Shown one piece after another: positions 1 through 64,000 of a stretch of DNA of 64,000 bases. Every line of letters starts with the position of its first letter. The stretch's first letter is position 1. A program made the position numbers and the translations under genes. The notes under the pieces are model-generated. The model was not told the DNA's origin, did not search any database, and saw only the letters and a list, made by a program, of their open reading frames with translations. Origin of the DNA: Cephalotus follicularis (lineage: Eukaryota; Streptophyta; Magnoliopsida; Oxalidales; Cephalotaceae); the NCBI GenBank assembly GCA_001972305.1, contig BDDD01005049.1:1-64000 (forward strand), given 5' to 3'.

Positions 1-330
1 GAGGGAGAGAGCAAGAGTACGGGAGAGGGAGGGAAGAAAACGTGCAAGAGAGGGAGAGAAATAGGAAATAAAATTTATTTGCCAAAATACAATATTTGTT
101 CCTTTTAAAATCCTTTTTACCTTGTTTGTATTAAAAACTAATTTTGATCACTTAAAAATACCAACAACAATTATTACTTATTTATAATTACATTTTATCA
201 ATTATCCAAAAGGCAACATAATTGGTATTATAAAACCCAAATAAAATTAAAATAGACCAACATAATAACAAACCAAAATCAAATCAAATAAAAATCTGCA
301 AATAAGCACACGAACGAACGGGGTATTACA
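1..330 (-). repeat. Element A 3' LTR, partial
   Basis: This stretch matches 5995-6324 almost base for base. On the minus strand it begins TGTAATACCCC directly after the polypurine tract, which fixes it as the start of the 3' LTR. The rest lies outside the window. Confidence 0.93.
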
Positions 331-341
331 TCCTCCCCCCC
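331..341 (-). other. Polypurine tract of element A
   Basis: Minus-strand reading is seven G followed by AGGA, immediately before the LTR start TGTAATACCCC. This is the expected plus-strand primer of reverse transcription. The preceding minus-strand bases GGGACGAAATC match the conserved motif just upstream of the polypurine tract in Tekay-like elements. Confidence 0.88.
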
Positions 342-375
342 TTAAAAAGATTTCGTCCCGAAATCTTACCATATA

Positions 376-1634
376 TCAATCCGAAACAAATAACAGAAAA
401 GACACACCAAGATGCATAACAAACGATTCAGTTACCATAGCATAAATTGGCTTATCAATCAAATCAAACTCCTTACGGTTACCAAAACAAAACAAAACCG
501 AAACAATACCTGGAGCGTTTGCAGCCTGATGCGTCGTTAAGGCGAAAACTCTGCCTCCTACGTTGCGCTGTCCCACATCATTACCATCTCCTCCTTTATT
601 TCTCGTACGAGGATTCGGGCAATCCTTAAAGAGATGACCCTTTTGTCCATAAGCAAAACACGCCCCAGTGGCCTTGTAACATGTCCCAATCGGATGTCGC
701 CTCCCACACGTATCACACAAAGCAATCTGAACATTGGGGTTATCCCCATCCTTATTCTGATTATGATCATTTTTATGCTGTTTACTTTCACCTTGCTGTC
801 CAGACTCATGTCCTCGCGAATCACTCCTATTCCGTTTCTTTTCCTTTTCTTGCCGAGCTTCCTGGAAATCCAACCTTTTCAATTCAATATTCTTCACAGC
901 GTTTGCTACTTCTGCCATATCAGCAAACCAGGAGTTTATCAGTTTCCCCCTAAGCTGGTACTACAGTTTCCATTTGAACTTCTCAGCTTGCTCAAATGCC
1001 GATCCCGCTGCGGATCCAGCAAAACCCGCTAACCTAGTGAACCGGGCCAAAAACTCGGTGACTGATTCGCCATCTTTCTGCCTAGTGTTAACAAACTCCC
1101 TCGCATAAGCCTCATTATCAGCAGTGGGGAAATACTGCTGATAGAAGATTTCACAGAACTCAACCCAAGTCAAGGTATCGATGTAGTTTCCTCCTTTTTC
1201 TAACTTCACAGTTTGCCACCACTTTTGAGCATCCCCTTCCAACTTATATGCCGCTAACCTTACCTTCTGTTCGTCCTCACATTCCAACACATTAAATATT
1301 TTCTCCATATGCGCAATCCAATGCTCAGCCTCTACAAAGGTCGGGGCTGAACTAAAGACTGTAGCCTTTGCTTTTGGAACCGTTCAAGCCAGACATATGC
1401 AGGAGTGTACAGCCGGTCCCCAATTTCCTTACCAGTCTGAACATCAGCCGATGCATTCTCCGCCGTAACTTGCTCTTGGCGTCCTTGCCCTTGATTTTGC
1501 ATAGCATGAATGAGTCGATCTATTTCTTGAGCAACTACTTGTCGCACCAACTCTTTAACCGTAGCCTCATTTCGTACCTCTTCACGAGTCTCAGTCTGTT
1601 CGTTTCCTCGACGGGTATTCCTTGTTCGTACCAT
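376..1634 (-). pseudogene. gag: gag of element A, with a truncated protease start
   Basis: This encodes the structural Gag protein that packages retrotransposon RNA in cytoplasmic virus-like particles. It starts at 1634 with MVRTRNTRRG, the usual Tekay-type basic opening. A frameshift near 1380 moves reading into the frame of the capsid part (1308 to 961), which holds the motif ESVTEFLARFTRLAGFA. An in-frame TAG at 961 interrupts it, and the same frame resumes to 376. The nucleocapsid part has a zinc knuckle in which the second cysteine is tyrosine (CFAYGQKGHLFKDC), so zinc binding is probably impaired. After the gag/protease junction (GRVFALTTH) the protease reads DKP where the catalytic D-S/T-G should be, and the frame ends 35 bp before the polypurine tract. 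Lineage and decay are clear; any residual function is unlikely. Confidence 0.88.
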
Positions 1635-1791
1635 CTACGAGACATAAATCCAAAACATAACACAACAACAAAGAAACCAAGGTCGAAACAACAAACACGT
1701 CAGAAATATCACAACAAAAGATCCTAACCCAATGTCTACCCAATCTCACAGGTCAAACCTAGATAGGTCTTCTAAGGAAAGAAAAACGTAT

Positions 1792-1803
1792 TCTCTGATG
1801 CCA
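1792..1803 (-). other. Primer-binding site of element A (tRNA-iMet-like)
   Basis: On the minus strand TGGCATCAGAGA follows the LTR end (...GTGTTACA) after four bases. It differs at two positions from the common plant site TGGTATCAGAGC, which pairs with the 3' end of initiator methionine tRNA. It fixes the element's orientation. Confidence 0.85.
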
Positions 1804-2192
1804 TCTCTGTAACACCCCCGATTTGGCGGGAGTCGTTACGGTTCCTAATCCGAGACTAAACATAACCTATCGTGAAATATAACTAAATATTATTCCTTTT
1901 TATCAAAATATTAAGTCATCTTTTATTCAAATTGCGTGATGGTCTAAACATAACATTTATAATCTAAGACATAGTCTGAAAACTTTATTCATAATCCGAA
2001 AACTTAAACATAAACCAAATGTAATAACCACAACTTCAATTAATGTATATGGATCCAATTTTAAATTAAATATACATTTTAATTGAGTTATTTGTCCAAT
2101 TATATTAATTTCTATGATTGGTAAATGCTTGGGATGAATAGATGTGCAATTGGAGAAGTATCAAAGATTAGGAAACCCTAAACCAGCTCAAA

Positions 2193-2273
2193 CAGCCGAC
2201 TGTCACAGGGTAACAGTCGACTGTTTGGTGCATGTGAAGGCAGTCGACTGCCAGTTGAATCCAGTCGACTGGA
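2193..2273. repeat. GTCGAC dyad array in LTR K
   Basis: Four dyad cores lie at 2195 (GCCGAC), 2216, 2243 and 2264 (GTCGAC), spaced 21, 27 and 21 bp. The site at 2216 has arms giving a 14-bp perfect palindrome. The array lies about 260 bp upstream of the TATA-like site. Confidence 0.85.
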
Positions 2274-2523
2274 TTAGTCCAGGACAGATTTCTAGCATGT
2301 GCAAAAACAAGAATTACAGGGTGTGAGTGGCACATGCGTGTCACCACCTGCCAGAACATGCAAAATGGAATGCTTGCATGTTCTCTGCAGACCTACAACC
2401 TACAAATTGAAAAACAATGAGAGAAAGGTAAAGACAGGGATGCATGTGATGGAAAGAAAGGAGAGAAAAGTGAGTGCATGTGACTTAGAGAAGGAATCTG
2501 ACGAATTCAAAAGACTTTTGACC

Positions 2524-2532
2524 TTATATAAG
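2524..2532 (+). promoter_or_regulatory. Putative TATA box of LTR K
   Basis: TTATATAAG lies in a plausible position in the U3 part of a 1.5-kb plus-strand LTR. The assignment rests on sequence match and position only. Confidence 0.45.
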
Positions 2533-5131
2533 TTGATTGAATGGTGAGATGAGTGTTAGAAACACTGAGTGAAGAAAGGGATCATTGGAGCTTGCATTGG
2601 ATGATTTAGAGAGCTCAAAGGAGGACTTGGAAGCTTTAGACTCTTGGTAAGTTTCTAAACTCGAGCTCACTGCCATGTGTTGATAAAATAGCTAGGAGAA
2701 TGTGGAATATCTTCTGTTAATTTTAGGATTAACAACCTCTTGAATTGAAAAGGAAATTGGTAAATGGATCAAGTGGAAATGGTGACTATAACCTCCAGAG
2801 TGGATTGTAGTTGTTGTTAGTGTTAGGATATATGCTTATTGGTTCCTAAATGTAAATGCATCTTCTGTCAACACACTTAAAATCAATGAATCCGAGATTG
2901 AATAATAGTTGACATAGAGTTCAAAGGAAATTGTTAAATGGAAGTTACGACTTGGGGAAACTTGATGATTTAGCTACTGTTGGAATTGTAATTGTTGTAA
3001 GTAACAACTGAAACCTACTAGTACTAATGCATGTGACCATAAACATGCATACATAGATTGAACTTGCTGGATTGAAAGATTGTTGGTGAAAAAGGCTGGA
3101 AACTCAAAGAGAAAGATCAAACTCAATTGATCTTGGGATAGCGATTTGAGGTAGGGGTAATGATATGTTATGGAAGATATAGTATGCATATAGTGTATGT
3201 CTATTTTCTGCATGATTACATCTGTTGAAATCGATTGGAAATTGAACTTGAAGTGTTTGGAGATTGCCGCTGAAGCTTGGAGAGCTTCTATTGTCAATTT
3301 AAGGTTGTTATTTAATTTATGATGTATTGTATTGTATCGAACGGATCACATCCCGTGTTGTGTTGTTTTTCCTTTCATGTAAGGATAATTATTGGTTTTC
3401 CCGCACGTAGTATGGGATGCGTGCGGACGACTTGTATTTATTTTCCGGCTTATCGAATGCTTCCACAAATTTATTTATGAATTGTTGCTGGAATATTATT
3501 CATGCTTATTCTGATATCACCGCATATGCTTATCTAACGTGATTGGAAACAGCGGGGTGTGACACCAAAGCTGAAACATAATCCAAAGTCATAAATTGAA
3601 AGACATAATATTACTCAAATAGGGGTTCTAACATGACCATAAAATAACTAAGCATAAACGAGTCCATCTCCCAAGTGATCCTTATCATAGGTGACATCTC
3701 ACTCATCACACATTGCCCGGATACTGTCCCAGAATACCTGCCGCATGGAAACAAAAACGCGACTGAGCAAACCTCAGTACGGATATAGAATCATAAAACA
3801 TAAAATGATAATTCAAAAGATAAAAAATACCTGAACCTAGAAATATCATACGACACATGTATAAATTAATTATAAACAGTTCTACCAATTCAAAACCAAT
3901 ATCCAAATTTCAAAACGTAACAAATTTCAAAAACGATATCTGAAAGCAAAGTCTGATTTCAAAGCATAGTCTAAGTTTCAATGCAAATCAAAAATCCCAA
4001 AACGATATTCAAAACGATACTCAAAATCTTTTTAACATTGTCCGAGTCAAAAGGGGTTTCAAAACAAAACTTATCCGATTCCAATATCTCCTCAAAGAGA
4101 TCCAAAACATATAACAAAGACTTATCCGATTCCGAAATCTCATAATAGAGATCAGAAAGTACATATACATAAGTGCAAGGGGTTTCCAAGGCCCACATGC
4201 TCCGACGGAAATACGTGTACGGCACTACACAATCAATCCCCAAAATCCGAATCCTTAACTTATCCTAGGATCGACCCATACGCCTCTATCACATATATCG
4301 GATCCATAAATCCACCTCATGAATTTTATTCAAAACATAGAGAGACGCCGTAGACTAATCACACCGCTACGGAAGTGTCATGTCCCCGTTCCAGGCCTAC
4401 GACATGCCTATGGTACACCCCATAGGTGGGAAATATCTCTGTATATCCTTATCCAAAGTTAACATACATCCTAATGTGAAAGTCATGTTCGTTTAACATA
4501 CTTCGATAGTAGAAGTCATGTTCCTTATCAAAACCAAAATCCGTATACTTTCGTATGTGAAAATCATACTTAGTTTATAAAAACCGGTGATATTAAACTT
4601 TAGTAATAAAACAGATTTTATAACATATCCGAGGTTGTATAACATTTCATAAACATTGAAAGCCAAAACATAAAGTCAGAAAATATTCATTATCACAAAA
4701 ATATCTTACCGACTTTATTTATAAACATATCAAAATTCAGAGCATAACGAAATTCATAAAATCGTAGGAATTATATTCGTAAAACAAAACTGATTTTATT
4801 TCAGTAAAACCAAAGGAATAAGCCAAGAACGAAGAATCCGTACGTTATCCATACAGTAAAACTATCTTTTACTATAAAAACAGTAGGAGGGTATCAAGGA
4901 ACGAAAATCCGTACCTTAAGCGATCACAAAAATAACTTTACGAATTGACCAACAATTTCAAACTGTCCCTCATAGCACACAAATCTAAAAGATACAATAT
5001 CATTCATATAAAGATTCAACAATCACTTCCAAACATCAAACAACAATTTAATAGTGCTTAAAACAGACTCCAAATCATTAGACGAACAAACGAATTACAA
5101 AACTTAAAACCAGAAAATTCACTGGACAAAC

Positions 5132-5341
5132 CAGTCGACTGTATCAAGATCCAGTAGACTACTCATAGGGTGGCAGTCGACTACATAACATAGGCAGCCG
5201 ACTACTCAAACTGGGTTGAATCCAGTCGACTGTGACAGGGGTCCAGTCGACTGTGCAAGGCAAAACAGTCGACTGTTTCACAAGGCAGTCGACTACTCAA
5301 TGGCTAACAGTCGACTGTTTAATTGGACAGTCGATTGTTCT
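5132..5341. repeat. 21-bp-phased GTCGAC dyad array in the element A LTR
   Basis: Ten cores lie at 5134, 5154, 5176, 5197, 5225, 5246, 5268, 5288, 5310 and 5330. Nine intervals are 20, 22, 21, 28, 21, 22, 20, 22 and 20 bp. Most cores are GTCGAC, with single-base variants GTAGAC, GCCGAC and GTCGAT. Around 5268 the dyad extends to a 16-bp perfect palindrome with arms AAACA/TGTTT. Spacer bases are not conserved, so this is more like phased sites than an ordinary minisatellite. Confidence 0.92.
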
Positions 5342-5424
5342 GCTCGACAGAACAGCACACACAGCAGTTTTAATTCCAATTTTTCTGTTAAAACCGTTTT
5401 TCTACATTACCAGATGATTTTAAA

Positions 5425-5436
5425 CACTTATATAGG
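5425..5436 (-). promoter_or_regulatory. Putative TATA box of the element A LTR
   Basis: On the minus strand CCTATATAAGTG lies about 890 bp into the LTR. If used, the GTCGAC array would fall in the transcribed leader. A second candidate, TTATATGAA on the minus strand near 5005-5013, is conserved in the solo relative (about 43304) and would place the array upstream instead. The sequence alone does not decide between them. Confidence 0.35.
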
Positions 5437-6324
5437 TCTTATGTGACTTAACAGTTGCATTTAAACATCCAGAATCAAAAGTTCATGCAATTGGTGATCT
5501 TTCTTTAAAGAGAAGCAAGTTCCAATTCTTTATATGCATAACTATGTGATCAATTTTCTGTCAAACACTTATTATCATATTCAAAACCTGTTTGTATGAT
5601 TACAAGACACTTCCTGACTTTATAACAATCTCAGAACATCAGCAAAACGTGCATGGCAGGGAGTAAAACAAAACCAAAATACTAGCAGCCTTAATGAACA
5701 TGCAACTGGATAATATACAACGAAAACTCACTGCTAAGCCGTATTAACAGAGGAAAACCAACCTGATTTCGTGAAACAAAAAGGTACAAAACAGATTCCA
5801 AGCTTTGCAGATTCGGCCACCAGGCTCAACAAAGTCGTGAGGCATAAACAATGTGCAATTGTGCATATAAACAAAAAATATGAGGCAATTTTGGCTGGGA
5901 TAAGGAAAGATGAATCCAAAATCTGATAGAATAGGAGAAGAGGCACACAATTCGGGATTGAGGGGGAGAATTAAGGGAAGGAATCGGTTTTTGAGAGGGA
6001 GAGAGCAAGAGTACGGGAGAGGGAGGGAAGAAAACGTGCAAGAGAGGGAGAGAAATAGGAAATAAAATTTATTTGCCAAAATACAATATTTGTTCCTTTT
6101 AAAATCCTTTTTACCTTGTTTGTATTAAAAACTAATTTTGATCACTTAAAAATACCAACAACAATTATTACTTATTTATAATTACATTTTATCAATTATC
6201 CAAAAGGCAACATAATTGGTATTATAAAGCCCAAATAAAATTAAAATAGACCAACATAATAACAAAACAAAATAAAATCAAATAAAAATCCGAAAATAAG
6301 CACACGAACGAACGGGGTATTACA

Positions 6325-7048
6325 CGTTATGTATGATAGATGCGTATGAATCAATTCTAGTATAAGGCATACGTGTGGAGTTATGCAATATGTGATATGA
6401 TATAAGAATTGGCTTGTGTAGTGCCGTACACTTCAATTCTAATAGGCATGTGGAATTAGCGCCTCCCTTGCCATCTATATATTTGATATATGATATGTTG
6501 TGTGACTCAGTATGAATTTATGTTTTTGAAATATTTCGTATGTATTTTGGAAGTTATGAGTTTGACTTCAAAGAATGTTTAAACTGATTTACTGTTTAAG
6601 ATTTATGTTTCGAGATAACTTTTGGAAATCTTATTGTTTTTTTTAAATTATCGTTTACTGTTTTACATTCTTTATTCGTACTGAGGTTTGCTCAGCCGCG
6701 TTTTTGTTTTCATGCGGCAAGATATCAGGAGAAACAGAGGAAAGTGTGATTGAGAGATGACCACCATATGTTAAGGATCCTCTAGGAGTGTGATCCCTCT
6801 ATGTTTTCTGTTAGGGTTGGTCATGAACAATAAGTTGCTTTTGAGTTTATGTTTTTAATAATTGACCTTGAAACATATTTAAATTTTCAGAATATGTTAA
6901 GTTTTAAGTATGTTATCCAGATATGTTATTTTTTGACCGCCACATTTTAAGCTAATAAAGTTATGCTTATGTTCGTTTAAGTTATGTTATGCTATGTTAA
7001 GTTTTGTATTATGACCTGTGATGACTCCCACCGTTCGGGGGTGTTACA
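6325..7048 (+). repeat. LTR I, 3' part (plus strand), interrupted by element A
   Basis: It ends with GGGGGTGTTACA, the terminus used by A-type LTRs, but in the opposite orientation. The segment near 6678-6717 is complementary to about 3720-3775 in the LTR of A, confirming relatedness. No primer site follows 7048, so this is a solo or 3' LTR end. Element A inserted at 6325 and split it; the 5' part is outside the window. Confidence 0.75.
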
Positions 7049-7156
7049 CCAAATCTTTAATGTTTTGAGAACATGACTTGAACAAAATACTAATTGTCTT
7101 TTCTTTTCTTTTATATATGTTGATATTGCAATGGCACCAAACCCACTCGCTGGTAT
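7049..7156. other. Unassigned flank between LTR I and element C
   Basis: This is 108 bp of AT-rich sequence with a T-rich tract. I see no gene or element signature. It is the target DNA into which I and C inserted; its last five bases, GGTAT, would be the left duplication of C. Confidence 0.5.
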
Positions 7157-7812
7157 TGTCACACCCCGAACCATGAGAGAACCCCACGGCCCAACAAGTG
7201 GCAAGCCATCCATCAATCCATCCTTATAATTATAACATGATATCCAAAATATGCTATAATTTAGAACTTTAATACAGAAATAAGCATGTGGAAACAAGCA
7301 TTCAAAACCTTGCGTGGATAAAGCCAAATAATAATACATCACATTCCAAATATGTGTGTAGCACTGCCACAAGCCGGCAGGTCAATACAACTGAATACAT
7401 CAATTGTTATACATTCAAAGTCTCTCATAAGGTAGATAATAACAATGGCAACTGCCACTGGAAATCCTTCTCAACAACTTGTCCTATCTCGCTACGTAGC
7501 ATCCTCAGCGCTCGCCCCTAGATGTTGTGCCCATTTCGAGAATGGGTTAACCAAACACAATCAGGTAGGTAATACTATATACAATGAAGTGAGCAGATAT
7601 ATACAGATATATGCATGGCATGTGAAATGCTTGAATTCCAATTGTGGACAACGTCAGTACATCTGCCGTCTCTAAGCGGTAGCACACTGAACGAGTCCAA
7701 ATCACACAACTTACCATCCATACACCCTGAGTCTATAGTCATTCCTTAACAGTACCATGACCATACCCTGACCCTACCATAACCATGTGGGATCGAGATA
7801 ACACTGACAACA

Positions 7813-8100
7813 TTAACCTTCCTTTAATGCTAGTCCCCTTAGGTTCCAACCTTGAATTACTTAACCCTCCCTTAATGCTAGTCCCCTTAGGTTTCAACCT
7901 TTAATTACTTAACCCTCCCTTAATGCTAGTCACCTTAGGTTCTAGCCATTAATTGCTTAACCCTCCCTCCATGCTAGTCCCCTTAGGTTCCAGCCTTTAA
8001 TTACTTAATCCTCCATTAATGCTAGTCCCCTTAGGTTCCAGCCTTTAATTACTTAACCCTCCCTTAATGCTAGTCCCCTTCGGTTCTAGCCTTTAATTAA
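7813..8100. repeat. 48-bp tandem repeat, 6 copies
   Basis: The unit contains CTCCCTTAATGCTAGT and CCCCTTAGGTTCCAGCC. Six copies fill 288 bp with scattered substitutions. The other LTR of the same element has about eleven copies. Confidence 0.92.
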
Positions 8101-8485
8101 TGAAATGGTCTGATAGGTCAAATGCATGATGCGGTGTCTCTCCGTAGGTTCACCCATAAAGTGGTTCCTATAAGTCCATGCCAACATAATCCATAACCCT
8201 AAAACCCTTTTTATGCTCTCTTTGCAATACTAGTCCTCAAAGGTTCTAGCCCCTAATGGCGTTCCCTTAGGTCCAACCATACCCTGTCATATCCCTATCG
8301 ATGTTCGTAAACCATTTATTGAAAACCTATTTTGAGTAACTTGATCGTGTTTAAGAGTACGTTTCCATAGGTTACACGGCCTCAGGAAAGCTTCCTATGG
8401 ATCCCATTTGAGTGTAGAAAGAACTGGGTTGAAAACCATTTCATTTTGTCCCAAATAGGTGAAAGTGATAACTGTTTACTGCTAG

Positions 8486-8757
8486 GCATCGACGGTTTGA
8501 AGTGCAAAGAGTTGCCGGTTTCGTTCAAGGCATCGACGGTTAAGGCATTACGCCTTAAGCATCGAGAAGTGCACAAAGCTTCAACCGTTTAGTAACACAA
8601 AAAGAGTCAATGCTTTAACCAAAAGTGTCTACGGTTTGTCCATTTTTCCTTAACCATCGATGAGTGAGCAAGGTGTCGACAGTTAATATACTAGGCAAAG
8701 TGTCAACGGTTAATGCTCAAGTGTCAACACTTTGAGCGGGTGTTGCCAGTCAACAGT
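8486..8757. repeat. Degenerate GTCGAC/ATCGAC array in the element C LTR
   Basis: Cores or near-cores occur at 8488, 8511, 8532, 8561, 8580, 8656, 8675, 8702, 8723, 8742 and 8749, many 19-23 bp apart. Arms are mostly of the GCRTCGACGGTT kind. This is weaker than the arrays in A or B, but the spacing rule is the same. Confidence 0.65.
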
Positions 8758-10249
8758 TAAGAACAATGTTGACGCTTTTGTTAATGCGTTGATGGTTCTG
8801 GACTTAGCAGCAAGTCCCCATACGGCTGTTTAACAGCCTAAAATCCACATAAATCCCTTAAAATCCCTTTAAAATTCAATCCAAAGGAAGCTATAAGCTC
8901 CAATGGTTGATTAGAACTCAAACCCAACCTTAAACCTGTCGTACCACATTTTTGTTGGACGACATTAAAGCGGTAAAGGCAATTAACGTATAAAAGAAGC
9001 TTATGCAAAAACCATAAAATTTTAAACTTTTCAAGGAACATCAGTTGCGAAAGCATTAAAATTCATAAGCTGTAAAACTCATAACGTGCATCCCATATTA
9101 CACACTACTTAATACAAATCCGTCATTGTTAATCGCCCACTAAACAGAGCGTGATCCCAGTACAATATTAAATCCATCGATAACACAACCATAAGTACAG
9201 TACATCAGAAATCCTTTAACAAACAGTTTATTACAACTTAGAGAGTAGAACCAAGAACAACAACAACATAACGACTTGTTCTTCGTCCATGCCAGTCCAA
9301 TCGGTCCACTGCATCAATCTGTAAAGTAGGGGGTTAGCCTTTGTCCTCACTCGGCTAAGTCATAAAAGTAGCTCGGGATCAACATTAGATGCATGTCATG
9401 TAATGTATGCATAAATGATGCAGTGCAGGAAATACCTGTTTATATATATATATGAGAAATATATATATATTTTAGCAGTACAGTAAAATAACAGTGGATA
9501 CATATATAAGAAAATATACGTATGCAAGAACAGTACAGTGGTGATCCGGCCAGGATCACATCCACAATCACAGTAATGTTCGAAAAGGACCAACAGGCAG
9601 TACAGTATGTCCATAAAGGACCACAACTGTCAGGCCGTATATGTAACGCCGCCAACTTCTGACCCCACGCTACACTCGCACTCTCGTCCCTACTTCAGGT
9701 AACCGAGCGAGGCAACAGTACAGTACAGTGAGTCACCCAGCCTACTCCTGGCCGCTAGGTCAACCCTACCACTAGCCAGCGCTGGCAGCCTCCGCCATGC
9801 AACCAGTGGCTCAAACACAACCACATAGCAATTCACAGAGCAAACAGTTGATTAAAAAGTAAATAGTGCAGTCAACGGTACAGTGGTGATCGATTAGATC
9901 AACAACAGGCAGTCCATTTTCAAATATTTCTGAAGTAATAAATATTTGGAATGTGCAATTTCAGTAGTAGTAATACCTTCAACAATTCAGTAGTCAAAAT
10001 CGTTTACCAGTTCGTTCGAAAATACGTTATTAACCAATACATAATTTCATACTCAAAATAGCATATTCAGAGTTCACATATGCATTTCTAAACATCACAA
10101 CTTTAGAAATCATAAATGATTTACAAACAGTAACCAAACAGGCAGTAAACAGTGTATATGCAATGCATACAAATGCTCTAATGCATCCTAAGCCAAATCG
10201 GGATCGTCGCGCTTCGTTTTAAGCAAGAGCGGACGAAACAATAGCTTAG

Positions 10250-10417
10250 CAGTCGGCTGGATTCTCCACCAGTCGGCTGTTCTGAGAATTTAGTATGTGA
10301 GTAGTTGACTGGTTTGTCCAACCAGTCTACTTGTTCATCAGGCAGTCGGCTGTTACTCTTCAACAATAGACTGTTTAGGTTGAGTAGTCGACAGTCTTCC
10401 TTCGACAGTCGACTGTT
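10250..10417. repeat. GTCGAC dyad array 1 in the B 3' LTR
   Basis: Cores lie at 10252, 10272, 10304, 10325, 10345, 10366, 10387 and 10408. Intervals are 20, 32, 21, 20, 21, 21 and 21 bp; 32 is close to three helical turns. Variants include GTCGGC, GTTGAC, GTCTAC and ATAGAC. Confidence 0.9.
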
Positions 10418-11228
10418 TTGGGAAGCAGTTGCATACAATCCAAAATACACCACTTAAGCAGATCATTGCAAGCATCCAAAATGTATTCTCAAGCTAGAAA
10501 ATTATCATTCAGTCTTCCACAGTCACATATATCACAACAGTAGCATGCATCTTATCCAGCAATCCAATACCAAGGCAAACTCAACATGCATGTACATAAG
10601 TTCAAAGATTCTCAACAGTAAACATGGCATGCGTAAAACCAGCAATAATCATGGTCATATCAACTGAGCATTGTGGCTTATACTAGCAGACAACCAATCG
10701 CATAACATGCAGTAATATTGAACTCCAAAACACAATCATAACTTCCCCTACCTTTTGATTCCAAGTTAGGAATATGTAAGTCCACCTCTTTGTGTTCCAA
10801 CAGCGACGTTTTGAGCTCCCCAGAAGCTCCAACTCTAGTCCAGTAGCTCGAATTTGCTCTTCCAAGCTTTCCTTCTTGGTTCCAAAGTTGGACAAGAAAA
10901 TAAACCAAACTCTCTCCCTCCTTTCTCCTTTCAATCCCACTATGTTTTCCTCTCTTGCATGCACTGGGTAAGAGAGGGACGGAAAGGAAGAGTGTTTTTA
11001 TGCCATCTCTTCTCCTAACCTGTTGCATGGCACTAAATGCCATTATTTCCCCTCCATCACTTGCATGCCTCCACACATGTCACTCCCACCCTTCCTATCA
11101 GTCTTTGCAGGTTCTAGCAGTCATGTGCATGACATACACATTTCATATATCATCAGATGGCGCCTGCAAGATGCTCCTGTCAGTGGCTGCATATGATCTC
11201 GTCACATGCAATAAAACAGAGCACAAAC

Positions 11229-11381
11229 TAGTCGGATGTCCACACCCAATAGCCGGTTGTTCGCCTGGCAATTCGTTGCCATGTGGCTCGACAGTTGGCC
11301 AGTCGACTGGTTCATCCCACCAGTCGACTACTCCCATACGCAGTCAACCAGTCGGCTGGTCTACTGTACCAGTCGACTGTT
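11229..11381. repeat. GTCGAC dyad array 2 in the B 3' LTR
   Basis: Cores or variants lie at 11231, 11252, 11275, 11294, 11302, 11323, 11343, 11351 and 11372. Intervals are 21, 23, 19, 8, 21, 20, 8 and 21 bp. The 8-bp doublet recurs in related LTR D at 50102/50110. The array lies 230-370 bp upstream, on the minus strand, of a TATA-like CATAAAAACAC near 10998. Confidence 0.85.
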
Positions 11382-11572
11382 CATAGTGTACTTACTAAGT
11401 AAGTTGTACTCACTAAGCAATCACACTTCTAAGTACTTAATTGATTTAAGAGAAACATCATCAGTGTTTGGGAAAACATCAGCATATTCGGAAAATCCAT
11501 CATTTTATTAATTCCACAATAAAGTACATTTACGTTCTGAAATTACAACACATGAAATTTCCGGGAGTTGCA

Positions 11573-11584
11573 TCCACCCCTCCT
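11573..11584 (-). other. Polypurine tract of element B
   Basis: The minus-strand purine-rich tract AAGGAGGGGTGGA directly precedes the LTR start TGCAACTCCC. Just upstream, GGGGACGAAATTCC is the conserved Tekay-type motif. Confidence 0.87.
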
Positions 11585-11619
11585 TCAAAGGAATTTCGTC
11601 CCCGAAATTCAAAACGAGA

Positions 11620-11760
11620 CTAGAACAAGTGCGGGTAGCGTTCTTGGATATCCTCCTCACACTCCCAAGTTGCTTCATCCGGTTGGTGAAACTGCCATTG
11701 AACCTTGACCATGGGGATGGCTCGGTTCCTCAAGATCTGCGTCTTCCAATCTAGAATCCG
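11620..11760 (-). pseudogene. Chromodomain at the C-terminus of element B integrase
   Basis: The last residues include AIPMVKVQW and [17 protein letters not shown], matching the chromovirus chromodomain. In this family the domain targets integration to heterochromatin by binding modified histone tails. The ending YPHLF is the usual Tekay end, and the stop lies 35 bp before the polypurine tract. The domain itself looks uninterrupted, but upstream stops prevent its synthesis as part of a full polyprotein. Confidence 0.86.
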
Positions 11761-12860
11761 TACAGGCAACTCTTCATAAGATTGGTCATCTTGTACCGGA
11801 ACAGTATCATAATCTAGGACATGTGACTGGTCCGGGATATATCTCCTCAGCATAAATATATGAAAGACGTCATGCACGTTTGACAGTGCAGGAGGTAAGG
11901 CAAGCTGGTAGGCTACCTCCCCAACTCTCTCCAAAATCTCGAAAGGACCAATGTAGCGAGGAGCTAATTTGCCCTTTTTCCCAAACCTTTGCACACCCTT
12001 CCATGGTGAGACCTTTAAGAACACATGATCTCCCACACTGAAGGTTAAAGGCCTCCTCTTGACACTGTCCGCATAGCTCTTCTGCTGGCTCTGAGCAGCA
12101 AGCAGCTTCTTTTTTATTGTTCTGATCTTTTCTGAAGTTTCCCTGACCTCATCCCAACATACAGGAGATCTGCACTTCCTCCCATACATTGCTTCAAACA
12201 GTGCCATACCGATACTGGAATGATAGCTGTTATTATAAGAGAACTCTATCAAGGGAATGTGATCCTCCCATGTACCAGCAAAATCGATAATGCAACCCCG
12301 TAGCATATCCTCCAAGGTCTAGATGGTACGCTCAGACTGCCCATCGGTCTGAGGGTGGAAGGCAGTACTCAGGTTTACCTTAGTCCCGAAAGCTGTCTGA
12401 AACCTCTTCCAGAAGTTGGAAGTGAAGATGGCATCTCTATCACATACGATGCTGACTGGAACACCATGTAGCCTCACTATCTCCCTCACATACAAACGAG
12501 CTAGCTTGCTCGCAGAATCAGTAACATGTGTAGGCAGAAAGTGCGCTGATTTGGTGAGTCTATCCACGACAACCCACACGACGTTGTGACGGTTTCGAGT
12601 CAGAGGAAAACCCAAAACAAAATCCATCGTAACATGTTCCCATTTCCACTCTGGAATTGGTAAAGGTTGTAGCATACCCGCCGTGTTTGGCCTTAACTGT
12701 CTAGCAAGTCAAACACCTCGCCACATACTCGGCGATCTCTCGTTTCATGCCAGGCCACCAGTAAGTCTTCTTCATATCTTGGTACATTTTAGTGCTACCC
12801 GGATGGATACTGTACAGAGATTTATGAGCCCCGCGGAGTAACTCATTCTTCAACCCTGGT
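11761..12860 (-). pseudogene. Integrase of element B
   Basis: This would insert the cDNA into the genome. The zinc-binding N-terminus is visible (HPGSTKMY, then CLTC), followed by a TAG stop at 12701 and a frameshift before 12675. The catalytic core has D in VTMDFV, D in VCDRDAIF and E in DGQSERT, so the triad is present. A TAG at 12316-12318 falls just after SERTI, where the family has glutamine. The rest, to about 11761, contains the [10 protein letters not shown] motif that leads into the chromodomain. Length and order are normal for a Tekay-like integrase, but the frame is broken at least three times. Confidence 0.9.
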
Positions 12861-13795
12861 TCATTTGGAAGACACACGCGTCCCCGATATCTCAGAATAC
12901 CATCTGCATGTACCCGAAAATCAGATTCGGAGTCCAGGTTCTCCCGAATCCGTTGCAGCTCCAGATCGTGTGGTTGTGCATCCCTGATGTGATCCAGTAA
13001 CACAGGCTGTACTCGCATGTCGGCCACAAAGATCCCCTGTGACTGATTGAATGGAGACCACTCTTGGAATTCCTCTAACATCTTCCATTGCGACACCATC
13101 GCACTGGCAACCATAGCCTTACGGCTCAAGGCATTAGCGACCACATTCACTTTCCCCGGGTGGTACTGAACACTGCAATCATAATCATTAAAGAATTCTA
13201 CCCACCTGCGCTGTCTCATATTCAGTGTGTACTGACAAAACAGGTACCTTAAACTCTTATGATCAGTAAAGATCTCAAACTGCGCCCCATAAAGATAGTG
13301 CCTCCACTTTTGAAGGGCAAAGATAATAGCTGCAAGTTCGAGGTCATGAGTCGGGTAGTTTTCTTCATACGGTTTTAGCTTCCTCGAGGCATATGCAATC
13401 ACTCTGCCTCGCTGCATCAATACACAGCCCAAACCCTTTCCTGATGCATCACTGTAGACTGCAAAGCCCTCATTACCATCAGGTAATGCTAGGACAGGAG
13501 CGGAAACTAAACGATCCTTCAGTTCACGGAAACTAGCTTCACAGTCTTCGTCCCAGACAAAAGGGGTCTTTTTCTGGGTCAGTCTAGTCAAGGGCTCAAC
13601 TATCCTTGAGAAGTTCTAGATGAACCTCATGTAATATTCCACCAATCCAAGGAAACTACGCACCTCCATCACGTTCTTTGGCTGTGGCCAGTCTCGTACC
13701 ACTTCAGTCTTTGACGGATCCACCGTCAAGGCTTCCCCAGATACAATGTGACCGAGAAAGATCACATGATCAATCCAAAACTCACACTTGCCAAA
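12861..13795 (-). pseudogene. RNase H of element B
   Basis: This removes RNA from RNA:DNA hybrids during cDNA synthesis. The acidic residues D in VYSDASG, E in DLELAA and D in FTDHKSL are present. The last conserved aspartate, normally in VADALSR, reads VVANALSR, so it is asparagine. A TAG near 13616 and the TAG at 13796 separate it from the reverse transcriptase. The linker between RT and RNase H is otherwise in frame. Confidence 0.88.
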
Positions 13796-14500
13796 CTAGG
13801 CGTACAACCGATGTTCTCTGAGAACTTGCAATACTAGCCTCAAATGATGAGCATGCTCCTCCTCACTCCTCAAATATACCAGTATGTCATCAACAAATAC
13901 CATGACAAACTGGTCCAGGTATGGTCGGAATACGTCATTTATCAATGACATAAAAGCTGCCGGTGCAGGGGTAACACCGAACGGCATCACCAAGAACTCG
14001 TAATGACCATACCGTTTCAGGAAGGCAGTCTTCACAATGTCTCCTTCCTTTACTCTCAGTTTGTGATAACCTGACTTCAAGTCGAGCTTGGAAAACACCC
14101 TCGATCCTTGCAACTGGTCAAACAACTCAATGTGGGATAAAGGATACTTGTTCTTGATAGTTGCCTTGTTCAACATTCTGTAGTCGATGCAGAGCCTCAT
14201 CGACCCATCCTTCTTCTTGACAAACAGTACAGGCGCACCCCACGGAGAAACACTAGGTCGAATAAAACCCTTATCGATCAGATCTTGCAACTGCAATTTC
14301 AGTTCCCTCAATTCTGCAGGGGCCATCCTATATGGTGCTTTAGAAATAGGAGCTGTACCTAGTATAAGATCGATAACAAACTCCATATTTCTCTTCGGTG
14401 GCAAAGATCCCAAGTCATCAGGAAATACATCTGGAAATTCACACACAACTGGAATTTCCTCGAAGCTCAAGCCCTTCTCTTTCCTTCGATCAATCACGTA
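13796..14500 (-). pseudogene. Reverse transcriptase of element B
   Basis: The RT copies the packaged RNA into cDNA. Visible blocks in order are [62 protein letters not shown] and FVDDILVY. The catalytic FVDD is intact. The segment ends at a TAG at 13796, where the family continues. It lies in the same frame as the protease, separated by a TAG at 14525. Sequence and motif style place it in the Tekay/Del group. Confidence 0.92.
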
Positions 14501-14524
14501 GGCCAGATATCCCTCGCATCCCTT

Positions 14525-14956
14525 CTATAGGTATCTCGATGCTCGAATATAGGATATGATCAGTGTTGAGAACCCTTTATCTCCCTTGAACTGAAAAGTC
14601 GTTCCGTCGGGCAAACAAAAATCCACAGTTTTATTATAGCAGTCCATACGAGCACGGTGTGCTGATAGCCAATCCATCCCCAATATAACATTGAAGTCAT
14701 GGATAGGCAGCACTATCAAATCTGCATACAAAGGAATGCCTGCCATAGACATCTCACAACTCCTATATATCGAATCAGTATACATAGAAGACCCGGTCGG
14801 TGTACTCATATCAAGTATGTATGGCATGCAGTCAGGGGTGACATCTAGGCAAGATACAAAACGTGCAGATATAAAAGAATGCGATGCTCCGGAATCCATC
14901 AATACTCTAGCAGAAAAACCATATATGTACAGAGTACCTCCAACAACAGAAGTCGA
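14525..14956 (-). pseudogene. Aspartic protease of element B
   Basis: This retropepsin would cleave the Gag-Pol polyprotein. The catalytic motif is DSGASHSFIS, followed about 75 residues later by VILGMDWL, the second family hallmark. A TAG at 14957 separates it from gag, and another at 14525 separates it from the reverse transcriptase; all are in one frame. The domain is complete in length. Confidence 0.9.
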
Positions 14957-16140
14957 CTATGGAACCTCTGTCTGAGCAAGTACAAAAACTCTACCTTTTG
15001 CGATGCCCTTGCCGATGTCCTTCCTCTGTGACGGTCCCGCCGCCGTACCACTACTACTCCCCGGCCCAGTAGGCGCTTTAGCAGAACTCTTCGGACAGTC
15101 CTTCACTGAGTGACCAGGTGCCCCGCACCTCAGGCACCAACCATTGACCCTCCAGCAATCTTTCTGTTGGTGGCCTATACACAATAATAGCAACCTCCGG
15201 ATCTAGCATTACTCCCCTGGCTGGGAGTACCCTGTGAAGCTGTCTGTTGAGACTTGTTCTTAGACGAATTCGTCGGAGAACCACCATCTTGCCATTTCGA
15301 CGATGCCGGTCGGGACTGGGTAGGGCTCTGTTTACTCTGTTGTGCGTGAGCTCTCTCAGCCCGGTCTTCGCTAGATATTGTCTCCAACAGTCTTGCTTTC
15401 TGAGCAACCTCCACAAAAGTCCTCAGTTTCATAGCTCTAATTCTTGATCGAAGATCCGGTCGCAGACCTCCCAGGAAGCTCTGAATCTACTTCTCCTCAT
15501 CAGCTACCAGATAAGGTGAATGTTTGGTCAGCTCCATGAACCTTGCTTGATACTCAGCCACAGTCATCTCTCCCTGTCGCAACTCCAAGAACTCCGTCTC
15601 TCGTCGCTCTTGCTCAATACGCGGAACATAAGCCTCCAAGAACTCCGTCTGGAATCTGTCCCAGGTGCTGTCCAGTCTCTGTGATTCCCATTTTGCCTTG
15701 ACCATTTCCCACCAATGAGTGGCCTCACCTCATAGGCGGTAAACTACAAACTTCAGCTTTTGAGTGTCAGTACAGTCCATCACTTCAAAGATTTTCTCCA
15801 AGTCCTGCACCCATCTCTCAGCAACAGTAGCATCAAGTTCCCCCCGAAAGCTGGGTTGATTCAGCCTCATGAACTTTTCAATGTCTCTCCCAAACTGGTT
15901 ACCATCCTCCCCCGGGCAGTGGTCGGGAGCCCTATGTTGCGGACGAGCTTGCGCGTAGTACTGGCGCATCTCCTCCGCATTAGCCCTATTTAAGGCCATA
16001 TGTTGCTGAAAATAGTCCGCAATCCGGGCCATCGGATCTCTGTCATCTTGGGGAATATTCATCCCTTGCGGAATATTTGCTTCCTCAGGGGCATTAGCTC
16101 CAACAGCCCTAGCCCTAGCACGTGTTCTCCTTCGGTCCAT
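14957..16140 (-). pseudogene. gag: gag of element B
   Basis: The structural Gag starts at 16140 with MDRRRTRARAR. In-frame TGA at 15730 and TAG at 15487 break the capsid part, which holds the typical FLELRQGEMTVAEYQARF motif. The nucleocapsid had two zinc knuckles. The first begins CYYC and is split by a frameshift near 15185; the second, CLRCGAPGHSVKDC, has all four ligands. Five codons separate the last Gag motif from the TAG that precedes protease. The start codon lies just inside the primer site and is followed by an arginine-rich stretch, as expected for the family. Confidence 0.9.
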
Positions 16141-16236
16141 TGGTTCCTATAAGAAGGATGACAGTTACTCACGACTTTAGGAAAACAATTCATTAATTGC
16201 CAAGAAAAGTATCCTAGCTAAGCATATATGGAATAT

Positions 16237-16248
16237 GCTCTGAAACCA
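16237..16248 (-). other. Primer-binding site of element B
   Basis: The minus strand reads TGGTTTCAGAGC, one base away from the common tRNA-iMet site TGGTATCAGAGC. It lies four bases from the LTR end at 16253. Confidence 0.87.
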
Positions 16249-16252
16249 CTGC

Positions 16253-18167
16253 TGTCACACCCCGTTTTTGTTGGACGACATTAAAGCGGTAAAGGCAATT
16301 AACGTATAAAAGCAGCTTATGCAAAAACCATAAAATTTTGAACTTTTCAAGGAACATCAGTTGCGGAAGCATTAAAATTCATAAGCTGTAAAACTCATAA
16401 CGTGCATCCCATACTACACGCTACTTAATACAAATCCGTTATTGTTAATCGCCCACTAAACGGAGCGTGATCCTAGTACAATATTAAATCCATCGATAAC
16501 ACAACCATAAGTATAGTACATCAGAAATCCTTTAACAAACAGTTTATTGCAACTTAGAGAGTAGAACCAAGAACAACAACAACATAACGACTTGTTCTTC
16601 GTCCATGCCAGTCCAACCGGTCCACTGCATCAATCTGTAAAGTAGGGGGTTAGCCTTTGTCCTCACTCGGCTAAGTCATAAAAGTAGCTCAGGATCAACA
16701 TTAGATGCATGTCATGTAATGTATGCATAAATGATGCAGTGCAGGAAATACTAGTTTATATATATATATGAGAAATATATATATATATTTTAGCAGTACA
16801 GTAAAATAACAGTGGATACATATATAAGAAAATATACGTATGCAAGAACAGTACAGTGGTGATCCGGCCAGGATCACATCCACAATCACAGTAATGTCCG
16901 AAAAGGACCAACAGGCAGTACAGTATGTCCATAAAGGACCATAACAGTCAGGTAGTATATGTAACACCGCCAACTCCTGGCCCCACGCTACACTCCCACT
17001 CCGGTCCCTACTTCAGGAAACCGAGCGAGGCAACAATACAGTACAGTGAGTCACCCAGCCAACTCCTGACCCCTAGGTCAACCCTACCACTAGCCGGCGC
17101 TGGCAGCCTCCGCCATGCAACCAGTGGCTCAAACACAACCACATAGCAATTCACAGAGCAAACAGTGGATTAAACAGTAAACAGTGCAGTCAACGGTACA
17201 GTGGTGATCGATTAGATCAACAACAGGCAGTCCATTTTCAAATATTTCTGAAGTAATAAATGTTTGGAATGTGCAATTTCAGTAGTAGTAATACCTTGAA
17301 CAATTCAGTAGTGAAAATCGTTTACCAGTTCGTTCAAAAATACGTTATTAACCAACACATATTTTCATACTCAAAATAGCATATTCTGAGTTCACATATG
17401 CATTTCTAAACATCACAACTTTAGAAATCATAAACGATTTACAAACAGTAACCAAACAGGCAGTAAACAGTGTATATGCAATGCATACAAATGCTCTAAT
17501 GCATCCTAAGAAAAATCGGGATCGTCGCGCTTCGTTTTAAGCAAGAGCAGACCAAACAGTAGCTTGGCAGTCAGCTGGATTCTCCACCAGTCGGTTGTTC
17601 TGAGAATTTAGTACGTGAGTAGTCGACTGGTTCGTCCTACCAGTCTACTTGTTCATATGGCAGTCGGCTGTTACTCTTCAACAGTCGACTGTTTAGGTTG
17701 AGTAGTCGACTGTATTCCTTGGACAGTTGACTGTTCTGGGAAGCAGTTGCATACAATCTGAAATACACCACTTAAGCAGATCATTGCAAGCATCCAAAAT
17801 GTATTCTCAGGGCAGAAAATTATCATTCAGTCTTCCACAGTCACATATAGCACAACAGCAGCATGCATCTTATCCAGCAATCCAATACCAAGGCAAACTC
17901 AACATGCATGTACATAAGTTCAAAGATTCTCAACAGTAAACATGGCATGCGTAAAACCAGCAACAATCATGGTCATATCAACTGAGCATCGTGGCTTATA
18001 CTAGCAGACAACAATTCGCATAACATGCAGTAATATTGAACTCCAAAACGCAATCATAACTTCCCCTACCTTTTGATTCCAAGTTAGGAATCTGTAAGTC
18101 CACCTCTTTGTGTTGCAACAACGACGTTTTGAGCTCCCTAGAAGCTCCAACTCCAGTCCAGTAGCTC
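16253..18167 (-). repeat. Element B 5' LTR, truncated (1915 bp)
   Basis: It starts TGTCACACCCCG next to the primer site and follows the left LTR closely until the shared ...CCAGTAGCTC at 18167. After that the sequence is unrelated to B and belongs to the LTR of C. About 720 bp of this LTR, including its promoter and the second GTCGAC array, are missing. Confidence 0.88.
17568..17735. repeat. GTCGAC dyad array in the B 5' LTR
   Basis: Cores lie at 17570, 17590, 17622, 17643, 17663, 17684, 17705 and 17726, with intervals 20, 32, 21, 20, 21, 21 and 21 bp. Spacing is identical to the partner array at 10250-10417, while several cores differ between the two, for example GTCGAC here against ATAGAC there. 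Confidence 0.9.
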
Positions 18168-18304
18168 CCCCATAACCCATAACCATCCATGAAAGAGAAA
18201 CATATCATAATATGATATACCATTCATACCATCCTTAAATACGATAGGGTACAATTCTATGTATGAATACATGCAATTCCATACGTCACAACTCGAGGCT
18301 TGCA
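18168..18304 (-). repeat. Element C 3' LTR, proximal remnant
   Basis: These 137 bp end in GAGGCTTGCA at 18304, next to a polypurine tract, so they are the minus-strand start of the C 3' LTR. The rest of that LTR lies left of element B. The junction at 18167/18168 is a deletion breakpoint. Confidence 0.72.
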
Positions 18305-18315
18305 TCCTCCCATTA
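18305..18315 (-). other. Polypurine tract of element C
   Basis: The minus strand reads TAATGGGAGGA directly before the LTR start TGCAAGCC. Confidence 0.78.
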
Positions 18316-18344
18316 TTAAAGAAATTTCATTCCCAGATTCCTTA

Positions 18345-19560
18345 GGATCAAAACAAGTGAGGCTATAAAGCCCTCACATCATCTTCGCGCTCCCATTTCG
18401 CCTCCTCAAGCCCATGGTACTGCCATAATACTTTAATCAATGCGATACTCTTGTTCCTTAACTACTTGACTCGGCGATCTAGGATCTGAATAGGTGCTTC
18501 CTCAAAACTCATTTATGCCTTCAACTTTAATGGCTCAAGCTGTAACACATGCAAAGGATCTTGATTATACTTCCTCAGTATCTATACATGGAAGAAATTA
18601 TGCACCTCTGACAAGTTGGGCGTAAGGCAAGTCTGTAGGTCATTGCCCCGACCCTCTCAAGGATCTCAAAAGGTCCCACAAACTGCTGGACTAACTTCCC
18701 TTTCTTACCAAACCTAATAATTCCCTTGGTTGGCGAAACTTTGAGGAACACATGATCTCCCACTGAGAACTCTAAGCCTCGCGTTCAATGATCTGCATAA
18801 CTCGTTTGTTGACTCTGAGCCATTAGAAGCCTTTCCTTGATATCCTTGGCCCTGTCGATTGTTTCTTGCACCACCTAAAAGTCTCTGCTCACCCATCTCA
18901 AACCAACATACTGGAGTTCTACATTTTCGTCCATAAAGAGCTTCAAACGGTGCCATATAAATGCTAGCGTGATAACTGTTGTTGTATAAGAACTCCATCA
19001 ATGGCAAATGCTCATCCCAACTGCCACCCCAATCAATCACACATGCTGGAAGAATGTCCTCAAGAGTATGGATCATTCACTTTGACGTACTGAAGCTCGA
19101 TTGAGTACCAAAAGCTGTCTGCAGTTTCTTCCAAATCCGGGAAGTGAACCGCGAGTCCCCATCAGATACAACCCTAACTGGTACTCCGTGAAGCCTAATA
19201 ATCTCCCCAACATACAAGGATGCCAACAGTTTAAGAGAATAAGTCATCTTGAGCACTAGAAAATGTGCAGATTTCGTGAAGCGATCAAAGATAACCCAAA
19301 TGGAATCACGATTAGTCCTCGTCATTGGCAACCTGTCACAAAATCCATCATGATGTACACCCATTTCCACTGTGCCACTGGCAATGGCTGAAGCAATCCA
19401 GCTGGCCTCTGGCATTCTGCCTTCACTTGTTGACAAGTCAAGCAGGAAGAAACGTACTCAGATATTTCCCTCTTCATGTTATTCCACCAGTAATTGAGCT
19501 TCAAGTCTCGGTACATCTTGGTAATCCCTAGATGCACTGAGAAACTGGAGCGATGAGCTT
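18345..19560 (-). pseudogene. Integrase and chromodomain remnant of element C
   Basis: Motifs in minus-strand order are the zinc-finger part ([18 protein letters not shown]), the core with MMDFVTG and VVSDGDSRFTS, the [10 protein letters not shown] block near 18680, and a chromodomain remnant containing EEAKWEREDD at about 18370-18410, ending PHLF after a stop. The segment is split over several frames with multiple stops. Family and order match B, but divergence is greater. The catalytic aspartates can be found; the glutamate region is disrupted around 19080 by a frameshift. Confidence 0.82.
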
Positions 19561-21000
19561 GTGACAACAACTCATCCTTCAGCTCCTTATTTATAAGAAT
19601 AGAAACCATGCCCTGAAACCTGATCAATCCATCACCATGAATCGAGAATTTGGGTTTCAACCCTCCTTGACCATCTAATGCAACCTTAAGCAAAATTCCA
19701 TCCATACCCTGAGCCTCTCTGATTCTATGCAACAACCATAGTTGAGCCTGAATTTGAGCTACTATCAAGCAAGCCAATCGGTGACTTAAGTCATCAGCAA
19801 CCATATTAGCTTTTCCTGGGTGATACTGTATTTCATAGTTGTAGTCATTCAACAGCTCCATCCACCTCCTTTGCCTCATATTTAGATCTTTTTGGGAGAA
19901 AAGGGGCTTTAAACTCTTCTGGTCCGTGTACACTTCAAATTTGGTACCATACAAGTAATGCCTCCATTTGCGTAGTGCAAAGACTATTACCGCCAACTCT
20001 AGATCATGAGTTGGATAACTCTCCTCATGAGGCTTCAACATCCTTGAGGCATAGGCGATCACCTTTCCATACTACATCAAGACACATCCCAAACCATTCC
20101 TTAATACATTACTGTAGACCACAAAATCCTCATTACCCTCAACCAAAGCCAAGATCGGCGCAGAAATCAGGCGGTGCTATAACTCCTGAAAACTCCCTTC
20201 ACAACTATCATCACATACAAACACTGTCTTCTTCTGCATCAACCTGGTCAAAGGTGCAGCTATCCGTGAGAATCCCTCGACAAAACGGCCGTAGTAACCC
20301 GCTAAGCCCAAGAAACTACCGACTTCTGTCACATTTGTTGGTCATTTCCAATCCCTCACTGCTTCTATCTTTGCTGGATCCACAGATAAACCAGCACGGG
20401 AGATAACGTGACCAAGAAAAGCCACCTCTAACAACCAAAACTCACATTTGCTGCACTTGGCATATAACATGTAATATCTCAAAACCTACAATACCAAGTG
20501 CATATGTTCCCCATGCTCCTCCATAGACTTGGAATACACCAAGATATCATTAATGAAGACCACGATGAACTGGTCCAGATATGGACAAAACACCCTGTTC
20601 GTAAGACTCATGAAAGCGGCAGGGGCTTTGGTCACCCCAAATGGCATCACAACAAACTCATAATGTCCATACCGTGACCTGAAAGCTGTCTTCGGAACAT
20701 CTTCTACTCTAACTATGAGGTGATGGTACCCTGACCTGAAATCTAATTTAGAAAACAATGAAGAACCTCTCAATTGGTCAAACAACTCATCGATATGCGG
20801 CAAAAGGGTACTTGTTCTTAACAGTGACACTGTTGATTTGCCGATAATCAATACACATCTGTAAAGATCCATCCTTTTTCTTCACAAATAGAACTGGCGC
20901 TCCCCACGAGGAAACACTCGGCCGGATAAAACCCCTATCGAGCAACTCTCGTAAGTGCAGTTTCAACTCTTTCAATTATGGAGGTGCCATGCGATAAGGA
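19561..21000 (-). pseudogene. Reverse transcriptase and RNase H of element C
   Basis: RT blocks are [20 protein letters not shown] (about 20925-20890), [37 protein letters not shown] and [11 protein letters not shown]. The catalytic motif, normally F-V/I-D-D, reads FIND, so the first aspartate is asparagine. RNase H shows [26 protein letters not shown] and MVADDLSHR, so its last aspartate is kept. At least two frameshifts lie between RT and RNase H. This part is similar to element B but clearly a different family. Confidence 0.88.
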
Positions 21001-21309
21001 GGTCTTGATATCAGTGTCGTCCCTGATAGAAGATAAATCACAAACTCCGTATCCCTCTCTGGATGTAGGGATGTCAGCTCATCCAGGAACACATCCGAGT
21101 ACTCACAAACCACTGGGACAACCTCCAACCTCGGCACCCATCACCTACATCTGTCACATGTGCCAGGTAACCACGACAACCCTGTCTCATAAGCCTATCA
21201 GCATGAATTGCCGATATCATCTGAACTGGCTGGTGCTCTAAAGTTCCAATAAACTGGAACTGAGACTGCCTTAGCGTGCTGAAGGTCACGACTTTCCCAT
21301 AACAATCCA

Positions 21310-21540
21310 CCTGAGTATAGTGTGCCACTAACTAGTCCATCCCTAAAATCACATCTAACTCATCCATCGGCAACACTATGAGATCCACTAACAACAAATG
21401 GTCGGCCATGTCCATAGCACATGACCTACACACCCATTCAGAATACACATAACCCATGAAATACGATGCAATATATGAGTGGGAAGAACCCGAATCTATA
21501 AGAATCTGTGGCATATGCTAAGAGATACAAATAGTACCTC
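21310..21540 (-). pseudogene. Aspartic protease of element C
   Basis: The catalytic motif DSGSSHSYIA and the downstream VILGMD are visible. A stop follows VILGMD near 21332, where W-L normally continues. The frame to gag and to the reverse transcriptase is not continuous. Confidence 0.82.
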
Positions 21541-21559
21541 CTATAACTGAAGCGAAACC

Positions 21560-22875
21560 CACTGCAGCTCTCTGGTCCAGGGCATATACCCTAACCTGCA
21601 CTATAGGCATGATCCCATGGGCAGTTTACCACGTTCTCCCCTCACTGCAGAAGGTGCACTGGTACTAGGATGACCCTGATATTGATGTCCAAGACCATAG
21701 CCCTGCTGATAACTGATACACTGGTTCTACTGAGAACATCCCTGAGATCGAACCATACCATGTCCCTGCTGATTCCCTGAACCAGTCATGTCACGAGGAC
21801 AATCTCTAGCTATGTGGTCTAAAGCTCCACAACCCATGCACTTGCCGGTCCACCACCAACAATAATCGGATGTATGGTTAGAGCGTTGACAGTGCACGCA
21901 TAGACAAAAGGAAGCCCGACTAGCACCACTGGAAAGTCTAAAGCAACCTCCCTGTGAAGATGTCCTCCTTTGCTCTCACTATCGTGAACCCTGCCCTCCA
22001 CGCCATGGACTGCCAATACTCCAAGGTGATTCACCCTGACTAGGGCTACTGTTCCCTGATCTCTGGGACCTTTTACTGCTCCAAGAACTCCTCCCTAACT
22101 ACCAACCTGAACAAGCAGGTCTACTACCACCAGTCTGAATCCTCAAATTGCACAGTTCCTCAGATACACACACAGGATCTCTGGCTCTGCTAGCTAACTC
22201 AAAAAAGGATCTCAATCGTAGAGGCACTAGTTTCTGACTGATAACTAGCATGAGCCCACAAAGAAACTTCTTGGACTTCCTTGCCTCTATACAGACCATG
22301 TCAGGAGCTACTCTTGCTAATTCTATAAACTTGGCCTCATACTGGGCCACAGTCATGCTGCCTTGCGCCAGACCAAGAAATCAGACCTCCTTCCTGTCAA
22401 CCTCAGCCTCAGGAAAGTACTTCTCGTTGAACTCTACAACAAACAAGTCCCAAGACGTCACCATCCCTGATTCCTCCTAAGAACACTCAACCATCCTCCA
22501 CCAGTGCCCTGCATCACCCAACAACATATAAGTAGCAAAAGCAATCCTCTGCGAGTTAGAACATTCCAAGACCCCAAAGATTTTCTCCATCTGCGTCAAC
22601 CATTTCTCAGAGGCAATAGCATCAATATCTCCCATAAAAAGTGGGGGATTTAACTGTAAGAACCTGATCAAGGGATCCTCCCTGCCTGCAGTACAATCAA
22701 CTGGTCTCTCTGCTGCCTCTGCACGGCTAGATAGTCTTGCATCCGTGGTTTGCTCTGCTACAGCCACTTGTCGCTGCATAATTTTGTTCATTTGAGCCAT
22801 AATGGCATGCATCTCCCTTATATAATCCCTAAGCTCTTCTTGAGCGGAAGCAACAAATTCAGCTTCTTGTGCCAT
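21560..22875 (-). pseudogene. gag: gag of element C
   Basis: The start at 22875 gives MAQEAEFVASAQEEL, then the capsid part with WLTQMEKIFGVLECS. A TAG lies at 22477. A later segment (22356 to 22099) has MTVAQYEAKFIELA. The nucleocapsid region, about 21906 to 21795, has two complete zinc knuckles with C-x2-C-x4-H-x4-C spacing: CVHCQRSNHTSDYC and CMGCGALDHIARDC. They are preserved although the frame around them is broken. The structure matches that of B, with both knuckles better kept. Confidence 0.85.
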
Positions 22876-23119
22876 ATTATCTTCTCCCTATTCCCCAATA
22901 CCTTTATTAACTCATGTGCGTCTGGTCGACGGCCCACCCCTAGACCTTCTTGGAGTTCCTCCACGCTGACCTTCCGTAACTACCGTATATAAGAGAAAAG
23001 AATTAGATATCCACTTATCTTTAACGATAATTGAAAAATAATTGCTCCATAATAATCTTATCCATAACACTTAATTCCAATAGCCAAGGATCTTATCTTG
23101 CCATAGCCAACATTGAGTG

Positions 23120-23131
23120 GCTCTAATACCA
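23120..23131 (-). other. Primer-binding site of element C
   Basis: The minus strand reads TGGTATTAGAGC, one base from TGGTATCAGAGC, five bases from the LTR end at 23137. Confidence 0.87.
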
Positions 23132-23792
23132 CTTACTGTCACACCCCGAACCATGCGAGAACACCACAGCCCAACACATGGCAAGCCATCCATCAGTCCA
23201 TCCATATAATTATAGCATAATATCCAAAATACGGTATTATTTAAAACTTTAATACATAAATAAGCATGCAGAAAAAAACATTCAAAACCTTGCATGGATA
23301 AACACAAATAATAATACATCACGTTCCACATATGTGTGTAGAACTGCCACAAGAAGATAGGTCAATACAATTGAATACATCAATTCTTATACATTCAAAG
23401 TCTCTCATAAGGTAGATAATAACAATGGGAACAGCCGCTGGAAATCCTGCTCAGCAACCTGTCCTATCTCACTGCGTAGCATCCTCTACGCTCGCCCTTA
23501 GATATTGTGCCAATTTTGAGAATGGGTCAGCCAAACACAGCCATGTAGGCAATACTATATGCAATGAAGTGAGCAGATATATACAGATATATGCATGGCA
23601 TTTAAAATGCATGAATGCCAATTATGGACAACGCCAGTACATCTACCATACCTAAGCAGTGACATACTAAACGAGTCCCAATCACACAACTTACCATCCA
23701 TAAACCTTAACTCTACAGACATTCCATAACCATACCATGAACATACCTTGACCCTACCATAACAATGTGGGATCGAGATAACATTGACCACA

Positions 23793-24318
23793 TTAACCTT
23801 CCTTTAATACTGGTCCCCTTAGGTTCCAGCCTTTAATTACTTCCCTCCCTTAATTCGAGTCACCTTAGGTTCCAGCCTTTAAGTACTTAACCCTCCCTTA
23901 ATGCTAGTCCCCTTAGGTTCCACCCTTTAATTACTTAACCCTCGCTTAATGCTAGACCCCTTAGGTTCCAAACTTTAATTACTTAACCCTCCCTTAATGC
24001 TAGTCCCCTTAGGTTCCAATCATTAATTACTTAACCCTCCCTTAATGCTAGTCCCCTTAAGTTACAGCCTTTAATTATTTAACCCTCCCTTAATGCTAGT
24101 CCCCTTAGGTTCCAGCCTTTAATTACTTAGCACTCCCTTAATTTTAGTCCCCTTAGGTTTCAACCTTTAATTACTTAACCCTCCCTTAATGCTAGTACCC
24201 TTATGTTCCAATCTTTAATTACTTAACCCTCCCTTAATAATAGTCCCCTTAGGTTCCAGCCTCTAATTACTTAACCCACCCTTAATGCTATTCCCCTTAG
24301 GTTCTAGCCTTTAATTAC
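23793..24318. repeat. 48-bp tandem repeat, about 11 copies
   Basis: It has the same unit as 7813-8100, with about eleven copies counted by the recurring CTTAGGTTCCAGCC block. The copy number difference between the two LTRs arose after insertion of C. Confidence 0.92.
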
Positions 24319-24724
24319 TTAAATGGTTCGATAGGTCAAATCCACTATGCAGTGTCTCTTCGTAGGATCACCCCTAAAGTGGTTCCTATAGGTCCATACC
24401 AACAAAATCCACAACCTTACAACCCTTTTTATACTCTTTTTGCAATGCTACTCCTCAAAGGTTCTATCCCCTAATGACGTTCCTTTAGGTCAACCATACC
24501 CTGCCATATCCCTATCAAAGTTCGTAAACCATTTATGGAAAACCTGATTGAAATCCATTGAAGATAGATTGTGTAACTCCATCATGTTTAAAATTAGGTT
24601 TTGATAGGTTACACGGCCTTAAGGGGGCTTCCTATGGATCCCATTTGAGTGTAGAAAAAACTGGGGTTGAGAACCATTTCATTTTGTCCCAGACGGGGCA
24701 AAATGTCAACTATTTGCTGCTAGG

Positions 24725-24788
24725 CATCGATGGTTTGAAGTGCAAAGTGTTGCTGGTTTCGTGCAAGGCGTCAACGATTAAGGCGTTA
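24725..24788. repeat. Start of a GTCGAC-type array in the C 5' LTR
   Basis: Cores ATCGAT, GTTGCT and GTCAAC correspond to the first three positions of the array at 8486. The array is cut by insertion of LTR J. Confidence 0.6.
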
Positions 24789-24970
24789 TGTAAGCCCCAA
24801 GTTACGGATGTATGCACTTTGTTAGTATTTATTCGGTATTGTACAATTTTATATTTACGGATGACATGGATTGTATATGATATATATTATTTTCATTTAA
24901 GACTATTTACGGGTAGTTGGGGTTCAATAGAGCCTAAACATAATTTTTTAGAATATTCCCCAAAAGAAGT

Positions 24971-24981
24971 CTATATATGAC
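24971..24981 (+). promoter_or_regulatory. Putative TATA box of LTR J
   Basis: CTATATATGAC is followed by a CT-rich leader of about 60 bp. Position and composition are typical of a plant LTR promoter. No independent evidence is visible. Confidence 0.4.
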
Positions 24982-25035
24982 AGTTTTGCTCTTTCATTCA
25001 CACATTCATTCTCATCTCCTGTTCTAGAGAGAGAG

Positions 25036-26645
25036 TGATGGAATCGAATAAACCGACTCCGGTGCCAAAATGGACATAGGGTGTAAGAGTGCAGAATAAA
25101 ATTTTTAACAACCAATCATGCAGTGGAAGAACACCCAATATAACTAAAACAAGTCCATAAAGGCACATCCACAGATCCCATGGATCACCACAACATCAAC
25201 AGAATTGAAATGGTGTCACCATTGCATTCAATGGTGACACACAAACATGGCAAGAAGAAGAGGGGCCAAAGTTTATACCAGTGGGTGAAGGCTCCTTCTT
25301 TCTTTGCCGCTACAAGCTTGAGTAGATTCCCTTTGATCTTCTCCAAGCCTCAGGAACAGCAAGCAATCCTTCCAGCAAACACCAAGAGCTAGAACTCAGT
25401 CACTCTCTCACTTAGCTTAGAAAAAGAGTATTGATTATGACCAATGAAGTCAGTAATCAATCCACCCTAGATAAGCCTTGCTTGGTGTATATCAAAAAAA
25501 GGGAACACACACTTGCAGAGAAGAATTCGTAGTCCAATTCCCAGCAAAAGTGTCTCAACTCTAACTCTTTTTTCATTTTTGCAGAAATGCTTAATATCAG
25601 CCACTAATCCTCTCTCCCAATTTCCCATTTACTCAGAATGATGGCCTTCATTCCCTTGGAGTCCGAAGCCATGATTCCCATGTTTCTAAAAATGTGCAAG
25701 AACGGGAGCTGGATGCTGGAAACGAGGGAGAGATCGTGCCCACGATTTGAGCTTGTGCACAGGTTGCACGTTCTGCTCAAAGACGTCGATGCCTTCCAAA
25801 TGACGTCGACGTCTATGCATCGTGGCACTAAAGCAAATCGATACTTTCTAAAAGACATCGACGTCTTTATCAGGGATACGCATCGATGTCTTTCTAAAAG
25901 ACGTCGACGCATTCTGGCTAGTGAAGCACAAAGAGTCTAACTCCATTAGTATTTTCATGTCCCTTCGAATATTGGTTAAGTAAGATCAAACATAAGTGTT
26001 TTCACAAAATGTAAGATCCATACAACCGATATTTGACACCAAGACTTAATATGTCTAACATATTAAAAACCTAGTCATTATAAGGCAGGGACCCTTTAAA
26101 ATCTTGGTTATCCGAGAGGTGTTCATAAATTACCGAAATACCCCTCGGGTCTGGTTTAGCCATTCTAAATGGTCCTCGACCAATTTAAATGCTATTGGAA
26201 TAATATCCAATATTATCCAGATGGAAAAAATTAATCTAATTAATTTTCCCAAAACCTCAATAACCACAGATTTTCTAAGTTGTCGGTTCACGTGCACTAT
26301 AATTCCTTGTCATACTTGGCCCCGATTGAGGTCTAGGGTAAGGAAATGTGTCAACCCTAGATAGTACCTCAATGGCTAAAATATCTGATCATTACTAGGA
26401 CCTTTGGTAAACTCTCTGGAAATCCAATTTCCAGTCTACCTCAACCTTTGCCAAGGATTTCATATGTCCAAAGTATAATCAAACAATAATAGGGCCGATC
26501 ACCTTCGCTCATGTGTGACAATCCCTTATTGCCCACTCACTTATATTCGTATAGATTCGATCATACCCAAAGACCACCCGATTGCCAGCCCTGCGCAAGG
26601 ACTGGGTAAGGTGGAGATCAAAGCATAACATCACTATATCTAACA
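25036..26645 (-). mobile_element. Solo LTR F2b (1610 bp, Copia type)
   Basis: It is bounded by exact GAGAG copies at 25031-25035 and 26646-26650. On the minus strand it runs TGTTAGATATAG... to ...CCATCA. It aligns, inverted, with the full F2 LTR at 33313-35449 but lacks an internal stretch matching about 33327-33885, a deletion of roughly 560 bp. The region around 25780-25912 holds its GTCGAC-type array. Confidence 0.9.
25783..25912. repeat. GTCGAC dyad array in F2b
   Basis: Cores lie at 25785, 25805, 25856, 25882 and 25903. The arms here are GACGTC/GACGTC, giving a 12-bp perfect palindrome at 25802-25813. Flanking text resembles TCTTTCTAAAAGAC. Confidence 0.78.
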
Positions 26646-26960
26646 GAGAGTGAGTTAGAGAGAGAGTAGGCAGAATTAGGCAACAAATGAGTCTTTGGGA
26701 TCGTAGCGAAGTGTAGAATTTGAAGTGAGAAGCAGAACAAGGATTCAATCAACCAATCAATTGTTCTTCGTTCTGAACGAAATTGAGGTAGGTTCTACGT
26801 ATATACTTTGAATCCATGCATATTAACAGAATTGATGGATTTTATGGTTATGGATAACTGTATGTATGCTAGATGAATGGATTATGCTTATTGCTATGAT
26901 TGATTGTGGCTTAAAGCGGAAATCATAGAGAATTGAGAGTTTTAGGTTTGTAGACCTAAT

Positions 26961-28367
26961 TGTTCACGAATTTTGAATGTTTTAAATTTATACCGCAAGT
27001 GCACGGTTGTGCAGTAATGGGTCAAACGCTAGGAAACAAGCTAAATTAATTATAATCTATTCAACCTAGGTGAAGTATGCAAAATTGGAGTAATATTAAA
27101 CTAACAGAAATAACACATGAAAAATTATGCATTAATCAATCAAGAAATAAACTGAATAAAATATGCAAGAGAAAATCGACTTTAGGGTATAGAAACTCAC
27201 CATAGATTATATTGAACAACTCACTTACTTGATTAAGCAGACCTTGGTAACCAACAGCAGGTAGGTCAATACGGAGTACGACTGTGATAAAAAATCGTAT
27301 GAGTAGTCATGCTAGGTCTATATTGAGGGTGGCAACGACGAAAAATCGTATGAGTAGACATGCTATGTCTATACGAAGTGTGTTCGGCGTGACAAACCAT
27401 ATGAGTAGACTCCATTGATTGCATTGAAAACCATCCATTAATCAATATTCTTATTCATCGACACGATGTTTGTGGATATTAATCAGACAAACAAAGTGTG
27501 TGTGAAGGTAGAAAATTGAGAACAAATCAAAACTTCAAGGATTTTTATTGATGGAGTTGAATTAATAAAATCTAGGCTTTGTTCTAACCCTAAAAACCTT
27601 AAGAGTTTAGCTACAAAACATTGTAATAAAGACTAAAAATTGAAGAAGAAGAAGAAAGGTGGCTACAAAGCATTTCACTAGCTTGTACACATTGTTATGG
27701 TTGGCCTTATAATGTATTTATAGTTACAAAATTGCTAAAAAATGAAAAGAAAATAACCTAGTTACAAAACTAGCAAAAAATCTGAACTTTCCAATTTTCC
27801 TACTATTCGTAAGCGTTGATGCTTACGTCTTGGGTGTCGACGGTTTGTGCTTTGCATTGACGCTTTGATGTTGTGACGTGAATGTATACCACACTTTAGG
27901 TGCGAAGCGTTGATGGATTGAGTCTGAGCGTAGACGGTTTAGTACAAAAGGTTTTAGGCATTACTCAAAGGCTCTAAGCGTCGACGCTATTGTGAATCCA
28001 TCAGCGCCTTATAGCTAAGCGTCAACGCTTAAAGTCAAGGCATCAACGCTTAATGTGTATAATCAGATTATGAACCTTCTGTTCCAAAGTGCTTCAATTC
28101 TCCTCCTAACCGCCGGCGTTTTGTATATAAGCGTCGATGCTTATCCTCTAGGCGTCGACGCTTTGCCCTCTTTTCTACAGAAAAAATGTCAATCTTCAAG
28201 CTTTAATCTTTTTATCTTCAATTTGCACCAATTTGAATAGTATTTATGCACTTTAATCTTCTTGGCCTTATACCTGAAAATCAACACACAATAACCAAAG
28301 TTGTCTATTCTAAGCATAAAAATATCACAAATAAATCATCAAAAACAACACATTTTTATGCTAAACA
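26961..28367 (-). repeat. Athila-like 3' LTR (1407 bp)
   Basis: It runs from TGTTCACGAA to ATGCTAAACA and aligns with 33001-33312 plus 35455-36575. A TATA-like TATAAATA on the minus strand near 27715-27722 lies 100-440 bp downstream of the GTCGAC array. Confidence 0.9.
27812..28160. repeat. GTCGAC dyad array in the Athila-like 3' LTR
   Basis: Cores or variants lie at about 27815, 27836, 27856, 27909, 27930, 27958, 27979, 28000, 28021, 28042, 28112, 28133 and 28154. Most neighbours are 20-21 bp apart. Typical arms are AGCGTC/GACGCT, giving a 12-bp perfect palindrome at about 27979. Confidence 0.88.
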
Positions 28368-29580
28368 AATACCCCCATACTTAAATTTTGCTTGTCCTCA
28401 AGCAAACAAAATGGAAAGCTAAAACCAGAAAACAAACACGAAAACACAAACAGAAAACACAAACAAAAACCTTACTAACTTACATAGGAATCACGATTGC
28501 ATTTAGCATATGCAACAAGCCGTTAAACCCCTAGGTGTCCCTAGATGAAGAGTTTTGTCTCGTGAGTGTTTTCCAGCAAATAAACACACAAAATTCAGTT
28601 CATTTGAACTTTGAAAATAGGGAAAATGTATCACTACTTAAAAATTCATAGACACCCCCATACTTGAACTTTATTATCTCATTCCAAGTTCTAGAATCAA
28701 CACACATCTCAATTAAGGAGCTTTACCAAAATTTTCTGTTTTCCCACAATATATACCAATCAAGATATGCATTCTTTGCAACATAAAATACTACTCTGGA
28801 GTCGGACAAAGAACTTTAGGACTTACACATTGTTTTCTTTCTTTCTCTTTTCTTTTCTCTTTTCATTGAACTCATTCCTCCACTACTGTTGTTTTGAATG
28901 ACATGGATGGAGCAAACACCAGACACCCAAATTACTAAATAGCTTCAGATTTTACCATCTTAAATTCATGCAATGTCTTGATCTCTTAAGTTTTCTAAAA
29001 GACCCATGTTGCGAGCTTTCGACCAGTTACTCTCAAACCAGTTGGCTTTAAGGAACTAGGCGTAAAACACCCCTAAGGCTTAATTACTCGAATCAAATAG
29101 GCTACAGACCAAGATTGAATTCAAAGAGGTAAAATATACATTATTTTCCTTCTTTTTCTTCTTTTTTTTTTTAATGCAAGAACATTAATTCCTTGTCTTC
29201 CTCCTTACTAGGATTTATGAAACCTTGAAAACACCCAAGACATCCTTTTATATTCATTCTTTTCATTTATTTTTTTACACGAACTCCTACCTTGAGATGT
29301 ATTCCTTTTCTATTCCTTGAAAACAAAATTTTTATTATTTATCCTATGGGGTTTTCTAATATTTCTAAGTACATCAACATTTATTCCTACTTTAAAAATG
29401 AAAATGAACCATGTACTAAATACACCCCTGCCCTCCCAACTTAAATTTTGCATTGTCCTCAATGCAATGAAGATTAACTAAAATAACAATGCATGATCAA
29501 TGAAATGGATGTGAACAAATGCAATAAATAAACGAACAATAGGGGAAGGGTTTACCGCATATGATCATGGAGGCTTGAAT
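28368..29580 (-). other. Athila-like 3' untranslated region with polypurine tracts
   Basis: The functional polypurine tract borders the LTR at 28368-28381 (minus strand GTATGGGGGTATT, preceded by AAATTTAA). Similar tracts recur at about 28654-28668 and 29427-29445, the last next to GAGGACAATGCAAAATTTAA. No coding region is supported; long T- or CT-rich runs occur on the plus strand. Confidence 0.6.
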
Positions 29581-29589
29581 TAAAGAGGC

Positions 29590-30162
29590 TCATGCAAGTC
29601 CATGGCCTCCTCCATCGATGCCGCTTGAAATTCTAAAAAATGTTATTGCTCGTTTCCCGTTCATCGTGAATTCATCTCCAATACATGTCTTACAAAGCTC
29701 AAACATATGAGGTGAAAGCATAGTTTTAACAATATGATCATCATCCCGATCTTCACCAATAAAATTTATCAAGAAACCCATAACATTTTAGTGCATCTCC
29801 TATACCTGTCATATCAATCTTAAACACACCATATGAGAACATAATTTTTACAATATAAGCATCACCTCAAGAGGATATACACCAATAAAAACCATTAAGA
29901 GAACAAGAAAAGTCATGGCTAGCCAGCCAGTCAAACATTTTTCATTGATAATGCACACCCTCCATCCTATCTGGTCTTTAGTAGCGAAAAAATTATTTTT
30001 GATAGTGGTGTGAGGGTGAGACAGCGTGCTAAGCTTGTGAGTGAAATGGGATAGATCATCCCATTGACTATCCGAGGTGGAATCAATGATCCCATTGTCC
30101 AACCAACTCAGAATTTCCTTTTGTGTGACCTCCAATTCCTCGATTTCTCTCAAACATTCCAT
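29590..30162 (-). pseudogene. Reverse transcriptase remnant of the Athila-like element
   Basis: Reading from 30162, a segment resembling the Athila region ahead of RT is followed by GWRVCI (normally within GWRVCIDYRKLN), then, in a shifted frame, MFDWLASHDF and a degraded FLDGxSGY-like block near 29880-29930. The DYRKLN-to-catalytic-loop part is deleted, and no YxDD-type motif is found. Downstream frames to 29590 contain stops. Identification rests on short motifs, so confidence is moderate. Confidence 0.55.
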
Positions 30163-30261
30163 GAAATTACTATCAAAATCTGTGTCGAAGTACGTTTGGT
30201 CAGATGTGGCAAGTTAGTGAGTGTAATGGGAGAGATAATCCCATTCACTTTCCAAAGTTGG

Positions 30262-30509
30262 CTAAATGATCTCATTTTCCAGCCACGTTAACATTTCCTC
30301 TTGGGTGGTTTTCGTTTCCTCAAATTCTCTCATACACTCAATGAAGTCTCTATCAAAATCAATGTCAACATATGTTTCAATTGTATCAGGAATGGAGTGT
30401 ATCACGTAGACTTCATCAAAGTCAGCTTGATGCTTTCCCAAATGGAAAATGTTAAAGTCTATTGACGACTTTCCAAAACTCAACTTCGTGAGACCATTTC
30501 GGTAATTTA
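30262..30509 (-). pseudogene. Segment between protease and RT of the Athila-like element
   Basis: It is continuous with the protease frame region and contains the acidic run ECMREFEETKTTQEEML. A second, similar run (ECLREIEELEVTQKEILSWL) opens the frame at 30162, so this part is duplicated or belongs to a repeated spacer. I know of no catalytic function for it. Confidence 0.5.
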
Positions 30510-30812
30510 TCAAAGCATTTCTCGTGGCCAAGAATGGTCTACCAAGGATAACTGGGATTTGATCGTTATATTCGTAACAGGTTGGGTATCTAATATGACA
30601 AATTCGACGGGAAAGAAAAACTCACCAACCTTGATTAAAACATCCTCAATTTTCCCTTTCGGTACTTTCACTGACCTATCAGCTAATTGCAAAGTCATCG
30701 TGGTCGGGCGCAACTCTCCTAAACCATGTTGCTCAAAAACTGAAGAAGGCAACAAATTCACTCTTGCTCCTAAATCCAGCAAAGCATGTTCAAATTTGGT
30801 ATTCTGAATCAC
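30510..30812 (-). pseudogene. Aspartic protease remnant of the Athila-like element
   Basis: The order is ALLDLGARVNLLPSSVF, then ADRSVKVPKGKIEDVLIKVGEFFFPVEFVIL. This matches Athila/Tat retropepsin, whose catalytic motif is normally D-L/S-G-A with NLMP or NLLP. Here the motif is DLGARVNLLP, which suits the family. The upstream join to gag is broken. Confidence 0.78.
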
Positions 30813-30899
30813 ACAAGAGATTGTCGGGTAGCCAGGATCTTTGTACTTTGGAACCTTGGGTTACGAAATAATCTTAGTGGTATTGGCTGCCAAGAAAGC

Positions 30900-32773
30900 T
30901 TTTTTCGAAGACTGAAGGATCCTCTTTTTAGTGCATAAGTCTTTTAAGATTTTTGCGTAAGAGGGCACCTAAGCAATAGCATCAAGAAATTGAAGGTTGA
31001 TTTGGACTTGTTTAAACGTTTCTACTATCTTTTCCATTTCTGGGGCTTTCTTATTTTTCTCTAATCTCTATGGAAAAGGAACTGGGGGATAATATGAACG
31101 CTCGGGTACTTCCACTGGTTGTTCCTTCTTCTTCTCTTATTCTTCTTCCTTCTTTTCATCGTGTTCGCTTAAATTCGTTGGTTGCGCGGAGGAGTCAACC
31201 AAATGTTCATTTAAATTTTCTTGCTCTGAGGACTCATCTAAATGCTCGCTCAAATTTTCTGATGGATCCGCTGGTTGGTAATCATTTTCACTCCGCGGGC
31301 CAAACACTTGGTCCACTGGTCCCAAGGAAGAAGATGAGCATTGCGGATTAAATATTGGTGGAATGTGAGCGGGCTGGTTCATAGTAGTCCAAGGATTCGG
31401 GTCAGGTTGTGAGGCGATTTTTCCTTTCTCTCTCTATGCAACGCAGATGCTACCTGAGAGATTTACTTCTCCATATTATGCTGACTAGTCATCAAAATGC
31501 TCATGAGAAGCTCCATGTTCTATTCTAACGAGGAAATCCTAGACATGTCTTCCCTTTGGTACAACAATGCAGGTGATTATTGATTTTGAAATTGATTTTG
31601 TGGGAAAGACGGACGAATGTCATTTGAAGTTTGCGAGAACCTTTGATAAGTCTGCTGTGGTGCAAACTGGCCAGGGAAGCTCGAAGGTTGCCCCAAAAAG
31701 TTTGATGATTGACCAAAAAAATTTGGTGTTTGACCAGACAAATTCGATGGTCTCCATGAGAAATTCGGATGGTTTCGCCAACCCAGATTGTAGGTATTAC
31801 TATACGGGTTGTATTGATTCATTGTGAAAATATTCTCTGGAAGATACTGATTTTCAAAGTAGTTCGTGCATTCTTCAAACACATGACTTGGTGATTGGAA
31901 CCAAGAACACATAGGGGCACTTTGATTGATGTGATTTGATTGTGCGAGACCCCTAACTATCGACTCTGATCTACTGATAAGGTTGTCTAACTATGCCTCC
32001 TTAGCAACTGCCCCTTCTATAACGTACCCTTTATTCGGCAAAGCTCTCTCCGAAACTTGAGTGGACTCACACTCCCTAGTTCACTCACCCAAATCTACGA
32101 GGAAATTCCAAGCCTCGTTTTCATCGGTGTACAAGGTGAACCCATCTGGACACATCGAGTCTACCAATTGCTTGGTCTGGTAGTCGATGCCTTCGTAGAT
32201 GATTTGGCACAAATTCCACGTGTTCAAACCATGATGTGGACACTATAATAGAAGGTCTTTGAAACGTTCCATACATCGAGACAATGATTCATTGGGTCGC
32301 TGGCGAAACTGGAGAATGTCGTTCCTAAGTTTATTGGTTTTGTGCAGTGGAAAGAACTTCTTGTGGAATGAAAAAGTGAAATGGTTCCATGTAGAGATGG
32401 AACCATGGGTTAAACTGTAAAGCCACTTTTTAGCTCCATCTTCGAGTGAAAAATTGATAAATCGTAATTTTATTGCATCATCCTAGAGTTGTTGGAGTTT
32501 CATGAGGGCACCCACCTCCTCGAACTCGTGAAGGAAGAGATATGCATTCTCATTGGGTAAACCATGGAAGTGCGGGAGCATGCTAATGAATTGAGATTTT
32601 AACTCGAAATTGTTCCCTTGAGGGGAAGGCAACTGCATACAGGATGGTTGCGCGGTTCTCATAGGATAGAATCTATCGCGCAGAGTTTGTATGGATCGCC
32701 CATCCGCCATTGGTGCTTGTTGATGGTTAATTCTTTCGAGACGATGGTTTGGACCACGCACCCACTCAGTCAT
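30900..32773 (-). pseudogene. gag: gag of the Athila-like element
   Basis: The start at 32773 leads to FELKSQFISMLPHFHGLPNENAYLFLHEF with the capsid signature FELKS...LPxFHGL of Athila/Tat elements. Stops separate the following capsid pieces. Near 31912 the nucleocapsid reads CSWFQSPSHVFEEC, where family members have a CxxC knuckle, so the zinc site has lost a cysteine. Next come YSNTYNLGWRNHPNFSW and many Q/N/F-rich repeats of the SGQTPNF kind (31577-31912). The tail to about 31137 is rich in S, E, N and P. A highly charged region leads to the protease. Confidence 0.82.
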
Positions 32774-32976
32774 AAACTAACAGAACGTACTAACGAGTAA
32801 TTACAAACTAACACAAAACACACACTAAAACAGAAAATACTAAATTAAATCAACTGAAATTCATTAAAGCAAAAAAACACAAAGCTAAAGCAAACCATAT
32901 TTTTTAAATTAATTAATTAAAGTAAACTAAATACTACAAATCAGTCGAATAAGTTAAAACTAATTTAAAACTTATT

Positions 32977-32994
32977 TTCCCAGAAACAATGCCA
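32977..32994 (-). other. Primer-binding site, tRNA-Asp-like
   Basis: The minus strand reads TGGCATTGTTTCTGGGAA, resembling the Athila site TGGCGCCGTTGCCGGGGA with several transitions. It lies six bases from the LTR at 33001. Confidence 0.75.
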
Positions 32995-33312
32995 AAAAAT
33001 TGTTCACGAATTTTGAATGTTTTAAATTTATACCGCAAGTGCACGGTTGTGTAGTAACGGGTCGAATGCTAGGAAACAAGCTAAATTAATTATAATCTAT
33101 TCAACCTAGGAAAAGTATGGAAAATTGGAGTAATATTAAACTAACAGAAATCACGCATGCAAAATTATGAATTAATCAATCAACAAATAAACTGAATAAA
33201 ATATGCAAGAGAAAATCGGCTTTAGGGTATAGAAACAGACCATAGATTGTATTGAACAACTCACTTACTTGATTGATCAGACCTTGATAACCAACGGCAG
33301 CTAGGTCGATAC

Positions 33313-35449
33313 TGTTAGATATAGTGACCCGACAAGCCATTAGATGGGTTGTCATATTATATCTTACCATGTATGGAACAATCTTATTCTTATATATATA
33401 TGACGCGTGCTAAATTTGTTATGGCTATATCACTTGTATTTTATCACATAATTGAAGTAGTTTATTTAATTGCCTGCTTATACTAGTGATGCCCTGACAT
33501 AAGGTTGGATGCCTGGCATGGAGGCTGTGAGACTGGTTACCTTACTCCTTATGTCAAACTTGTTCCAACTCATAGGTTCACTTTGTGGGCATTAGTGAAC
33601 CGGATACACTTGCGCGTATGTTGCCTGCTCATGGAATCGGGGGATGGATTCTCTCACTACCATATGTGTTGGACACTAGGGCAAATACGGGGTGCGCGCT
33701 GGGAGCGTGTACACTGAACAGGACCCGCGTAGGAGACACTGTTTGGATAGTCGCTATTCTCGTGTCAGTAGTGACTCCTACTTGTTGCGGTTGTGTATAA
33801 GTGATCATCACTTAGCGAGTTCTTTAACTCGTCTGATCCTTAGACCTGAGCGACTACTCTATATTGTATGGAGACGGTTATGCTTTGATCTCCACCTTAC
33901 CCAGTCCTTACGCAGGGCTGGCAATCGGGTGGTCTTTGGGTATGATCGAATCTATACGAATATAAGTGAGTGCGCAATAAGGGATTGTCACACCTGAGCG
34001 AAGGTGATCGGCCCTATTATGGTCTGATTATACTTTGGACTTATGAAATCCTTGGCCAAGGTTGAGAGTTTACCAAAGATCCTAGTAATGATCAGATATT
34101 TTAGCCATTGAGGTACTATCTAGGGTTGACACATATCCTTACCCTAGACCTCAATCGGGGCCAAGCATGACAAAGGATTATAGTACATGCGAACCGATGA
34201 CTTAGAAAATCTTTAGTTATTGAGGTGTGGGAAAATTAATTAGATTAATTTTTCCATCTGGATAATATTTGGATATTATTCCAATAGCATTTAAATTGGT
34301 CGAGGACCATATAGAATGGCTAAACCGGACCAGAGGGGTATTTCGGTAATTTATGAACACCTCTTGTTTTGACCAAGAATTTAAAGGGTCCCTGCCTTAT
34401 AATAATTATATCTTTAATATGTTGGACATATTAAGTCTTGGTGTCAAATATCGGTTATGTGGATTTTGCATTTTGTGGAAACACATATGTTTGATCTCAC
34501 TTAACGAATATTCGAAGGGTACATGAGATCACTGAAAGAGTTAGACTCTTAATGCTTCACTGGCCAGACAAAGGTGTCGATGTCTTTTAGAAAGACGTCG
34601 ATGCTTAACTCTTGGAAAGACGTCGATGTCTTTTAGAAAGCGTGGATGTCTTTAGTGCCACATTGCATAGGCATCGACGTCCTTTGGAAGGCGTCGACGT
34701 CTTTGAGCAGAACGTGCAACCTATGCACGAGCTCACTTCGTGGGCACGTTTTCTCTCACATCCTTAGCCGTTTTCTCTTGATTTTACACGTTTTAGGAAC
34801 GTGGGGGTCATGTCTTCGGACTCCCAGGGAGTGAAGGCCATGATCCCAAGAGAATGGGAGATTGGGAGAGAGAAAGGGGGCTAGATATAGGCATTTCTGC
34901 AGAAAAGAAAATAGAGAGAGAAAAGGTTTGGGTTTTTGCTGGGCATTAGAGAGCTCGAATTTCTCTGCAGATTGTGTGTTTCTTCATCTGATATACACCA
35001 AGCAAAGGCTTAACTAGGGTGGATTGATTATTGACTTCATTGGTCAAAATCAATACACCTTTTCTAAGCTAAGTGAGAGAGAGTGTGAGTTCATACACTT
35101 TGTTATTGCTGGTTGGATTGCTTGTTGTTCCTGAGGCTTGGAGAACATAAAGGGGAATCTACTCAAGCTTGTGGCGGCAAAGAAAGAAGGAGCCTTCACC
35201 CACTGGTATAATTCTTGATCCTTCTTCCTTATGCCATGCTTATGTGTCACCATTGTTTGTAATGGTGACACCAATTCAATTCTGTAGATGTTGTGGTGAT
35301 CCATGTGGTCTGTGGACATGACAAAATGGAATGTTTTGTTTTTTATAGGGTGTTATTCCGCTGCCATGATTGTATGTTAATGTTTTGTTTTATTCTCTTT
35401 ACACCCTTGTCCATTTTTGGCATTGGATTCGGTTTATCCGTTTCCAACA
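33313..35449 (+). mobile_element. Solo LTR F2 (2137 bp, Copia type)
   Basis: It runs from TGTTAGATATAG to GTTTCCAACA and is flanked by GATAC at 33308-33312 and 35450-35454. The empty site in the partner LTR near 27276 reads CAATACGGAGT without insertion. Segments of it resemble the LTRs of F1 and F3, so it belongs to a related Copia group. No internal sequence is present. Confidence 0.92.
34572..34702. repeat. GTCGAC dyad array in F2
   Basis: Cores lie at 34575, 34597, 34622, 34642, 34673 and 34693, with intervals 22, 25, 20, 31 and 20 bp. Arms are GACGTC/GATGTC or GACGTC, distinct from the CAGTC arms of A and B. Confidence 0.83.
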
Positions 35450-35824
35450 GATACGGAGTGCGACTGTGATGACAAATCGTATGAGTAGTCATACTAGGTT
35501 TATAAAGAGTGTGGAAACGTCGATAAATCATATGAGTAGACATGATATGTCTATAAAGAGTGTGTTCGGCGTGACAAACCGTATGAGTTGACTCCATTCA
35601 TTGCATTGAAAACCATCCATTCATCAATATTCCTTTTCACTGACAAGATGTTTGTGAATTTTACTTGGACAGACAAAGTGCGTGTGAAGGCAGAAAATTG
35701 AAGAACAAATCAAAACTTAAGGGATTTTTATTGATGAAGTTGAATGAATACAATGTAGGCTTTTTTCTAACCCTAAAAACCCTAAGAGTTTAGCTACAAA
35801 ACATTGTAATAAAGACTAAAAATT

Positions 35825-35867
35825 GAAGAAGAAGAAGAAGAAGAAGAAGAAGAAGAAGAAGAAGAAA
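35825..35867. repeat. GAA microsatellite
   Basis: About fourteen GAA units in the Athila-like 5' LTR. The partner LTR has about five at the same place. Confidence 0.95.
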
Positions 35868-36012
35868 GGTGGCTACAAATCTTGTCACAAGCTTGTACAC
35901 ATTGTCATGGTCGGCCTTATAATGTATTTATACTTACAAATCTGCTAAAAATGGAAAGAAAATAACCTAGTTACAAAACTAGCAAAAAAACTAAACTTTC
36001 CAATTTTGCTGT

Positions 36013-36370
36013 TAGTCGTAAACGTCGACACTTACGTCTTGGGAATCGACGGTTTGTGCTTTGCATTGATGCTATGATGTTGTGACGTGAATGTGTACCA
36101 CGCTTTAGGTGTTAACCATCGATGGATTGAGTCTGAGCTTCGATGGTTTAGTACATAAGGTTTTAGGCGTCACTCAAAGGCTCTAAGCGTCGACGCTATT
36201 GTGAATCCGTCAGCGCCTTATAGCTAAGCGTCAACTCTTAAAGTCTTGGCATCGACGCTTAATGTGTATAATCAGATTATGAACCTTCTGTTCCAAAGCG
36301 CTTCAATTCTGCTCCTAACCGTCGGCGTTTTGTATATAAGTACCGAAGCTTATCCTCTGGGCATCGATGC
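36013..36370. repeat. GTCGAC dyad array in the Athila-like 5' LTR
   Basis: Partner of 27812-28160. It has the same order of cores with independent substitutions, for example GTCGAC at 36024 and ATCGAC at 36045. Spacing of 20-21 bp is kept over most of the block. Confidence 0.85.
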
Positions 36371-36764
36371 TTTGCCCTGTTTTCTACAGAAAATTGTCAA
36401 TCTTGAAGCTTTAATCTTTTTATCTTCAATTCAAGCCAATTTGAATAGTACTTATGTAGTTTAAACTTCTTGGCCTTGTACATGAAAATCAACACAACAC
36501 AACCAAAGTAGTATAATCCAAGCATAAAAATATCATAATTAAATCATAAAAAACAACACATTTTAATGCTAAACACTAATCCCTTCTCTCTTAAGATTCA
36601 TGGGTTATGGGTAGAGATGAAGGTCTAAAGTTGTTTTCAGCTTATAATCGACCATTGGAACTAACAGGTTCCTCTGGATTGGATTGTAAACTGATTTAAA
36701 TGGTTTTGGTTTGAACTGAAAATTGTTAACAACTGTTTTTGATATTCTGTAAAGGCCAAAAACC

Positions 36765-36818
36765 GTCAACGCCTTCAATTAGAGCATTGGCGCTTTGCTT
36801 AAGAGATAACAGTCGACG
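36765..36818. repeat. Short GTCGAC array in LTR J
   Basis: Three cores lie at 36767 (GTCAAC), 36788 (ATTGGC) and 36812 (GTCGAC), spaced 21 and 24 bp, immediately before a minisatellite of about 20-bp units. Confidence 0.6.
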
Positions 36819-36852
36819 GCTAGAGCAATTGTCAACTGCAGAGCTCGAGCAA

Positions 36853-37043
36853 TTGAAGGCAGACCTCCGGAAGTTGAAGGCAGACCTCGGAGGTAGATGT
36901 TAGAGCTCAAAGCTTGAAGTTAGACACAAGAACTTGAAGGCAGAACTCAAAGGTAGAGAGGTCAGAGCTCAAAGCTCGAAGTCAGACATCAAATCTTGAA
37001 GGTAGACCTCCAAAAGCTCGAAGTCAGACATCAGAACTTAGAA
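36853..37043. repeat. Minisatellite of 20-22-bp units in LTR J
   Basis: About nine units of the type TTGAAGGCAGACCTC plus 5-7 bases, with variants TCGAAGTCAGACATC and TTGAAGTTAGACAC. Period and position next to a GTCGAC triplet suggest a common process, but the units lack dyad symmetry. Confidence 0.82.
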
Positions 37044-38150
37044 AAATTTGTGAAAGAATAATGTTGGGTTTATGGCCATTTTAGGTGTTAGGTGTATAGG
37101 GTGTTCAACTTTAATTTTCATCAAAGTTGGCTCCAAGCCTATGAACATCCTATAATCTAAATCCATAAATGATCACAACCATCCTAAGATCGCTAATCAA
37201 CTGCCCAATTAAACAAAACAATAATCAAACATACAATACAAGTCATTGCTATGCCCAGTAAAACGCTGACTTGCATATAGAGAAAGTTAGAGATTATACG
37301 AAACAACCAATCTCCTTCCATCAAGAATCAAATCTAAAACTTAAAGCTTTAACACAGCAACAAATCAGCAAAGACCAGCCATTCCAATTCATATATGTCT
37401 AATCCTAGCCTAGGATCAATATAGGAAGTATAAAGCTTTGTGCAAAGCAACACACCACCTATAGAAATCAAGGAGTGGTGTTAAGGATAATGGTATAACT
37501 TTTCTCTTCTCTTTGTTTTTAGTTTCACAATTATTCTCCCAGAAAACCAAGCAAGTTCAATGCACTCTCTTCTGCAAAAACGTTTTTCTACTGTTCTCCG
37601 AGAACATTACCAGTGTTTTTCAATCACATACTTATCCAACCCACAAAGACGGTATATATAATTAATCCATAAACACAAAACGTGTTATTGGATTTTGAAT
37701 TCCCTGAATTCAGTTCCTTTCCATTCTTGTTCCATGACAAATAGCTAGTGGATAAAAGAAAATGTGTAATATGGATTTAATTCCCTGAATCAAATCCTGT
37801 TTCCTTTTCTTGATGCATGACGTACTACTTCCCTTAATAAGAGGATGTGTTTTGTCCATGCATGTAACCAGTAAGGAGTGAGAGAGAGATAAGAAGATAA
37901 TAATCCAATTAATACTTGATACCATAATCCTTCTTGTGACACTCCACTTAAGAGTGGGTAAGAGGAAAAGGCTATCCATGAGATGAAGCCACCAAGAGGA
38001 AGGACTGTCCATGAGGTGGAGCCGCCCTTGTGACAGGAATGAACCAGATCCATAAAAAAGGGGGAAAAGTATGGCTGTGCTATATTAGAAATGATCGTTG
38101 AACCTAATTACATGAGGCGCATTTTGATGGATTGAATGGGGAGTTAGTGG

Positions 38151-38214
38151 GAACTCCAAGGTTAAGCATTCTACGCTCAGGGTAAAACCATGATGGGTGA
38201 CCTCCTGGGAAGTC
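38151..38214 (+). ncRNA. 5S-rRNA-like module, Cassandra 5' LTR
   Basis: The segment begins GAACTCC, continues with a GTTAAGC block (box A region) and ends GATGGGTGACCTCCTGGGAA plus GTC (box C region), in the order and spacing of plant 5S rRNA. It is the 3' part of 5S only. In Cassandra this is known to provide RNA polymerase III promoter elements. It is not a 5S gene. Confidence 0.88.
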
Positions 38215-38342
38215 TGAGCAATCCATCAATTAGGAAAAACCGTGATGGCCCACGTGAAAACACAGATGTATGGGCGCTTTATGTTATGCGTGGGACAAAA
38301 GCGGACAATTTCTCATGTGGTTAAGGATCGGGTCATTACAAT

Positions 38343-38354
38343 TGGTATCAGAGA
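38343..38354 (+). other. Primer-binding site of Cassandra
   Basis: TGGTATCAGAGA starts two bases after the 5' LTR end and matches the tRNA-iMet site. Confidence 0.92.
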
Positions 38355-38626
38355 CGGACCCCCTCTAGTAAATATGGTTCGAGGATGAACCAGACAGAAG
38401 CTGGTGGGCCTGTGACAGTCCACTTAAGAGTGGGAAAGAGGAAAGGGCTATCCATGAGATGAAGCAACCAAGAGGAAGAGCTCTCCATGAGATGGAGCCG
38501 CCCTTGTGACTGGAATGAACTGGATCCATCCAAAAGGGGAAAAAGTATGGTTATGCTATATAAGAAATGATCCTTGAACCTAATTACATGAGACACCTTT
38601 TGATGGATTGATTGAGGAGTTAGTGG

Positions 38627-38690
38627 GAACTCCAAGGTTAAGCGTTCTAAGCTTAGTGCAAAACTAGGATGGGTGACCTCCTGGGAAGTC
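38627..38690 (+). ncRNA. 5S-rRNA-like module, Cassandra 3' LTR
   Basis: Same module as 38151-38214. Here the box C part reads AGGATGGGTGACCTCCTGGG, as in plant 5S rRNA, while the 5' copy has TGATGGG. The copies are 64 bp each and differ at several bases. Confidence 0.88.
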
Positions 38691-40051
38691 TAACCAACCA
38701 ATCAATCAATTAGGACAAAACCGTGATGGCACACGTGGAAACGCAGATGTATGGGTGCTGTATTAACTGCGTGGGACAAAAGTGGACAATTTCTCATGTG
38801 GGTTGTTACACCTCTAGTGTGTTATGTCAACTAATTAGTCACGTAACACACTAATACACCACAATATGACATGTGCCATCACACGCCATTATACGATACT
38901 ACGATATATATATATATATATATCCATTACATATTATCGTGAGGTGGGACCTGAAAGTCCGAAATAAAATCGGTAATGCTGGTGTGTTACTAAGATGCCC
39001 CACACTTAGGTAAATATAGCATAAATATTCCTCGGCTATTTTAAGACCATGAAACTAAGACCATCATATTCCATGTGTGTAAATTAATCCCTGATTAATT
39101 TCCCATAATTGAAGTCCATTTATGATACATCCGATACTTTATCCTGATGACAGTTACCGTGTACTATAATCCCTCATCATCCTCGGCTCCGATCACCGCC
39201 TAGGGTAAGGATATGTGTCAACCCTAGATTTGCCAGTATCTATAAATCTGTAATTACCATTATGACTATCGACAAGCCTTTCCGAAAACCCAAGGTTCCA
39301 GCTTGCCGGAACCTAGCCAGGTATTCAAAGTCCATAATGAATACAGATACTATAGAGCCAATTACCCTCACATCAAGTGTGACGATTCCTTGTTGCGAAC
39401 CCACTTACATTCACATAAATCCTGAAAGACCCAAAAGCTCCCTGTTTGCCAGCCCCGTGAAAGAACTGGTTGGGGAAGAAATCAAAGTCAGACAGTCTTT
39501 ATGCAATATTGAGTAGCCGCTCAGGTCTAAGGATCAACCAAGTCCATCAAGAACTGGCTAGACTCGTAAAGCCTAAGCATTACTGTCTGATATGGGAATC
39601 TCTACTGACACGGGATATGTGTTCGTCCAAATAGAATTCCAATGGTGGGTCAAGTTCAGTGTACATGCTCCCAGCACATACCCCATATTAGCTTTAGGGT
39701 CCTACCAAAGTGGCAATGAGATACTCCACTCTCCTATTCGCGAGAGCAAGCATAATATGACAAGCCTAACCGGTTCACTAATGCCCAAAATAAGTGAAAT
39801 TCTAACTTGGAACAGTTTAGTCACAGGGAATATGGAAGACGCCCTCATAGCCCCCAGCTTGCCATCAACCCTTTGTTGTGACAGGGCACCATATATGTAA
39901 GCAATAATATGCTTCAATTATGTGATAAAACATATACAGTATGCCATTAATAAAATGTAATTTGCACAAAGTAACATGGAATGAATAAGACTGTATATAT
40001 AATATGAGTAGAGTACAAGTACATCTAGCCACCTCAGGGATTGATGGGTCA

Positions 40052-40064
40052 CACCCTCTCTAAC
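40052..40064 (-). other. Polypurine tract of F1
   Basis: The minus strand reads GTTAGAGAGGGTG directly before the LTR start TGACCCATCA. Confidence 0.72.
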
Positions 40065-40431
40065 AATCTCTCAATTGGCCCTCAAGCCACGAAGCCCAAT
40101 AGTTTAAGCCCATCATGCTACGATGACGCTCGAATACATTACTACATATAGCTCTGGTCAGTGGGTCTGCTATATTTGCCTCTGAGGCAACCCTCTCTAA
40201 AACTATGTCTCTTCTGTCAATGATCTCCCGGATCAAGTGATAACGCCGCTGGATATGTTTGGACCACTGGTGAGACCTGGGCTCCTTGGCTTGTACAACA
40301 GCCCCATTATTGTCACAGTAAAGCCCTACATGACAACTAATGGATGGAACCACTCCAAGTTCTGCTATAAACTTTCGAATCCAAACACCCTCAGGTGCAG
40401 CATCCAAGGCTGCTATGTACTCTACTTCCAC
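40060..40431 (-). pseudogene. RNase H of Copia element F1
   Basis: The start of this segment, VEYIAALDAAPEGVWIRKF, matches the Copia RNase H block (normally AEYxAA..A..E..W). Further motifs are LYCDNNGAV, SKHIQRRYHLIRE and the terminal ADPLT. The catalytic acidic positions look kept. The stop at 40060 overlaps the polypurine tract. The join to RT is broken by stops near 40487. Confidence 0.88.
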
Positions 40432-40486
40432 AGTGGAGTCTGCAGTAGTCTCATGCTTTGAGCTTCTCCAAATAACAGACCACCAT

Positions 40487-41661
40487 TCAGAATAAATACA
40501 TATCCTGAAACTGATTTGTGATCATTTGGATCACTATTGAAACTGGAGTCAGTGTGTATATTAATAAAGCATCTTGAGTCCGTGTAAGGTACTTAAGGAT
40601 CCCGTTGACTACTTCCTGGTGTTTCAATGCAGGATTGGATTGAAATTGACTTGCCATTCCCAAGGCATGTGTGACATCAGGCCTAGTACACAACATGGCA
40701 TACATGATCGATCCCACAGCCGAAGCATAAGGCATGTGACTCATGTGTGTCCTTTCCTCAAATGTCTGCGGGGACATCTTCTTGGAAAGTTGAAATTCCA
40801 TGGCCTTGTGGCAATAAGCCCCATTTGGAATTCTCCACACTGAACTGTTTCAACACTTTGCTGATGTACTAGCTTTGGGAAAGCCTAAGCAACATATTAG
40901 ATCTAACTCTGTAGATCTTTATACCAAGTATGTAGGAGGCTTCTCCCAAATCCTTCATGGAGAAGTTCTTGGCAAGCCATACTTTCATGGATTGCAACAT
41001 CCCTACATCATTCCCAATGAGTAGGATGTCATCCACGTATAGTACGAAGAAAGTAATACAGGAGTCATCCTGTTTATGGTAGACACAAGTCTCATCTACG
41101 TTTTTGATGAAAACAAAAAACTAGATAGCCTCATCAAACTGAATGTTCCAGATTCTAGATGCTTGCTTTAGGCCATAAATTTACCTTTGAAGCTTGCACA
41201 CCATGTGCGAAGATTCAGTGGATGTGAACCCCTCGGGTTGTCAACTCTTCAAGATTTCCCTTCAAGAACGCAGTCTTGAGATCCATTTGCCATATCTCAT
41301 AATCATAATGAGCAGCAATGGCAAGCAAAATCCGAATAGATTTCAGCATCGCAACTGGTGAGAAAGTTTCGGTATAATAGACACCATGTCATTGCCTATA
41401 CCCTTTCGCTACCGATCGCGCTTTGTATGTCTCAATCTTTCCATCTGTGCCAATCTTCTTCTTGAAGATCCATTTGCAACCAATAGGTACTATGCCCTCG
41501 GGAGCTTTGACCAAGTTCAAAACTTGGTTGGCGTACATGGAATCCATTTAGGATTTCATGGCTTCTATCCATGCCTCAGATTCTGTGTTATACAATGCTT
41601 CCTGATAGCTAGCAGGCTCATCATCTTCGATGTTGTTGGGTTCGTTAGTGCCTTCAATGAG
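40487..41661 (-). pseudogene. Reverse transcriptase of Copia element F1, C-terminal part
   Basis: Motifs in order are EIWQMDLKTAFLKG near 41280, YVDDILLIGND near 41039-41010 with intact YVDD, and YASAVGSIMYAMLCTRPDVTHALG (part, near 40735-40665). Stops and frameshifts are frequent, for example after LRLSQS and within KVNLW. The upstream part is separated by the 3.1-kb solo LTR 41667-44742. Confidence 0.87.
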
Positions 41662-41666
41662 AAAAC

Positions 41667-44600
41667 TGTAACACCCCCGAGCGGTGGGAGCCCTTACAGG
41701 TCATATTACCGAACATATCTAACATGAACTCAAAGCATAGCTTAACCTTATCTAAACTTACGTGGTGGCACAATCTTATCTTTATTCATTTTATCAAAAT
41801 ATAAACTTAACTTTATTCAAAACGTGGTGGTCTAAGACATTATCCAAAAACATATCATAATTTAAAAACATAATCTGAAAGCCTTTTGACATAAACTAAA
41901 GTATCGTAAATTGAAACTATCATATTGATCTTAAAACAGGCCCTAACACGACCATGAGTCAACATAAGCATAGTAGGATCAAACTCCTAGATGATCCTCA
42001 GACATATGGGAGACACATCTCATCACACATTGCCCCGACGCTCTTGATAACCTGCCCCATGGAAAACAAAACGCGGCTGAGAAAACCTCAGTATGGATAA
42101 AGAACATAAAACATAAAATGATAATTTAAAAGATAGAAAATACCGGAACTTTTAAATATCATGTATCTTATGCAAAACGAGACAAAAACACTTTCGCATA
42201 AAGTAAAACAGAATATTTGTCTAAAACGGTTATAAAGCACCAAGATTTCCAAATATCATAATCTTTTCAAATATCATAAAATCATAGCTTTGCCCGATTC
42301 CATAGTTCCATAATAGAGATCCGATGTCCATATACATATAAATTCAAGGGGTTTGCAAAGCCCACATGCTCCAACGGAATGACGTGTACAACACTACACA
42401 ATTAATCCCCATAGTCCGTATCCTTAACAAATCCTAGAGTTGACCCATACACCTCTATCAAAAAGGGGATCCAAATCCTATTCAAAGGATATCATAACAT
42501 AAAGAGACGACGTAGTCTAATCACACCGCTACGGAAGTGTCATGTCCCAGTACCAGGCCTAAGACATTCCTATGGTACCTCCATGGGTAGGAAATATCTC
42601 TGTGTGACATTATTCCAAAAATATTGTTTTATTCCCAAAATAATTTAAGAACATAAGCAGATTTTCTAAACATTTTCTGAACATATCATAATCATTAACA
42701 TAACTCCTAATGTAAAAGTCATGTTCAATATCAAAATCAGTATACTTTCATAACTGAGAGTCATACTCAAATTATAAAACCGGTAATATTAAACTTCAGT
42801 AATAAAACGGATTTTATAAAAAGAATTGAAACAAACATCTGATAACAAAATCCATACATTTTCATAAACCAAAAAGCAGTGTCAAATACAAAAAGTCCGT
42901 CACAAAAGCAATACCGAATCCATTTCAGATAAATCAAGAATAGCCAAAAGAGAAAACATCCGTACAATGGAGAAACTGAAATTTATGAAAACCCAAAACA
43001 AAAGATGATAATCCAAGACGAAGAATCAAAATAAAATCCAATAGAGTATCAAAGAGCAGAATATCCGTACATAATCATTAAACAGTAAAATTGAGTTTAT
43101 AAAAATGAAATCGAAGGGAGTATCCAAGAACGAAAGAATCCGTACTATATTTCATCAAAAGCAAAACTAAAATTATTCTAATAAAATCAGGAGAGAGTAT
43201 CAAGAAACGAAGAATCCGTACCTTATGCGATCACAGATATAACCTTTCGAATTTCTAAACTGCACCTCGGTAATGCAATTATCTATAAAATATAAAATCA
43301 TTCATATAAAGACATAAAACAATTACGGACATTAAAACAGAATCATAACGGTGTTTAAAACAGACTCTAATTCAACCGAAGGACCAACGGATAAGGAAAC
43401 TTGAAAACAGGAATTTCCTGGACTGACCCACCTACTGTAGCGGACTCCAGTGGACTATTAAAACCTGGCAGTCAACTGCACCACATGGCTAGTCGACTAC
43501 TCATGTAGGACTGCAGCCAGTCGACTGGGACAGGGGTCTAGTCGACTGTGCAAGGCATAGTAGTCACCTGATCATACAGACAGCCGACTACAGAAAGCAC
43601 AGTGGCCGACTGTTCATGGAAACAGCTGACTGTACTGGGCGACAGAACAGAAAAATCTAACAATCCTATGCAAATTTCCTGTCAAAACCTGGATTTCTCA
43701 TTACCAGAGGATCACAAACATTTAAACAAGACTCTATATGGTATTAAAACAGTAAAAGAACACTAAATTTAATAAGAGATAGGTAAACAGTGACTAAACT
43801 TAAAGAGACATACCCATTTTAATCAATTGCATACATATCAAGATAGCCAAGGTACTGTGAAAATTACCAACCATCAGTTATTAAAACCAGGTTACAACTT
43901 ATGCGTGATGCCTAAGGGCTGATTGACTGACTCAAAAACAAAGACAAAGTACGGAGTGACTGGAATCAAAATGACATTCTAACAGCCTGTAAAGATATGC
44001 AAACTGATTCATAACAAAACCGGACAAACCATCACAGTTAAACAATTTAACTAACCTACAATGGCGACACAAACTGTAGAAGGAGCACAACAATTTCTAA
44101 AGATCACACAGCTGTTCAACAGGACAAAAGAAGGAACAACATACGAATTCATCAACTGCCTAAGGAGCAAACAACAAAACTAAACCATCTAACAGTAAAA
44201 TCATAACTCACAAACCTGATTTTGATGAAGTAATTGTATGAAGAACACAAAGAATTTCCAAGTTGCAGGTTCGGTGATTCCAGGCTCAAGAAAGAAGTAT
44301 AGTACAAAACAATGAACGAATGGCATACTTAAACAGAAAAGAAGAGACAAGATCGGTTGAGATAAGGAAAGAATGAGAGATTTTCGGTGAAAAAGATGGA
44401 AAGTGGGAGAGAATCGAGGGATAAGGAGAGAAGGAAGGAGAGACGTACGGGAGAGAGGGAGATAGGAGAGAGAGAAGAAATAAGTTTTAAACAAAAATAA
44501 AAGATTTTGTTTCTTAATAAAACAATTTTGCCATTTATAATAATAAAACTGATTTAAAATTAATTTAAAATCTACTAAAATTTATTTTTTCTTATCAATA

Positions 44601-44742
44601 TACACATTCTAATGGATACCCAAAAAGTCCAAGGCTAGTATCAGTCAGCCTAAACACAAAGAACAAAATCAAAATAGATAACCTACTTAACAAAACAATT
44701 TAAAAGCCCGAAAATAAACTCACAGACAACCAGGGTATTACA
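41667..44742 (-). mobile_element. Solo LTR of A type (3076 bp)
   Basis: It runs from TGTAACACCCCC to GGGTATTACA with AAAAC at 41662-41666 and 44743-44747. The Copia pol sequence continues on both sides. It aligns with the 5' LTR of element A over its whole length, giving an independent check of that LTR's limits. The GTCGAC array at 43448-43634 has the same spacing as in A. No internal sequence remains. Confidence 0.95.
43448..43634. repeat. GTCGAC dyad array in the A-type solo LTR
   Basis: Cores lie at 43450, 43471, 43492, 43520, 43541, 43563, 43583, 43605 and 43625, with intervals 21, 21, 28, 21, 22, 20, 22 and 20 bp. The 21-28-21-22-20-22-20 series equals that in element A, although many core bases have changed (GTCACC, GCCGAC, GCTGAC). 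Confidence 0.92.
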
Positions 44743-44747
44743 AAAAC

Positions 44748-45714
44748 TATATCTCTCGGGCGTTGTTGCAACTCTGCCTAATCTCCTCAAATGAGGAGTG
44801 CCTGAATAAGATCCAATCTCATGCTGGGATTTAACTTCAGCGGTGTCTCTAGAGGTACCAACCTCTAATTCCTTTTCGTTCTATGGTGTTTCTTCTGATA
44901 GCAACTCCTCGAGTTCCACTTTGCTCCCACTGCTTCCTGTGAGCAGGAATTCCTTCTCCAGGAAAACTGCAATACGCGAAACAAAAACCTTTTGTTCACT
45001 GGGATGGTAGAAATAGTATCCCATCATTTCTTTAGGTTACCCCACAAATCGGCACCGATCCGATCATGCCTCCAGCATTCTAGGCTCCAACCATGTAACG
45101 TAAGCTGGACAGCCCCAAACCTTTAAATGTTTTAGGCTAGGCTTCCTTCCTGTCCATACTTGGTATGGAGTGGATGGAACATATTTCGAAGGAATACGAT
45201 TAAAGACATATGATGTTGTTTCCAGACCATGGCCCCAGAAGGAGGAAGGGAGATCTACATAAGACAACATGGACCGGACCATATTCATTAAGGTCTGATT
45301 CCTCCGTTTGGACACACCATTATGCTATGGTGTTACTGGAGGTATCCACTATGAGAGAATCTCATTATCTCTAAGATAATCCTGGAATTCAGTAGACAAG
45401 TATTCGCCCCCTCGATCCGACCGAAGTGTTTTAATGGGCTTACCTATTTGCTTCTCTACTTCATGTCTAAATTCCTTGAACCTATCAAAGGAATCTGATT
45501 TGTGTCTCATCAAAAACACATACCCATACTGTGATAAATCATCGGTAAAAGTAATGAAGTAAAGATATCCTCCTCGTGCACTGACCGACATTGGTCCACA
45601 GACGTCGATGTGGATTAAACCCTGTATATCCACTTCCCTCTCTTCTTGACAGGAGAAGGGAGATTTGGTCATTTTCCCAAGTAGGCAAGATTCATATGTT
45701 GGTAAAGACTCCAT
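44748..45714 (-). pseudogene. Integrase of Copia element F1
   Basis: Motifs in order are ESCLLGKM (end of the HHCC zinc region), HIDVCGPMS with catalytic D, TDDLSQYGYVFLM, and TLRSDRGGEYL with the second catalytic D. The third site, normally NGVxERxN, reads NGVSKRRNQTL at about 45310, so the catalytic glutamate is lysine; a stop precedes it in PVTP-stop-HN. Then WGHGLETTSYVFNRIPSK and LKHLKVWGCPAYV follow. The domain continues with stops up to the duplication at 44743. Confidence 0.9.
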
Positions 45715-45717
45715 GTC

Positions 45718-46260
45718 CTAGATGTCTAAAAGACCATCATTAACCAACTTTGACATCCTCACCTCACTAAGATGACCTAATATGTAATGCCAAGTATAGG
45801 ATTGATTAATCTCATTATTCTCTCTTTGTCTTTTAATTCCTTGCTCAATTGACATTGACAGGTTGTGATTAGTATTCAAAATATAAATTCCATTATCAAT
45901 GCGCCCAGCACATATAAATTCTTTGTCACTAGACAAAAAAAAACATCCATTAACATCAAAATGAAGCTCCATGCCCAAGTTATAAATGTACGAAACACTA
46001 ATAATATTCTGATTCAAGTTCTCAACAAAATAATGGGGATTCAAACTTATTACATAACCACTTGGCAAATGTAAATCATAGACACCTACAACTCTAGTAA
46101 TGATCCTTGATCCATCACCCAGTCGTAGGTACATAACTTCCTCAGCTCTAAGCTACCTTGGTTTTCTTAGACCCTGGAAAGAATCGCAAATATTAGTATG
46201 ACAACCAGTGTCCAACACCCAAGTAGAACTAATACTGTAAGCTACATGAAGCTCAATCAT
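45718..46260 (-). pseudogene. Protease and GAG-pre-integrase of Copia element F1
   Basis: The segment reads WVLDTGCHTNIC near 46205, the Copia protease site with DTG intact. A stop lies in the following LRKPR region near 46150. From 46134 the protease end and the GAG-pre-integrase domain follow, the latter with TWHYILGHLSEVRMSKLV (the W-H...LGH zinc motif). A stop at 45718 precedes the integrase segment. All are in normal Copia order. Confidence 0.87.
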
Positions 46261-47096
46261 GAAGGTACCTGAACCAGTGGCACCAACAGTGGAAGCTAGG
46301 AACTCCGTGCATTCCTTTTTCCAATGGCATGGCTTCCCACAGAAGAAGCAAGCCTTGTCCTCCGTAAGCTATTTGAGCTTTTCCTTGGCAGCTCCCCCAA
46401 CCACTCCAAGTGTCTTTTCTTTCTTTATCTTCTTCTTATTGGCCTTGCCTTTCATTTTAGATCCACCCTTTTTATGGGCAGTCTTTGAAGAAGAAGGAAG
46501 AAACATCATGGCAGATTTTGACTTACCGATGTGAAGATCTGCCTCCGCAGCTGTCAGTAAAGCCACTAGCTCAGGAAATGAACAATCCACTTTATTCATG
46601 TGGAAGTTCGATACAAAGTACGAGAACTACCGATTGAGGGTTGATAGAACGAGATCTATGTAGAAATCATTATCCATAGTCACATCTAATTGAGCCAACT
46701 GCTCAACGAGATCTATCATCTTCAGTCCATGCTCATGGACCAAAGTTGACAAGAGTGGTTGAACCTAGCAGTCCTAGACCACACGCCATACAACCCCTTG
46801 AGATGGAGAAGTATAGCACCCAAGGTCTCCATATGCTCATGCTGTCGCTGTAGCTCAGATACCATGCCAGCTATAGCGAGGCACCTAGCCTGCTCGTCAT
46901 CATCAAGCCACTTTGTAAAAGCAGCTTGAGTTTCTAGAGATGGATCGTCACCTAGTGTCGAGGGTTTTTCCGTCATCACATGAGACAATTTCATTGATGT
47001 CAGAACTAAGTGCAGATTACGCTACCAATCAAGGAAATTTAGCCCATCCAGCTTATTAGTCTTAAGAACTCTAGCAATTACGGCGCTGACAGACAT
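46261..47096 (-). pseudogene. gag: gag of Copia element F1
   Basis: The ATG at 47096 opens MSVSAVIARVLKTNKLDG, then LNFLDW and a TAG where the family usually continues with a charged residue. Further on are NLHLVLTSMKLSHVMTEKPS, HLKGLYG (46790) and SFPELVALLTAAEADLH. The zinc knuckle near 46355-46300 reads CFFCGKPCHWKKEC with correct C-x2-C-x4-H-x4-C spacing. Several stops are present. The start is chosen because it is the first ATG in the frame carrying the motifs. Confidence 0.87.
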
Positions 47097-47838
47097 TTTG
47101 CAAAGTATACACAACCTAGAGGAAACAATAGAAGGTTTTAGCAAATATTCCATTTATCATGTTACTACCATAACACTTGGTCATTAGTGCTTATGGTTTC
47201 TCCCACTATTCTAATCGTATCCCACACCTCCATGTGGAATTCAGGAGATCCAACTCCTAGTGGGGATTTGAATCCAACTTACCATATTACGGCTTTAGCT
47301 TTAGCATGACAAACCATTATACCAAAGATGGGTAGGCTCAATCAGCAATTTACATTACATAGGATCCAATCCAACCCTTGCTTGTGTAAGATCCAATCAT
47401 AGATTCGGCCTACCAGCTCAATATGATCTCAACTTTAGCTTGATAAAACATTAGAGCGGCATTAAGTCAATTCCCATAATCCTCAAAGAAATACGCACGT
47501 TTTGACACCCGCACGTTTACATATCCAAGGTCCAAATCTTTGCCATTTCCTTGCAGTGCCCAACATTGACGTTAACATGGCATCTGACAAATTGCAGACC
47601 TCAGCTTTTGCATGACGACCCATAATCTGCCCATGGCACTCAACAACAACTATGGAAGGCCACGTTGGGTCACATCCTTGTGTCCCTAGTGTTATGACTT
47701 ATTATTTAAAAATTGGAGGGATTTAGGTCTCACATTTTAATTAGCCTATCCATTAATTAATTCATTTGTTTCATTAGCCAAATTCAATTAATTACGGCTT
47801 ACATGCATAGACGTGTTTGGACCATCCATCTTATGCAC
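47097..47838 (-). other. F1 leader, part next to gag
   Basis: These 742 bp between the gag start and solo LTR D show no coding frame and no known element. They are part of the long Copia leader, about 1.65 kb once LTR D is removed. Confidence 0.6.
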
Positions 47839-49043
47839 TGTCCCCAGTTTTTCCTAGTGGACAACATTAAAGCGGTAAGGCAATCAACACAAAATAATTC
47901 AGCTCATGCGATAAAACGTATAAACAAAAAATCTTCAGTAGCGGAAGCAATAACATCATATAAGCTGAATTCAAATATGTATCACGCATCCCATACTACG
48001 TGATACCCAACAAGTTTGTACAAAATCCAACATCATAGTCGATCGCCCAAAATGGAGCGTGATAAACGGTACAGGGTGATAAAATAATCCACATTATAAT
48101 AATCCAATTAACATAACCAATGTTTATTAATTCAGTACAAGAAATAAGAGAAACAACTCAGTCTTCTCTTTAAGTCTCCATGCATGCTCCATATCATATC
48201 CACTCCGTCAATCTGTTACAGTAGGGGGTTAGCCTTTGTCCTCACGCGGCTAAGTAAAAAAGTTTATGTATACAGTTCAAGGTCAAAGGTAACGCGTATC
48301 ATGAATGAATGCATAGTAATGCAACATGACATGTAATTTTCACAGTAATTATATCTTCGTATGTACATATAAAAATATATGCATGTTCACAGTACATGTA
48401 TAACCGTATAAGGTTATATCAAACACAGGTAGTAAATATGTCCCCAAAGGGAACCAGACAAACCAGTCGTCGTGACCGTCGCCACCTCCTGGCCCCAACG
48501 TCATGCACTCTTACCCCATCCTCATTTGCGAACGGTTTGGAGTAAGTCCTCCGTACAGGTTGCTTAGCACAACGGCTAAACAATCAATAGGTTATTAGCA
48601 CAGCGGCTAATAATCAATAAGCACAAACATTACACAGTACAAGTCAAGCAATAAAATATAATTAATTGATCAAATATATTTGTTTAAAATATATTACTCC
48701 GTTCTCAGGTTGTAATAAGCTATAAAACTTAAAACAATACATTTGATTGTATAACCAATCCTTTAAAACATTTCTCCGTCTTTGGAAAATACTTTCCCCA
48801 GTCATTTCGAAAATATATATATTCATATGTTGACAAATATACATTTTCGTACAATAATGATTTTAATAATCATACGAGCTTTTCAAAATGGTTAACACTT
48901 TTTAGAAATCAACCATAATGCAATTCACAGTAATAATGCAAACATATGCTCAGAATGCACCTACGGTTGTTGGTAATTAACCTAGGCCTATCACCTTCTC
49001 TAAAGGCCCAATTTCTGCTATAACAATCGTTGTTTTCTCATAA

Positions 49044-49239
49044 CAGCCGGCTGGATCCTTGAGTCAGTCGACTGTTCTTCCCAATAGTCCACTTGTTCAT
49101 CACGAGTAATCAGTAGTCGGCTATCTTCCTTCAACAGTCAACTGTTCTGGGCAACAACGCATGCACAGTCGACTATTCTTACATGACAGTAGGCTGGATA
49201 ATCGTGTAGTCAACTGTTTTACTTAAACAGTCGGCTGTT
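49044..49239. repeat. GTCGAC dyad array 1 in LTR D
   Basis: Cores lie at 49046, 49067, 49087, 49116, 49137, 49168, 49189, 49209 and 49230. Intervals are 21, 20, 29, 21, 31, 21, 20 and 21 bp. Variants include GCCGGC, GTCCAC, GTCGGC, GTCAAC and GTAGGC. Confidence 0.9.
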
Positions 49240-50036
49240 CTGGGCTGGACAGCACCAATGAATCACTTCTAATCCATTCAACAAGCAAATGAAACTTATC
49301 CCCACATATTCAGACCCCAGAATATCACTAGTAATCATATCCTGGTCTAAAACACAACTCAATTCATGCATTATTCTCCGTTTCTTTCGTAGTTCAAATG
49401 AAATCCACACATGGTATTGCATGAAAACCAATCCAAAACTCAGTGTGCATGCCAGGTTATTATTTAATAGTAACCACAACATTAATACAGAAATCCACAG
49501 CCAAACAACTACACCATTCATTTATAAAATCATTACTCTTAAACTCAAAATGCATGCATAGAATTCCCTACTATTTCCCCTACCTTTGATTTCATGTTAG
49601 AAATCAGAAGTCCACCTCTTTGTGTCTCCTTTCCAGTATCTTTGAGCCTCCCAGTAGCTCCAAAAATAGTCCAATAGCTCTAATCTGAGCTCCAAGCTTA
49701 ACAACAAAGAATCCTCTCAATTTCTCACTATCTTCTCTCTCAATTTCTCTGGTTCTTTCTTATCAGGTTAGAGGGTGAGAGAGACAAAGGGAAGAGAGCA
49801 TTTATGCAGTCTTCTCTCCCTCAACCCGTTTTTCATGGCACCAAGAGCCCTTCTCTCACATTGCCTCTTGCATGCACACACACTTGTCACTCTTTCTCTT
49901 CCCCTCTGTCCTTGCAGGTCCTGGCGTGGTGGTGCAAGATCAACACATTTTATTGCATGTGATGGCTTCTAAAGATGATCTTCCCATGTCAGTTTGCATG
50001 TGATTTCGCTATTTGTCACAAAAACAGAGCACGAAC

Positions 50037-50189
50037 CAGTCGGCTGCCTTTCCCTGGCAGTCAGTTGTTCACCTGGAAGTCTGTTGCCAAGTGTCACGAC
50101 AGTTGGCTAGTCGGCTGGTTCCTCACGCCAGTCGACTGCCCCATACCTCAGCCCAACAGTCGGCTGGTATATCGCACCAGTCGGCTGTC
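50037..50189. repeat. GTCGAC dyad array 2 in LTR D
   Basis: Cores lie at 50039, 50059, 50079, 50102, 50110, 50131, 50159 and 50180. Intervals are 20, 20, 23, 8, 21, 28 and 21 bp. The 8-bp doublet falls at the same place as in the B LTR. Confidence 0.85.
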
Positions 50190-50355
50190 CAAGCCAAAAT
50201 TCCCACAATTATACTTAGAATCACACTTCTAAATGCTCTAAGTTAATTTAAATTCAAGATATCAACCAGGAAATTCACCTTTCATTAATTCAAGGTAAAA
50301 CTACATCGAGGATTACAATAATACATGAAATCGAATTTCCAGGCGTTACATGCAC

Positions 50356-51246
50356 CCTATGTCCAACAAAAAATAAAATTGTTAGGCTAAGGACAATTCT
50401 ATAGTGATCCACGCGAGCTAATGTGATCACTTGGTCTCCTATGTGGACTATTTAAGTCTACATTATTACATAATACATCATGCATTCATGGCCTTCATTT
50501 GGTCTTGCAATTTCCTTGATCTTCCTCTCTAACCTTCATCTGATTCTCCTCATTTGCTTAAAAAGTTTTAATAAAAACACATTTAAATTTAAAGAAGATA
50601 ATACAAATATAGGGAGAAGAGAATCTTCTCCGAGAGAGGAATTAAATATAACGAATTATAGTGCATACAGGCAACCTTATTACAAACCAGATAAAATTAA
50701 TAAAGAAAATTAAACATCCACAAAAGAAACCGAAAACTAGGTCAAGTTCCATACCCTACCATCATGCATAAGACTTCCAAAAAAGTATATCTAATGTAAA
50801 TTTTGAATAAACACATAACCATTTTAATTTTTGACGGCTAATCGAATCAAATGTGGCATAATTTTTGTATAACTCCCACTAGATTAATTAAAATCCATCA
50901 TTCCAACGAAATTACACCTTAAGTTCCAAACTTGTGTTTGTCCCGTTGAAAGCGTCGATTATCATAAGCGTCTGCGGTTACCTGACAAGCGTCGCGTCGA
51001 CCCTTTCGGGCTTTAAACAAATCGTCAAAGTTTAAACACATAAGCGTCGACGCTTTTTATAAACCATCAACGCTTAATGTTACCATCAACACTTAACGTC
51101 AACGCTTTGTCTAACCGTCAACGCTTTACTTGAAACAGTCGACAGTTAAACAGCAACAGAATGACACTATGTCAAAACAGCCACCAAAATAAATCAAAAT
51201 AGCCACCAAAAATAAAGAAATAAGTCTAACTGGGGTTGATTATTAG
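50356..51246 (-). other. F1 leader, part next to the primer site
   Basis: No coding frame is supported. It contains a GTCGAC array at 50950-51145, about 100-300 bp from the primer site. Confidence 0.6.
50950..51145. repeat. GTCGAC dyad array in the F1 leader
   Basis: Cores or variants lie near 50955, 50970, 51047, 51067, 51086, 51099, 51118 and 51140. At 51043-51056 there is a 14-bp perfect palindrome with arms AAGCGTC/GACGCTT. This is the only array found outside an LTR. Confidence 0.78.
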
Positions 51247-51258
51247 AGTCTGACACCA
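51247..51258 (-). other. Primer-binding site of F1
   Basis: The minus strand reads TGGTGTCAGACT, close to TGGTATCAGAGC, two bases from the LTR end at 51261. Confidence 0.8.
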
Positions 51259-51260
51259 AT

Positions 51261-53152
51261 TGAAAGAATAATGTTGGGTTTATGGCCATTTTAGGTGTTA
51301 GGTGTATGGGGTGTTCAACTTCAATTTTCATCAAAGTTGGCTCCTAGCCTATGAAGATCCTATAATCTAAATCCATAAGTGGTCACAACCATCCTAGGAT
51401 CGCTAATCAATTGCCAATTAAACATAACAATAATCAAACATACAATACAAGTCATTGCTATGCCCAACAAAACAATGACTTGCATATACAGAAAGTTAGA
51501 GATTATACCAAGCAATCAATCTCCTTCATTCAAGAATCCAATCTGAAACTTCAAGCTTTACACAGCAACAAATCAGCAAAGACCGGTCCTTCCAATTCCT
51601 ATATGTCTAATCCTAGCCTACAATCAATATAGGAAGTGTAAAGCTTTGTGAAAAGAAACACACCACCTATAGAAATCAAGAAGTGGTGTTAAGGATAATG
51701 GTATAAGTTTTCTCTTCTCTCTGTTTTCCGTTTCACGATTGTTCTCCTAGAAAGACAACCAAGTTCAATGCACTCTCTTCTGTAAAAATGTTTTTCTACT
51801 GTTCTCTAAGAACAATACCAGTGTTTTTCAATCGCACACTTATCCAATGCACAAAAACCGTATATATCATTAATCCATAAACACAAAACATGCTATTGGA
51901 TTCTGAATTCCCTGAATTCAGTTCCTTTCCATTCTTGTTCCATGATAAATGGTTAGTGGCTAATATAAGATGTGTAATATGGATTTAATTCTCTGAATCA
52001 AATCCTGTTTCCTTATCTTGTTGAATGACGTACGGCTTCCCTTAATAAGAGGACGTGTTTTTTCCATGCATGTAGCCAATAAGGAGTGAGAGAGATATAA
52101 GAAGATAATAATCTAATTAATATTTAATACCATAATCCTTCTTGTGTGTTATGTCAAATAATTAGTCACGCAACACACTAATACACAACAATATGATATG
52201 TGCCATCACTCGTCATTAGACTATACCACGATGTATATATATCCATTACATATTATCATGAGGTGGGACCTGAAAGTCCGACATAAAATCGATAACGCTG
52301 GTATGTTACTAAGACGCCCCGCACTTAGGTAAATATACCGTAAATAGTCCTCTACTATTTTAAGACCCTGAAACTATGACCATCATATTCCATGTGTATA
52401 AATTAATACACTATCCGGTACTTTATCCCGACGACAGTTACCATGTACTTTAATCCCTCATCATCCGCAGCTCTTATCACGACCTAGGGTAAGGATATGT
52501 GTTAACCCTAGATATGCCGATATCTATAAATCTGTGATTACCATCATGATTATCGACAATCCTCTCCAGAAACCCTAGGTTCCAGCTTGCCAAAACTTGG
52601 CCAGGTATTTCAATGTCAATAATGAATACATATACTATAGAGCCAGACACCCTCACATCAGGTGTGACGATTCCTTATTGCGAACTCACTTACATTCACA
52701 TAAATCATGGAAGACTCAATCGTTGCCTGTTTTCTAGCCCCGTGAAAGAATTTTGTAGGGAAGAAATCAAAGTCAGACAATATTTATGCAACGTAGAGTA
52801 GCCGCTTAGGTCTAAGGATCAGACAAGTCCATCAAGAACTTGCTAGACTCGTAGAGACTATACACTACTATATCAGATGGGAATCTCTACTGACACGGGA
52901 TATGTGACCATCCAAATAGAATTCCCAGCATGCAACCCGCATTAGCTTTAGTGTCCTACCCAGGAGGAAATGAGATACTCCACTCTCCCATTCGCGAGAG
53001 CAAGCATCATTCGGAAAGCTTAACCGATTCACCAATGCCCAAAATAAGTGAACCTCTGACTTAGAACAGTTTAGTCACAGGGAATAAGGAAGTCACCCTC
53101 ACAGACTCCGGCTCGACATCTAACCCTTTGATGTGACAGGGCACCATATATG
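51261..53152 (-). repeat. F1 5' LTR, interrupted by LTR E
   Basis: It aligns with the 3' LTR and lacks Cassandra. It breaks at CACCATATATG (53152), where LTR E starts; the last 150 bp or so of this LTR are outside the window. Confidence 0.88.
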
Positions 53153-54557
53153 TGTCACACCCCATTTCCAAAATCCAACCCGGAGGTCATGACAATTAAA
53201 AAATATTCAACTTATATAAAATACGAAAAATTTAAACTTTCCAAACTGTATAATATCTTACAGAAGCATTAATAAATAAGCTGAATTCTATATGTAAGAT
53301 GCACCCATACTACATGTTACTAATCGTTCAACAATAATAAATCATAACATCATTAATCGCCGACAAAACGGAGCATGAACTAATATTCATTCAATACAAG
53401 AATCCATCAATACATTAATCCAAATTAAACATTTCTCAAAAGAAACATTATTCCAAAAGAAACACAACTTTCTCTTCTCTTCGATCCTCCAAGCATAAGC
53501 GATATAAATTCCTACTCCTTCAATCTGAAATTGATAGGGTTAGCCGAATCCACTGGCTAAGTAGGAAAGATATAAAGGTAAGTTGGGGTCAATGATATTA
53601 AATGTCATGAAATGAATGCATCGTGATGCAATAATAAACATATACAATACATATATGTATATGTATATCTATCAATATATGAGCAACCATGCAAAGTGGC
53701 TACATCAACACAATCCATCAATCATGTCACAAAGGACCAATCAATCCAATCCATCCATACGAAGCGCACCACCATCTCCTAGCCCCGACGTCTTACACTC
53801 TGTTTTGGCCCCACTCTGGCCGACCCCAAACAGAGTTCGATATCTACCACCCGTAGGTTGGTAGTATCTCATATCGATGCTAACCGTCCAAGGCTAGGAA
53901 AGCGCATAGGCTATCCGGCACCTAGGCTTGGAAAGCTAGATGAACAATCCAATGTTACTTGCACTATGGCTAAGTAACCAGTATGGGCATCCCTAGCCAT
54001 CTCCTGGCACCTAGAGTACATCCCGCCATTAGCCATCGATGGCAACCTTCGCCTCGCATCTAATACGACATCAATCATAATCCAACAATCAATCCGAAAA
54101 TCAATCCCTTTCCAAGTAGTTTATAAGTTATAAAATATGTGAATTAATACATTTGTTCAAAATATATAATCAATCCTTTGAAACAATTTCCAATCCTTTG
54201 AAAATAGCTTTTCAATCCATTGGAAAATAACATTTCTACGTAAAATAATGATTTATAATAAAATCATGTATGCACTTTCTAAAATGGTAAAACAATTTAG
54301 AAATCAATAACATTTCAATACACATTTCAATCCATAGTAGTTATGCAAGCAAACATATGCTCAAAATGCAATCAGGCTCTATTGGCGTCAACATGTACTG
54401 TCTAAGCGTTAACATTCATATAAGTTGCTTAATTGTCATCGTTTTACTCTTGGCGTCGATGCTTACGTCCTTTAAGCGTCGGCGCTTTAGCTCTTAGTGT
54501 CAACGCTTTCAACGAGAAACTTTTATGCGTCAATATCTTGCCTCTTTGGCGTCGACG
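53153..54557 (-). mobile_element. LTR E (B-related), partial
   Basis: It starts TGTCACACCCC after ATATG and resembles the B and D LTRs (AAAACGGAGCATGAAC, GGGTTAGCC, TGGCTAAGTAGG). It is cut at 54557 by F3. As no primer site lies to its left, it is a 3' or solo LTR. Confidence 0.75.
54385..54557. repeat. GTCGAC dyad array in LTR E
   Basis: Cores lie at 54387, 54408, 54435, 54455, 54478, 54499, 54529 and 54551. Intervals are 21, 27, 20, 23, 21, 30 and 22 bp. Arms are GCGTC/GACGC, unlike the CAGTC arms of the related B and D LTRs. Confidence 0.83.
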
Positions 54558-55896
54558 TGTTCGAGTTTGGGTGTCCCTGCAAGCCATGAAGGGGCTAATT
54601 GGGAGTACATGTTTGATACATTCCTTAATTGAAATACTCTGTACATGCCTATGGTTGGATGCATGAATGTACTTCACACTCTAATCCTACGTTCTAAGTG
54701 CTAGTCATGTTCTATTGTGCATATATATTCAGAAATGGCAAACCGGCCATATGTTATATCCCAAACCGTCAAAAGCGGATTAGTTGAACGCCATGTCAAC
54801 TGATCACACATATAGTGCCCTATCACCGAGGGGTTGGATCTCTTGCCTACAGAAGTAATGAGAATGAGATCCTTAGTCCCTTCAGACAGAAGTTCCAAGT
54901 CATACGTTCACCTTTTGGGCAATTGATGAACTGCAAAGACTTGCCATATTATGATTGCTCCCTCATTTGGAGGACGGCTTCTCTCATTGCCAATTGGATG
55001 GAACTAAAGCTGATGCGAGGTGCGTGCTAGAGACCACCATAGGTGACCTATCTGGATGGATATCACCCTTGTCGATAGGATCCTTATTGTTTTCGGTAGT
55101 GTATAGTCTATGGTGACTAGTAGGTCTTAGCCTACGTTGTATCCTTAGACCTGAGTGGCTAACATGTGTTGTGTAGTGACTGCATGACTTTGATTTCTGC
55201 CTTCCCTAGCACTAGCCAGGTGCTAGCAAAAGGGTTGGCTTTGGGTCATGTGGAAGCTGCATTTAGACGTTTGGGCGCAGTTCGCAATATGGAATCAGCA
55301 CACCCGTAATGATGGATGAATGGCTCTATATGATCTTGACCGTTGTTGACTGAAAGACCTGACTAGGCTTTGGCAGACTAGATCTAGGGTGATTCCAGGG
55401 AGGTCCGCCGAAGTCACAATGTGTTCACAGATTTATAAGGTTGCGGAATATCTTGGGTGAACATTTAATCCACACCCTTGTCCGTAGTCGGGATACATGA
55501 CACATATGCCAAAGACGGGCTTCAAGCTTTGGCTGTCTAGTTAAGGACTGATAGACGTGGTAATAGACAGATCCGGGGGTGATGAAAGATCACACCGGGT
55601 CCATATTGTGAATAGTTGAGAGGACTATTTGGATGATCATACTAGAACTCGGGATGTTCTGAGAAACTTATTAGTGTACCAGATATTGACCTTGCTTTAC
55701 GGGTCCTGCCTGCTTTGAACAGGTTGACACATGTGAGAGACCCATGTCATTTAGTGAAAGGAAAACATCGAGAGGATATTTCTTTGCCAGTGACTATTTC
55801 AAATGCTGGATTTAGGTCCATGCATTACCACGATGAAATCTCCAAGCAAAGGGTTGAAATTGTATAATAGAAGAGAAATGTCTCATCCTAGTCTTG

Positions 55897-56240
55897 GTCG
55901 TCAACGCCATAGAGAGTATGATTCGACGCCAAGGATTCCAGAGACTTTTAGCCTTGACTTAATGGAGAGCATGCGTCGACACCATGAGAAAGCCTTTGGG
56001 CATTAACACCATGTGTACGCGTTGACGTCAAGATAGGAAGAGATTGTGAGTCTCATCCATCCTTAAGCGTTGATGCCATTTCTACACATTGACGCCATGA
56101 TAGGTAGATCCATTGCATAGATGCCGTGGAGAGCATGCGTTAATGTTATGGAAACCAGTGACTTTACGCATTGACGCCATAGGTTAGGCATTGACGCCTA
56201 GACAGGAAGAGTCGACGCCATTGGTAGGCGTTGACGCCTA
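55897..56240. repeat. GTCGAC-type array in F3
   Basis: Cores such as GTCAAC (55899), TTCGAC (55922) and GTCGAC (55975), followed by many TTGACGCC and TTGATGCC forms to 56234, fill the 350 bp directly upstream of the TATA-like site. Spacing is looser than in the other arrays, with 20-23 bp frequent. Two further sites lie near 56380-56405. Confidence 0.68.
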
Positions 56241-56247
56241 GAGGAAA

Positions 56248-56258
56248 GTATATATAGC
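56248..56258 (+). promoter_or_regulatory. Putative TATA box of F3
   Basis: GTATATATAGC lies 30 bp before a CT-rich leader start and right after the GTCGAC-type array. This is the clearest promoter-like arrangement in the window. Confidence 0.55.
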
Positions 56259-56284
56259 TTAAGAGAATCTTCTTTGACACACAA

Positions 56285-56288
<4 letters not shown>

Positions 56289-56323
<35 letters not shown>

Positions 56324-56343
56324 GTCTGTCTCTCTCTCTCTTC
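56289..56343. repeat. CT microsatellite
   Basis: A long (CT)n run interrupted by TGCCTGTCTGT, in the leader of F3. Confidence 0.95.
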
Positions 56344-56942
56344 CTAGTCGTCTTCTCTCTTTGACCTGCAGAACGTACGCGCCGATGCCATAGGTTAGCC
56401 GTTGATGCCAATATCGCCTGGTGCAATTTTTCTGCCATTTTCAACCATCCTTTCACACCTCAAAGCTCAATATAGGTGGAAATGATTTGTTACTTGCATC
56501 TCATCTTTATCTGTAGAGTTTATAGTGTAGGATAAACACTCAAACCTCCATCATCATCTTCCTTGGGTGTGGATCAAGGAGGAGCTTGGAGGCTTGAAGT
56601 TTTAATGGAGTTTTGCAATTAAAGTGATGGGGGAGTTCTTGAAGGAAGGAGCCATCACTTGAGGTAACCGATTTCTTGTCTCCCTCTTTGTGGATTCAGA
56701 TTGGAGCTAGGGTTTGCCAACCCTAGCCAAACCCATGTTGAATGGGTATGTGGTTTTGTTGTGGGCGGCACACTATGGGTCATAACGTGTGTGCTTCGGG
56801 TTGTGGCTCGGGCATTCCTACCCTAGCCTAACCCTCTTGGTTTCGTAGAGGAACCACTGCGATTCCTTAGGGTTAGGGATTGCTTTTGGTTCGGGTTTGT
56901 GGGTCAATTGCTTAGGGATTGTGTGTGTTCCCTTACTGCAAT

Positions 56943-58037
56943 TGTAATACCCATTTTTCTGTATAAAATTTATTTTATTTTATTTTATTTGGACCCCTTT
57001 TTAATTTTATTTTTATGGGCTACCTATTTATTTTAGATATGAATTACCCAAAATTTTGGTTTATTTGGGCTAATTTAATTTTGAATTTTGACCAATGAAT
57101 ATCTTTGGTAAATGGTTAAAGAAAATATTTTTTATTTTAAAGCCATTTATCATTTTCTCTTTTAGAAAACTGAAATATAAATTTAAAAAGGAAATGATCA
57201 CTTTTGTTTTAAAAACCAAATTATCAAAAATCAATTTGAAAAGGAAATGGTTTATTATTCCTTTGTTTTTCCCCTTTTATGCCGCCACCATCTCTCCCTC
57301 AATCTTTCCCTTCCCAAAATGGTTTCTTTCCCAATCTCTAACTCACTCTCTCCCACGTCAACACTCTCTCTTTACCTCTCTCTCCCGCGTTTTGCCCTCT
57401 CACTTATGCACCCTCTGCCGAAAATCTCTCCCATGCATTACTCTTTTTTCTTTTTTTCCTCACGCATTTTTGCCTTAATAATTTGTCCACCTTCTTTCTT
57501 TTCTTTTGTCATCTCCTTCATATGTCTCTCTCTCACCGCTGGACAGCCTCTCTCTCTCTCTCTTGGAAGCGCCATTGTTGCACAACTTAGAGGAAGGTTT
57601 CTTGCACAGAAACCCACAGTCCTACATCACCTCAGGTTCAGTTTCTTGCTTCATTGTGGTGATCCAATTCGTTTGATATAAACTATATATAGATATGTAT
57701 GTGTTAATACTCTTCACTCTATGTAAGTCTACACCGTTCATTTCTGATTCTTTAGCAGTCATGGTGTCTAGCATGGGTCATGGTTGGGTTGGATATCAAC
57801 CCGGTCACATGTGTAGGGATTGATCCCAACCCTCTCCTTAACACAGCCACCGTTTGCATATGCATGCATTCTCAGCTATTTTTCAGCATTTCTTGTTGTT
57901 TCCATCGGCGTCATGTAAGGGATTGGTTTAACTGGTTATGTTGACACCACTGTTGGCCATAAATTTATCACTTGGGTTCATGCTCAGCACTACGATTGTC
58001 CTGCATATGCGTGTGTGTTGGTTGTGTGTATGTGTTG
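56943..58037 (+). mobile_element. LTR G, 5' part
   Basis: It begins TGTAATACCCATTTTT after GCAAT and has an AT-rich start, then a pyrimidine-rich leader-like block at 57280-57560. It is cut by element H at 58038. Open frames in it are low-complexity S/L/F/P chance frames. The continuation is outside the window. Confidence 0.62.
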
Positions 58038-59061
58038 TGTAATACCCCGTACCTGTTTTTAGAGGATTATAACTTAAGGCCTTGTTTGGCATGGAAAGGA
58101 CTTAATTGCGATTGTGGTAAGTATTTAAACATGTGGACATGGTTAGTTTGGGTTATTATAATGATTTAATGGTTAGCTTCTTGAGGAAGCTTGTTGTTCC
58201 CAAGGTTACGTTGGGATAAGAATTGTGGAAGTGGTAAGTGGGCTGGCAGAGCTTTCTTGGTAAGTGGAGTTTGGCTTGAGAAAGAGAAGTGAGGGAAAGA
58301 GCTGATTTCTTCTTCTTCTTCTTTCCCCTTTTTTGAGACCGTTGTGGTTGCCTTCTTTTGCTTTCAAGCTGTGAAGGTGAGCTCTCCTCTTCCCTGGTTT
58401 GTGTTGTGTGGTGACATGTTGCAATGGGTTAGAGGAGGAGGATGATAGCCTGGTTTGGCTGGTTGTATTTTCTGTTCATGCATGTGTTATGTCTTCTTCT
58501 TGATCTGATATGTGTTAGTTTGCAGACGAGGAACCTGTTGCTGTGACTGAGCATCTTGAGGCTGGTCGACGGTAGCTTGAGGCAATTTGTGAGTGGGACA
58601 TTCTCTTCTTTCTTTTACTTGATATTTCATGTGCCTGTTGGTATCCTCTGGTTTAACGTTTCTGTGGGACTTGGATCCCTGTTACCCTTGTTTATGTTGT
58701 TATCATGTTCTTGGCAGAGCTTGAGAGCTCGGATGGTTCTTGGATTGAATGTATGTTGTTTCCTCTGACGGTTGTTGTTGTGTCAGACGATCTCTCCTTT
58801 TGTTCTTGGTTCCTCTGTTATATGGGGATGCACTGGGATGTGCGAATGGGATGCATTGGGATGTACAAATGGGATGCATGGGTCCAGTCGGTGGTAAAGG
58901 GTAGAGAATCAATTCTCCTTAGTATTCTCATTGTCTATGATGGGATGCTTTGGAGAACTGCCCCCGGGTTCCATACCTGGATCTGCGGTGTACTATTGCC
59001 TATGATGGTATGATGCATTTGAGTGCAGGGGAGTTCTCCATTCCTTTCCATTTGGCCGGGG

Positions 59062-59161
59062 TTAGCGGGCAAGTCCTGGATAGATACTAGTGGGCAAGGC
59101 CCGGATAGATACTAGCGGACAAGGTCGGGATAGATTCTAGCAGGCGAGGCCTGAATAGGTG
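59062..59161. repeat. 25-bp tandem repeat, 4 copies, H 5' LTR
   Basis: The unit is like TAGCGGGCAAGG plus CCCGGATAGATAC. A second block of three units lies at 59218-59290. Confidence 0.9.
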
Positions 59162-60186
59162 GTGTGTGCGTATGTGTTTGGCCTGGTATGGCAGAAGACC
59201 ACGGATACTATGGTGGATAGCGGGCAAGGCGTGGATAGATACTAGCAGACGAGGTCCGGATAGATTCTAGCAAGTGAGGCCTGGATAAATGTATGTGTTT
59301 TGCTGGTATGGTGGTTGACATGTATGTTTTGCCTGGTATGGCTGCTGACCACGGGATATGGTGGTGTTGTTCCTCTTCTCTTGTTTATCTCAGGTACAGT
59401 TGTTCTACTTTTGATATTATCCTTTGTTGGAATCCTACGCTTATGGATGTTTAACTCTCTTTTCCTTTTGCAGACTCCGAGGAGTGGAGCCTTGTGATAT
59501 TGCTGAGTTTGTGTTCCTTTGTTTATCCCCTGACTTAATTTGTTTTGCCCAGAGGGGCTTGTTTATATATATTTCTTTACCTTGTGCGTCCAGTGGTTGT
59601 GGATGCTCTGGAGAATGCTTGTTCTTGCTCACTAGTCATTTGGACTAATCCCCTCCCAGTTGTTTTGCAGAGGAAGCTGCGGTGGCTACCAGGGCAGTCC
59701 CTTAGGTTAATAAGGTAGTCTGCAGAGGATAAGCAGAGCTGTCGGCTTCACGGGATCATCCTTGCATGAATTCATGGGGGCATATGGGTTGTATTCTTTT
59801 GTTGTATGGTCCCCGGCCTGGGGAAGATATGTTATTCTTTTGTATGGGTCCCTGGCTTTTAAGCAGGGGTTAATATTTTTGTGAACAGATATATTATATA
59901 TTGAAATGATGATATGATATATTTTTGAGATGAATTGTTGTGTTATATGATGGGATTTTGTGTTTTTTATTTGAAACATTATGGTACGTTCTTTTGTTGT
60001 TTATCGAGAAGGTTACCCGAGGACGAGCAGGTCGAGGGATCTCCCCGGGGCAGGGGTCAACTTGTGGGGCTCATGTCATGACCTCAAGGTTAGTGCTGGG
60101 ATGGTTTATGTTATGGTCTGGCTTATGTCGTCGGGCTTAGTCCGAGGAGAACATGTTGTCTGAGGAGACGTCCAAGGAGAACGTGT

Positions 60187-60285
60187 TGCCCGGGGAGGCA
60201 TGTCCGGGGAGGTCATGCCCAGGGAGGCATGCCCGGGGAGGTCATGCTCGGGGTGGACATGCCCGGGGAGGACATGTGCATGGTC
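60187..60285. repeat. 14-15-bp GC-rich tandem repeat, H 5' LTR
   Basis: About six units of CATGCCCGGGGAGGT type, with CATG at each unit border. It lies 460 bp before the LTR end. Confidence 0.88.
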
Positions 60286-60748
60286 AGTCATCCAATGAGG
60301 ACATGCCCAAGGATAGCTCATCTGGGGAAGGCCTGTGTTAGGATGGAGGTGTAGGCCTGGCTTGTGTTTGTCGTTTTGTGTTTTGTGAGGTTGGCATCCC
60401 CTGCCCGGGACCCCAGGCAAGACGTAGTGTTGCGTTCTTTGCCCTGGCTCCCTCCCCTGGCACGTTCCTTCTATGGAACGGTGTGTTTGGGCAGTGGTTG
60501 TTATGTTCCTTTAGTGGAACAATGTGTTTGGCAGTGTCGTTGTGTCACTTTGGTTAAACGGTGTATTTTGAAATGGTTTTAAATGTATGGGTTATTTACA
60601 GTTATGCCATTTCCTTCTTTGTTTCTTCCCTGCCATGTGTTTTGGGCGTCGTTTTGGCACTATTTTTGCTTAGAGGAGATGGGAAATTCCTCCTTCCTAC
60701 TGGGCGATTCGCTCGAGGTGGCTATCCTGAGGGACGGGTCATCACAGT

Positions 60749-60760
60749 TGGTATAAGAGA
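60749..60760 (+). other. Primer-binding site of element H
   Basis: TGGTATAAGAGA starts two bases after the LTR end. It differs at two positions from TGGTATCAGAGC. Confidence 0.88.
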
Positions 60761-60905
60761 GACCGGTTTGTGGTTCTAGTGCATGTTTTTCCTTCTTGAT
60801 GTATGTTGATGCTTTCTGGGGTTTTATATGTTGGGTTTTGCATTTTATGCATGGCATACATATAGAACGTGTGGTTACGGTGGTTTATGGCCTTGTGTGT
60901 GAAGG

Positions 60906-62278
60906 ATGATGCGCCGTAGTGGCACCAGAGGTCGTTGTCAGATTGGGAGCAGGGTAACCTCCAGGCCAGCTGGGGAACAGGAACCACGGAATGTTTAGCA
61001 GGACGTGGTGGAAAATCTTGGGGTTGAGGCCAGGGAAAGCAGACTGGCGGAGGTCGAGGATCATGCTGGGCAGTCTACTGCTCAAGTAGCTCCTCCGGTT
61101 GTTGCGGGTAGTCAGTCTGAGCTGTTACAGGCTTTTACCGTATGGGCTCAAACCGTTGGGGCAGTTAGACCTCAACCTTTGGAACTTGAGCATATCAAGC
61201 GCCTTGGAGAGGTTGTTTTTGAAGGATCGAGGAACCCCGCTGATGCAGAGACTTGGATAAACCGTTTGGAGCAGATATTTGAAAGGATTGATATATCCAT
61301 GCACCAACGGGTGGGCAATGCATCCTTTTTGTTGGAGCAAGGAGCCTTGTGTTCGTGGGAAGCTTTGAGTGCTAGGTTTGAGGATCCCCTGGAGATCACC
61401 TGGGCTTTGTTCAATAAGGAGTTCCGTCAGCATTTTCTTCGTTGTACCTATGTCCAGGAGAGGAGGAAGGAATTCTTGCGGTTGTATCAGGGCTCTATGT
61501 CGGTGGCACAGTATGAGCATAAGTTTTTGGAGTTGTCTTATTATGCTCCTGCCTTGGTGGCTGACCAGGAGGAGAGATGTCAGAGGTTGTTGGATGGTTT
61601 AAGGCCGGAGATTCGGCATTCTGTAGCAACTATTGAGTGGAATGTTTTTGGTAATTTGGTGGAGTCGGCCATGAAGGTCGAGCTAAGCATAAAGGATCAG
61701 AGGAGCAGACAGGACCGAGGATAGAAACGGTCTGCTTCGAATCTTAAAGTAGAGGAGAGTTCCTCCAAGAATCAGAGGACGAGGGGATCTTCGTCTGCCA
61801 GTGGACCAGTTGGTAAGGGGACTTGGGGAGGATCACCCCACCAGCGGACTGAGGCTCCGGTCCCTAGTTTTTCTCATGGAACTCCTGAGATGGAGAGTGC
61901 AGGGACTTCTTCGTCACCCTCATGTTGTCAGCAGTGTGGCTGACACCATGTTGGTGAGTGTGGAGTGGAGACACGTTCTTGTAACCATTGTGATCATACT
62001 GGGCATTTGAGGAATCGATGTCCATTGAGGTTGCAGGGGGCAACAGGGACATAAGGATTTGCATCCTCGGATGTACAGTCAACGGCCAGAGAACCAGCGC
62101 AGAGGACCAATCTGTTGGGAGCACAGGGAAGTGGAGCGGCTCCTAGGCAAGCCTCTGGTTCGGGAGCTGGTAGTAGTAGACCACCTGGAAGACCTATGGC
62201 CACTGCAAGGGTGTACAATTTGAAGACAGGTGCAGGCCTTACCACTCCTACTGAGGATGAAGGTAAGTTTGTTTCTTA
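60906..62278 (+). pseudogene. gag: gag of element H
   Basis: The structural Gag likely starts at 60906 (MMRRSGTRGR), in frame with the longer segment. A TAG at 60996 follows. The open part (61005-61724) includes the capsid motifs WINRLEQIFERID, LYQGSMSVAQYEHKFLELS and CQRLLDGLRPEIRHSV. TAG at 61722 ends it, but the same frame continues with two zinc knuckle regions near 61923-62022: CCQQCG-stop-HHVGEC and the complete CNHCDHTGHLRNRC. TAA follows near 62052. The frame ends at 62278 after ARVYNLKTGAG, the gag/protease junction motif. Protease is absent. All breaks are single-base stops in one frame, so decay looks recent. Confidence 0.9.
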
Positions 62279-62323
62279 GGATCATGTTCCACCTGTGTTT
62301 TAAATTTTGGGGACAAAATTCCT

Positions 62324-62336
62324 AAGGTGGGGAGGA
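62324..62336 (+). other. Polypurine tract of element H
   Basis: AAGGTGGGGAGGA precedes the LTR start. GGGGACAAAATTCC upstream is the same conserved motif as in A and B. Confidence 0.9.
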
Positions 62337-64000
62337 CGTAATACCCCGTACCTGTTTTTAGAGGATTATAACTTAAGGCCTTGTTTGGCATGGAAAGGAC
62401 TTAAGTGGAATAGTGGTAAGTATTTAAACATGTGGTCATGGTTAGTTTGGGTTATTATAATGATTTAATGGTTAGCTTATTGAGGAAGCTTATTGTTCCC
62501 AAGGTTGCATTGGGATAAGAATTGTGGAAGTGGTAAGTGGGCTGGAAGTGCGTTCTTGGTAAGTGGAGTTCGGCTTGAGAGAGAGAGAAGTGAGAGAAAG
62601 AGCTGGTTTTTTCTTCTTCTTCTTTCCCCTTTTCTGTGAGCGTTGTGGTTGCCTTCTTTTGCTTTTGAGCTGTGAAGGTGAGCTCTCCTCTTCCCTAGTT
62701 TGTGTTGTGTGGTGACACGTTGCGCTGGGATCGAGGAGGAAGATGATAGCCTGGTTTGGCTGGTTATGTTTTCTTTTCATGCATGTGTTATGTCTTCTTC
62801 TTGATCTGATATGTGTTAGTTTGCAGACGAGGAACCTGTTGCTGTGACTGAGCATCTTGGGGTTGGTCGATGGTAACTTGAGGCGATTTGTGAGTGGGAC
62901 AATCTCTTCTTTCTTTTACTTGGTATTTCGTGTGCCTGTTGGTATCCTCTGGTTTAACGTTTCTGTGGGTCTTGGATTCCTATTTCCCTGGTTTATGTTG
63001 TTATCCAGTTCTTGGCAAAGCTTGAGAGCTCGGATGGTTCTTGGATTGAATGTATGTTGTTTCCTCTGACGGTTGTTGTTTTGTCAGACGATCTCTCCGT
63101 TTGTTCTTGGTTTCTCTATTACATGTGGATGCACTGGGATGTGCGGATGCAATGCACTGGGATGTGCGAATGCGAAGCATGGGTTCGGTCGGTGTCAAAG
63201 GGTACGTCCGAGAATCAACTCTCCTTAGTATTCTCATTGTCTATGATGGGATGCTTTGGAGAACTGCCCCCGGGTTCCATACCTGGATATGCGGTGTACT
63301 ATTGTCTATGATGGTATGTTGCGTTTGAGTGCAGGGGAGTTCTCCATTCCTTTCCATTTGGCTGGGGTTAGCGGGCAAGGCCCGAATAGATACTAGTAGC
63401 CAAGGCCCGGATAGATACTAGCAGACAGGGCCCAGATAGATACTAACAGACAAGGTCTTGATAGATTCTAGCAGACGAGGCCTGGATAGGTGGTGTATGC
63501 GTATGTGTTTGGCCTGGTATGGCGGCAGACTACGAATACTGTGGTGGATAGCGAGCAAGGCCCAGATAGATACTACCGGACGAGGTCCAGATAGATTCTA
63601 GCAGGCGAGGCCTAGATAGATGTGTGTGTTTTGCCTGGTATGGCGGTTGATATGTATGTTTTGTCTGGTATAGCGGCTGACCACGGGATATTGTGGTGTT
63701 GTTCCTCTTCTCTTGTTTATCTTGGGCATAGTTGTTCTACTTGTGATGTTATCCTTTGTTGGAATCCTACGCTTATTTATGTTTAACTCTCTTTTCCTTT
63801 GGCAGAATCCGAGGAGTGGAGCCTTGTGATATTGCTGAGTTTGTGTTCCTTTGTTTATCCCCTGACTTGTTCTGTTTTGGCCAGTGGGGCTTGTTTATAT
63901 ATATTTCTTTTCCTTGTGCGTCTAGTGGTTGTGGATGCTCTGGAGAATGCTTGTTCTTGCTCACTAGTCATTTGGAATAATCCCCTTCAAGTTGTTTTGC
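62337..64000 (+). repeat. Element H 3' LTR, partial
   Basis: It begins CGTAATACCCC, where the first T of the terminus has become C, and follows the 5' LTR to the window end. The 25-bp repeat has five copies at 63369-63491 and three at 63549-63622, against four and three in the 5' LTR. Confidence 0.92.
63369..63491. repeat. 25-bp tandem repeat, 5 copies, H 3' LTR
   Basis: Same unit as 59062-59161 with one more copy. Confidence 0.9.

Follow-up and report, generated by a model that had tools for sequence, protein, structure and literature searches.

Same-direction arrays of GYCGAC-cored sites in LTR retrotransposons of Cephalotus follicularis as candidate protein-binding regions

The window, by which we mean the whole stretch of 64,000 nucleotides analysed here (bases 1-64000 of contig 5049, in an assembly of 1,577,397,061 bases, 1.58 Gb, and 9746 contigs), is plant DNA filled with nested LTR retrotransposons. 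Its focal feature is a row of ten AGTCGACT-like sites at 5133-5336, seven exact and three with one mismatch, which bears out an initial annotation of ten GTCGAC-centred cores at 5132-5341. That annotation also counted nine intervals of 20-22 bp and one of 28; the successive gaps are 20, 22, 21, 28, 21, 22, 20, 22 and 20 bp, so the single 28 stands and only eight of the nine intervals are 20-22 bp. The lone C-type site of the array reads AGCCGACT on the plus strand, which is antisense for the host element, E1. Altogether 18 places had been proposed to follow one rule, and they fall into two classes. Class A, CAGYCGACTG around AGTCGACT, accounts for eight of the 18 (2193, 5132, 10250, 11229, 17568, 43448, 49044 and 50037) and lies in chromovirus LTRs. 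Class B, longer dyads around CGTCGACG of the types AAAGACGTCGAYGTCTTT, AAGCGTCGACGCTT and TAGGCGTTGACGCCTA, accounts for nine (8486, 25783, 27812, 34572, 36013, 36765, 50950, 54385 and 55897), in chromovirus, Copia and unclassified repeats. The last place, 24725, is a single core with no pair. The features are as follows, with a strand where one was assigned.

2194-2270, plus strand: class A array of four sites (21-27-21), cluster III; its homologue in the L071 3' LTR is plus-sense
5133-5336, minus strand: class A array of ten sites, in an LTR of element E1 (E1 sense minus)
8626-8773, minus strand: class B-like array, cores mostly GTCAAC, in or beside an LTR of chromovirus O
8937-11576, minus strand: 3' LTR of chromovirus T1, with PPT AAGGAGGGG, then TGGATGCAACTCCCGG ... 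GGTACGACA
10251-10414, minus strand: class A array A2 of eight sites (up to two mismatches), T1 3' LTR
11230-11385, minus strand: class A array A1, with a 21-28-21 module at 11301-11378, T1 3' LTR
11620-14956, minus strand: T1 protease, reverse transcriptase, RNase H, integrase and chromodomain ORFs (Pfam)
16237-16248, minus strand: T1 primer binding site (by sequence)
17569-17732, minus strand: class A array A2, T1 5' LTR (the second LTR copy)
about 21550-18350: chromovirus-type Gypsy pol of O
25784-25909: class B array of AAAGACGTCGAYGTCTTT-type dyads (motif scan)
27814-28048: class B-like array, AAGCGTCGACGCTT-type, with a TATA-like box 90 bp away on the minus strand
30513-30860: unclassified protease
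34575-34699: class B array, inverted relative of that at 25784 (alignment)
36117-36257: class B-like array, relative of that at 27814 (alignment)
41120-40872: Copia RT piece
43439-43631, minus strand: class A array (up to two mismatches) in E1', which aligns with the 5133 LTR at 71%
46152-45352: Copia-type gag-pre-integrase and integrase pieces
49045-49236, minus strand: class A array A2 (up to two mismatches) in T2, a diverged T1 relative
50038-50186, minus strand: class A array A1 with a 21-28-21 module, T2
50953-51144: class B-like array, adjacent to a probable Copia element with repeat copies R and S
54454-54557: class B-like array, unclassified repeat
55899-56236: class B-like array, TAGGCGTTGACGCCTA-type, unclassified repeat
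60999-61724: Gypsy gag

T1 has the Gypsy PR-RT-RH-INT order and the C-terminal chromodomain that mark a chromovirus: its Pfam matches to RVP_2, RVT_1, RT_RNaseH, H2C2 and SH3_Tf2-1 exceed the cut-offs, and that to Chromo falls below (21.9 vs 25.1 bits). We take LTRs of the T1 type to be Tekay-like, and its primer binding site to be one mismatch from the initiator-Met tRNA complement. Array A1 of T1 lies about 190-350 bp past the PPT; a T1 linker array outside the LTR is ruled out by the PPT and the LTR start at 11576. Besides one T-type site, the A1 array of T2 holds four of C-type that all point the same way. In the 5' LTR copy of T1 (16252-18167) the match ends at 18167, while the 3' LTR runs on to 11576. 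The 120 RT matches listed are 57-72% identical; two plant-type chromovirus RTs (P0022, P0056) are filed under a cyanobacterium and Staphylococcus aureus, probably contaminated bacterial records. As to the hosts first suggested (Tekay-like and Athila-like Gypsy, and Copia), chromovirus-type Gypsy and Copia pol were found, and searches of a general kind, none of them Athila-specific, showed no Athila.

E1 has a relative in L074. Its LTR starts (1-330 vs 5995-6324) are 98.5% identical, with a clear minus-strand PPT beside 330; to judge from its sequence, E1 looks like a fairly young insertion. A single 4.5-kb E1 LTR running from 6324 to 1808 was considered and dropped because cluster III is plus-sense in L071. 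The array at 2194-2270 most likely lies in a plus-sense LTR with a putative beginning at 1808 (TGTAACACCCC), and the window's Copia element, with repeat copies R (about 37051-39898) and S (about 51261-53153), is probably the owner of the class B row at 50953-51144. Several repeats add to the nesting. A 48-bp unit occurs in six copies at 7813-8099 and in 11 at 23793-24322, related copies that are probably chromovirus O LTRs, and its number has thus changed between them. The element from 58038 carries 25-bp units (TAGCGGGCAAGGCCTGGATAGATAC-like) at 59063-59287 and 63369-63698, which suggests another motif class. The repeats 25036-26629/35449-33877 and 27269-28367/35451-36575 have opposite relative arrangements and meet at 35449/35451, and make up a rearranged or nested element pair.

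When GTCGAC with up to one mismatch was sought within 340 bp from each of the 18 places, 15 had at least one pair at 20-22 bp and three (24725, 27812 and 36765) had none, although 27812 shows gaps of 20-21 bp once two mismatches to CGTCGACG are allowed. The idea of a single motif for all families gives way to two classes, and six of the seven array-bearing chromovirus LTRs are without a site of the other class. The LTRs had been described as otherwise unalignable, which is only partly so: five listed pairs align at 69-95.3%, namely 10250/17568 (two copies of one LTR, 95.3%), 5132/43448 (71%), 11229/50037 (69%), 25783/34572 (84%) and 27812/36013 (87%), and segments adjoining 36765 and 50950 align at 91%. 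Since many of the LTRs are interrelated, the 18 places represent fewer families. The spacing rule is common to LTR families that do not align outside their arrays. By their site-masked flanks, 34 distinct class A arrays from the window, the sample and 30 fetched loci form six clusters and three singles. The sample comprises 20 stretches of 10 kb (200,000 bases, 12,837 of them N) chosen without regard to the motif, and the 30 short loci (L040-L069) are motif-selected and all from contig C1; what was read in detail is therefore 264 kb plus these loci, of a single genome.

In the window, AGTCGACT with up to one mismatch forms 29 pairs at 20-22 bp, a peak that 60 dinucleotide shuffles of the 64 kb in 2-kb blocks do not reproduce (mean 0.02, maximum 1). 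For CGTCGACG with up to two mismatches, the unmasked window has 34 pairs at 20-22 bp vs 0.43 in shuffles, and 25 remain after masking the eight class A arrays. The 20-22 bp peak is also present in the 20 sample stretches. Among the 31 exact AGTCGACT pairs 12-42 bp apart in window and sample, 17 are at 20-22 bp, 6 at 27-28 and the other 8 at 41-42, with no other spacing. A survey of palindromic octamers in the same 264 kb (one N-run row left out) gave 205 kinds, of which AGTCGACT (63) and CGTCGACG (36) are the commonest and the only ones with pairs at 19-22 bp, (TA)n aside in both respects. The peak proposed at the outset extends to the whole assembly, where AGTCGACT pairs 19-22 bp apart number 108,824 against 341 for a reversed-pattern control, and those 12-42 bp apart 153,145 against 452. 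Of the 100 matches listed at 12-42 bp, classified by eye, 78 are at 19-22 bp, 11 at 27-28, 9 at 41-42 and the remaining two at 13 and 33. The 21-bp site arrays are real and genome-wide.

After the gaps near 21 bp, neighbours most often stand 27-29 bp apart. This wider gap has a set position (21-28-21) and does not correspond to an integral number of helical turns, which speaks against the suggestion that the sites are bound on one DNA face. Nor does the phase of gaps longer than 23 bp support a one-face arrangement (mean about -0.24 turn at 10.5 bp, R 0.54, n=11). Searched elsewhere, the triple-site pattern gave no match in viral contigs and 39 stretches in prokaryote genome contigs; of the eight inspected, most consist of a unit of about 19-22 bp repeated in tandem almost perfectly, and several keep an open reading frame. 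In two loci from gut Bacteroidales MAG contigs (L010, L028), copies of GAGTCGACTC follow one another at about 20-23 bp and the spacers between them vary, which sets these rows apart from the near-perfect tandem repeats that make up most of the other prokaryote matches inspected.

Because AGCCGACT is asymmetric, the direction of a site can be read from it. Within 36 arrays, some of them near copies, 211 asymmetric site pairs point in the same direction and none in opposite directions. Genome-wide, same-direction AGCCGACT pairs at 19-22 bp number 26,005 + 26,388 = 52,393 (controls 143 and 116) and convergent pairs 712 (control 0), where random orientation would make convergent pairs about half as many as same-direction ones. 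The sites had been taken for simple dyads; their AGCCGACT variant is in fact oriented. Neighbouring arrays share their direction in T1, T2 and L072, as do those of L080 and L088, for which a common LTR is not established. With respect to transcription the arrays are sense in T and III/V and antisense in E1, which rules out a fixed orientation of that kind.

Under this orientation lies a two-fold symmetry. Around 215 oriented class A sites, taken from 30 arrays with a majority orientation, bases are avoided symmetrically over 14 bp: T occurs at -2 in 3%, A at +9 in 3%, C at -3 in 1% and G at +10 in 6%. This is the avoidance that a dimer would give, and the sequences are to that extent in keeping with the dimer binding first suggested. 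Left and right flanks show no covariation beyond the array consensus at 17 of 18 positions, class A flank 7 being the exception (p = 0.01); covariation within sites in an early test of 43 GTCGAC sites reflects the two classes and was set aside. Class A is a near-dyad with one tolerant half, and that half is identical throughout an array. On the AGCCGACT strand the spacers consist largely of purines (0.58-0.81, depending on the family), and they have no clear positional consensus between families (p 0.045-0.635 for six family pairs, 21-bp gaps only).

We compared the divergence of the sites with that of their surroundings in two settings. Between lineages (ten pairs, some sharing members, in BLAST-trimmed aligned stretches), class A sites differ at 50/520 positions (9.6%) and the remainder at 1493/6853 (21.8%). 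Between LTR copies of one element (six pairs, after one pair from different elements was left out), sites differ at 18/424 (4.2%) and the remainder at 209/6976 (3.0%; p = 0.15), the sites decaying faster than the remainder in three pairs (T1, L067/L068 and L071) and not in the other three. The LTR-pair status of L040/L045, L057/L059, L061/L065, L067/L068 and L071 is deduced here from distance and identity, without target-site duplications. The contrast between the settings is significant (Fisher p = 0.0023; 0.012 with five lineage pairs picked to cut shared members). Trimming had shrunk it, unalignable flank having inflated the remainder in the untrimmed lineage count (66/537 vs 2757/7513). 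These pair counts choose sites by motif likeness in either row, which favours conservation; that does not apply to a cross-row comparison in which sites are defined in one row and scored between other rows. There, in five clusters (cluster VI, with two members, gives no figures), identity is 0.77-0.96 in sites, 0.55-0.74 in spacers and 0.53-0.70 in flanks, in agreement with the original remark that spacers are not conserved. Sites that are kept in propagating lineages and not after insertion are selected, and on this comparison class A sites are selected while their elements are active. The proposal of a cis-acting module is likewise supported, given that the sites are kept between lineages as spacers and flanks drift.

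The substitutions themselves are informative. At orthologous class A sites 70 of 123 instances are exact. The substitutions there total 65; T>C at position 3, the change that yields AGCCGACT, makes up 31 of them when the two strands are folded, as against 15 CpG C>T and a single A>G at position 1. This imbalance indicates specific tolerance of one variant. CpG decay of one ancestor was rejected as a source of class A, its main variant being T>C and not C>T. Class B variants (ATCGAC/GTCGAT, GTCAAC/GTTGAC) are those expected from CpG decay of CGTCGACG, with no clear direction (22 same vs 13 opposite; 9 vs 8). A reading of class B as RYCGAC (CRT/DRE) was accordingly dropped, since CpG decay suffices and the variants have no clear orientation.

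The arrays occupy recurrent positions in their LTRs. Class A arrays lie about 205-350 bp and 1.2-1.44 kb past the integrase/chromodomain end in T1, L072 and L057, and class B arrays about 220-370 bp and 1.15-1.4 kb past it in L083 and L085 (the latter with one A site too, at 1.9 kb). L071 shows the first slot (in 1.4 kb of sequence), L074 the second, and L082 two scattered B sites only; A offsets beside element O belong to the adjacent inserted T1 LTR and not to O. A tree of the integrase/chromodomain end protein stretch of nine sequences groups T1 + L072 + L083 (99/99) and L085 + L071 + L057 (97/98). Both supported clades hold A- and B-bearing members, and both classes therefore occur within each clade. 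T1 and L072 are alignable throughout the LTR (0.66-0.77). For T1 and L083 the alignment covers the LTR start (0.68) and the part past the second array (0.73); between about 110 bp and the end of the second array they are at background (0.40-0.47) save for pieces of 59 bp (80%) and 23 bp. L057 and L085 agree at the LTR start (0.79) and not beyond it (0.29-0.54), so that their slots match by position alone. A block exchange, or rapid turnover of the U3 block, that leaves the slots in place would fit these alignments; an in-place change of every site would be less simple. Beside the class I and T A2 arrays no conserved TATA box was found, which leaves their U3 position partly a matter of deduction, and one TATA-like site is conserved downstream of cluster III. 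A piece of 56-59 bp between two arrays (10743-10800, 49574-49629 and L083:6781-6838) is 80-82% alike where the LTRs around it no longer align, and is perhaps a core promoter element.

Taken together, these observations lead us to favour, at a probability of about 0.62, the reading that the arrays are multi-site protein-binding arrays in LTR control regions, serving a sequence-specific DNA-binding protein whose specificity would be exchangeable. Such a protein would recognise a site of 10-14 bp, CAGYCGACTG, in the form of a complex with exact or approximate two-fold symmetry. Rows of as many as about ten sites spaced ~21 bp apart would load it at high density, and dense loading would set LTR activity, through transcriptional activation or escape from silencing. 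The evidence is at sequence level: the arrays, their spacing, selection, orientation, fixed slots and the second class in relatives' slots. From it we infer that a protein reads the sites at the DNA level, as well as which way the effect goes and which protein is involved. Among host proteins, an AP2/ERF factor of CBF/DREB type would suit class A best. PLACE, as quoted in a passage of PMC9138379, lists GTCGAC (CRTDREHVCBF2), RYCGAC (CBFHV) and RCCGAC as CRT/DRE cores. Class A conforms to the RYCGAC/RCCGAC core (G 0.99, T 0.57 or C 0.43, C 0.94, G 0.96, A 0.97, C 0.98), partly by construction, as the 215 sites were picked with at most one mismatch to AGTCGACT; orthologous sites yield the same main variant. 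Because the tolerated GTCGAC and GCCGAC are listed CRT/DRE cores, as is RYCGAC, AP2/DREB is the best single host candidate for class A. Against it, a monomer leaves the 14-bp symmetry and class B unexplained, and a tomato LTR with a CBF site had no cold response according to the part of PMC6762207 that deals with it. CRT/DRE sites are also, to our knowledge, without ~21-bp oriented arrays of 14-bp two-fold symmetry. Tnt1, ONSEN and Rider offer a broader parallel, with stress-responsive U3 boxes that are host-factor sites in LTRs, like the arrays here, and Tnt1 U3 blocks differ between close subfamilies. We know of no such boxes that are as many per LTR or common to different superfamilies.

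Common descent with tandem duplication is unlikely as a full account, though it survives best among the alternatives. On this explanation an ancestral LTR gained head-to-tail duplicates of a 21-bp unit, the arrays are functionless, decaying relics, and their single orientation is merely that of the unit. Orientation is indeed constant within arrays and in the neighbouring arrays of T1, T2 and L072, several arrays are homologous, and spacers are slightly more alike within an array (0.34) than between arrays (0.30), with 0.23 against the reverse complement. In relics, however, one would not expect sites that diverge between lineages less than half as much as what surrounds them and then decay normally after insertion, and spacers of different families share a purine-rich composition but no clear positional consensus. 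Duplication may still be the source of array growth and orientation.

A second alternative, which strikes us as rather improbable, resembles the VANC system: a protein encoded by the transposon or domesticated by the host would bind same-direction arrays and lift silencing, and co-evolution would lead to class switches. VANC proteins (DUF1985/DUF287) are encoded by the element family whose arrays they bind, and DNA methylation is lost when they bind. In the portion of PMC5735166 consulted, the targets of VANC21 and VANC6 are short motifs, of C- and T-type, that stand in noncoding parts of TEs in arrays with a single direction and evolve jointly; the motifs differ between related TEs and recur in an unrelated one. 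The arrays described here share with them, by analogy, the dense packing of many motifs in one orientation in noncoding TE DNA, the C- and T-type variants, the fast joint turnover, the different motifs of relatives and the sharing between unrelated TEs. The likeness drawn here is one of arrangement, the VANC motifs being YAGTATTAY and AGTTGTCC. What weighs against it is that VANDALs are DNA transposons carrying their own VANC gene (PMC5735166), whereas these arrays are in LTR retrotransposons and their reader is putative.

Highly improbable is the third alternative, that the palindromes pair as hairpins or cruciforms, for RNA packaging or dimerisation or, as proposed for maize Sirevirus palindromes, for small-RNA silencing. 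The minus strand of 5125-5345 does fold far better than its shuffles (z -6.98, 0/200), 10240-10420 folds moderately better (z -3.14, 1/200), and clustered Sirevirus palindromes attract small RNAs (Bousios 2016, as cited in a passage of PMC10760457); yet any row of palindromes folds well, and these are two arrays. The commonest variant breaks the palindrome, two same-direction AGCCGACU mispair at 2/8 positions, and the convergent AGCCGACT...AGTCGGCT that could pair number 712 vs 52,393 same-direction pairs. With convergent pairs so rare and flank covariation absent at 17/18 positions, structure is unlikely to be what is kept. Coding repeats were ruled out, as the steps of 28 and 20-22 bp break any frame and all listed class A arrays lie outside ORFs with Pfam hits.

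Returning to the protein-binding reading, the initial annotation knew of no name for such a module; the nearest described one is the Sirevirus repeated motif (RM). In the sections of PMC2829016 (Bousios et al. 2010) consulted, RMs are short palindromic sites that form clusters, mainly in the upper LTR half, with at least eight copies in an element and as many as 32, and with family-specific arms on a shared core. RMs are described as lying upstream of a conserved TATA box and their clusters as forming CpG islands; they are reported as Sirevirus-specific, 12 of 13 have a CGG-CCG core, the Vitis RM CGGTCGACCG contains GTCGAC, and the Tnd-1 RM ACAATCGATTGT is TCGA-centred. Copy number is comparable here, with ten sites in the 5133 array and, in the T1 LTR, two arrays of at least 4 and 7 sites (up to one mismatch). 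The locus L070 has a Copia pol (RVT_2) with a dyad row about 130 bp past the pol end, and L076 has dyad rows in sequences with a recognisable start. We take the RT letters of L070 to be Sirevirus-like and these sequences of L076 to begin with the Sirevirus PPT/LTR signature. These elements carry dyads like the published RMs (AAAGCG..CGCTTT in L076, TAAGCGCCGACGGTTG in L070), and the rows agree with those parts of PMC2829016. In L076, the two arms of an inverted repeat at 2198-7342, about 2.4 kb each, match at 94.6% and have dyad rows at their outer ends; they are apparently two Sirevirus LTR pieces head to head. The arrays differ from the RMs of PMC2829016, as described in those parts, in their hosts, since T1, L071, L074, L083 and L085 are chromovirus-type Gypsy elements and not Sireviruses (Copia), and in their core, which is GYCGAC in class A or CGTCGACG in class B and not CGG-CCG. 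Class A, which sits in chromovirus LTRs, is also oriented, and its 21-bp spacing rule is broken recurrently by a 28-bp gap; in relatives, class B takes its place in the slots.

One could go further and read all of this jointly, as an interchangeable binding code in chromoviruses, Copia elements and Sireviruses, with two slots per LTR that each hold a single class and are refilled wholesale as the reader changes, in a VANC-like arms race with anti-silencing or activator readers; we regard this as speculative and improbable. An architecture earlier deemed a Sirevirus speciality has a counterpart in Gypsy chromoviruses, and the close site pairs of this one assembly exceed 100,000; the literature matches listed, with mostly open-access coverage, included no report of such arrays in chromovirus LTRs. 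The selected sites, the hidden orientation and the two classes in relatives' LTR slots make function testable. If one host factor reads the arrays, many element families and adjacent genes would be tied to one signal; if the reader is instead an anti-silencing protein encoded by the element or the host, VANC-type systems would extend to LTR retrotransposons.
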